Shown piece by piece: positions 1 to 37,462 of a stretch of DNA of 37,462 nucleotides (the first letter of the stretch is position 1; each line of letters begins with the position of its first letter). Under the pieces are notes generated by a model. That model was given only the letters and a program-made list of their open reading frames with translations, searched no databases and was not told the DNA's origin. The stretch covers positions 1 through 37,462 of the forward strand of contig NZ_ANBB01000006.1 of NCBI RefSeq assembly GCF_000341105.1. The letters run 5' to 3'. This DNA comes from Nocardiopsis potens DSM 45234. GTDB lineage: Bacteria; Actinomycetota; Actinomycetes; Streptosporangiales; Streptosporangiaceae. The position numbers and the translations under genes were made by a program.

Positions 1-1058
1 GCCTGATCGGGGGGTATGCGGTGGCGGCGGCGTCGATCCAGGCGACGCTGGTGCAGGTGATGGCGCGTGAGCTGCCGGCCGATTATGCGGTGTTCCCGGT
101 GGCCGATGGGGTGGGGCGGCCGGGTTCGGGGGACGGGCGGCGGGTGCCGGGGGCGCTGGCGGAGCGGTTGGCGGAGGATCCGCGGGTCGGCGGGGTGGTG
201 CGGGTGCGCACCGGGCGCGGGAGCGCGGGGGGTGCGGGGGTGGAGGTCTCGGCGTATGTGGGCGCCGATGTGGGGGTGGACGTCTCCTCTGAGGTGGTGG
301 AGGGGGATCTGGCCGGGGTGGGGCCGGGTGCGGTGGCGGTGGGGGCCGGTGACGCGGAGCGGTTGGGGGTGGGTGCCGGTGATGCGGTGGCGGTGTCGGG
401 TCCCGGTGGTGAGCGGCGGGTGCGGGTGGCGGCGGTGGTGGCCGAGGGCGGTATGGGAGGGGTGACGGCGGATCCGGGTGATTTCGCGGCGCTGTTCCCG
501 GGTGCGGGGGACGCGGTGCTGCTGGTGCGGGGCGCCGGCGGGGTGGACGGTGCGGAGTTGCGGGGGGCGGTGCTGGGTGCGGTGGCGGATTTCCCGGGGG
601 TGGAGGTGTCCAGTGCGGCGGATCAGCGGGCGCAGTTCTCCCGGTTGTTCGATTCGGTCTTCGTGGTGGTGGTGTGCTTGGCGGGTGCGGCGGTGGTGAT
701 CGCGGTGCTGGGGGCGGCGAACACGCTGGCGCTGTCGGCGGGTGAGCGGGCGGGGGAGTTCGCGCTGCTGCGGGCGCTGGGGTTGTCGCGGGGCGCGTTG
801 GGCGGGGTGCTGGCGGCGGAGGGGGTCGTGGTGTCGGTGACGGGTGCGGTGCTGGGGGTCGGGGTGGGGGTGGTGTTCGGGGCCTTGGGTGCGGTGGCGT
901 CGGTTCCGGATGCGGTGGTGGCGCTGCCGTGGGTGCGGATCTCGGCGGTGGTGGGTGCGGCGGTGCCGGTGGGGTTGGCGGCGTCGGTGCTGGGTGCGCG
1001 TTCGGCGGCGTCGGTGGGGGTGGCCGGTGCGGGGTCGGGTGCGCCGGGGCAGGTGTGA
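1..1058 (+). CDS. FtsX-family ABC transporter permease, C-terminal part (5' truncated by window edge)
   Basis: The frame is open from base 3, so the true start lies upstream of the window. The visible part, about 350 residues, has a periplasmic-type domain followed by three hydrophobic stretches (roughly residues 210-235, 262-290 and 304-325 counted from base 21). Between the first two is the segment GERAGEFALLRALGLSRG, which matches the cytoplasmic loop typical of FtsX/MacB permeases. Such proteins pair with an ABC ATPase to export substrates or to perform mechanotransmission; the ATPase is presumably upstream. A GTG at 21 lies in frame but is probably internal. The gene ends 35 bases before the next start and no terminator is evident. 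Family assignment is firm; the substrate is unknown. Confidence 0.85.
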   Translation, partial: LIGGYAVAAASIQATLVQVMARELPADYAVFPVADGVGRPGSGDGRRVPGALAERLAEDPRVGGVVRVRTGRGSAGGAGVEVSAYVGADVGVDVSSEVVEGDLAGVGPGAVAVGAGDAERLGVGAGDAVAVSGPGGERRVRVAAVVAEGGMGGVTADPGDFAALFPGAGDAVLLVRGAGGVDGAELRGAVLGAVADFPGVEVSSAADQRAQFSRLFDSVFVVVVCLAGAAVVIAVLGAANTLALSAGERAGEFALLRALGLSRGALGGVLAAEGVVVSVTGAVLGVGVGVVFGALGAVASVPDAVVALPWVRISAVVGAAVPVGLAASVLGARSAASVGVAGAGSGAPGQV

Positions 1059-1093
1059 GGGCGGGCGGGGGCGGGGCGTGCCATCCTCGGAGG

Positions 1094-1822
1094 GTGGAAC
1101 GTCGCGAGGTGGTGGTGCGCTTCTCCCCGGAGCTGCGGTTCTTCCTGCGGCCGCGGCACCGGGGGGAGCGGGTGCGGGCGGTCTGCGACGCCGGTGCGCC
1201 GCTGGGGCATCTGGTGCAGTCGCTGGGGGTGCCGCTGACCGAGGTGGGGGTGCTGCGGGCCGGCGGGCGCGTGGTGGGGGCGGGGTACAGGCCGGTGCCG
1301 GGGCGGGCGGTGGAGGTGGAGGGGGTGTCGTGGCCCCAGCCGGTGCCGTTCGCGCGGGTGCGGTTCCTGCTGGACGTGCATCTGGGGACGCTGGCGCGGC
1401 GGTTGCGGCTGCTGGGCGTGGACACCGCCTATGACAACGACCGGGATGACGCTTCGCTGGTGCGGCAGGCCGCGGCCGAGCGGCGGGTGCTGCTGACCCG
1501 GGACCGGGGGCTGCTGTGCCGGCGTGCGCTGCCGGCGGGCGGGCATGTTCGGGCGGAGCGGCCGGAGGAGCAGCTGCGGGAGGTGCTGGGGCGGTTCGCG
1601 CCGCCGTTGGCGCCGTGGACGCGGTGTCCGGCCTGCAACGGGCTGCTGGTGCGGGCGGCGGCCGAGGAGGTGGCCGCGGAGCTGGAGGCGGGCACTCGGG
1701 CCTGCTATGAGGTGTTCGGGCGGTGCGGGGGGTGCGGGCGGGTGTACTGGCCGGGTGCGCACCACGGGCGGTTGGCGCGGATCGTGCGGGAGGCCGAGGA
1801 GCTGGTGGCGTCGGTGCGCTGA
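1094..1822 (+). CDS. Mut7-C RNase-domain protein with N-terminal ubiquitin-like domain and zinc ribbon
   Basis: About 242 residues. Residues 1-85 resemble the Ub-Mut7C ubiquitin-like domain. From about residue 88 a PIN-like Mut7-C domain follows, with the acidic segments LLDVHL, YDNDRDDAS and LLTRDRGLL that normally form the metal-binding nuclease centre. The C-terminus has two cysteine pairs, CPAC (about residue 178) and CGGCG (about 214), a probable zinc ribbon. The family is predicted to act as an RNase, but the bacterial members are poorly characterised. The start is uncertain: GTG at 1094 directly abuts a GGAGGG, and GTG at 1109 or 1112 would be better spaced. The gene converges on the tautomerase gene with only 11 bases between stops. 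Confidence 0.82.
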   Translation: MERREVVVRFSPELRFFLRPRHRGERVRAVCDAGAPLGHLVQSLGVPLTEVGVLRAGGRVVGAGYRPVPGRAVEVEGVSWPQPVPFARVRFLLDVHLGTLARRLRLLGVDTAYDNDRDDASLVRQAAAERRVLLTRDRGLLCRRALPAGGHVRAERPEEQLREVLGRFAPPLAPWTRCPACNGLLVRAAAEEVAAELEAGTRACYEVFGRCGGCGRVYWPGAHHGRLARIVREAEELVASVR

Positions 1823-1833
1823 GCCGGGGCGGG

Positions 1834-2283
1834 TCAGTCGGCCGGGGGTGCGGTGGTGGTCTCCAGGGCGGCGGGCAGGGCGTCCTGGTCACCGGCGCCG
1901 GCGGGGGCGTACTGCGCCTCGCCCTCGCCCAGCGACCAGTCGATGGAGGCGTTCTCGGTGACGGTGACGAACACGTTGCGCGGTTCGGTGCCGGCGTGGT
2001 CGCGGGCCAGTTCGGCGATCCTGCGGTACAGCGCCCGCTTCTGGTCGGGGGTGCGCCCGGCGCGCATGGTGATCGCGATGTAGGCGATGCCCTCGTCGCG
2101 GTGCACCCCCAGGTAGTCGTCGCAGTGCAGGGTGCCGGAGCGGCCGTCGTGGTCGGTGAGGACCTGGAAGCGGTCTTCGGGCGGGACGCCGAGGGTCTCG
2201 ACGAGGGCCTCGTGCACGGCGCGGCCCAGCGCCTCCAGGCGCCGGGGGCCGGCCTGCAGGGTGTCGATGCGGACGAAGGGCAT
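1834..2283 (-). CDS. Tautomerase_2-like (4-oxalocrotonate tautomerase superfamily) protein
   Basis: 149 residues beginning MPFVRIDTLQAG, so Pro2 becomes the N-terminal proline after Met removal; that proline is the catalytic base of the tautomerase superfamily. The repeated beta-alpha-beta pattern (YIAITMRAGRTPDQKRALYRRIAE) is typical. The length is about that of two fused 4-OT units. The likely role is enol-keto tautomerisation in aromatic or haloacid degradation or stress, but the substrate cannot be read from sequence. The ATG at 2283 is preceded by GGAGGA. The gene lies 29 bases downstream of the TetR gene on the same strand, so the two probably form one operon with the regulator first. 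Confidence 0.82.
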   Translation of the reverse strand: MPFVRIDTLQAGPRRLEALGRAVHEALVETLGVPPEDRFQVLTDHDGRSGTLHCDDYLGVHRDEGIAYIAITMRAGRTPDQKRALYRRIAELARDHAGTEPRNVFVTVTENASIDWSLGEGEAQYAPAGAGDQDALPAALETTTAPPAD

Positions 2284-2312
2284 GGGCGGTTCCTCCGGGA
2301 TCCGGGGCGGGG

Positions 2313-2876
2313 TCAGGGGCGGCGGGGGGCGAGCAGGGCCAGGGCGCCTTCGACGGCGCGGGCCTGGGCCTGGGCCGAGCCGGAGGCGCGGGCCAGGACG
2401 TAGCCGCCCTGCAGTACCGCGGCCAGGGCGGCGGCGGTGGCGGCGGGGTCCAGGCCGGCGTCGACCTCGCCGGCGGCGCGGGCCTGGGCCAGCAGGGCGG
2501 CCAGGCGCCCGGTCAGCCAGGAGAGCGCTTCTTGCACCGGTGCGCGCAGGGCGGGGTCGGCCATCACGTCGGGGTCCTGGGTCAGCCGGCCGACGGGGCA
2601 GCCCTTGAGGGCGTCGCGCTCCCGGAGCAGGTAGGCGGTGATCCGCTGCAGGGGGGTGCCGGGGGCGGAGAACTCGGCCTCGGCCCGGTCCCTCAGTTCT
2701 TCGGCGCTGCGTTGGATGGCGGCCAGCGCCAGGTCGGGCTTGCCGCGGAAGTGGTGGTACATGCTGCCCTGGCCGGCGCCGGCGCGCTGCTGGACGGCTC
2801 TGGGGCTGGTGCCGGTGTAGCCGCGCTCCCACAGCAGTTCGCGGGTGCTTTCGATGAGTCGTTCCCTGGTGTCCAC
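2313..2876 (-). CDS. TetR-family transcriptional regulator
   Basis: 187 residues. The N-terminal helix-turn-helix covers roughly residues 5-50, with TRERLIESTRELLWERGYTGTS followed by AGAGQGSMYHHFRGKPDL, the standard TetR pattern. The remainder is an all-helical ligand-binding domain with the segment CPVGRL, seen in YcdC/LmrA-like regulators. The GTG start at 2876 lies about one base from the predicted transcription start (minus-strand -10 TACAAT at 2884-2889), so the mRNA is probably leaderless. A palindrome covering that -10 suggests autorepression and control of the tautomerase gene behind it. Confidence 0.9.
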   Translation of the reverse strand: MDTRERLIESTRELLWERGYTGTSPRAVQQRAGAGQGSMYHHFRGKPDLALAAIQRSAEELRDRAEAEFSAPGTPLQRITAYLLRERDALKGCPVGRLTQDPDVMADPALRAPVQEALSWLTGRLAALLAQARAAGEVDAGLDPAATAAALAAVLQGGYVLARASGSAQAQARAVEGALALLAPRRP

Positions 2877-2883
2877 GGCCCCG

Positions 2884-2906
2884 ATTGTACATACCTGTAG
2901 GTACAG
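2884..2906 (-). promoter_or_regulatory. TetR promoter and nested operator palindrome
   Basis: The core TACCT-GT-AGGTA (2892-2903) is a perfect inverted repeat nested in a wider TGTAC (2886-2890) / GTACA (2901-2905). It overlaps a minus-strand -10 TACAAT (2884-2889) placed 7 bases upstream of the TetR GTG. This is the expected position for an autoregulatory TetR operator. It could also influence the divergent gene at 2978. Confidence 0.65.
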
Positions 2907-2940
2907 ACGGGGGTGCGCTCCGGGGGTCCCGAAGGATTCC

Positions 2941-2977
2941 TTGACACGAATATTCTCCGCGGTGAATACTTCTGGGC
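2941..2977 (+). promoter_or_regulatory. Promoter and operator of ArsR-SRPBCC gene, leaderless
   Basis: A perfect -35 TTGACA (2941-2946) is followed 18 bases later by AATACT (2965-2970). The predicted transcription start is at about 2977-2978, on the A of the ATG, so translation would be leaderless. The spacer holds GAATATTC (2948-2955), a perfect palindrome, and a related GAATACTTC at 2964-2972; together they form a likely operator for the encoded ArsR-type domain. Confidence 0.65.
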
Positions 2978-3802
2978 ATGGACGGACTCCTCGCCGCCCT
3001 GGCCGACCCGGCCCGGTGGCGGCTCGTGAACCTGCTCGCCGAACGGCCCCGCCCGGTCGGCGTCCTCGCCGAACTCGCCGGGGCCCGCCAGCCCCAGACC
3101 ACCAAGCACCTGCAGGCCCTGGAGCGCGCCGGCGCCGTCACCTCCCAGCGCACCGGCCGGCGCCGCGTCTACGCGCTGCGCGCCGGCCCGCTGCGCGACC
3201 TGGCCGCCGAACTCGACCGCCTCGCCGAAGCCGCCGAGCGGACCGGCGGCCCCGGCAGCGCCTTCGACCGCCACCGGCGCAGCCTGCGCACCGAGCGGCT
3301 CGCCGCCGAGCAGGGCCCGGGGTGGGCCGACGGCCGCTCCTTCGCCTTCCACCGGTCCCTGGCCGCCGGCCCCGGCGAGGTCTGGCGCCACCTCACCGAG
3401 CCCGACCTGCTCGCCCGCTGGTGGGCGCCGCAGGACCTGCGCGTCTCCGAGCTGGCCTTCGACGCCGCGCCGGGCGGGCGGATCGTCCTGGAGTACCGCG
3501 ACACCGAGGACACCGGCGGCACCGACCCCGTCGCCGGGCGCGCCGAGGGCGCCGTGGAGCAGGCCTCCCCCGGCGAGCACCTGGCCTACCGGCTCTCCCC
3601 GCTGCTGCCCGACGGCTCCCCTGCCTTCACCGCCCGCGTCGACCACCGGCTGCGGCCCGCCGGGGCCGGCACCGACCTACGGGTGGAGTACCGGATCACC
3701 GACAGCACCTCCCCTTCCGCCGACTTCATCGCCGGCATCGAGACCGGCTTCGGCCAGAGCCTCGACGCGCTCGCCGCGAGCATCGGCACCGACACCCCCT
3801 GA
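2978..3802 (+). CDS. ArsR-type HTH regulator fused to SRPBCC (AHSA1-like) domain
   Basis: 274 residues. Residues 1-80 are an ArsR winged helix (LADPARWRLVNLLAERP, then ARQPQTTKHLQALERAGAV and a basic wing). From about residue 125 an SRPBCC/AHSA1 domain follows (FAFHRSLAAGPGEVWRHLTE, then LLARWWAP), a hydrophobic-pocket fold found in Aha1-like and lipid-binding proteins. The HTH lacks obvious metal-binding cysteines, so the SRPBCC part is probably the sensory or effector module. Separate ArsR and SRPBCC genes are often adjacent in actinobacteria; here they form one chain. The stop lies 12 bases from the next start, with that gene's Shine-Dalgarno (CAGGAG) in the gap, so the two are co-transcribed. 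Confidence 0.85.
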   Translation: MDGLLAALADPARWRLVNLLAERPRPVGVLAELAGARQPQTTKHLQALERAGAVTSQRTGRRRVYALRAGPLRDLAAELDRLAEAAERTGGPGSAFDRHRRSLRTERLAAEQGPGWADGRSFAFHRSLAAGPGEVWRHLTEPDLLARWWAPQDLRVSELAFDAAPGGRIVLEYRDTEDTGGTDPVAGRAEGAVEQASPGEHLAYRLSPLLPDGSPAFTARVDHRLRPAGAGTDLRVEYRITDSTSPSADFIAGIETGFGQSLDALAASIGTDTP

Positions 3803-3814
3803 CAGGAGCACACC

Positions 3815-4396
3815 GTGGGACGCCTGATCATCAACACCGGCATGACCGCCAACGGCGCCTTCGAGGCGCCGGCGCCCGAAGCGCACGGCGGATGGCTGGT
3901 CACCGACCCCCACAGCATGCAGGCCGGGCTGGAGATGTGGCGGGCCGCCGACGCCATGGTGCTGGGCCGCAGGACCTATGAGGGGCTGTCCAAGGCCTGG
4001 CCCGCCCTGGCCGGCGCCCCCGGGTTCGAGGCCTACGCCGCCCGGATGAACTCCATGCCCAAGTACGTGGCCTCCCGGACCCTGAGCGGACCGCTGGAGT
4101 GGAACGCCGCCCTGCTGGAAGGCGACCCCGCCGGCGCGGTGACGGCCCTCAAGGAGGAGCACTCCGGCGACCTGATCGTCCCCTGCGCCGGGGAACTGGC
4201 CCGCGGCCTCATCACCGCCGGCCTGGTCGACGAGTTCTGGTTCACCGTCAGCCCCTACCTGTGGGACTCCGGGCCGCGGATCTTCGACGGCATCGGCCCC
4301 GTCCGGCTGGAGCCCGTCTCCACCACGACCTTCCCCTCCGGCGTGGTCCGCCTGTGCTACCGGCCCGCCCCGCAGGGGGCGCCCGCCGCCGGGTGA
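3815..4396 (+). CDS. Dihydrofolate reductase family protein (RibD C-terminal fold)
   Basis: 193 residues. It starts GRLIINTGMTANGAFEAP, the first strand of RibD-C/DHFR-like proteins, and continues with AADAMVLGRRTYEGL and a tail of DLIVPCAGELARGLITAGLVDE. These NADPH-binding proteins are annotated as deaminase-reductase or DHFR-like, and most members have no known substrate. The GTG start has CAGGAG seven bases upstream. The gene is coupled to the ArsR-SRPBCC gene; that pairing recurs in actinobacteria, which suggests a regulated small-molecule reductase. Confidence 0.85.
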   Translation: MGRLIINTGMTANGAFEAPAPEAHGGWLVTDPHSMQAGLEMWRAADAMVLGRRTYEGLSKAWPALAGAPGFEAYAARMNSMPKYVASRTLSGPLEWNAALLEGDPAGAVTALKEEHSGDLIVPCAGELARGLITAGLVDEFWFTVSPYLWDSGPRIFDGIGPVRLEPVSTTTFPSGVVRLCYRPAPQGAPAAG

Positions 4397-4439
4397 GCGC
4401 CCGGCCCCCGAAGCCCCGCGGCCCCGAGGAGGACCCCCC

Positions 4440-4704
4440 ATGACCCAGCGGAAGCGGCGCGACGGAGGTCAAGGCGCTGCGCGAGGCCCCCGGGCGGGAC
4501 ATCCTCGCGGTCAACAGCGCGAGCGTCATCCGGGCGCTGCTCCGCGCGGACCTGGTCGACGACCTGCGGTTCGCGGTGGTCCCGGTGCTGCCGGGCGGCG
4601 GCCTGCGCCTGTTCGAGGAGGGGCTTCCGGCCTCGGAGTGGAGGCTGGTGCAGTCCACCGCGCTGCCCGACGGCGCGATCGGCCTGCACTACGCCAGGGA
4701 CTGA
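4440..4704 (+). pseudogene. Remnant of a second DHFR/RibD-C-like gene, N-terminal half deleted
   Basis: A start-like ATG at 4440 follows a good Shine-Dalgarno (GAGGAGGA), but its frame gives no recognisable protein. In another frame, from about 4456 to the TGA at 4702-4704, the sequence encodes VKALREAPGRDILAV, then VIRALLRADLVDDLRFAVVP and LVQSTALPDGAIGLHYA. This is the C-terminal half of a DHFR-like protein, clearly similar to the tail of the intact gene just upstream. The start region and the tail therefore look joined by an internal out-of-frame deletion. It was probably a tandem paralogue in the same operon. A sequencing indel alone would not explain the missing half. Confidence 0.7.
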
Positions 4705-4730
4705 CCGGGCGGCCCGCCCGGGCACGGAAA

Positions 4731-4772
4731 GGCCCCCGCCGCCGGGCGCCGAAGCGTCCGGGGGCGGGGGCC
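4731..4772. terminator. GC-rich hairpin between convergent genes
   Basis: A 10-bp stem (GGCCCCCGCC at 4731-4740 with GGCGGGGGCC at 4763-4772) encloses a 22-base loop. It sits between the DHFR remnant and the convergent carboxylase stop at 4792, a good place for a bidirectional terminator. There is no T-tract, as is common in actinobacteria. Confidence 0.5.
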
Positions 4773-4791
4773 GGGTCCGTCCGGGGCCGGG

Positions 4792-7700
4792 TCAGCCCAG
4801 GCGGGCCTCGATCGCCTCGATGATGCGGGGCCGCAGCTCGGCGGCGCCGATCACCGCGTCCACCGAGCCGACCTGCACCGCGCGGCGGATGTCGTGCACC
4901 CGGTCGAACTCGGCGGCCACCTCGCCGAGCTTCTCCGCGCGCACCGACGAGCGCAGCTCCTCCAGCTCCGCGGCGAGCGCCGCCTTGTCCGCGCCGGAGG
5001 CCGCGGCGGCGCGCGCCTCCAGGGCGGTGACCCGCTCGTCGGCGGCGGTGCGGGCGTCGACGTCGCGGGCGAAGACCACCGCGGCGGCCGGCGCGCCGCC
5101 CAGCACCGAGGCATAGGAGCCCTCCAGCGCCAGCACGGTCATGTTCGGGTTGAGCGCCTTGGAGAAGACCACGAACGCGCCGCCGTGGTAGCGGGAGATC
5201 ACGCAGAACACGATCGGGCCGCGGAAGTTGACGATCGCGCGGCCGATCTCGGCGCCGTACTCCAGCTGCAGCTTGCGCATCGACTCGGGGGAGCCGTCGA
5301 ACCCGGACAGGTTGGCCAGCACCACCAGCGGCCGGTTGCCGCTGGCGGCGTTGATCGCCCGGGCGGCCTTCTTCGACGACCGCGGGAACAGGGTCCCGGC
5401 GGTGTAGGCGTCGGGGCCGTCGGTGGGCGGGAAGCCGCGCCGGGCCACCGAGCGGGACTCGATGCCCAGCAGGCACACCGGGATGCCGCCCATGTGCACG
5501 TCCTGCACCGCGGCGGTCTCGGCGTCGGCCATGCCCGCCCAGCGCTCCAGCACCGGGTGGTCCTGGTCGGAGACGGCGCGCATCACGGTGCGGATGTCGA
5601 AGGGCTTCTTGCGGTCGGGGTTGTGCTCGGCGGAGAAGATCTCGCCGACGGTGGTGAAGTCGCTGCCCTCCGCGGAGTGCGGGAAGGGGCGGACGTCGCG
5701 GTCGCGGGGGTCGGTGGTGGCGGCGCGGCGCGGGGCGTGCTCGCCGGGGGCGACGTAGGAGTGGTCGTAGTGGGCCATCAGCACGTCGCGGGCGGCGGGC
5801 AGGTCGGGCGCCCAGTACTGGGCCTGGCCGTTGGGGCCCATCACCCGGTCGTAGCCGCCGATGCCGAAGTTGTCCTCGGCCGAGACCCCGCCGGAGAAGT
5901 CCAGGGACTGCTTGCCGGTGAGCACCATCGCCGAGTCGGGGGTCATCACCAGCACGCCCTTGGTGTGCATGAGCATGGTGGCCTCGGCGTTCCAGTAGGG
6001 CTGGGCGCCGACGTTGATGCCGGCGACGACGATGTTGATCTCGCCGCCGTCCTGGGTGAACTCCACGATCCGCTTGAGGGCGGCGGCCACCCAGTCCATG
6101 TTCTCGGTGCCCGAGGACATGGAGATGCGGGCGCCGGAGGACAGCGCGTACCACTCCAGCGGGATGCGCATCCGCTCGGCCAGGTCCAGGGCGGCGATCA
6201 CCCGGCGGCACTCCGGCTCCGACAGCGCGCCCAGCGACTTGGTGGGGTCGCCCAGCAGCACCACCCGGGTGACGCCCTGGGGGTGGCGCGGGGTGGGGGT
6301 GGTGACGACGCCCGCCACCAGGGCGGCGGTGTTGTTCCCCTTGGGGCGGTCCACCGGCACCAGGGTGTGGGTGTCGTCCAGGTCGTACTCGGTGAAGTCG
6401 CCGAGCATGCCGGTGAGCTCGTAGGGGTAGGCGGTGTTGCGGGCGGCGGCGCGCAGCACCTTCTGCCGGTAGGCGTCGAGGGGTTCGACCGGGTCGGCGG
6501 CGGGTTCGCCGATGGTCAGCTCGGTGGCGCCGGCGTTGTCGAAGGCGATGCGCACGGCGACCTCGGTCTGCTCGCCGGTGCCGGTGTCGCGGCGGCGCGC
6601 GATGAACAGGACCTCTTCCAGGTCGGCGCCGGCGGAGGTGGGCAGGACGCGCTTGGTGAGCATCTCCAGTTCGGCGCGGGTGAGGTCGCTGGAGGGCCAG
6701 ACGTAGACGACGATCCGGTTGGTGGGCAGGCGCCGGCGGGCGGGGCGGCGGGCGCGGGCGCGGCGGATGGAGTCCAGGCAGGCGGCGACGGTCTCCTCGG
6801 CGGTGGGCAGGGCGACCAGGCGGCCGTCGGCCTCGCGCAGTTCGGTGAGGTCGCGGACCTGGGCGAAGGCGACCAGGCGGTCGTCGGAGGGGTCGTCCTT
6901 GGCGACGGCCTGGTAGAGGTAGACCTCTTCGTCGGCGGAGGGCAGCCGGGTGAGGTCGAAGGCGCCGAACCGCTCCATCTGCATGCGCCGGGCGATGTGG
7001 GGGTGCAGGCCGCGGATGAGGCGGTGCTCGGTGGTGCCCTGGGCGGTGGGGTGGAAGGTGAAGTGGTGGTGCATGACGGCGCCGCGGCTGCCGGCGACGG
7101 TGGTGGTGATCCTGCGGACCTGCTCGGGCAGCGGGTGGGCGCCGATGACCTGGAGCAGGGCGGCGGCCATCGCGTCGGGGTCGGCGGGCTGGTTCTCCCA
7201 GGACAGGTAGATGTCGGCGTCGACGGGGCGGTCGCCGCCGGCCTGGGCGGCCAGGCCGTCCAGGGCGGAGCCCAGGGCGTCGAAGCCGGCGGCGGCGGAG
7301 AGCACGCGGGTGCCGTCGGTGCGTTCGGCCAGGACGAAGGTGCAGTCGGCGGCGCGGGTGGTGTGCACCGAGGCGATGGCCTTGGAGCCGTAGTAGCGGC
7401 GGGTGAGGACCTCCAGCATGGCGGAGTTGTCCAGGCCGTCGCGGGTGAGGCGGCGGCCGAGCAGGCGCACCAGGGGTTCGGTGGTGCGCACCATCTCCTC
7501 GATGCGGCGGGCGCGGTCGGCGGCGTCGGGGTGGGCGTCCAGGTGGCGCAGGTGGCGGCGGACGTCGGCGTAGACGCGGGCGCGGTTGCGGCGCAGCAGC
7601 GGCTGGCCGAACCAGGCGAAGACCACGCCGCGGGCCAGGTCGGCGACGGCGGGGAAGCGGACCTGGGTGGCGGCGATGAGGCGTTCCAGGGCCAGGCCGG

Positions 7701-10257
7701 CGGGTTCGCGCAGGGTCTCGTCGGGCTGGGGGTCGCTCAGCCAGGTGCGCAGCAGTGCGGCGACGGCGCCGGCGTCGGCGGCGGCGCGCTGCTGGGCGAG
7801 GAAGACGCGGAAGACCGCGGCCTCCAGTTCGGGGGTGCGCTCCAGGTCGGCGACGCCGTAGTGGGCCAGGGCGGTGGCCAGTTTGGCCTGGAAGGACTCC
7901 GGGAGGCCGGCGCGTTCCACGTCGAGGCTCTGCAGGTAGGCGTGGAGGTGTTCGCGGGCGCTGTGCACGCGGTCGTCGGCGCCGGCGTCGTCCTCGCCGG
8001 AGGGGCGGTTGCGGGTCAGTTCGGCGAGGTCGGCGAAGGCGTTGAGGAGGTCGAGTTCGCCGGGGAGGACGCGGTGGCCCTGGTCGGCGGCGTCGCGGCG
8101 GGCGGCGAGGTAGTCCTGCAGCGGGCGGTCGGGGTCGCGGGGGTCGGCGTCGTAGCCCAGCAGCAGGCCGTGCAGGTCCTGGCGGGCGCGGTCGAGGCGC
8201 TGGTCGGCGGGGGCGCCGGCGGGGGCGTCCGGCAGGTCCAGTTCGACGGGTTCGGTGTCGGCCTCGGCGGTGTCGTCTCCGTCGGCGAGGGGTTCCAGGC
8301 GCAGCAGCGGGGCGCCGGTCTCGACCTGGCTGCCCACCGACACCGCGCATTCCTTGAGGCGGGCCTTGAACGGTGCGCGCAGCACCGTCTCCATCTTCAT
8401 GGACTCCAGCACCAGGACGGGGGCGCCGGCCTCGACCTCGGCGCCGGTCTCCAGGGGGGTGGCGATGACCAGGGCGGGGGTGGGGGAGCGCAGCACGCCG
8501 CCCTCGTCGCGGCTGACGCGGTGGGCGGTGCCGTCGACCTCGACCAGGTGGACGGGGCCGTGGGTGTCGGTGAGCAGGCGGTAGCGGGCGCCGTTGACGG
8601 TGATCTGGCCGGTGTGGCGGTCGTAGCGGTCGAGTTCGACGTCGGCGGTGCGGGCCTGGTCGCCGGCTTCGATGGCGATGCGGAAGCGGTGGGCGCCGGT
8701 GCGGGCGACGCGGACCCGGTAGGCGGTGCCGCGGAGTTTGAGGTCGAGGGGGCGGCCGCTCTCGTGCTGGACCTGGGGGCGGCCGCCGAAGGCGGTGGAC
8801 AGCAGGCGGCGGCGCTCGGTGTGCTCCTGCTCCTCGTAGGCCTCGATGGCGGCGGCGGCCAGGGCGACGGCGGAGTGGCGGTGGGAGACCAGGCCGCCTT
8901 CGGCGCGGACGCGGTCGATCCAGCCGGTGTCGGCGGTGGCGCCGATGACCTCGGGGCGGTCGAGCAGGTCCAGGACGAAGCTCTTGTTGGTGGCGCCGCC
9001 TTCGATGATGACGGTGGTCTGGGCCATGGCGCGGCGCAGCCGGCCCAGGGCCTCGTCGCGGTCGCGGCCGTAGGCGATGATCTTGGCGATCATGGAGTCG
9101 AAGTCGGCGGGGATGGTGTCGCCTTCGGTGACTCCGGTGTCGACCCGGATGCCGGGGCCGGCGGGCAGGTCGAGGCGGGCGATGCGGCCGGGGGAGGGGG
9201 CGAAGTCGCGGTCGGGGTCCTCGGCGTTGAGGCGGGCCTCCACGGCGTGGCCGCGCTCGGCGGGCGGGCGGCCTTCGAGGCGGCCGCCGCCGGCCACGTG
9301 CAGCTGGGCCTTGACCAGGTCGAAGCCGGTGGTGGCCTCGGTGATGGGGTGTTCGACCTGGAGGCGGGTGTTGACCTCCAGGAACGCGAAGAGCTTGTCG
9401 GCGGGGTGGTAGAGGAACTCGACGGTGGCGGCGCCGCGGTAGCCGACGGCGACGGCCAGGCGTTCGGCGGAGGCCTTGAGTTCGGCGGCCTGGTCGGGGG
9501 TGAGGACGGGGGAGGCCGATTCCTCGATGATCTTCTGGTTGCGGCGCTGCACGGAGCAGTCGCGCACGCCCAGTGCCCAGGCGGTGCCCTGGCCGTCGGC
9601 GATGACCTGCACTTCGACGTGGCGGGCGCCGGTGACCAGGCGCTCCAGGAAGACGGTGCCGCTGCCGAAGGCGCGGGCGGCCTCCTGGCTGGTGCGCTCG
9701 TAGGCGTCGGCGAGTTCGGCGGGGTCGGTGATGACGCGGATGCCGCGGCCGCCGCCGCCGGCGGTGGCCTTGAGCATCAGCGGGTAGCCGATGCGCTCGG
9801 CGGCGGCGAGGGCGTCGTCGAGGGTGTCCACGGCGCCGCGGCTCCAGGGGGCGACGGGGACGCCGACCTCTTCGGCGATGAGTTTGGCGCCGATCTTGTC
9901 GCCGAGCCTGCGCATGGCGTCGGGGGAGGGGCCGATGAAGGCGACGCCGATCTGCTCGCACAGTTCGGCGAAGGCGGGGTCTTCGGCGACGAAGCCCCAG
10001 CCGACCCAGGCGGCGTCGGCGCCGGTGGCGGTCAGGGCGCGCTCCAGGGCCTTGAGGTCGAGGTAGGGGCGGGCGGAGGCGGGGCCGAGGTCGTAGGCGA
10101 GGTCGGCTTCGCGGACGAAGGCGGCCGCGCGGTCGACGTCGGTGTACAGGGCGACGGTCTCGATCCGGGTCCCGGTCTCCGCGGCGATGTCCCGTACGGC
10201 GTGGATGAGGCGCATGGCCGCTTCTCCACGGTTGACGATGGCGACACGACTGAACAC
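4792..10257 (-). CDS. Single-chain acyl-CoA carboxylase (biotin carboxylase, biotin carrier, carboxyltransferase)
   Basis: 1821 residues. Residues 1-460 form the biotin carboxylase, with the ATP-grasp glycine loop GGGGRGI near 168 and EVNTRLQVEHP near 300. The biotin carrier domain (about 585-660) carries ESMKMET with Lys621 as the expected biotinylation site. A long central region (about 670-1200) has no clear catalytic motif, and the carboxyltransferase fills about 1250-1821 (SSGARISMSSGTENMDW, TLFPRSSKKAARAI, LANLSGFDGSPESM, RYHGGAFVVFSKALNPN). The enzyme carboxylates biotin with ATP and bicarbonate and passes CO2 to an acyl-CoA to form malonyl- or methylmalonyl-CoA. Most actinobacteria split these activities among AccA, AccB and AccE subunits; this order resembles eukaryotic ACC. 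The GTG start at 10257 has GAGGAGGG about ten bases upstream. Acyl-CoA specificity is not evident. Confidence 0.92.
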   Translation of the reverse strand: MFSRVAIVNRGEAAMRLIHAVRDIAAETGTRIETVALYTDVDRAAAFVREADLAYDLGPASARPYLDLKALERALTATGADAAWVGWGFVAEDPAFAELCEQIGVAFIGPSPDAMRRLGDKIGAKLIAEEVGVPVAPWSRGAVDTLDDALAAAERIGYPLMLKATAGGGGRGIRVITDPAELADAYERTSQEAARAFGSGTVFLERLVTGARHVEVQVIADGQGTAWALGVRDCSVQRRNQKIIEESASPVLTPDQAAELKASAERLAVAVGYRGAATVEFLYHPADKLFAFLEVNTRLQVEHPITEATTGFDLVKAQLHVAGGGRLEGRPPAERGHAVEARLNAEDPDRDFAPSPGRIARLDLPAGPGIRVDTGVTEGDTIPADFDSMIAKIIAYGRDRDEALGRLRRAMAQTTVIIEGGATNKSFVLDLLDRPEVIGATADTGWIDRVRAEGGLVSHRHSAVALAAAAIEAYEEQEHTERRRLLSTAFGGRPQVQHESGRPLDLKLRGTAYRVRVARTGAHRFRIAIEAGDQARTADVELDRYDRHTGQITVNGARYRLLTDTHGPVHLVEVDGTAHRVSRDEGGVLRSPTPALVIATPLETGAEVEAGAPVLVLESMKMETVLRAPFKARLKECAVSVGSQVETGAPLLRLEPLADGDDTAEADTEPVELDLPDAPAGAPADQRLDRARQDLHGLLLGYDADPRDPDRPLQDYLAARRDAADQGHRVLPGELDLLNAFADLAELTRNRPSGEDDAGADDRVHSAREHLHAYLQSLDVERAGLPESFQAKLATALAHYGVADLERTPELEAAVFRVFLAQQRAAADAGAVAALLRTWLSDPQPDETLREPAGLALERLIAATQVRFPAVADLARGVVFAWFGQPLLRRNRARVYADVRRHLRHLDAHPDAADRARRIEEMVRTTEPLVRLLGRRLTRDGLDNSAMLEVLTRRYYGSKAIASVHTTRAADCTFVLAERTDGTRVLSAAAGFDALGSALDGLAAQAGGDRPVDADIYLSWENQPADPDAMAAALLQVIGAHPLPEQVRRITTTVAGSRGAVMHHHFTFHPTAQGTTEHRLIRGLHPHIARRMQMERFGAFDLTRLPSADEEVYLYQAVAKDDPSDDRLVAFAQVRDLTELREADGRLVALPTAEETVAACLDSIRRARARRPARRRLPTNRIVVYVWPSSDLTRAELEMLTKRVLPTSAGADLEEVLFIARRRDTGTGEQTEVAVRIAFDNAGATELTIGEPAADPVEPLDAYRQKVLRAAARNTAYPYELTGMLGDFTEYDLDDTHTLVPVDRPKGNNTAALVAGVVTTPTPRHPQGVTRVVLLGDPTKSLGALSEPECRRVIAALDLAERMRIPLEWYALSSGARISMSSGTENMDWVAAALKRIVEFTQDGGEINIVVAGINVGAQPYWNAEATMLMHTKGVLVMTPDSAMVLTGKQSLDFSGGVSAEDNFGIGGYDRVMGPNGQAQYWAPDLPAARDVLMAHYDHSYVAPGEHAPRRAATTDPRDRDVRPFPHSAEGSDFTTVGEIFSAEHNPDRKKPFDIRTVMRAVSDQDHPVLERWAGMADAETAAVQDVHMGGIPVCLLGIESRSVARRGFPPTDGPDAYTAGTLFPRSSKKAARAINAASGNRPLVVLANLSGFDGSPESMRKLQLEYGAEIGRAIVNFRGPIVFCVISRYHGGAFVVFSKALNPNMTVLALEGSYASVLGGAPAAAVVFARDVDARTAADERVTALEARAAAASGADKAALAAELEELRSSVRAEKLGEVAAEFDRVHDIRRAVQVGSVDAVIGAAELRPRIIEAIEARLG

Positions 10258-10363
10258 CAGACCGAGCCCTCCTCATAGACCGATGATGTGCGAGCCGGGG
10301 GCGTGGTGGTCCCCGGCAGTGTTCCAGCCTTCCGTCTGGAGGGGGGCGGTGCCATGTCGTAAT

Positions 10364-10380
10364 CCGCTCACGCTGAGCGG
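10364..10380. promoter_or_regulatory. Perfect palindrome upstream of carboxylase, candidate operator
   Basis: CCGCTCA and TGAGCGG flank a 3-base centre (CGC). It lies about 107 bases upstream of the carboxylase start and has no T-tract, so a protein-binding site is more likely than a terminator. The regulator is unknown. Confidence 0.4.
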
Positions 10381-10546
10381 CGCGAGTTGTGGAAATCGAC
10401 CAAAAAGCGGGTGGTCGTCCGGGGCGGCGGCGCGGGGGCGGTGGCGCCGGTCACCCCCCGGCGGGCGGTCGACGCGGGGCACGGGGCGGAGGGCTTCGCC
10501 CCGCTCCTCGCCGCCCTGTAGCCGCCCCCCTTCTTTTTCAGGGGGT

Positions 10547-10577
10547 GCGCGGGGCGGGCGGGAGGCCCGCCCCGCGC
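10547..10577 (-). terminator. Terminator of the methyltransferase gene
   Basis: A perfect 13-bp stem (GCGCGGGGCGGGC with its complement) and a 5-base loop begin ten bases after the minus-strand stop at 10588. It is followed on that strand by a second short C5/G5 hairpin and a purine run rather than a T-tract. Confidence 0.7.
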
Positions 10578-10587
10578 GGGGCGCCGG

Positions 10588-11184
10588 TCACCGTTCGCGC
10601 CGCGCCCGCAGGACGGTGTCGCGGGTGTGGCGGGTGCCGGCGGGTGCGGGGCCGGTGCGCGGGCGGGTCTCGGCGACCAGGACGGTCCAGTCGTCGCCGA
10701 GCAGGGCGGCGATGTCGCCGGGCTGGTAGTGGTCGGCGGGGTCGAAGCCCCGGCGGGGTTCGAGGTCGCCGGGGTGGTGGGTGGCGAAGAGCAGGGTGCC
10801 GCCGGGGGCGACGGCGTCCAGCAGGCCGCGCAGCGCGGTGTGGCCGGGTCGGCGGGGCAGCGGGAAGTAGTGGACCGAGACCAGGTCGAAGGCGCCGGGC
10901 GGCGGGGGCGCCTCGGCCAGGTCGCCGCAGGCCCAGGAGATGCGGCCGGCGACGCCGGCGGCGGAGGCGGCGGCGCGGCGCAGGGCGGTGAGGGAGAGGT
11001 CGACGGCGGTGACCTTCCAGCCGCGCCGGGCCAGCCAGAGCGCGTCGGCGCCTTCGCCGCAGCCGGCGTCGAGGGCCTGGCCGGGTTCCAGGTCGGCGGC
11101 CTCGGCGACGAGTACGGGGTTGGGGGCGCCGCTGAAGACGCGGTCGCGGCCGCGGTACATCTGCTCCCAGTGGAGGGTGTCCAT
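10588..11184 (-). CDS. Class I SAM-dependent methyltransferase
   Basis: 198 residues from the ATG at 11184, which has AGAGGAG seven to thirteen bases upstream. Motif I is ALDAGCGEGADALWLARRGW (about residue 38), followed by VTAVDLS (motif II acidic residue) and GAFDLVSVHYFPLP. The fold matches the small TehB/thiopurine-like methyltransferases of actinobacteria. The substrate is not known. It lies downstream of a possible 54-residue gene (11235-11399) on the same strand and ends in a strong hairpin. Longer readings of this frame towards 11724 are very Pro/Arg-rich shadows and were not used. Confidence 0.88.
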   Translation of the reverse strand: MDTLHWEQMYRGRDRVFSGAPNPVLVAEAADLEPGQALDAGCGEGADALWLARRGWKVTAVDLSLTALRRAAASAAGVAGRISWACGDLAEAPPPPGAFDLVSVHYFPLPRRPGHTALRGLLDAVAPGGTLLFATHHPGDLEPRRGFDPADHYQPGDIAALLGDDWTVLVAETRPRTGPAPAGTRHTRDTVLRARRER

Positions 11185-11234
11185 GCCGGTGCTCCTCTTC
11201 TGTTCTGCCGGGGGCGGCGGTGTCGGGCGGGCGG

Positions 11235-11399
11235 TCACAGGCCGTGCCTGCGGTCGCCGAGGACGCGGGCGCAGACGCCGGCCTCTGCCTCGGGGGAGAA
11301 GGGGGCGCCGTCCCCGGGGGCCGGGCGGCGGCCGCCGGGGGCCTGTGCGGGGCCGTCCGGGGCCGGGGTGCGGGGTGCGCGGTCGCCGTCGTGGTCCAT
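11235..11399 (-). CDS. Possible 54-residue hypothetical protein
   Basis: The ATG at 11399 is preceded by a strong Shine-Dalgarno (GAGGAGG) at good spacing. The peptide is hydrophilic and Pro/Ala/Arg-rich, with AGVCARVLGDRRHGL at its end and one cysteine. The gene ends 50 bases before the methyltransferase start on the same strand, so co-transcription is likely. No family is recognised. The ribosome-binding site is the main support. Confidence 0.45.
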   Translation of the reverse strand: MDHDGDRAPRTPAPDGPAQAPGGRRPAPGDGAPFSPEAEAGVCARVLGDRRHGL

Positions 11400-11630
11400 G
11401 GTGGCCTCCTCGGGCGCCAATCTGCCCCCGGCGCGGGCCCGGCGGCCAGTTTCTTTGCCGGAACCGCAAAACCGGCCCGGGCCCCGACCCGGGGGGCGCG
11501 GCCGGGCGCCGTTCACCCGGAACGCCCCGCCCGTTCGCCGGGCGTTTCCGCGGAAAAGGGGGCCGGGGAAGGCCCGGGAGGTGCTCCGGGCGCTTCGTGA
11601 CATTCGCCATCGCGGCCGGCCCGTGGCGGC

Positions 11631-11653
11631 GGATCCGCCCGCCGGGCGGATCC
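11631..11653. repeat. Perfect 10-3-10 palindrome
   Basis: Arms GGATCCGCCC and GGGCGGATCC flank GCC, followed by CCACTAACAG and no T-tract. It lies 70 bases upstream of the micro-ORF and 244 bases before the sulfatase. It may be an operator or an attenuator stem. Confidence 0.5.
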
Positions 11654-11722
11654 CCACTAACAGATGGGGAATGCAGGGAAAGCGCCGGGCCCGTGGTCAT
11701 CCGGGGTGGGCGGAGAAAACCC

Positions 11723-11854
11723 ATGTCTCAGGTGGAGAATGGGTGGAAGTTCCCGGTCGGCGGCACCGGGCGGGGAATTTATGCGCACCTGACACCCGTG
11801 GTCCGGGTCACCCGCAGGATCGCCCGCCCGGGGTTTTCCGGTTCTGTAGCGTGA
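11723..11854 (+). CDS. Possible 43-residue micro-ORF upstream of the sulfatase
   Basis: The ATG at 11723 has GGAG seven bases upstream (11712-11715), which is ideal spacing. The peptide starts MSQVENGWKFPVGGTGRG and ends in a basic, Cys-free tail. It stops 42 bases before the sulfatase ATG, so it could be a leader peptide or a small protein. About a quarter of its codons end in A or T, more than in its neighbours, which argues against an old conserved gene. No homologue is recognised. Confidence 0.3.
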   Translation: MSQVENGWKFPVGGTGRGIYAHLTPVVRVTRRIARPGFSGSVA

Positions 11855-11896
11855 ATGCCACCTGCCCCCGCGTTTCCGTCGCGATGAGAGGTATGC

Positions 11897-13876
11897 ATGG
11901 CTTCCCTGGACCGACGCACATTGTTCACCGCCGCCGGCGGCGCCGCCGCGGGAATGGCGGCCGGCGCCGCCGCCACGGCCCTCGCGGTCGAATCCGGAAA
12001 CGGCTCCGGTGATTTCTCCGGATTCGGCGGCGCGCGGAGCGCCGTCGACGAGGAACGGCTCGATTTCGGCGACGAGCGCGATTTCGAAGACGCGGACAGG
12101 GGCTTCGTCGCCGCCCTTTCCCCCGGGGTCGTCGAGGACGGGGACGGGAAGGTCGTCTGGGACGGCGACTCCTACGGCTTCCTGGAGGAGGACGTCCCCG
12201 AGACCGCCAGCAGGAGCCTGTGGCGGCAGTCGCGGCTCGCGGCCAAGCAGGGCCTGTACAAGGTCACCGACCGCGTCTACCAGGTGCGCGGGCTCGACCT
12301 GTCCAACATGACCCTGATCGAAGGCGACCGCGGGGTCGTGGTCGTCGACCCGCTCATCTCCGCCGAGACCGCCGCCGCGGCGCTGGAGCTGTACCGCGAG
12401 CACCGGGGGAAGGAGGCCGACCGGACCGAGGTGACCGGGCTGGTCTTCACCCATTCCCACGCCGACCACTTCGGCGGGTGCCGCGGCGTCCTGCCGGACG
12501 GCGGCTCCGAGGAGGTCCCCGTGCTGGCCCCGCAGGGGTTCATGCAGCACGCGGTCTCGGAGAACGTGTACGCGGGGACGGCCATGCAGCGCCGCGCCGT
12601 CTACATGTACGGATCGCGGATCCCCCGCTCGCCCTCGGGGCAGATCGGGTGCGGGCTGGGCCAGGCCATGTCCACGGGGGCGATCGGGCTGATCCCGCCC
12701 ACCACGGAGATCACCGAGACCGGGCAGGTGGAGACGGTCGACGGGGTGGAGTTCGAGTTCCAGATGACGCCGGGCACCGAGGCCCCCGCCGAGCTGAACT
12801 TCCTCCTGCCCGGGCTGCGCGCCCTGTGCATGGCGGAGAACGCCACGCACACGATGCACAACATCATCACGCTGCGCGGCGCGCAGGTGCGCGACCCGCG
12901 GGTGTGGGCGCACTACCTGGACGAGTCCATCGTGCTCTTCGGGGACAGGGCGGACGTGGCGTTCGCCTCGCACCACTGGCCGACGTGGGGCGGCGAGCGC
13001 ATCACCGCGCTGCTGGAGAAGCAGCGCGACCTGTACGCCTACATGCACGACCAGACGCTGCGGATGATCAACCTGGGCATGACGGGGCCCGAGATCGCCG
13101 AGGAGATCACCCTGCCGCCGGCGCTGGCGGAGACCTGGGCCAACCGCGGGTACTACGGGTCGCTCAGCCACAACGTCAAGGGGATCTACCAGCGCTACAT
13201 GGGCTGGTTCGACGGGAACCCGGCGCACCTGTGGGAGCACCCGCCGGCCCAGGCGGCCCGGCGGTACGTGCAGGCGCTGGGCGGGCGGGCCGGCGCGCTG
13301 GACGCGGCGAAGGCGTTCGCGGAGGAGGAGGACCTGCGGTTCGCGGCGACGCTCCTCGACCACCTGGTGTTCGCCGACCCCGACGACGAGGAGGCCAAGG
13401 AGGAGCTGGCGCAGGTGTACACGCGCCTGGGGCACGCGGCGGAGAACGCCGTGTGGCGCAACTTCTACCTCACCGCCGCCCAGGAGCTGCGCGAGGGGGT
13501 GGCGAAGACGCCCACCGACACGACCGGCCGGGACATGCTGATGGCCCTGGGCGTGGACCAGCTGATCGATTCGGTGGCGGTGCGGATCGACGGGCCCCGG
13601 GCGTGGGACCTGAAGGTCCGGATGGACTGGAGCCTGCCGGAGCAGGACGAGGTGTGGCACCTGACGCTGCAGAACGGGGTGCTGACCTACCGCCGCGGCA
13701 CCGAGCCCGACCCGGACGCCGGAGTCGTGCTCACCATGACCAAGGCCCGGCTGCTCGGCCTGCTGGGCGGCGAGGGCCTGGACGGCATCGAGGTGAAGGG
13801 GGACGAGTCCCTGGTGCAGCAGGTGCTGGACGTCGTGAGCGACCCGGACACCGATTTCGCGATCGTGACGCCCTAG
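11897..13876 (+). CDS. Alkylsulfatase, metallo-beta-lactamase fold, Tat-exported
   Basis: 659 residues. The N-terminus DRRTLFTAAGGAAAGMAAG is a twin-arginine signal. The metal site THSHADH sits at about residues 185-191, with later ligands in ENATHTMHN and SHHWPTWG. The C-terminal part (about 530-659) has the SCP2-like sterol-carrier fold that completes SdsA/BDS1-type enzymes. The enzyme should hydrolyse primary or secondary alkyl sulfates outside the membrane with two zinc ions. The length is normal and the reading frame intact. The stop TAG (13874-13876) lies inside the target duplication of the IS481 element that follows, so the insertion changed nothing in the protein but moved its terminator 1.05 kb away. 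Confidence 0.92.
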   Translation: MASLDRRTLFTAAGGAAAGMAAGAAATALAVESGNGSGDFSGFGGARSAVDEERLDFGDERDFEDADRGFVAALSPGVVEDGDGKVVWDGDSYGFLEEDVPETASRSLWRQSRLAAKQGLYKVTDRVYQVRGLDLSNMTLIEGDRGVVVVDPLISAETAAAALELYREHRGKEADRTEVTGLVFTHSHADHFGGCRGVLPDGGSEEVPVLAPQGFMQHAVSENVYAGTAMQRRAVYMYGSRIPRSPSGQIGCGLGQAMSTGAIGLIPPTTEITETGQVETVDGVEFEFQMTPGTEAPAELNFLLPGLRALCMAENATHTMHNIITLRGAQVRDPRVWAHYLDESIVLFGDRADVAFASHHWPTWGGERITALLEKQRDLYAYMHDQTLRMINLGMTGPEIAEEITLPPALAETWANRGYYGSLSHNVKGIYQRYMGWFDGNPAHLWEHPPAQAARRYVQALGGRAGALDAAKAFAEEEDLRFAATLLDHLVFADPDDEEAKEELAQVYTRLGHAAENAVWRNFYLTAAQELREGVAKTPTDTTGRDMLMALGVDQLIDSVAVRIDGPRAWDLKVRMDWSLPEQDEVWHLTLQNGVLTYRRGTEPDPDAGVVLTMTKARLLGLLGGEGLDGIEVKGDESLVQQVLDVVSDPDTDFAIVTP

Positions 13877-13877
13877 C
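13872..13877. repeat. Target-site duplication of the IS481 element, left copy
   Basis: CCTAGC, repeated at 14925-14930. This copy holds the stop codon TAG of the sulfatase gene. Confidence 0.9.
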
Positions 13878-14924
13878 TGTAATGATCATGGACGTTGTTG
13901 ACAGCAGGCCTTGATCAATGACGGAGACCTCCGATGTGGTGGAACTACCAGGTCACACACCACACGGAGGCCTCCATGTCCCACCGTAACGCCCGCCTGA
14001 CCGTCCACGGGCGCCTCCTGCTCGTCCAGCGCATCACCGCCGGCCGCCCCGCGGCCCACGTGGCCGCCCAGATGGGCATCTCCCGCACCACCGCCCACAA
14101 ATGGCTCCGCCGCTACGAAACCGAAGGCCGAACCGGCCTGTCCGACCGGCCCAGCCGCCCGCACACCACCCCCCGGCGCACCCCCGCCGAGGCCGAGCAG
14201 GCCGTGTGCCGGCTGCGCAGGGCCCGCAGACTCGGCCCGGCCCGCATCGCCGCCATCACCGGCATGCCCGCCTCCACCGCGCACCGGATCCTGGTCCGCC
14301 ACCGCCTCAACCGCCTGGCCCGCCTGGACCGGCCCACCGGCCAAGCGATCCGCCGCTATGAGCGCGAGCGCCCGGGCGAGCTGGTCCACATCGACGTCAA
14401 AAAGCTCGGCCGCATCCCCGACGGGGGCGGACGGCGAGCCCGGGGCCGGGCCGCCTGCCCCGACCGCAGGAGCAGGATCGGCTTCGACTACGTCCACTCG
14501 GCCATCGACGACCACTCGCGCCTGGCCTACTCCGAGGTCCACCCTGATGAGAAGGCCGCCACCTGCGCGGGCTTCCTCCGGCGGGCCGCGGCCTTCTTCG
14601 CCTCGGCCGGCATCGCCGTCGAGCGGGTGCTCACCGACAACGCCTGGGCCTACCGCAGGAGCCGGGCCTTCAAGCAGGCCCTGGCCGACATCGGCGCCCG
14701 GCCCCGCTTCATCCGGGCCTACCGGCCCCAGACCAACGGCAAGGTGGAGCGGTTCAACCGGACCCTGGTCGAGGAGTGGGCCTATGCGCGGGCCTACTCC
14801 TCCAGCGCCGAGCGGACCCGGGCCCTGGAGGAGTTCCTGCACGCCTACAACCACCACCGCTGCCATACCGCATTGGGAGGGCGACCACCGATCAGCCGCG
14901 TGAACAACGCACCGGGGTATCACA
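13878..14924 (+). mobile_element. IS481-family insertion sequence, 1047 bp, complete
   Basis: The ends are imperfect inverted repeats that begin TGT and share a GTTGTT block at positions 17-22 from each tip (about 15 of 25 positions match). A 6-bp duplication CCTAGC flanks the element (13872-13877 and 14925-14930). IS481-group elements are known to target NCTAGN sites and duplicate them, which fits exactly. One transposase gene fills the element. Confidence 0.93.
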
Positions 14925-14929
14925 CCTAG
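13976..14929 (+). CDS. IS481-family transposase
   Basis: 317 residues. An N-terminal HTH (residues 12-60, QMGISRTTAHKWLRRYETEG) and a second HTH-like segment (GPARIAAITGMPASTAHRIL) precede an RNase-H-like DDE core: Asp140 in VHIDVKK, Asp221 in VLTDNAWAY and Glu258 in NGKVERFNRT. The ATG at 13976 has GGAGGCC upstream; an in-frame ATG at 13934 lies too close to the tip to be likely. The last sense codon (ACC) and the stop TAG (14927-14929) come from the right target duplication, so the element borrows its stop codon from the target. The frame is intact, so the element may be active. Confidence 0.93.
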   Translation: MSHRNARLTVHGRLLLVQRITAGRPAAHVAAQMGISRTTAHKWLRRYETEGRTGLSDRPSRPHTTPRRTPAEAEQAVCRLRRARRLGPARIAAITGMPASTAHRILVRHRLNRLARLDRPTGQAIRRYERERPGELVHIDVKKLGRIPDGGGRRARGRAACPDRRSRIGFDYVHSAIDDHSRLAYSEVHPDEKAATCAGFLRRAAAFFASAGIAVERVLTDNAWAYRRSRAFKQALADIGARPRFIRAYRPQTNGKVERFNRTLVEEWAYARAYSSSAERTRALEEFLHAYNHHRCHTALGGRPPISRVNNAPGYHT

Positions 14930-14930
14930 C
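14925..14930. repeat. Target-site duplication of the IS481 element, right copy
   Basis: CCTAGC, identical to 13872-13877. This copy supplies the TAG stop of the transposase. Confidence 0.9.
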
Positions 14931-14947
14931 CGTACCGCCCCGATCCG

Positions 14948-14980
14948 CCTGCCCCGCACGGCGCCGCCGTGCGGGGCAGG
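14948..14980 (+). terminator. Terminator, originally of the sulfatase gene
   Basis: A perfect 15-bp stem (CCTGCCCCGCACGGC with its complement) around a GCC loop starts 18 bases after the transposase stop. Before the IS insertion it would have begun about 18 bases after the sulfatase stop. Confidence 0.8.
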
Positions 14981-14982
14981 CC

Positions 14983-15062
14983 GGCCCCGGCCGTCCCGTG
15001 CCCCCGGACGGCCGGGGCCTCCTGCCGCAGAGGAGCCGCCGGCCCCGGGGCCCGGGGCCGGC
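14983..15062. terminator. Two further hairpins between convergent genes
   Basis: The first has a 14-bp stem (GGCCCCGGCCGTCC at 14983-14996 with 15006-15019) and a 9-base loop. The second, at 15038-15062, is a 12-1-12 palindrome of C and G only. They lie between the sulfatase/IS unit and the WYL gene stop at 15210 and probably terminate transcription from the minus strand. Confidence 0.55.
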
Positions 15063-15209
15063 ACCCCGGGGCGGGGAAGACAGGGGCCGCCTCCGACCGG
15101 GGCGGATGCGGACCCCGGTCCGCGGTGCCCGCCCCGGAAGGGCCCCGCGTCCGCCCGCCCCGTCCGGCCGCGGGCGGGGCGCGGCCGCTCGGCGGGCGGT
15201 TCCGCGGCG

Positions 15210-16205
15210 CTAGCGGCCCTCCCGGCCGGAGGAGGGCTCCGCGTGGCGGGCGGCGATCGCGGCGGCGCGGTCGCGCAGGCGGGCGCGCAGCCACTGCGGG
15301 GCGAGGACCTCGGCGCCGTCGGCGATCCGCCACAGCGCCCATTCGGCGTGCTCGGCGTCCTGGAAGGCCGCCTCCACGCGGAGCAGCCCGTCGGCGCCGG
15401 GCTCCCCTCCGGCGCGCACGGCCAGCGCGGTGCCCGCCAGCTCCTCCCGGTGCCGCGGGGCCACCCGCACCAGCACGCCGACCCGGTCGCCGCCGGTGCG
15501 GAACCGGGCGGCGCGCTCCCGCCAGGCCCGGTCCAGGTCGACCCGGTCCGGCCGCCGCGCGGGTTCGGCCAGCTCCTCGGCGGCCAGGACCCGGGACAGC
15601 CGGTAGGTGCGGTCCTCACCGGACCTGATGGCCAGCAGGTAGCCGATGCCGTCCGCGGTGACCAGGCCGACCGGGTCGACGGTGCGCCACTCGGGGGGCC
15701 GGTTCGCGGCCGCGTAGCGGATGCGCAGCCGGTGCCCGCAGAGCACGGCGCTGCGGATCTCGGCCATGGCGGGCCCGGGCTCCTCCTCGGCGGCGGTGGG
15801 GCGGGCGAGCAGGTCGGTGCCGGGGTCGACGAGCAGCCGGCGGGCCGCGTCGTCGGCGGCGGCCCGGTCGCTCTCGGGCAGCGCGTCGGCCACCTTGCGC
15901 ATGGCCGAGGCGAGCGCGGCGCCCAGGCCGAACGCCTGCGCGCCGCGCCGGGACCCCGCGACCAGCAGGGCGAGGGCCTCGTCGCGGTTGAGGCCGGTGA
16001 GCTCGGTGCGGAAGCCGGGCAGCAGCGCGAAGCCGCCGTGGCGGCCGCGCTCGGCGTAGACCGGGACGCCGGCCGCGGACAGCGCCTCGATGTCGCGCAG
16101 CACGGTGCGGGTGGAGACCTCCAGCTCGCGGGCGAGCGCGGCCGCGCTCATCCGGCCGTGCCGGCGCAGCAGCAGTACCAGCGAGACCAGCCGGTCGGCG
16201 CGCAT
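15210..16205 (-). CDS. WYL-domain transcriptional regulator (DeoR/YafY-type)
   Basis: 331 residues. An N-terminal HTH_11 domain (residues 1-60: RADRLVSLVLLLRRHGRMS, then ARELEVSTRTVLRDIEALS) is followed by the WYL domain from about 145 (GHRLRIRYAAANRP, EWRTVDPVGLVTADGIGYLLAI) and a C-terminal WCX extension. WYL domains bind small ligands or nucleic acid. It is divergent from the RidA-like gene with a 135-base gap that contains a perfect palindrome, so it probably controls both itself and that gene. Confidence 0.9.
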   Translation of the reverse strand: MRADRLVSLVLLLRRHGRMSAAALARELEVSTRTVLRDIEALSAAGVPVYAERGRHGGFALLPGFRTELTGLNRDEALALLVAGSRRGAQAFGLGAALASAMRKVADALPESDRAAADDAARRLLVDPGTDLLARPTAAEEEPGPAMAEIRSAVLCGHRLRIRYAAANRPPEWRTVDPVGLVTADGIGYLLAIRSGEDRTYRLSRVLAAEELAEPARRPDRVDLDRAWRERAARFRTGGDRVGVLVRVAPRHREELAGTALAVRAGGEPGADGLLRVEAAFQDAEHAEWALWRIADGAEVLAPQWLRARLRDRAAAIAARHAEPSSGREGR

Positions 16206-16225
16206 GCGGGAACTCTACCGAAATA

Positions 16226-16244
16226 CACGACAGGCGCTGTCGTG
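16226..16244. promoter_or_regulatory. Operator palindrome between WYL and RidA-like genes
   Basis: CACGACAG and CTGTCGTG form perfect 8-bp arms around GCG, 20 bases upstream of the WYL start. This is the obvious binding site for the WYL regulator in the divergent region. Confidence 0.65.
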
Positions 16245-16340
16245 ATTGGTCGGCAGGCTCGTCGGCACGACGTCGGAGGCGGCGCCCGCATGCCGGTGGG
16301 CGCACGTGCCGTCGATGGAGCGAACGGAGCTGATGGGGCG

Positions 16341-16736
16341 ATGGAGCGCACGGCGGTCAACCCGTGGAAGTGGTCGGTGGAGATGGGCTACAACCAGGGC
16401 GAAGTCGTCTCGGGGGGCACCCGGGTCCTGTACTGCTCGGGGCAGGCCGCGATGGGCGGCGACGGCGGGCCCCGGCACGCCGGGGACATGGCGGCGCAGC
16501 TGGCGCTGAGCCTGGACAACCTGGAGGCCGTCCTGGGGGAGGCCGGCATGTCCCTGGCGGACCTGGTGCGGCTCAACGTCTACACCACCGACGTCGACCT
16601 GCTCTTCCGGCACTACGGGGTGCTGGCGTCGCGGCTGGGCGCGGCCGGGGCGGCGCCGGCCACCACGATGCTGGGGGTGGTGCGGCTGGCGGTCCCCTCC
16701 CTGATGGTCGAGCTGGAGGGGACCGCCGCCGCGTGA
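16341..16736 (+). CDS. RidA-family (YjgF/UK114) protein
   Basis: 131 residues. The segments VSGGTRVLYCSGQAAMG, ALSLDNLEAVLGEAGMSLADLVRLNVYTT and APATTMLGVVRLAVPSLMVELEGTA cover the family from end to end; family trimers deaminate reactive enamine/imine intermediates. The usual catalytic arginine position appears to be occupied by hydrophobic or small residues near the end, so this may be a Rid subclass other than RidA. The ATG at 16341 was chosen because the upstream in-frame sequence is not RidA-like. It is divergent from the WYL regulator and probably controlled by it. Confidence 0.85.
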   Translation: MERTAVNPWKWSVEMGYNQGEVVSGGTRVLYCSGQAAMGGDGGPRHAGDMAAQLALSLDNLEAVLGEAGMSLADLVRLNVYTTDVDLLFRHYGVLASRLGAAGAAPATTMLGVVRLAVPSLMVELEGTAAA

Positions 16737-16895
16737 CGCGGACCCGCCGCCTCCGCGGCCCGTGCCGGCCGACACGGGCCGCGGGCGCCGGACTCCTCTC
16801 CCCGGCCGCGGGCCGGGCGGGTACGCCGCCGGACGCCGGGACCGCGCGCGGACCGGCCGGCCGCGCGGATCCGCCCCGGGCATAGGCTCTGCGGC

Positions 16896-17636
16896 ATGGC
16901 ACTGCGACTTGTTCAGGTGAATTTCAAGGCCCGGGACGATGAGGCCCTCGGCCGGTTCTGGGGTGAGGTGCTCGGCTGGGACCTCTCCAGTGAGGGCCCC
17001 GGCGTGACCAACGTCGAACCCCCGGACTTCACCTGGCCGGACCCCTCCGCCGTCTGCGTCGACGTCGTCACCGTCCCCGACCCCGAGACGGTGCGGTACA
17101 GGGTGCACCTGGACCTGGCCACCGCCTCCGAGGCCCACCGGGCGGAGCTGGTCGCGCGGCTGGAGGACCTCGGCGCGACGCACGCGGACGTGGGCCAGGG
17201 CGATGTCCCGTGGACGGTCATGGCCGACCCGGAGGGCAACGTGTTCTGCGTGCTGGAGCCCCGGGAGGTCTACCGGGACACCGGGCCGATCGCCGCGGTG
17301 GTGGTCGACTGTGCGGACCCGCGGGCGATGGCCCGGTTCTGGGACGGGGCCATCGACTGGACCCTGCACGAGGCGACCGGGGAGCGCGCGGTGCTGCGCT
17401 CGGCCAAGGGGGTCGGCCCCTACCTGGAGTTCATCCGCGCGGGCGGCGAGAAGAGGTGGTGGAACCGGGTCCACCTCGACGTGATGCCCTACGCCGGCGA
17501 CGACCAGGCCGCGGAGGTCGCCCGGCTGGAGTCCCTGGGCGCCGCCTCCATCGACATCGGCCAGGGCGACGTGTCGTGGAGGTGCCTGGCCGACCCCGAG
17601 GGCAACGAGTTCTGCGTCCTCAACGCGGGCGGCTGA
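16896..17636 (+). CDS. VOC-superfamily protein with two glyoxalase-like domains
   Basis: 246 residues built as an internal repeat. Domain 1 (about 1-125) contains LVQVNFKARDDEALGRFWGEVLGW and VMADPEGNVFCVLE; domain 2 (about 130-246) contains AVVVDCADPRAMARFWDGAIDW and CLADPEGNEFCVLN. The pair matches the actinobacterial Glyoxalase_6-type proteins, whose metal content and substrates are mostly unknown. Each half could give one beta-alpha-beta-beta-beta module of an intramolecular dimer. The gene stands alone and ends just before a strong palindromic terminator. Confidence 0.88.
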   Translation: MALRLVQVNFKARDDEALGRFWGEVLGWDLSSEGPGVTNVEPPDFTWPDPSAVCVDVVTVPDPETVRYRVHLDLATASEAHRAELVARLEDLGATHADVGQGDVPWTVMADPEGNVFCVLEPREVYRDTGPIAAVVVDCADPRAMARFWDGAIDWTLHEATGERAVLRSAKGVGPYLEFIRAGGEKRWWNRVHLDVMPYAGDDQAAEVARLESLGAASIDIGQGDVSWRCLADPEGNEFCVLNAGG

Positions 17637-17644
17637 CCCCGGGC

Positions 17645-17682
17645 CCGGCCCGCCCTCGCCGGCGCCGGCGAGGGCGGGCCGG
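17645..17682. terminator. 19-bp perfect palindromic terminator
   Basis: Two 19-base arms (17645-17663 and 17664-17682) are exact complements with no spacer bases. It begins eight bases after the VOC stop and lies between convergent genes, so it can act from both sides. Confidence 0.75.
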
Positions 17683-17760
17683 AAGACCCCTTGCGCCCTA
17701 CGCCGGCGCTCCCCCGGGCCGCCCGCCACCCGCGGCGCCCGCAGCGATCCGGTCGCGGCC

Positions 17761-17796
17761 GGAGGGCCGTCCGCCTGCGGCGGCCCCCGGCCCTCC
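17761..17796 (-). terminator. Terminator of the ABC permease gene
   Basis: A 9-bp outer stem (GGAGGGCCG with CGGCCCTCC) encloses an inner CCGCC/GGCGG hairpin. It lies 18 bases past the minus-strand stop at 17814. Confidence 0.55.
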
Positions 17797-17813
17797 CCGC
17801 CCGCGCTCCGCGT

Positions 17814-20237
17814 TCACTCGCGTTCGGCGGCCATGGACGCAGGTGTCCGCCGCAGGGTGCGGGCGGCGGGCACCAGCGCCGCGAGGAGCCCGATGGCCAG
17901 GCAGGCGGCGAACAGCGGGCCGAGCTCCGCCCAGGGCAGGTGCACCGACACCTCCGCGGGCCCCCGCCGGGGGTCGAAGTCGTCGCGCAGCCCCACGGTG
18001 AGCGCGAACAGGCCGGGCAGGGAGAGCAGCGTCCCCAGGACCAGGCCGGCCGCGGCCGCCAGGCCGGACTCCGCCGCCGGCAGCGCCGCCGCCTGCCACC
18101 GGTGCACCCCGTTCACCCGCAGCAGGGCGATGTCGCGGCGGCGCGCCGAAGTGGCCAGGGAAAGGGTGTCGGCCAGGGAGACCACCGCATATCCCAGCGA
18201 CAGCGCCAGGATGATCCAGGCGAACATGCGCATCAGGCGCAGCTCCTCCGCGATCCCGTCGTCGATCACCTGCGCGGTGGCCTCCACGCGCGCCCCCTGG
18301 TCGGCCAGCGCGGAGGAGAGCGCTTCGGCGTCCACCGGGTCGAAGCCGGCGGCGATCGTGAAGGTGCCCGGATCGTGCTCGCGCGCCAGGTCGTGGGAGA
18401 GCGCCAACTCCGCCCACAGCTCCAGCTCCGGCGGGAAAGGACCGATGGTGACCGGCACCCGGCCGGCGGTGCCGTCGCGCCACGTCAGCTCCACGGTGTC
18501 GCCCTCGCGCCAGCCGAACCGCGCGGCCGTCGCGGGCGAGGCCCACACCGTCCCCTCCGGCGGGGCGTCCCGGCGCAGCCCGACGGATTCCACCCAGCGG
18601 CCGTCCACGTAGACGCCGGTCGAGAGCCGGCTGAAGACCTCCCCTTCGGCGTGCTCGCGGGTCCGGTCCAGGGCGGCGTCGGTCAGGCCGCCCCCGTCCT
18701 CGCCCATGACCATGGCCTCGCCGGGTATCTCGCCCCGGGAGTGCTCGTCGACCGCCGCGCCGAAGGTGTCGGTCAGGCCGAGCACGGTGACGGCGAGGGC
18801 GGAGATCAGCAGGGCCGGCAACATGGTCGCGGCCAGCCGGCGCGCGCCCGCGGCCGCCTCGGCCCGCAGCAGTTCCGCCAGCGGGGACCGGCCCGGCACC
18901 AGGGCGAAGAGCCGCGGCAGGTACGCGGGGGCGGCGACGGCCGACGCCGCCGCCAGAGCCAGGCTCGACCCCAGGGCGAAGCCGATGGCCTCGCCGGTGT
19001 CCCCTCGCGTGGTCGCGGCCGCCAGCGCCGCCCCGGCCAGGGCCGCGGCCCCGGCGGCCCACAGGCGCCACCGCGGCACCGTCTCCGACCGCGGCGCCTC
19101 CGGGCGCAGCGCCTCCAGCGGTGCCACCGCCGCCGCGCGGCGCGAGGCGCCCAGGACCCCCGCGACCGCGGTGGCCACCCCGATGAGCACCGCGACCGCG
19201 ACGGGCACGGCGACCGAGCGCACCTCCCAGGAGGAGGACAGGAGCTCGTGGCCGACCATCCACTCGCCGAGCAGGACCGCCCCCGGGGCCCCGAGTGCGG
19301 CCCCCGCCAGAGACGCCGCGATGCCCACCAGCGCCGCCTCGCCGAGCAGCATTCGGCGCACCTGCCCGGGGGACGCGCCGACCGCGCGCAGCAGCGCGAG
19401 TTCCCGCCGCCGCACCGCCACCTGGAAGGCGAACGCGGTGCCGACCGCGAACACCGACACGAACACCGCCAGGACGCCGAGGAGGGCCAGCAGCTGCTGG
19501 CCCGCCCAGTTGCCGGACCCGCCGGACTCCGCCTCCATGGCGCTCCGGTCGGCGCCGGTGAACACCTCCGCGCCCGGCCCCAGGACGCCCTGGACGAGCT
19601 CGCCGGCGGCCGCGGTGTCGGCGCCGGGTGCCGACACCGCGCCGATGAGCGAGACCCCCGTGGCCGCCGCGTCGGCGACGGCGTCGGAGACGAGGACGTC
19701 CTCGCCGCCGGTGACCCCGGAGACGGTCATCGGCCGCTCGGCTCCGGCCGTCAGCACGGTCACCCTGTCTCCCACCGAGCGCCCGTAGGACGCGGGAAGG
19801 ACGACCTGGTCCGCCCCGGACGGCGCCCCGCCGTCGAGCATCCGCGAACCGCCCAGCCCGAAGGAGGCCCATCCGGCCCCGTCGAAGGCGCCGTCCGCGG
19901 CGTCGCCGAGGACCCGTTCCCCGTCCATCACCCTGACGTCGAAGCGCCGCTCGGCCACCGCGGCCGCGACCCCGTCGGAGGCGGCGATCTCCTCGGCCAT
20001 CGCGTCGGCCTCGTCCCGGGTCCAGACCGCGCGGGCGACGGTGACACCGTCGGATCTGGTTCCGGCGGCCTCCGGGACGGCCAGGACGTCGGCGCGCTCG
20101 TAGCGCGGCGGCACCGTCGGCAGGGAGGAGGCGATGACGATCGCGGAGGCCGAGAGCAGAGCGACCGCCAGGGCCAGTGAGACGAGGCCGCCCAGGACCG
20201 CGCGCAGGCGGTGGCGGACCATCGCGAACGCGATCAC
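17814..20237 (-). CDS. Large FtsX-family ABC permease (MacB/DevC type)
   Basis: 807 residues with the layout of two-FtsX-domain exporters. There is one N-terminal membrane helix (about 15-38), a long extracytoplasmic domain, a first FtsX block (about 275-385, with AFQVAVRRRELALLRAVGASPGQVRRM), a central cluster of helices, a second extracytoplasmic domain and a last FtsX block (about 670-800, with TSARRRDIALLRVNGVHRWQ). Such permeases move peptides, lipids or antibiotics, or drive envelope hydrolases. The GTG start overlaps the ATPase stop by four bases (GTGA), so the two are translationally coupled. Confidence 0.9.
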   Translation of the reverse strand: MIAFAMVRHRLRAVLGGLVSLALAVALLSASAIVIASSLPTVPPRYERADVLAVPEAAGTRSDGVTVARAVWTRDEADAMAEEIAASDGVAAAVAERRFDVRVMDGERVLGDAADGAFDGAGWASFGLGGSRMLDGGAPSGADQVVLPASYGRSVGDRVTVLTAGAERPMTVSGVTGGEDVLVSDAVADAAATGVSLIGAVSAPGADTAAAGELVQGVLGPGAEVFTGADRSAMEAESGGSGNWAGQQLLALLGVLAVFVSVFAVGTAFAFQVAVRRRELALLRAVGASPGQVRRMLLGEAALVGIAASLAGAALGAPGAVLLGEWMVGHELLSSSWEVRSVAVPVAVAVLIGVATAVAGVLGASRRAAAVAPLEALRPEAPRSETVPRWRLWAAGAAALAGAALAAATTRGDTGEAIGFALGSSLALAAASAVAAPAYLPRLFALVPGRSPLAELLRAEAAAGARRLAATMLPALLISALAVTVLGLTDTFGAAVDEHSRGEIPGEAMVMGEDGGGLTDAALDRTREHAEGEVFSRLSTGVYVDGRWVESVGLRRDAPPEGTVWASPATAARFGWREGDTVELTWRDGTAGRVPVTIGPFPPELELWAELALSHDLAREHDPGTFTIAAGFDPVDAEALSSALADQGARVEATAQVIDDGIAEELRLMRMFAWIILALSLGYAVVSLADTLSLATSARRRDIALLRVNGVHRWQAAALPAAESGLAAAAGLVLGTLLSLPGLFALTVGLRDDFDPRRGPAEVSVHLPWAELGPLFAACLAIGLLAALVPAARTLRRTPASMAAERE

Positions 20238-20998
20238 GTCGCCTCCAGCCCGGCCATGCGCACCGCGATGCCCTCGGCGGTGAGCCCGCCGGCGCCGTCC
20301 GCGCCGAACGCGTCCGCGATCCGGCCGTCGGCCATGAACACGACCCGGTCGGCGCGCGCGGCCACGGCGGGGTCGTGGGTGACCACGAGAACGGTCCGGC
20401 CGTGCACGTCCACCGCCGCGCGCAGGTGGTCCAGCACCTGGCGGCCGCGGGCGAGGTCGAGGGCGCCGGTGGGTTCGTCGGCGCAGATCACGGGGGGCCG
20501 GGCCAGCAGGGCCCGGGCGATCGCCACCCGCTGCTGCTCGCCGCCGGAGAGCTGGTGGGGGCGGTGGTCGGCGCGGTCGCGCAGCCCCACCAGGTCCAGC
20601 GCGTCGAGGGCGTCGCGGCGTCCGGCGTGCGCGCCCGCCAAGCGCGCGGGGAGCAGCGTGTTCTGGGCCGCGGTGAGCGCGTCGAGGAGGTTGTAGCTCT
20701 GGAAGACGAAGCCGACCCGTTCCCGGCGGAACTCGGTGAGCTCCCGCTCATCGAGGGCGCCCAGGTCGACGCCGTCCACGGTGATGCTCCCGCGGTCGGG
20801 CCGGTCCAGGCCGGCGGCGCAGTGCAGCAAGGTCGACTTCCCCGACCCGGAGGGGCCCATGATGGCGGTGAAGGTGCCTTCCCGCACGTTCAGTGACGCG
20901 CCGTCCAGGGCGGCGACGCGCCGGGCGCCGGCGGCATGGTGCTTGACCGCCGCGTGGATGCGGATCGCATCACGGGCGGTGTCCGGTGTGGTGTTCAT
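20234..20998 (-). CDS. ABC transporter ATP-binding protein (MacB/LolD-type)
   Basis: 254 residues from the ATG at 20998; a GTG at 21010 is an alternative start. Walker A is GPSGSGKST, the Q-loop is VFQSYNLL, the signature is LSGGEQQRVAIARAL, Walker B is VICADEPTGALD and the switch His is in VVTHDP. The order and spacing are those of the LolD/MacB class that partners FtsX-like permeases. It is divergent from the sensor kinase gene across a 112-base region with a perfect palindrome, a layout common to exporters under LuxR-type two-component control. Confidence 0.93.
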   Translation of the reverse strand: MNTTPDTARDAIRIHAAVKHHAAGARRVAALDGASLNVREGTFTAIMGPSGSGKSTLLHCAAGLDRPDRGSITVDGVDLGALDERELTEFRRERVGFVFQSYNLLDALTAAQNTLLPARLAGAHAGRRDALDALDLVGLRDRADHRPHQLSGGEQQRVAIARALLARPPVICADEPTGALDLARGRQVLDHLRAAVDVHGRTVLVVTHDPAVAARADRVVFMADGRIADAFGADGAGGLTAEGIAVRMAGLEAT

Positions 20999-21057
20999 GC
21001 CTCCGAGCACAGCGCCCCGGAGGGGTCCCGCGCTGGGGCCCCTGGTGGAGATCCGGA

Positions 21058-21075
21058 GGTAGACCCTGGTCTACC
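21058..21075. promoter_or_regulatory. Palindrome between exporter and sensor kinase genes
   Basis: Arms GGTAGACC (21058-21065) and GGTCTACC (21068-21075) flank CT. If the kinase -10 is TAGTGT at 21098-21103 with its start at the GTG 21111, the palindrome spans about -53 to -36, a place where an activator would meet RNA polymerase. The natural candidate to bind it is the response regulator now split by the transposon. Confidence 0.6.
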
Positions 21076-21110
21076 GCGCGGCCTCGGCGGGGGCGTCTAG
21101 TGTCGTCGGT

Positions 21111-22361
21111 GTGCCCGTCCGAACCCTGCGCGCGGCGATCACGCTCGCCCCCCACCTGTTCCTGCTGTCCGCCTGGCCTTGGCGCGCCCTGGCCTACCTG
21201 CTGTCGGGGGTGGCGGCGGGCTCCCTGCTGTTCGGGACCGCGCAGGCGCTGGTGGTGTACTGGCCCGAACCCGCTCAGGAACGGCGCCTCTTCGGCCCGC
21301 TCCTGGGGATGCTGTTCCTGGGGGCGGTCGTCGGGAGCACCCCGCTCGTCGCCCGGTGGGGCCGGTGGTGCGAAGGGCTGGTGGGGGAGGGGCCGGAGGC
21401 GCCCCAGCGGGAGGGCCGCGGGGCGGGAGGCCCGTGGGCCCGGGCCCGGGTCCGGCTGTTCTCACCGCGGCCGTGGCGCGACGTGGGGTACACCGTGCTC
21501 AGCTTCAGCGCCCTCTATGTGCTGGACATGGCGGTGCTCCTGTTGGCGCTCGGCGCGCCTTTGAGGGGGGTGCTCAGCTTTTGGAACGCCGAGGGCCTGA
21601 GGGTGTTCGAATGGGTTCCCACGGTGATCGCCTGGGGTTCGCTGTGGCTGGTGGGGCTCTACCTGGTGGCGGCGTGGGCGTCGGCGCGCTCCGAGATCGC
21701 CCGCGCGGTGCTGTCGCCGCGGGAGGAGCGCCTGGTCGCGGAGCTGCGCGCCGTCACGGATTCGCGCGCGGCGCTGGCGGAGGCCTTCGACGAGGAGCGC
21801 TGCCGCATCGAGCGCGACCTCCACGACGGCGCCCAGCAGCGCCTGGCCGCGGTGAACGCCTCCCTCGGCCTGGCCCGGCTCGACCTGGCACCCGATTCCC
21901 CGGCGGCGGCCGCCGTCCGCCAGGCCCAGGAGCAGGTGACGGCCGCCCTCAGCGAGCTGCGCGACCTGGTGCGCGGCATCCACCCCCGGGTGCTCACCGA
22001 ACGGGGGCTGCGGGCCGCCCTGCTGGACGTGGCCGCCCGGACGGGCTCGCCGGTGGAGATCGACCTCGACCTGCCCGGGCGCCTGCCGGGGGCGGTGGAG
22101 TCCACCGCCTACTTCGTGGTGTGCGAGGCCCTGGCGAACGCCGCCAAGCACGCTCCCGGCGCCCCGGTGCGGGTGCGGGGCGGTGTGCGGGACGGGGCGC
22201 TGCGGGTGGCCGTCACCGACGAGGGGCCCGGAGGCGTGAATCCGGACGGCGGCGGGCTGAACGGACTGCGCCACCGGTTGGCGGTCCTGCGCGGGGAGCT
22301 GTCCGTGGACAGCCCTGAGGGCGGGCCGACCACCGTGCGATTGGAGATCCCGGAGGAATGA
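21111..22361 (+). CDS. Sensor histidine kinase, HisKA_3 (NarL-partner) class
   Basis: 416 residues. Four or five hydrophobic stretches lie in the first 190 residues, with no large extracytoplasmic domain, so it is an intramembrane-type sensor. The HisKA_3 box RCRIERDLHDGAQQR puts the phospho-acceptor at His238. The ATPase domain has an N box (VCEALANAAKHA) and a G box (VTDEGPGG, then GGGLNGLRHRL). A probable -10 (TAGTGT, 21098-21103) places transcription at the GTG itself, so the mRNA is likely leaderless. It is followed by the response regulator 19 bases later and is divergent from the exporter it probably controls. It is intact, but its partner regulator is not. Confidence 0.92.
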   Translation: MPVRTLRAAITLAPHLFLLSAWPWRALAYLLSGVAAGSLLFGTAQALVVYWPEPAQERRLFGPLLGMLFLGAVVGSTPLVARWGRWCEGLVGEGPEAPQREGRGAGGPWARARVRLFSPRPWRDVGYTVLSFSALYVLDMAVLLLALGAPLRGVLSFWNAEGLRVFEWVPTVIAWGSLWLVGLYLVAAWASARSEIARAVLSPREERLVAELRAVTDSRAALAEAFDEERCRIERDLHDGAQQRLAAVNASLGLARLDLAPDSPAAAAVRQAQEQVTAALSELRDLVRGIHPRVLTERGLRAALLDVAARTGSPVEIDLDLPGRLPGAVESTAYFVVCEALANAAKHAPGAPVRVRGGVRDGALRVAVTDEGPGGVNPDGGGLNGLRHRLAVLRGELSVDSPEGGPTTVRLEIPEE

Positions 22362-22380
22362 CGCGAACGGCGATGGGGCA

Positions 22381-22770
22381 ATGCGGATGACGGGGACGAC
22401 GAAGGCCCTAAGGGTCGTGGCGGCGGACGACTCGGTGCTGCTCCGCGAGGGGGTGGCGGGTGTCCTGGCGAGGTTCGGGCACGAGGTGGTCGCGGCGGTC
22501 GGCGACGCCGACGCTCTGCAGGAGGCGGTCCGCGAACACGATCCGGACCTGGTCGTCACGGACGTGCGCATGCCGCCGGGGTACGCGGACGAGGGGCTGC
22601 TGGCGGCGGTCGGGATCCGGCGTGCGCGCTCCGGCCTGGGGATCATCGTGCTCAGCCAGTACGTGCAGCCGGCCTACGCCGCGGAGCTGCTGGAGATCGA
22701 CGCCCCAGGGGGTGTGGGGTACCTGCTCAAGGAGCGCATCGGCGACGTGGAGGAGTTGGGGTGTCGGTAA
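22381..22770 (+). pseudogene. Response regulator, receiver half (5' part of a gene split by the transposon)
   Basis: Bases 22381-22757 encode 125 complete codons of a NarL/LuxR-type regulator: LRVVAADDSVLLREGVAGVL, phospho-acceptor Asp61 in LVVTDVRMPPG, and the switch Lys in GYLLKERIGDVEE. At 22758 the frame enters the transposon end and stops after a few foreign codons (LGCR), giving a possible 129-residue receiver-only protein. Joining to 32831 after removal of the transposon and one GAGTT restores GDVEEFAEAVAKVASGG, the normal linker of these proteins. The DNA-binding half is at 32831-33122. The receiver could still drain phosphate from the kinase. Confidence 0.93.
22753..22757. repeat. 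Target-site duplication of the transposon, left copy
   Basis: GAGTT, repeated at 32826-32830, codes for part of Glu-Glu-Phe of the split regulator. Confidence 0.9.
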
Positions 22771-22800
22771 GGAGCGTGTCACCAGGTGCCAAGTAACCCG
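22758..22800 (+). repeat. Left terminal inverted repeat of the transposon
   Basis: 43 bases match the complement of 32783-32825 exactly, and the match continues to 22806 with one mismatch at 22801. Tn3-family repeats are usually near 38 bp, starting with a G run, so this is slightly long. Confidence 0.93.
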
Positions 22801-22907
22801 CGAGTAACTTACGGGTTCGCCGGACAACCAGCCCCAGGGCCCCGGAAGATCGTGGATAGCCGGGCGCACCGCCCGGCCAAGGACACGAGCGGGCAGGGGA
22901 CGGTCGG

Positions 22908-25865
22908 GTGGCACGGGATCTGGACCTGGACGAACTCCTCGACGCCTTCACCCTCACCGCCGACGAGTTGAAGCTGCTGCGGAACAAGTCCGGGGCGACC
23001 CGGCTCGGGTTCGCGGTGACCCTGCGCTTCCTGCTCTGGCGCGGCCGGTTCCCGCGCGGCCGCGGCGAGGTGCCCGACAACGCCGTCGTCCACGTGGCCA
23101 GGCAAGCCAAGGTCGAGCCTTCCGAGATCGCCTTCTACGACTGGCAGGGGCGCTCGGCCAAGCGGAACCGGACCGAGATCCGCGACTTCACCGGCTTCGG
23201 CGAGTGCTCGGTCGCCGACGCCGAGAAGGTCACCCTGTGGCTGGCCGAGAACGTGTGCGACCAGGAGCGCAACCCCGACCGGGTACGCCAGCGCCTGCTG
23301 GAGCACTGCAAAGAGGAGCTGATCGAGCCGCCGGAGAAGACCCGCGTCGAGCGGATCGTCCGCTCGGCGCTGAGCCAGGCCGAGGATCAGATGATGGCCC
23401 GCGCGGCGGGCGAGGTGCCCGCCGAGGTCGTCGAGCGGATGCTCACGCTGATCGGTCAGGCCAGCGACGACCCCGACGAGGCACCGGCGGACGGGGAAGG
23501 GCGTGAGGTGTATGCGCAGATCAAGGACGCCCCGGGCAACGTCAGCCTCAAGACGCTGATCGCGGAGAAGACGAAGCTGGAAGCGGTGCGTGCCGTGGGT
23601 GTGCCGCACCGGGCCTTCGCGCGCATCCCGGCCAAGATGGTGGCCGCGTGGCGGGATCGGGCGGCGGCCGAGGCGCCCTCGCACCTGCGCGGCCACCCGC
23701 ACCAGATCAAGGTGTGCCTGCTGGGGGCGCTGCTGTTCTCGCGCGAGCGGGAGATCACCGACACCCTGGTGGACCTGGTGATCTCGACCGTGCACAAGAT
23801 CAATGCCCGCGCGGAGAAGGTCGTGACCGAAGAGTTCGTCCGCGACCTCAAGCGGGTCTCGGGCAAGGAGGACATCCTCTTCCGGATCGCCGAGGCCTCC
23901 GTGGGCTCGCCCGAGTCGCCGGTGCGCGAGGTGGTCTACCCGGCCGCCGGCGGCGAGCAGACGCTGAAGGACCTGTTGGCCGAGTTCCGGTCCAAGGGCA
24001 CCAGCTACCGCCAGCACAAGCAGCGCGTGTTCAAGTCCTCCTACTCCAACCACTACCGCGTGGGGCTACTCCAGCTCCTGGACGTGCTGGAGTTCCACTC
24101 CTCCAACGACGTGCACCGCCCGCTGGTCAAGGCGTTGGAGCTGATCTGCCGCTACCGGGAGGTGGCCAACAACCGCCCCTACTACGACGCCGGTGAGCAC
24201 GTCCCCGTCGACGGGGTCATCCCCTTCGAGCTGCGCGAGCTGCTGCACCGCACCGACCAGCGCGGCCGGTCGCGGGTGCTGCGCACCGTGTACGAGTGCG
24301 GGGTGTTCCAGAGGCTGCGCGAGCAGTTGCGCTGCAAGGAGATCTGGGTGGTGGGCGCCGACCGGTGGCGCAACCCCGATGAGGACCTCCCGGCCGACTT
24401 CGCGGACAAGCGCGTGGAGAACTACCGAAAGCTCAACCAGCCCCTGGACCCGGAAGAGTTCATCGCCCGCCTGCACGGCGACATGGTGACCGAGCTGGCC
24501 GGGCTCAATGACGCGCTGCCCCGCCTGGACTGGGTAGAGGTCGCCGAGCGCAAGGCGGGGGCGATCAGCCTCTCCCCGTTGGAGGCGCGCGCCGAGCCGC
24601 GCAACCTGCGCAGGTTGAAGAAGGCGGTGCGCGCCAAGTGGGGTGTGGTCCCGTTGCTGGACATGCTCAAGGAGACCGCGCTGCGCACCGGGATGCTGGA
24701 GGCGTTCACCGGGGTCGGCACCCGCGAGGCCATCACGACCGAGGAGCTGTGGGAGCGCCTGATTCTGGTGATCTACGCCTATGGCACCAATACCGGGCTG
24801 CGCCGGGCGGCCGCGGGCGAGCACGCCTACTCCGAGGACGATCTGCGCTACATCCGGCGCCGCTACTTCACCATCGAGGGGGCCCGGGGCGCCGCCCGCG
24901 CGATCGCCAACGCGACCTTCGCCATCCGCTCGGAGGCGATCTGGGGGCAGGGGTCGACCGCGGTGGGGTCGGACTCCACGCATGTCAAGGCGTTCGACCA
25001 GAACCTGTTCACGGAGTGGCACTCGCGGTACGGGGGCCGGGGGGTGCTCATCTACTGGCACATCGAGGAGAGGTCGATGGCCGTGCACTCCCAGTTGCTG
25101 TCGTGCTCGGCCTCGGAGGTGCACGCCATGGTGGAGGGGGCGATGCGGCACGGCACCTCGATGAACGTGGAGGCCAACTACGTCGACTCCCATGGCCAGT
25201 CCGAGATCGGGTTCGGCATCACCCGGCTGCTGGGGTTCAAGCTGCTGCCGCGCATCAAGCAGATCAACCGCGTCAAGCTCTACCAGCCCGACCGCGGCGA
25301 CCTGGAAACCTACCCGCTGTTGCGTCCGGCGATGACCCGGCCGATCCGCTGGGGCCTGATCGCCCAGCAGTACGACCAGATGATCAAGTACGCCACCGCG
25401 ATCCGGCTGGGCACCGCCTCCACCGAGGCGATCCTGCGCCGCTTCACCCGGGCCGCCTCCCACCCCACCTACGCGGCGATGCTGGAGGTGGGACGGGCGG
25501 AAAAGACCGCGTTCTGCGCGCGTTACCTGCGCGACCGCGACGTGCAGTACGAGGTGGGGTCGGGGCTGAACGTGGTGGAGAACTCCCACGGCATCCACGG
25601 CGAGATCCTCTACGGCAAGACCGGTGAGCTGTCCTCCAACCGGCGCGAGGAGCAGGAGCTGACCATGCTCGCCCTGCACATCCTGCAATCGTGCCTGGTG
25701 TACGTGAACACGCTGATGCTCCAACAGGTGCTGGCCGAACCCGAATGGGAGAACGCGCTGACGGCCGAGGACCGGCGCGGGCTCACTCCGCTGTTCTCCT
25801 CGAACATGAACCCCTACGGCGACATTCGCCTGAACATGGGCAACCGCCTGGCCCTGGGCGGCTGA
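22908..25865 (+). CDS. tnpA: Tn3-family transposase TnpA
   Basis: 985 residues, full length for the family. The N-terminal DUF4158-like DNA-binding part (LTADELKLLRNKSGATRLGFAV) and the C-terminal DDE_Tnp_Tn3 domain are both present. The catalytic triad is Asp689 in VGSDSTHVKAF, Asp760 in NYVDSHGQSEIGF and Glu891 in NVVENSHGIHG; Asp689 and the 131-residue D-E spacing agree closely with Tn3 TnpA. The GTG start at 22908 has AGGGGA eight to thirteen bases upstream. It lies 107 bases inside the left repeat, so its promoter must be within or close to that end. It makes the 5-bp staggered cuts that give GAGTT and forms cointegrates. Confidence 0.97.
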   Translation: MARDLDLDELLDAFTLTADELKLLRNKSGATRLGFAVTLRFLLWRGRFPRGRGEVPDNAVVHVARQAKVEPSEIAFYDWQGRSAKRNRTEIRDFTGFGECSVADAEKVTLWLAENVCDQERNPDRVRQRLLEHCKEELIEPPEKTRVERIVRSALSQAEDQMMARAAGEVPAEVVERMLTLIGQASDDPDEAPADGEGREVYAQIKDAPGNVSLKTLIAEKTKLEAVRAVGVPHRAFARIPAKMVAAWRDRAAAEAPSHLRGHPHQIKVCLLGALLFSREREITDTLVDLVISTVHKINARAEKVVTEEFVRDLKRVSGKEDILFRIAEASVGSPESPVREVVYPAAGGEQTLKDLLAEFRSKGTSYRQHKQRVFKSSYSNHYRVGLLQLLDVLEFHSSNDVHRPLVKALELICRYREVANNRPYYDAGEHVPVDGVIPFELRELLHRTDQRGRSRVLRTVYECGVFQRLREQLRCKEIWVVGADRWRNPDEDLPADFADKRVENYRKLNQPLDPEEFIARLHGDMVTELAGLNDALPRLDWVEVAERKAGAISLSPLEARAEPRNLRRLKKAVRAKWGVVPLLDMLKETALRTGMLEAFTGVGTREAITTEELWERLILVIYAYGTNTGLRRAAAGEHAYSEDDLRYIRRRYFTIEGARGAARAIANATFAIRSEAIWGQGSTAVGSDSTHVKAFDQNLFTEWHSRYGGRGVLIYWHIEERSMAVHSQLLSCSASEVHAMVEGAMRHGTSMNVEANYVDSHGQSEIGFGITRLLGFKLLPRIKQINRVKLYQPDRGDLETYPLLRPAMTRPIRWGLIAQQYDQMIKYATAIRLGTASTEAILRRFTRAASHPTYAAMLEVGRAEKTAFCARYLRDRDVQYEVGSGLNVVENSHGIHGEILYGKTGELSSNRREEQELTMLALHILQSCLVYVNTLMLQQVLAEPEWENALTAEDRRGLTPLFSSNMNPYGDIRLNMGNRLALGG

Positions 25866-25977
25866 GACCGAGACCAGGACCGCGAGACCCTGGGGGCTCG
25901 CCCGGTGGAGGAGCGCAACCACCCTGCACGTCAGCGCGGACGGCGTCCGAACCGGGTGCGGGAGTCGGCGGGCGTGC

Positions 25978-26565
25978 CTACAGTCCGAAGGCGCCGCCCT
26001 CGACGAGGATGATCACGCCCAGGACGATGAGGACCAAGGGCAGCAGGATGTGGCCCCAGCGGCTGAGCGCGCGGGCGATGGGGGCGCGGGTGGCCAGGAA
26101 CTTGCCGGCCGCGCACAGCACACCGACCAGGACCAGGAAGACCGTCACGTAGACGGCCAGGCTGGTGTTGCCGACGGTGACGAAGACGGGGACGTAGACG
26201 CCGATGTTGTCGCCACCGTTGGCGAAGGTGACGGTGGCGACGGTGAGCAGGGCCGGGCCGTTGTCGCTGTCGGGGGCCTCATCGCCGTCGCCGCGCCACA
26301 GTTTCCAGGCCGCGCGCAGGCCCAGCAGCAGCGGGAGCAGCCCGAAGTAGGCGCGCACCGCCTCGGGCAGGAAACTCGCGCCGAAGGTGGCGGCCAGCGC
26401 GGTGACCAGGATCGCGATGAAGCCCAGGTACTGCCCGGCCACGACCCGGGCGGTGGCCCCGCGCTGCCCTGCGCCTTGGGCGAAGAACAGCGCGAGCACC
26501 ACGATGTCGTCGATGTTGGTGACGGCGAACAGGCCGGCCGCCTGGGCGATGATGATCAGGTCCAC
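25978..26565 (-). CDS. cadD: CadD-family cadmium resistance transporter
   Basis: 195 residues, almost all membrane. Two characteristic acidic motifs of CadD are present: TNIDDIVVLALFFAQ near the N-terminus and ANGGDNIGVYVPVF in the middle, in helices that probably carry the metal. The length matches CadD proteins of Gram-positive bacteria, where they export Cd(II) and sometimes Zn(II). The GTG start overlaps the end of lspA by ten bases, so it is the last gene of the leftward metal operon (sensor, ATPase, LspA, CadD). Confidence 0.9.
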   Translation of the reverse strand: MDLIIIAQAAGLFAVTNIDDIVVLALFFAQGAGQRGATARVVAGQYLGFIAILVTALAATFGASFLPEAVRAYFGLLPLLLGLRAAWKLWRGDGDEAPDSDNGPALLTVATVTFANGGDNIGVYVPVFVTVGNTSLAVYVTVFLVLVGVLCAAGKFLATRAPIARALSRWGHILLPLVLIVLGVIILVEGGAFGL

Positions 26566-27071
26566 GCGTCAGGGTCCTTGCCGGGCGGTGCCGGTGCGCC
26601 CTGGCGAGCGGAGGTGAACACGAGCAGCACCGCGCCGCCGACGATGAAGGCATCGGCGAGGTTGAAGGTGGGCCACCAGCCCGTGTGCAGATAGTCGGTG
26701 ACCACACCGTCCAGGCCGCGGTCGATGAGGTTGGCCAGCGCACCGCCCAGCACCCCGGCCAGACCGACGCGGCCCGGCAGCGGGGTGGTGGGAGCGGTGT
26801 ACCAGGCGTAGGCGGCCACGGCGGCGGTGATGAGCCCGGTCAGGGCCACGATGACCCCGGCGGGCAGGGTCGCGCCCAGGTTGAAGGCGACACCGGGGTT
26901 GTAGGTCAGGCGCAACTCCAGCAGTCCCAGGAGTCGCGCTCCGGGGCCGCCGGCCAGATGGTGCTCGGCCAAGGCCTTCAGGGCCAGGTCGGCGGCGGTG
27001 AGCGCGAGAGCGGCGGCCAGCACGCCCCAGCGGGGGAGCGTGCCGGCCGTGGCCGGTGTCGTCGGCCTCAC
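26556..27071 (-). CDS. lspA: Lipoprotein signal peptidase (LspA/PbrC-like)
   Basis: 171 residues with four membrane helices. The family motifs are NPGVAFNLG (58-66), GGALANLIDR with catalytic Asp117, and PTFNLADAFIVGG with catalytic Asp140. This is an aspartyl protease that cuts prolipoproteins. An extra lspA next to a P-type ATPase is known from lead and cadmium operons, where the homologue is PbrC. No lipoprotein gene is visible in the transposon, so its substrate would be elsewhere. The GTG start overlaps the ATPase stop by four bases. Confidence 0.92.
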   Translation of the reverse strand: MRPTTPATAGTLPRWGVLAAALALTAADLALKALAEHHLAGGPGARLLGLLELRLTYNPGVAFNLGATLPAGVIVALTGLITAAVAAYAWYTAPTTPLPGRVGLAGVLGGALANLIDRGLDGVVTDYLHTGWWPTFNLADAFIVGGAVLLVFTSARQGAPAPPGKDPDAWT

Positions 27072-29041
27072 GCCTTGGCCTCCGCGTGCTCGCGCGGTGC
27101 GGCGGTGGCGGGGCCGCCGGGGGCCAGCCCCAGGCGGCGGGTGCGTCCGGCGCGGATGCCGTTGCCGATGACCACGACCTCGGCGACCTCGTGCACCAGC
27201 ACGACCGCGGCCAGGCCCAGGACCCCGAACAGGGCCAGGGGCATCAGGGCGATGATGATGGCCAGCGACAGGCCCACGCTCTGCCACATGATGGCCCGGG
27301 TGCGGCGGGCGTGTGCCAGGACGCGGGGCAGGTGGCGCAGGTCCTCGCCCATCAGGGCGACGTCGGCGGTCTCGATGGCCACGTCGGTGCCCATCGCGCC
27401 CATCGCGATCCCCAGGTCGGCGGTGGCCAGGGCGGGGGCGTCGTTGACACCGTCGCCGACCATCGCGACGGGGCCGTGTGCCCGGAGTTCGCCGACGAGG
27501 CGGGATTTGTCCTCGGGGCGCAGGTCGGCGTGCACGTCGCCCGCTTCGATGCCCGCCTGGGCGGCCAGGGCGGCGGCGGTGGCCGGGTTGTCGCCGGTGA
27601 GCATCACCACCCGGTAGCCCGCACCGCGCAGGGAGGCGACGACCTCGCCGGCTTCGGGGCGCAGTTCGTCGCGGACCGCGATGGCGCCCAGCAGCGCGCC
27701 GTCGTCCTCGACCAGGACGGCGGTGGCTCCGGCGTGCTGCATCCGCGCCACATCCCCGGCCAAGGGGCCGGCCTCGATCCAGCCCGGGCGACCCAATCGC
27801 ACATCGCGGCCGTGCAGGGTGCCGGTGAGGCCGGCGCCGGTGACCGCTTCCACCTGCTCGGCGCGCTGGGGTGCGGGGGCGGCGGCCAGGATCGCGGCCG
27901 CCAGCGGGTGTTCGCTGCGCTCCTCTAGGGCGGCGGCCACCGCCAGCACCTGCTCGGCGGTGTGGCCGGGCGCGGGGAGGGTCTCGATGACGGCCGGGCG
28001 GTTGCGGGTCAGCGTGCCGGTCTTGTCCAGAGCCACGGTGCGGATCCGGCCCATGGCCTCCAGGGCGGCTCCGCCCTTGACCAGGGTGCCGTGCTTGGAG
28101 GCGGCGCCGATCGCGGCCACCACGGTGACGGGCACGGAGATCGCCAGTGCGCACGGGGAGGCGGCCACCAGCACGACCAGGGCGCGTTCGACCCAGGTCA
28201 GCGGGTCGCCGAACAGCGCGCCCACGACGGCGATGAGCACCGCGGCGATCATCACCCCGGGCACCAGCGGTTTGGCGATGCGGTCGGCCAGGCGCTGTCC
28301 GGCGCCCTTGCGGGACTGCTCTGCCTCCACGATGGACACGATGCGGGCCAGGGAGTTGTCGGCCGCGGCGGAGGTGACGGTGACCTCCAGGGCTGCGGTG
28401 CCGTTGATGGACCCGGCGAACACCTCGCTGCCGGGGCCCGCCTCCACGGGCACGGACTCGCCGGTGATGGCCGAGGTGTCCAGGCTGGTGTGCCCGGAGG
28501 TGATGGTCCCGTCGGTGGCCAGGCGCTCGCCGGGGCGCACCACCAGCGTGTCGCCCACGACCAGCTCGGCCGGGTCGACGGTGTGCTCCACACCTTCGCG
28601 GAGCACCCGGGCCTGGTCGGGGACCAGGTCCAGCAGGGCGCGCAGGCCGCGGCGGGTGCGGGCCACGGAGTACTCCTCCAGCCCTTCGGCGATGGTGTAG
28701 AGCACCGCGAGCATCGCGGCCTCGCCCACCTCGCCCAACAGCACGGCGCCGATGGCGGCGATGGTCATCAGCGTGCCCACGCCGATCTTGCCCTGGGCCA
28801 GGCGGCGCACAGTACCGGGGACGAACGTCCAGGCGGCCACGGCCAGGGCGGCGGCCTTGAGCACCAGGCCCACCAGGTCTGGTGCGCCGACCCATCCGGC
28901 GCTGTACCCGGCCAGCAGCAGCGCCGCGGCCACGGCGGCGAAGCGGATCTCGCCCACCTGCCACAGCGTCTGGGGCTCGTGCTCCTCGGCTTCTTCTCCT
29001 GTGCGGGGCTCCTCGCCGCCGCATCCGCAGGCGTCACTCAC
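27068..29041 (-). CDS. P1B-type heavy-metal ATPase with SPC motif
   Basis: 657 residues. There is no HMA domain; the N-terminus carries ACGCGGEE with two cysteines. Catalytic motifs are TGES (193-196), DKTGT with phosphorylated Asp339, SEHPLA (376-381), TGDN (482-485) and GDGVND (529-534). The ion-binding motif in the sixth helix is SPC (295-297), not the CPC of CadA/ZntA, and a late helix has HEVAEVVVIGNGIR. SPC plus a later HE motif marks the P1B-4 group (CzcP, CtpD), which moves Co, Zn or Cd. Context suggests Cd or Pb efflux, but the motif leaves Co and Zn open. The GTG start overlaps the sensor gene by eight bases. Confidence 0.93.
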   Translation of the reverse strand: MSDACGCGGEEPRTGEEAEEHEPQTLWQVGEIRFAAVAAALLLAGYSAGWVGAPDLVGLVLKAAALAVAAWTFVPGTVRRLAQGKIGVGTLMTIAAIGAVLLGEVGEAAMLAVLYTIAEGLEEYSVARTRRGLRALLDLVPDQARVLREGVEHTVDPAELVVGDTLVVRPGERLATDGTITSGHTSLDTSAITGESVPVEAGPGSEVFAGSINGTAALEVTVTSAAADNSLARIVSIVEAEQSRKGAGQRLADRIAKPLVPGVMIAAVLIAVVGALFGDPLTWVERALVVLVAASPCALAISVPVTVVAAIGAASKHGTLVKGGAALEAMGRIRTVALDKTGTLTRNRPAVIETLPAPGHTAEQVLAVAAALEERSEHPLAAAILAAAPAPQRAEQVEAVTGAGLTGTLHGRDVRLGRPGWIEAGPLAGDVARMQHAGATAVLVEDDGALLGAIAVRDELRPEAGEVVASLRGAGYRVVMLTGDNPATAAALAAQAGIEAGDVHADLRPEDKSRLVGELRAHGPVAMVGDGVNDAPALATADLGIAMGAMGTDVAIETADVALMGEDLRHLPRVLAHARRTRAIMWQSVGLSLAIIIALMPLALFGVLGLAAVVLVHEVAEVVVIGNGIRAGRTRRLGLAPGGPATAAPREHAEAKA

Positions 29042-29417
29042 CGCGCACCTCCATCGTCGTGTGGCTCTCGGTTCCGTAGTTGGGGCACAGCGCGACCGCG
29101 CTGCCGGTCGCGGCCAGCAGGACCTCGGCCGAGGCCAGCAGGTCCAGCAGTTCGGGGCGGGCCAGGGAGTAGAACACCTGCCGCCCCTCGGGGCGCCCGT
29201 CGACAAGGCCGCAGTCGCGCAGGCACGCCACGTGCTTGGAGACCGTGGACTGGGCCAGTCCGAGCTGTTCCACCAGGTCGGCCACGCGCGCCTCGCCCTG
29301 GGCCAGGCGGCGCACGATGGCCAGGCGGGTGCCGTCGGAGAGGCTGTGGAAGAGGGCCTCGGCGGCGCCTATGCCCGCGGTTGTGGCTTGGCATCCATCC
29401 GTGCTATTCATCGTCAT
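29034..29417 (-). CDS. cmtR: ArsR-family metal sensor, CmtR type
   Basis: 127 residues from the ATG at 29417. A winged helix (LFHSLSDGTRLAIVRRLAQGE, then AQSTVSKHVACLRDCGLV) is followed by VALCPNYG. Cys65 and Cys69 in the recognition helix and Cys111 in the tail match the Cd/Pb ligands Cys57, Cys61 and Cys102 of mycobacterial CmtR. Apo-repressor would block the operon and Cd(II) or Pb(II) would release it. The predicted minus-strand -10 (TATGAT, 29424-29429) puts transcription at the ATG, so the mRNA is probably leaderless. An in-frame ATG at 29468 lies within the promoter region and was rejected. Confidence 0.9.
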   Translation of the reverse strand: MTMNSTDGCQATTAGIGAAEALFHSLSDGTRLAIVRRLAQGEARVADLVEQLGLAQSTVSKHVACLRDCGLVDGRPEGRQVFYSLARPELLDLLASAEVLLAATGSAVALCPNYGTESHTTMEVRGE

Positions 29418-29460
29418 GAGACGATCATATCCCATTTCGACGATGATAGAAGGTGTGGGC
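29418..29460. promoter_or_regulatory. Divergent promoter region of the metal operon and methyltransferase cluster
   Basis: This 43-base, AT-richer gap holds the minus-strand -10 TATGAT (complement of 29424-29429) and repeated ATCGTC-like elements on the minus strand suited to ArsR-family binding. With so short a gap the same sensor probably controls the rightward cluster too. Confidence 0.6.
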
Positions 29461-30081
29461 ATGCTCATGAACCGCGTGGAGTCGGCACTGATCGACTCAC
29501 CGCCCCGGCGCCTGCTCCAGCACTACGAGGCCAACCTGCTCATCAAGCTGGGCGGGCGCACCCCCGGCGCCCGCGCCGCCGAGCTGGGCTGCGGCCCCGG
29601 CTACGGCACCAGGCTCATCCTGGACACCTTCGGCGCCGCGTCCGTGGACGCCGTGGACCTGGACCCGAAAATGCTGGCCAGAGCACGGCGGCGCCTTCAG
29701 CGCCACGGCGAGCGCGTCTACCTCGCGCGCGGCTCGGCCACCGACCTGGCCGCCGCCTTCGCCCCCATCGGCGCAGGCAAGGACGCCTCCTACGACGCGG
29801 TGTTCGACTTCGCGATCATCCACCACATCCCGAACTGGCGCGACGCCCTGGCCGAGGTCGCCCGCGTCCTGGCCCCCGGCGGCCGGTTCTTCTTCGACGA
29901 GGTCACCGCCACCGCCCTGGCCCGCCCCACCTACCGGGCGCTGTTCGACCACCCCACCGCCGACCGGTTCAGTGCGGGCGAGTTCCTCGCCGAGCTGGGC
30001 CGCCACGGGTTGCACATCGGTGATGCCTGGCGCACCCGCATCGGCGGCGACTACCTCCTGGGCGTCGCCACCCGCACCTGA
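29461..30081 (+). CDS. Class I SAM-dependent methyltransferase (metal-operon neighbour)
   Basis: 206 residues from the ATG at 29461, with AGAAGG upstream at good spacing (ATG at 29467 is possible). Motif I is AAELGCGPGYGTRL, motif II is VDAVDLDPKML, and AVFDFAIIHHIPNWRDALAEVARVL is the post-I/motif III region. The overall pattern is that of Methyltransf_11 enzymes acting on small molecules. The substrate is unknown. It starts the rightward three-gene cluster that shares its promoter region with the CmtR-type sensor, so metal-responsive expression is likely. Confidence 0.88.
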   Translation: MLMNRVESALIDSPPRRLLQHYEANLLIKLGGRTPGARAAELGCGPGYGTRLILDTFGAASVDAVDLDPKMLARARRRLQRHGERVYLARGSATDLAAAFAPIGAGKDASYDAVFDFAIIHHIPNWRDALAEVARVLAPGGRFFFDEVTATALARPTYRALFDHPTADRFSAGEFLAELGRHGLHIGDAWRTRIGGDYLLGVATRT

Positions 30082-30114
30082 GCCCTGCCCGCCCCACTTT
30101 GAACGGAGATCCCC

Positions 30115-30738
30115 GTGGCACTGGCCGCACTCGTCCTCTACCTGCTCGGCCTGGCCCTGGCCTTCGGTGTGCGCACCCTGGCCGCGTGGCGGCGCACCGG
30201 TGACACCGGGTTCCGCCGCCCGGACACCACCGCCTTCACCGCCCCCTGGTGGGGGAGCGTGCTCTTCGCCGGCGCACTCGCCCTGGGTCTGGCCGCACCC
30301 GTGGCCGCCCTGTTCGACCCGGCCACGGCCGCCCCGCCCAGGAGTGCGGGGGTCGTCGGGCTGGCCCTGATGCTGCTCGGTCTGGCCCTGGTGCTCGTCT
30401 CCCAGGCGGCGATGGGCGCCTCCTGGCGCATCGGCGTGGACGAGAACGAGCGCACGGAGCTGGTCACCCGCGGGATCTTCGCGCTCGTGCGCAACCCGGT
30501 CTTCACCGGCATGGGGGTGCTGCTGGCCGGGCAGGTGCTCGCCGTGCCCTCAGCGGTGTCCGCGGCGGCCCTGGCGGCCTTCGTCGCCGCCGTGCAGGTG
30601 CAGGTCCGCGCCATCGAGGAGCCCTACCTTGTGCGCACGCACGGCGCCGCCTACACCGGGTACGCCGCCCGGACCGGCCGCTTCCTGCCCGGAATCGGCC
30701 GCCTCACCGACCGCAACACCACGACAGGATCCCGATGA
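30115..30738 (+). CDS. Isoprenylcysteine carboxyl methyltransferase-family membrane protein
   Basis: 207 residues with four to five membrane helices. The C-terminal half has the ICMT/PEMT-like signature: SWRIGVDENERTELVTRGIF, RNPVFTGMGVLLAG and EEPYLVRTHGAAYTGYAART. These membrane enzymes use SAM; bacterial members have no prenylated substrate and mostly unknown roles, and the related MddA methylates methanethiol. The GTG start has GGAG a few bases upstream. It follows the soluble methyltransferase by 33 bases and overlaps the small membrane gene by four (ATGA). Confidence 0.87.
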   Translation: MALAALVLYLLGLALAFGVRTLAAWRRTGDTGFRRPDTTAFTAPWWGSVLFAGALALGLAAPVAALFDPATAAPPRSAGVVGLALMLLGLALVLVSQAAMGASWRIGVDENERTELVTRGIFALVRNPVFTGMGVLLAGQVLAVPSAVSAAALAAFVAAVQVQVRAIEEPYLVRTHGAAYTGYAARTGRFLPGIGRLTDRNTTTGSR

Positions 30739-30869
30739 GCGGCTGCTGCACCCCCGACGACCACGACCCCACCCCCGAAGAAGAGCGCACCGGCAGGCTC
30801 GCGCTGGTCCTCATCGTGGCCATCGGTGCCGCCACCCTGGTGGTCGTCGGTATCCTCCTGCTGCCCTAG
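30735..30869 (+). CDS. 44-residue membrane peptide with Cys-Cys-His N-terminus
   Basis: The peptide begins MSGCCTPDDHDPTPEE and then has one hydrophobic helix (about 22-43). Its ATG overlaps the stop of the ICMT-like gene (ATGA), which is strong evidence for translation. The adjacent cysteines, aspartates and histidine at the N-terminus could bind a soft metal; this is inference. It is the last gene of the rightward cluster; no homologous family is recognised. Confidence 0.7.
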   Translation: MSGCCTPDDHDPTPEEERTGRLALVLIVAIGAATLVVVGILLLP

Positions 30870-30911
30870 AGCACGCAAGAGAAGTCGCGCGGCACTGCGG
30901 CACTGCGGGCC

Positions 30912-31958
30912 TCACCGATCGACGGTGAGCACCTCCAGGGCGGCGGCCTTGTCGGCCTCGGTGGGCAGCGCGTAGCGGCGGGTGGTGTTGATGTCGGCGT
31001 GCCCCATCAGCTCGGCGACGGTGACCAGGTCCACCGGTTCGCGCGCCAATTCGCTCCCGCCGCGCACCAGGTCGGTGCCGAAGGTGTGCCGCAGCACGTG
31101 CGGCCCGAACGCCTCGCCGTCGTCGGAGGGGCCGATCCCCGCCGCCGCGCCCAGCTCGCAGACCGCGGTGTTGGCCGCCCGGGTCGACAGCGCCTGGCCG
31201 TCGCGGTTGCGCACCAGCGGACCGGCAGCAGGGCGGCCGAGTTCGTCCAGGAGGCGTTCGAGGGAGGCGCGCGCCTCGGCGTGCAGCGGGACGGCGCGGT
31301 CCTTGCCGCCCAGCCGTCCCTTGCCGCGCACCCGCACGCTGCCCCGCCGCGCGGACAGGCGGATGTCGGCGACGTCCAGGGCGACGATCTCGGCGATGCG
31401 CAGGCCCGCGTAGTAGGCCAGGTGGCAGAGGGCCCGGTCCCGGGGCGAGGCGTCGCGGGCCACCACGCGTAGGAAGCGGAGCTTGGCCCGGCCATCCAGC
31501 GCACGCGGGGCGCTGGGGCGGCCCAGGTGTTCGCGGACCACGTCGGGCCGTCCCGAGCCGCGCAGGGCGAAGAAGGCGTCGATGGCGGCGAGCCGGTTGT
31601 TGATGGTGGCCGCCGACAGGTGGGTGCCCCGGGCGGTGCGGGTGTTCTTCAGGGTGCGGCGGTAGTCGCGTACCGACCAGTCCCGCGCTGCGGGATCGGT
31701 GAGCGGGTCGCCGTCCAGGGCGCCGGCCTGGCGGGCCTCGGCGAGCCAGGCCAGGAAGTGGGCGGTGTTGCGCTGGTACTTGTCGCGGGTGGCCGCGCCC
31801 AGGTCGGTCGCCGAGGCCAGCCTCGCGGCGAAGGCCGCGCGCTCGGCGTCCAGGTCGCCGGGCAGCACCACGGTTCGGCGCGGCCGCCCCGTGCGTGTGT
31901 TTCCAGAAGTCGAATCGGAGGTCTGTTCAGCGGAGGAGGATGTGTTTCCAGAAGTCAC
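30912..31958 (-). CDS. Tyrosine recombinase, likely transposon resolution enzyme (TnpI-like)
   Basis: 348 residues from the GTG at 31958. A SAM-like core-binding domain (about 35-135) precedes the catalytic domain. The catalytic residues are Arg187 (YAGLRIAEI), Lys213, His287 and Arg290 (PHVLRHTFG), His320 (LMGHADINTT) and Tyr329 (RRYALP), a full set. Its first 30 residues contain TSGNT twice, coded by two 16-bp direct repeats of the adjacent recombination site. A downstream GTG (31871) would exclude them. In Tn4430 and related elements a tyrosine recombinase, TnpI, resolves cointegrates in place of a serine resolvase; that role is inferred here from the site and location. Confidence 0.88.
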   Translation of the reverse strand: MTSGNTSSSAEQTSDSTSGNTRTGRPRRTVVLPGDLDAERAAFAARLASATDLGAATRDKYQRNTAHFLAWLAEARQAGALDGDPLTDPAARDWSVRDYRRTLKNTRTARGTHLSAATINNRLAAIDAFFALRGSGRPDVVREHLGRPSAPRALDGRAKLRFLRVVARDASPRDRALCHLAYYAGLRIAEIVALDVADIRLSARRGSVRVRGKGRLGGKDRAVPLHAEARASLERLLDELGRPAAGPLVRNRDGQALSTRAANTAVCELGAAAGIGPSDDGEAFGPHVLRHTFGTDLVRGGSELAREPVDLVTVAELMGHADINTTRRYALPTEADKAAALEVLTVDR

Positions 31959-31997
31959 TCCGGCAGTCTACTTCCGGGAACGCTGATTTCCAGAAGT
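31896..31997. repeat. Probable resolution site: dif-like core plus two direct repeats
   Basis: The core at 31970-31997 consists of ACTTCCGGGAA, a 6-base centre (CGCTGA) and TTTCCAGAAGT; the arms are inverted with two mismatches. This 11-6-11 geometry is that of XerC/D dif sites. Two identical 16-mers TGTGTTTCCAGAAGTC (31896-31911 and 31941-31956) share the arm sequence and lie 45 bases apart beside the core. One inverted core plus two accessory direct repeats next to the recombinase gene is the plan of the Tn4430 internal resolution site. Confidence 0.78.
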
Positions 31998-32014
31998 ATA
32001 ACCCCGACCCGCCC

Positions 32015-32020
32015 TACAGT
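32015..32020 (+). promoter_or_regulatory. -10 element of the GNAT gene, leaderless
   Basis: TACAGT ends six bases before the GTG at 32027, so transcription probably starts at the start codon. No clear -35 is seen at the normal distance. The promoter begins just beyond the recombination core, where bound recombinase could affect it. Confidence 0.5.
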
Positions 32021-32026
32021 GGGTGC

Positions 32027-32734
32027 GTGGCCAAACACAAGAAGCGCACCGCCCCCGCCCCGTCGATCACCCCCGCCAAGCTCGCCCAGGGCTGGTCCGC
32101 CCCCGCCGGCGGCCGCATCCGCCCGGCCCACCCCGACGATCTAGGCCGGGCCGCCGAACTGCTCTCCGATGTGGGCACCGACATCACCGAGGACCTGAAC
32201 GCCGCCGCAGGGAAGGCGGACACCTCCCTACTGCTGCACGAGTGCCTGAGCAGCCGTGACAACGAGAGTGCGATGCGAGCCGTCATCAGCGGCACCCTGG
32301 GCGGCCGCGAGGTCGACCCCCTCGCGGGCCTGTCGGCCCTGCTGGTGGCCACCGACCGCACAGGGCAGGTCCTCGGCTGTGCCCTGATGATCCCGCCGGG
32401 CCGTTTCCTGGCCCAGGTGCGCCGGGTCAACGAGGTCCAGGGCTTGGCGCTGATGCTGGTCATCACCAAGCTCAAAGGGCTGGCGGTGGACCCCGCCCAC
32501 CGCGGCCGGGGGATCGGGGCGGCCCTGGTCAAACGCGGCGTCCAGTTGTACGAGCAGAGCGGCTTCCACGTGATGTACGGGCAGTTCACCGCCGAGAGGA
32601 ACCTGGAGCCGTTCTACCGGCGCCAGCGCTTCACCGTGCTGGACCTGGGGGAGCCGCTGCAACCGCTGCTGGCCCTGCCCGCGTCGATCGTCTCCGAGGG
32701 CGAGGAACGGTTCTTCCACCGCATGCTGGGCTGA
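32027..32734 (+). CDS. GNAT-family N-acetyltransferase
   Basis: 235 residues from the GTG at 32027. Residues 1-15 are basic (AKHKKRTAP). The acetyltransferase domain has AALLVATDR-like central strands (LSALLVATDRTGQVLGCALM), motif A VDPAHRGRGIGAALVKRGV at about 150-168, and the motif B segment FYRRQRFTVLDLGEP. The substrate is unknown; GNAT proteins on mobile elements can modify antibiotics, toxins or tRNA-bound amino acids. It is the last gene before the right transposon end and is transcribed towards it, away from the recombinase gene. Confidence 0.85.
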   Translation: MAKHKKRTAPAPSITPAKLAQGWSAPAGGRIRPAHPDDLGRAAELLSDVGTDITEDLNAAAGKADTSLLLHECLSSRDNESAMRAVISGTLGGREVDPLAGLSALLVATDRTGQVLGCALMIPPGRFLAQVRRVNEVQGLALMLVITKLKGLAVDPAHRGRGIGAALVKRGVQLYEQSGFHVMYGQFTAERNLEPFYRRQRFTVLDLGEPLQPLLALPASIVSEGEERFFHRMLG

Positions 32735-32738
32735 GCGC

Positions 32739-32783
32739 GTGAGTAGCTTCGAAACCGCGGTCGTCGACCGCGAAACTACTCAC
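32739..32783. repeat. Nested hairpin abutting the right transposon end
   Basis: Outer arms GTGAGTAG (32739-32746) and CTACTCAC (32776-32783) enclose an 8-1-8 palindrome, CGCGGTCG and CGACCGCG, at 32756-32772. The outer right arm is the inner tip of the terminal repeat. It may terminate the GNAT transcript. Confidence 0.65.
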
Positions 32784-32825
32784 GGGTTACTTGGCACCTG
32801 GTGACACGCTCCTTACCGACACCCC
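32783..32825 (-). repeat. Right terminal inverted repeat of the transposon
   Basis: This is the exact complement of 22758-22800; the match continues inward to 32777 with one mismatch. The target duplication GAGTT (32826-32830) follows directly. Confidence 0.93.
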
Positions 32826-32830
32826 GAGTT
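32826..32830. repeat. Target-site duplication of the transposon, right copy
   Basis: GAGTT, identical to 22753-22757. Confidence 0.9.
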
Positions 32831-33122
32831 CGCGGAGGCGGTGGCGAAGGTGGCGTCGGGCGGAACGGTCCTGGACCGCGAGGTGGTCCGGGTGATGATG
32901 GCGGCGCGGTCGAGCCCCCTCAACCGGTTGGCGCCCAGGGAGCGCGAGGTCCTGGCGCTCATGGCCAGGGGGGAGTCCAATGCGGCCATCGCGCGCCTGC
33001 TGGTGGTGTCCGACGCGGCGGTGCGCAAGCACATAGGTTCGATCTTCACCAAGCTCGACCTGGCTCCTCAGATGGACGGCCACCGGAGGGTGCTGGCGGC
33101 GCTGGCCTACCTCGACCGCTGA
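32831..33122 (+). pseudogene. Response regulator, LuxR-type DNA-binding half (3' part of split gene)
   Basis: This continues the regulator at 22381-22757: AEAVAKVASGGTVLDREVV, then the LuxR HTH RLAPREREVLALMARGESNA with AIARLLVVSDAAVRKHIGSI and a short tail ending AALAYLDR. Together the halves give 669 bases (222 residues and a stop), the usual NarL-type length. A GTG at 32841 with a nearby GGAGG could start an isolated DNA-binding fragment if transcription reads out of the transposon, but no promoter for that is clear. Confidence 0.92.
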
Positions 33123-33228
33123 CGTGCACCGGTCACGGGGCCGGCGGTGGGGAAGGCGCGGCGCCGCCATGGGGGCGAGGAGGGCGGCGTGCTCTTCGGC
33201 GAGTGCGGCCGCCCCACCCCTCCTTTAA

Positions 33229-33268
33229 AACGTAGCGTTGGAAAATAACGTAACGTTGAAAACGTTAT
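33229..33268. promoter_or_regulatory. Cluster of AACGTT-type palindromes in an AT-rich island
   Basis: AACG-TAG-CGTT (33229-33239), TAACGTT-GAA-AACGTTA (33251-33267) and the overlapping ATAACGT/ACGTTAT (33245-33268) share the AACGT core. The island is much less GC-rich than anything around it. Confidence 0.5.
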
Positions 33269-33402
33269 ATGAAATCACGGGCCGATCCGCCAACGGAAAG
33301 ACGGGAAATCCTGGCCTCCGATAAGCGGACCTTCACGGAGGTGAGACAACCAGGGTTGACAAAGGGGGCGGGGGCGGCCCGCGGGGAGGGTGCAACGCTA
33401 TT

Positions 33403-33459
33403 CCGGGCGCCCGCAGGCGGCCGCGGACCCGCCCGGCCCCGCCGGGCGCCCGCAGGCGG
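33403..33459. repeat. 18-bp direct repeat, two copies
   Basis: CCGGGCGCCCGCAGGCGG occurs at 33403-33420 and 33442-33459, 39 bases apart. It lies beyond the end of the SGNH gene and could form alternative GC hairpins that act as its terminator. Confidence 0.6.
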
Positions 33460-33522
33460 AAAAGCCCCGGTCAGCCGCCCCGCCCGCCCGCCGGGGCCGG
33501 CGGAGAACCGCCCCGCGCGGGG

Positions 33523-34293
33523 TCAGCAGGCGGCGAAGTGCTCGTCCTCCGCCCAGTCGCCCCCGGCCCAGGCCTCGGGCTCCGGTACCGGGAAGCCCGG
33601 GTAGAGCCCGGCCAGTTCGCCGAGGAGCCAGTCGGTGAAGCGGGCCGCGCCCTGGGGGCAGGTGTGGATGCCGTCGGGGCTGCGGTCGGGCGCCCCCTCC
33701 CGCTCCCGGACGTACTCCCGGCCCCACACCTCGGCGGCGTCGAGCAGCGAGGCCCGCCCCGAGGAGCCCTCCACGACCTCGCGCGCGACCTCGGAGGCGC
33801 GTTCCAGATCGCCCATGTGCGGCTCGTAGAAGTCGTCGGGGCGGATCGGCGGCGAGGTGATGAACACCAGGTCGGCCCCCTCCCCGGCCACGGTCTCCAG
33901 GAGCCTGCCGTACCCGTCCAGCTGCTCCTGCCGCGTCCCCCAGTCGTAGGTGGTGAGCTGGTAGAGCACCACGTCGGGCGAGGCGGCCCCGATCTCGCCG
34001 GGCAGCGTCTTCCAGTTGTCCTCGGAGAAGGGCCCCACGACGTTGCCCCCGCCCTCGGACGCCAGCGGCGTGAAGCCGACGCCGGCCTCCTCCAGCGCGG
34101 CGGCCAGCGGCAGGGACTGGCCCACGGCGACGGAGTCGCCGAGCAGGACCACCTCGGAGACGGGCGTCCCGGAGGGCTCTGCCCCGGGGCCGGCGGCGGA
34201 CGGGCCGGCGGGCCCCTCCGGGGAGCCCGAGCAGGCGGCGGCCAGCAGGAGCGGCGGGAGTGCGGCGGTGAGAGTGCGCAGTGCCTTGTTCAT
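33523..34293 (-). CDS. SGNH/GDSL-family hydrolase lipoprotein
   Basis: 256 residues from the ATG at 34293; a GTG at 34302 is an alternative. The signal sequence ends in LLLAAAC, with Cys21 as the lipid anchor. The SGNH block I is VVLLGDSVAVG (Ser54), and block V is DGIHTCPQGAARF with the Asp-His pair. Block III is probably around VVLYQLTTYDWG. The protein should sit on the outer face of the membrane as an esterase or deacetylase. It is divergent from an OmpR-type two-component system, which may control it. Confidence 0.85.
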   Translation of the reverse strand: MNKALRTLTAALPPLLLAAACSGSPEGPAGPSAAGPGAEPSGTPVSEVVLLGDSVAVGQSLPLAAALEEAGVGFTPLASEGGGNVVGPFSEDNWKTLPGEIGAASPDVVLYQLTTYDWGTRQEQLDGYGRLLETVAGEGADLVFITSPPIRPDDFYEPHMGDLERASEVAREVVEGSSGRASLLDAAEVWGREYVREREGAPDRSPDGIHTCPQGAARFTDWLLGELAGLYPGFPVPEPEAWAGGDWAEDEHFAAC

Positions 34294-34393
34294 GGGATCC
34301 ACGGTGGCGGGGCGGTGTCCTGGCGGCTCCACCGCCGTGTCGCAGTCGTGTCGCGGACCGCCCCGGTTCCCGCCCGAACGCCCCGGTGTGTCC

Positions 34394-34399
34394 GATACT
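34394..34399 (+). promoter_or_regulatory. -10 element of the OmpR-type regulator, leaderless
   Basis: GATACT ends six bases before the GTG at 34406, so the transcript probably starts at or next to the start codon. The -35 is not obvious. Confidence 0.5.
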
Positions 34400-34405
34400 G
34401 GCAGG

Positions 34406-35080
34406 GTGGCACGACTCCTCCTGATCGAAGACGACCCCATGGTGCGGCGCGGCCTGGAACTCGCCCTGTCCCGGCACGGGCACGGCGTCCGCACCGCGGA
34501 CACCGGCGAGGAGGGCCTGCGCGCCTACCGCGACCACGCCCCAGACCTGGTCGTGCTCGACGTCATGCTGCCCGGTGTGGGCGGGTTCGAGGTGTGCCGC
34601 CGCATCCGGGCCGAGGGCGGGACGCCGGTGATCGTCCTGACCGCGCTCGGCGACGACTTCGACGTGGTCGGCGGGCTGGAGGCGGGCGCGGACGACTACG
34701 TCGTCAAGCCGGTGCAGCCCACCGTGCTCGACGCCCGGATCCGCGCGGTGCTGCGCCGCAGCGCCGGGGACGGCGAGGGGGTGCGCGTCCACGCCGGCCT
34801 GCGGATCGACACGGCGGCGCTGGCGGTCACCGTGGACGGGGAGCCGGTGCCGCTGACGCCCACCGAGCTGCGCCTGCTGCTGACCCTGTCCCGGTCGCCG
34901 GGCCGCGTGTTCGACCGCCAGCGGCTGCTGGAGGAGGTGTGGGAGCACGACTACCTGGGCGACTCCCGGCTGGTGGACAACTGCGTGCAGCGGCTGCGGG
35001 CCAAGATCGAGTCCTCCCCGGCGGCCCCGAGGTACGTGCAGACCGTGCGGGGGTTCGGCTACCGGTTCGGGCCGGTATGA
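34406..35080 (+). CDS. OmpR-family response regulator
   Basis: 224 residues. The receiver domain has IEDDPMVRRGLELAL, phospho-acceptor Asp52 in LVVLDVMLPG and Lys in DDYVVKPVQP. The winged helix (about 125-224) has LTPTELRLLLTLSRSPGRVF and RLVDNCVQRLRAKIE, ending in VQTVRGFGYRFGPV. The GTG at 34406 matches the receiver start exactly. Its stop overlaps the kinase start (ATGA), so the pair is co-translated. It probably regulates envelope genes nearby, including the divergent SGNH gene. Confidence 0.95.
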   Translation: MARLLLIEDDPMVRRGLELALSRHGHGVRTADTGEEGLRAYRDHAPDLVVLDVMLPGVGGFEVCRRIRAEGGTPVIVLTALGDDFDVVGGLEAGADDYVVKPVQPTVLDARIRAVLRRSAGDGEGVRVHAGLRIDTAALAVTVDGEPVPLTPTELRLLLTLSRSPGRVFDRQRLLEEVWEHDYLGDSRLVDNCVQRLRAKIESSPAAPRYVQTVRGFGYRFGPV

Positions 35081-36492
35081 GGCCTCGGCGGTGGCCGGGC
35101 CCGCGCGGGCTGCGCTCCCGCCTGCTGGCCGCGTTCGTCCTGGTGACGGTGGTGGCGGCCGGGGCGGCGGCGTGGTCGGGCGCCGGTGCGGCCGGTGCGG
35201 CGCTGGTCTCCTCCCACCGGGAGCGGACCACCGGGGACGTCGCGGTGCGGATCGCGGAGGCCGCGCCCCAGCTGTCCTATCCGCCCGACCGGGAGTCGCT
35301 CGACCGGCTGCGCCAGGCGGTGGGCGGGGACACCGCGGTCACCTTCGGGGAGCTGTCCTCCTCCGAGGGGCTGGACACCTCCCTGGTCCCCGGTGGGCTG
35401 CGCGCCGCCGTGCGCCGCGAGCACCGCCTGGCGGCGCAGCGCGTCACCCTGGAGGGCCGGTCGTGGCTCCTGGTGGGCACCCCCGTGATGATCACCGCCC
35501 CCGACGGGTCCCGCACCGCGTCCGGGATCGAGGTCTACACCCTGCGCGACCTCGCCGGCGTCGAGCGGGAGGTCGCCGGCGTCACCCGGGCCGCGGCCGC
35601 CACCGCGGCGGCGGCGCTGCCCCTCGCGGCGCTCCTGGCCCTGCTGGCCGCGCGCGGTGTGCTGCGCCCCGTGCGCGACCTGCGCGACACGGCCGGGCGG
35701 CTGGCCTCCGGCGACCTCGACGCGCGGTCGGAGCCGCAGGGGGCCGACGAGCTGGCCGAGCTGGCCGGCGCCGTCAACGACATGGCGGGCTCGCTCCAGG
35801 AGTCCATGGCGGCGATGGAGCGCATGCAGGCCGACGCCCGCAGGTTCGCCGCCGACGTCTCCCACGAGCTGCGCACCCCCCTCAGCACGCTCGCCGCGGT
35901 GGCGGAGGTGCTGGAGGACGCGACCGGCGGCATGGAGGGCGACGCCCGCGAGTCCGCGCGGATGGCGGTCAGCGAGACGCAGCGGCTGGTCCGGCTGGTG
36001 GAGGATCTCATGGAGGTGTCGCGCTTCGACGCCGGCACCGCGAGGCTGCACACCGAGGAGGTGGACGTGTCCGCCGCCGTCCGCGACTGCCTGCGCCTGC
36101 GCGGCTGGTCGGAGCAGGTGCGGGTGGAGGCGGACGGCCGCGTCCGGGCCCGGGTGGACCGCCGCCGGGTCGACGTGATCGTCGCCAACCTGGTGGGCAA
36201 CGCGCTGCGGCACGGAGCCGCGCCGGTGCGGGTGCGGGTGCGCGCCCTGCCCGAGGAGGTGCGCGTCACCGTGACCGACTCCGGTCCCGGCCTGGGCGAG
36301 GACGTGCTGCCCTCGGTGTTCGACCGCTTCTACAAGGCCGACGCGGCCCGCACGCGCAGCGCCGGCAGCGGGCTGGGCCTGGCGATCGCCCGGGAGAACG
36401 CCCGCCTGCACGGGGGCGACCTCACCGCGGCCGACACCGGGGCGGGGGCGCGGTTCGACCTGGTCCTGCCGAGGAGGGAGGAGGAGCGGTGA
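35077..36492 (+). CDS. Sensor histidine kinase with HAMP and HisKA domains
   Basis: 471 residues. A first membrane helix (about 15-38) and a second (about 170-195) bracket an extracytoplasmic sensor of about 130 residues. A HAMP domain follows (about 195-250, PVRDLRDTAGRLASGDLDAR). The HisKA box FAADVSHELRTPLS has phospho-acceptor His263, and the ATPase domain has NLVGNALRHGA, TDSGPGLGE, FDRFYK and SGLGLAIAREN. It is the partner of the regulator upstream. Its TGA overlaps the GTG of the lipoprotein gene that follows. Confidence 0.95.
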   Translation: MRPRRWPGPRGLRSRLLAAFVLVTVVAAGAAAWSGAGAAGAALVSSHRERTTGDVAVRIAEAAPQLSYPPDRESLDRLRQAVGGDTAVTFGELSSSEGLDTSLVPGGLRAAVRREHRLAAQRVTLEGRSWLLVGTPVMITAPDGSRTASGIEVYTLRDLAGVEREVAGVTRAAAATAAAALPLAALLALLAARGVLRPVRDLRDTAGRLASGDLDARSEPQGADELAELAGAVNDMAGSLQESMAAMERMQADARRFAADVSHELRTPLSTLAAVAEVLEDATGGMEGDARESARMAVSETQRLVRLVEDLMEVSRFDAGTARLHTEEVDVSAAVRDCLRLRGWSEQVRVEADGRVRARVDRRRVDVIVANLVGNALRHGAAPVRVRVRALPEEVRVTVTDSGPGLGEDVLPSVFDRFYKADAARTRSAGSGLGLAIARENARLHGGDLTAADTGAGARFDLVLPRREEER

Positions 36493-36962
36493 GGCGGATC
36501 TGCGCGGCCATGGCGGCCGTTCTGCTCGCGGGGTGCGGGGCGGGCCCCTCGGAGGTTTTCGACGGCGGCCCGGCGCCCACGGGCGTGGCGCCGGGGGTGA
36601 CGCTGTACTTCCTGGACGAGCGGGGGGAGCTGACACCGGACCGGCGCGACACCGGCCGCCTGGGCTCGATCTCCGAGGCGATGGCCCTGCTGCTGACCGG
36701 TCCGGGCGGCTCCGGCCTGCACACGGGGATCGCCGAGGGCTCCGTGGAGCGCATGATGGTGACCGTGAAGCCGGGGCTGGTCGATCTGGTCACCCCGCTG
36801 GAGATCGGGGAGGTCACTCCGGCGGGGATCGACCAGATCGTGTGCACCGCCCTGGGGGTGCACGTGCAGTCCGGCGGGTCGACCGACACCCGGGTGCGGG
36901 TCGGCTTCGTCCAGCCCACCCCGGAGTCGGAGGAGCTGCGGACCTGCCCGCTGATCGGCTGA
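36489..36962 (+). CDS. GerMN-domain-like lipoprotein
   Basis: 157 residues. The signal ends VLLAGC, with the Cys at about residue 16. The body has TLYFLDERGELTPDRRDT, ISEAMALLLTGPG and IDQIVCTALGV, a pattern of the GerMN domain that also occurs in LpqB. The stop of the kinase overlaps the start (GTGA), so it is the third gene of the unit and may be an accessory envelope sensor, as LpqB is for MtrB; this is inference. The stop abuts that of the convergent acyltransferase gene. Confidence 0.75.
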   Translation: MRRICAAMAAVLLAGCGAGPSEVFDGGPAPTGVAPGVTLYFLDERGELTPDRRDTGRLGSISEAMALLLTGPGGSGLHTGIAEGSVERMMVTVKPGLVDLVTPLEIGEVTPAGIDQIVCTALGVHVQSGGSTDTRVRVGFVQPTPESEELRTCPLIG

Positions 36963-37462
36963 TCAGTCCAAGGCGGTGACGTCGACGGGCGGCGGCGCCG
37001 GGGCGGGCACCGCGGTCCACAGCAGGGCCAGGGCGGCCATGGCCGCCGCGAACGCGAGTGCGCCGCGGCGGCCTGCGGCCCAGGGGGCGCGGAACCGGAC
37101 CGGGTTCTCCACCAGGTGGGTCGAGAGCGCGGCCAGAGCGGTGGAGACGGCGCACACCAGGGCCGTCCACCACCAGCCGGACAGGCCGGTGGCCTCGGGG
37201 GAGAGCAGTACGATGACCGGCCAGTGCCACAGGTAGAGGCTGTAGGAGACCGTACCCGTCCAGCGCAGCGGCCCCCAGGACAGGATCCGCGGCATCGGCC
37301 CCTCGGGCGTTCGCGCGCACAGGCCGATGAGCAGGGCGCAGGCCAGGGCGTGCGCGAACAGGCCGCCCCGGTACAGCCACGGCGAGGCCGTCCCGTCGGC
37401 GAGCAGCCACATCGCGCCGATCGCGGCCGCCAGGGCCGCGGTCGCGGCGGGGGGGGGCCCCG
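36963..37462 (-). CDS. Acyltransferase 3 (OafA/YrhL) family protein, C-terminal part
   Basis: The gene runs off the window edge; its start is outside. At least 166 C-terminal residues are visible, mostly membrane helices. The diagnostic segment is RWTGTVSYSLYLWHWPVIVLL, followed by LAALSTHLVENPVRFR, both typical of acyltransferase-3 proteins of OafA type that O-acylate surface polysaccharides. It ends with only a short extracytoplasmic tail, so no C-terminal SGNH domain is fused. The SGNH lipoprotein at 33523 could supply such an activity in trans. A run of ten G bases at 37449-37458 near the edge may hide an indel. Confidence 0.85.
   Translation of the reverse strand, partial: GPPPAATAALAAAIGAMWLLADGTASPWLYRGGLFAHALACALLIGLCARTPEGPMPRILSWGPLRWTGTVSYSLYLWHWPVIVLLSPEATGLSGWWWTALVCAVSTALAALSTHLVENPVRFRAPWAAGRRGALAFAAAMAALALLWTAVPAPAPPPVDVTALD

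Follow-up and report, generated by a model that had tools for sequence, protein, structure and literature searches.

A Tn3-family transposon with a tyrosine recombinase at one end

The window, that is, the whole stretch of 37,462 nucleotides of Nocardiopsis potens DSM 45234 analysed here, is one whole contig. It contains an intact Tn3-family transposon of 10,068 bp (22758–32825), in which TnpA is encoded at one end and a tyrosine recombinase at the opposite end. The left (22758–22806, plus strand) and right (32777–32825, minus strand) terminal inverted repeats are 49 bp long and match each other at 48/49 positions, and the target duplication GAGTT was found on both sides (22753–22757 and 32826–32830). 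Terminal inverted repeats of about 38 bp or more, starting with GGGG, are the norm in this family. The tnpA gene (22908–25865, plus strand) encodes a transposase of 985 aa (Pfam DDE_Tnp_Tn3, 8.9e-118; NCBIfam transpos_Tn3, 718 bits against a cut-off of 500). As regards membership of the Tn3 family, both the large TnpA with its Tn3 DDE domain and the terminal repeats with a 5-bp target duplication are present. This TnpA is the single Tn3 TnpA match in the genome, and the single serine-resolvase match lies on a different contig.

The cargo between the two end genes includes, on the minus strand, a Cad/CadD-type transporter (25978–26565; Pfam Cad, 5.9e-29; NCBIfam CadD, 109.6 bits, below the cut-off of 181.65), a signal peptidase II domain (Pfam Peptidase_A8, residues 672–805 of the ORF 26556–29024, from which the coordinates 26610–27011 were derived), a cadmium-family P-type ATPase (27068–29206; NCBIfam ATPase-IB2_Cd, 509.7 bits), whose true start is probably within the ORF, and an ArsR/SmtB-type metalloregulator identified by domain matches (29034–29468). 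On the plus strand, domain matches revealed a methyltransferase (29236–30081), its true start again probably within the ORF, and a PEMT/ICMT-type methyltransferase (30115–30738). A GNAT acetyltransferase gene (32027–32734, plus strand; domain match) lies between the proposed recombination core described below and the right end. GNAT relatives at E≤1e-40 were found in 3/345 genomes, and in one of these, G107, the copy is a fragment joined to this same end of the transposon. The position of the GNAT gene prompted the idea that the core is a cassette insertion site, which we rejected, these findings giving no sign of core-borne insertion. Another G107 contig (L206) carries a piece with a tnpA-like start, the 3′ part of the GNAT gene and both transposon ends, and it looks like an internally deleted derivative.

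Some further features were observed around the element. The transposon splits an apparent LuxR-type response-regulator gene (22360–22757 and 32826–33122, from the translated flanks), with the receiver part on the left and the LuxR-type HTH part on the right, and a HisKA_3 kinase gene (21111–22361) adjoins it. A long imperfect hairpin (32738–32784; GTGAGTAG...CTACTCAC) separates the GNAT gene from the right end and overlaps the terminal repeat. An IS481-like transposase gene with an rve domain was found at 13934–14929.

Core, accessory repeats and the overlapping recombinase gene

The tnpI-like tyrosine recombinase (30912–31958, minus strand; Pfam Phage_integrase, 7e-27) has 348 aa if it starts at the putative GTG at 31958. 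Alignment with 17 relatives showed R187, R290, H320 and Y329 to be invariant and K213 and H287 to be nearly so; we take these six residues to be the catalytic-type positions.

The 28-bp proposed recombination core (31970–31997, minus strand) reads ACTTCCGGGAA-CGCTGA-TTTCCAGAAGT, an 11-6-11 inverted repeat with arms at 31970–31980 and 31987–31997 and a 6-bp spacer at 31981–31986. Its left arm agrees with the reverse complement of the right arm at 9/11 positions. The core recurs in relatives, in many of which it is placed at −39 relative to the aligned recombinase start. Two identical accessory direct repeats of 16 bp, TGTGTTTCCAGAAGTC, lie on the same strand: DR1, the one nearest the core (31941–31956), adjoins the proposed tnpI start codon, and DR2 (31896–31911) lies 45 bp from DR1, within tnpI. 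Both coordinates and letters thus bear out the description in the earlier note of an 11-6-11 core accompanied by two identical 16-bp direct repeats built on the same arm sequence. That note had further called the site a GC-rich actinobacterial version; the surroundings are indeed actinobacterial and have about 74% GC, but the site motif itself is not GC-rich. The common 11-mer, TTTCCAGAAGT, occurs three times in forward and zero times in reverse orientation in the 6,909,969-base genome, and all three copies are at the putative resolution site. Any 11-mer present three times was found in only 3/3734 overlapping 130-bp segments of the contig, and all 3 cover this site.

If GTG 31958 is the start, DR1 and DR2 are both inside the recombinase frame and the core is upstream of it. 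Each repeat encodes the peptide TSGNT in frame, while the core is outside the frame. In 40/54 loci DR1 is immediately preceded by GTG or ATG. A −10-like hexamer, TAGACT (31965–31970, minus strand), was identified 6 nt before the GTG, and its first base is common to the core; a TAnnnT hexamer occupies this place in 38/54 loci. No full sigma-70 promoter was found at the site by a consensus sigma-70 scan, so the putative promoter is proposed from position and conservation.

The codons used for the repeated peptide were also counted. At the two glycine columns of the repeats, GGA accounted for 75/77 glycine codons (35/37 and 40/40), against 111/1636 downstream. This count covered 68 related, and hence not independent, loci with a frame of at least 300 aa, which were selected independently of the motif and aligned at the protein level; the other loci had a different residue or a gap at these columns. 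It agrees with an earlier count in which GGA made up 57/58 in 29 loci partly chosen by a GGAAA motif. On this codon evidence, the silent positions of the accessory repeats are held at the DNA level.

Layout and transposons among relatives

Recombinase relatives were found in 50/345 genomes of one actinobacterial order at E≤1e-50, and in 22/394 genomes drawn from the class, this order included, at E≤1e-30. Among 396 genomes drawn from the phylum only the organism's own genome gave a relative, and viral contigs gave weak relatives only. The upstream DNA of the relatives contained a core and two repeats in register. In a shuffle test, with the core spacer set to 5–8, the core-to-DR1 distance to 38–48 and the DR1–DR2 distance fixed at 45, the layout of a 28-bp core with direct repeats near +42 and +87 scored above the 99% point of 395 shuffles in 54/79 loci. 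The 42/45 spacing was unbeaten among 900 spacings in 47/89 rows. The figure was 44/79 after removal of 10 rows, which were duplicates of the same place or the more distant gene L154, and 42/69 (one of the 42 being a tie) after fragments and visibly broken copies had also been removed.

The layout test failed at 25/79 loci, of which nine were gene fragments or visibly broken copies. The 16 others were L065, L071, L092, L095, L100, L104, L108, L115, L118, L119, L121, L122, L165, L169, L170 and L175. Five of them from one genus (L115, L118, L119, L121 and L122) have kept the core and are missing a good DR2, and L169 starts at a contig end. L071 has one direct repeat only, which looks like the natural loss of one accessory repeat.

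The arm sequence differs by clade (CTTCYGGAA, CTTCCGAGA, CTTCTGATA and others) and the layout stays, with a core spacer of 6–8 and a core-to-DR1 distance of 40–45 across clades. In the GGAA-type clade the arms of 25 distinct cores carry 1.64 bits and the spacer 0.53 bits, and 39 distinct spacers were counted in 54 loci. With at most 2 mismatches, the core pattern was present in 63/345 genomes compared with 15/345 for a reversed control. Of 38 matched core places without a previously found recombinase, 10 had a recombinase or a piece of one and 28 had none that we could find; 11 of these 28 have 0–1 mismatch. Such recombinase-less cores may be relics, or they may be acted on in trans. L136 and L137 have kept the core and both direct repeats, and no recombinase gene was found in their 6.4-kb stretch. 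Solo cores without a recombinase found were also seen in two genomes of genus g35 (L125, 6820–6847; L126, 6818–6845). On one side both carry AATCCTGTTCCGATGTTCC, exactly or almost exactly, and one is beside arsenic-type genes according to an ORF reading.

A Tn3 TnpA gene or piece was identified in 35/72 recombinase loci and none in the examined stretch of the remaining 37/72, which suggests decay, short contigs or longer elements. Matching ends with identical 5-bp flanks were found at 9/15 loci (the window, L058–L064 and L099, with a 2-base offset in L060). The tnpA and tnpI genes are convergent at opposite ends in the window and L058–L064; they run in the same direction, kilobases apart, in L072, L097 and L099, and they diverge around the site in L105. 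In L061 a second Tn3 TnpA frame (10504–12972) lies directly at one transposon end, which gives the impression of a transposon inserted into another. The loci of genus g39, presumably Actinomadura-like, had been considered as TnpA-free, domesticated copies when a tblastn search using the window TnpA yielded little in their vicinity. This was dropped once a profile built from 13 TnpA sequences had detected Tn3 TnpA genes, or parts of such genes, close to several of these loci, which thus resemble the window transposon in kind, many of them in a decayed state.

The window TnpA is 98% identical to that of L061, 43% to that of L059 and 23% to the Tn4430-like group. It is also 60% identical to a Streptomyces plasmid TnpA that has genes annotated as 'recombinase family protein' nearby. 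The recombinases of L059 and the window are 86% identical, compared with 43% for their TnpA proteins. Between the window and L061 the identity is 94.5% over 7.3 kb and 87% over the module, and the similarity of the module starts exactly at the core. Judged from these identities, the recombinase and TnpA have different histories. An exchange of the resolution module between transposons is suggested, because L059 and the window share the module with quite different transposases and the similarity of the module to that of L061 starts at the core.

Function of the site and comparison with known systems

TnpI/IRS systems are defined by a tyrosine resolvase and a site made of the core IR1-IR2 with DR1 and DR2, according to the accessible part of a 2020 survey (PMC7157771), in which 3 of 190 Tn3-family elements have TnpI, namely Tn4430, Tn5401 and TnBth4. 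Our analysis indicates that the region is very probably (roughly 0.85) a cointegrate-resolution module of this type belonging to the Tn3-family transposon. This reading draws on the motifs, their recurrent layout, the DNA-level constraint on the repeats, the intact transposon and the conserved catalytic-type residues, all of which can be read from the sequence. The earlier note had proposed the TnpI/IRS-type design, and this gained support from the recurrence of the repeats at near-fixed spacing by the recombinase gene and from the complete Tn3-family transposon around that gene. It had also held that homologous elements lacking the repeats would count against the design; the opposite was seen, the repeats recurring in many genomes.

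In the Tn3 family, paste-and-copy transposition joins donor and target via two directly repeated copies of the element. TnpA would copy the transposon into a new target and so produce a cointegrate with two such copies. The recombinase would then bind four copies of the 11-bp motif per element. Two of them would form the 28-bp core, with strand exchange in the 6-bp spacer, and the other two, the accessory direct repeats at +42 and +87, would act as a topological filter. A complex needing the accessory repeats would limit exchange to two sites in one molecule, so that the cointegrate is resolved and not re-formed. The recombinase gene may be translated leaderless from GTG 31958. Site binding probably also represses this gene, since the proposed promoter lies next to the core, and the coding sequence from the start codon to about codon 21 covers DR1 and DR2.

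These positions of the motifs beside the putative promoter and start codon, together with the solo cores that persist without a recombinase gene, would also fit repeats that serve purely as operators, with the recombinase or some other regulator acting through them to repress the recombinase gene and recombination taking place elsewhere or not at all. We consider this very unlikely. A palindrome of fixed arms with a free 6-bp spacer, as found here, has the look of a tyrosine-recombinase core; the genome has no other exact copy of the 11-mer and the element has no serine resolvase. Bacillus TnpI, moreover, does both jobs at its site, as described in the accessible part of PMC7157771.

The catalytic domain family is shared with XerC/XerD. 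An 11-6-11 core is also the layout of dif. The recombinase matches the XerC and XerD models, below their equivalog cut-offs, and XerD in PDB. Almost the same layout, with repeats at +42/+88, was seen for a recombinase on a Micromonospora plasmid (L189, 3770–3900), where the stretch shown has no annotated tnpA. A site for dimer resolution of a chromosome or plasmid, or for integration, that was picked up by the transposon is, however, highly improbable. The genome has two separate Xer-like genes elsewhere, which fall in another clade (100/100) of the recombinase tree, and the Nocardiopsis site, unlike dif, has accessory repeats, recurs with tnpI and lies inside transposon ends. Lastly, although TSGNT is encoded by DR1 as well as DR2, it can practically be dismissed that the repeats arose by chance or as a side effect of this repeated peptide in the recombinase N-terminus: the genome count of the 11-mer, the count in 130-bp segments and the shuffle test in relatives rule out a chance origin, and the silent positions are conserved contrary to the codon usage of the genes themselves, the core is outside the frame, and Alicyclobacillus has the same layout before the gene.

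Taking the region as a TnpI/IRS-type module, we compared it with described systems. Tn4430 of Bacillus thuringiensis, Tn5401 and TnBth4 resemble it in having a tyrosine resolvase, IR1-IR2 with DR1 and DR2 beside the gene and a Tn3-type TnpA, and in Tn5401 promoters lie within the site and TnpI binding modulates expression, as given in the accessible part of PMC7157771. From the same source, tnpI and tnpA of Tn4430 are colinear, whereas those of the Nocardiopsis element are convergent, about 5 kb apart, with cargo between them. The likeness to the Tn4430 site design seen in the earlier note can be refined: the window TnpA, 23% identical to a Tn4430-like TnpA and a distant match to Tn4430 TnpA itself, is outside the Tn4430 subgroup, the recombinase does not cluster with either of the two other Firmicute transposon recombinases in the comparison, and the accessory repeats, unlike those of Tn4430, overlap the coding sequence.

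The Tn4430-like transposon of Paenibacillus sp. Cedars (L158), whose TnpA shares 72% identity with Tn4430 TnpA over a 232-aa segment of the latter, likewise has tnpI followed by tnpA, an 11-6-11 core and two direct repeats, but the repeats are at +53 and +88, before the gene, and the recombinase is 27.6% identical. The recombinase on plasmid p1 of Alicyclobacillus sp. SO9 (L155) is 39.4% identical over 297 aa and is followed by a gene for a DUF4158 protein. Its locus has the 28-bp core and repeats ACTTCYAATAA at +42/+87, with a different arm. It differs in that the recombinase lacks the N-terminal extension, the repeats precede the start codon, and the recombinase and DUF4158 genes are colinear. 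At six of nine reference loci outside the clade no convincing site was seen (L154, L186, L187 and L188 had none, and L184 and the Priestia Tn3 element L185 had low-scoring hits at different spacings), and the layout is therefore not universal among related recombinases. In a tree with several long branches, from which Tn4430 TnpI is absent, the actinobacterial recombinases join that of Alicyclobacillus SO9 (99/97) and not the Paenibacillus or Priestia transposon recombinases. As far as these comparisons tell, the element departs from the Bacillus paradigm in its own recombinase lineage, its distant TnpA, the ~5 kb between tnpI and tnpA, and the repeats in frame. Its anatomy is like that of TnpI/IRS; the recombinase may or may not descend from Bacillus TnpI.

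A broader view, for which we see about even odds, is that the module belongs to a widespread and as yet undescribed class of self-contained resolution cassettes, each made of a core, two repeats and a recombinase, which would move between unrelated Tn3 transposon lineages and actinobacterial plasmids. Such cassettes would keep one register (28/42/45) from Firmicutes to actinobacteria despite arm divergence. In actinobacteria they would be dual-coding, the accessory binding sites being also the translated N-terminus, with the promoter and leaderless start in the site, and the bound site would shut its own gene.

No actinobacterial TnpI/IRS system was found in the accessible parts of the open-access literature, including PMC7157771, PMC8138268, PMC6305408, PMC5357621 and PMC4902927, most subscription papers being outside the search. 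Many of the recombinase relatives in this order (50/345 genomes) have a recognisable site, compared with the three TnpI elements in the accessible part of the 2020 survey (PMC7157771). With their diverged arms and spacers, the relatives form a natural panel of recombinase/site pairs for studying the topological selectivity conferred by accessory repeats, and they may offer orthogonal recombination tools for actinobacteria.
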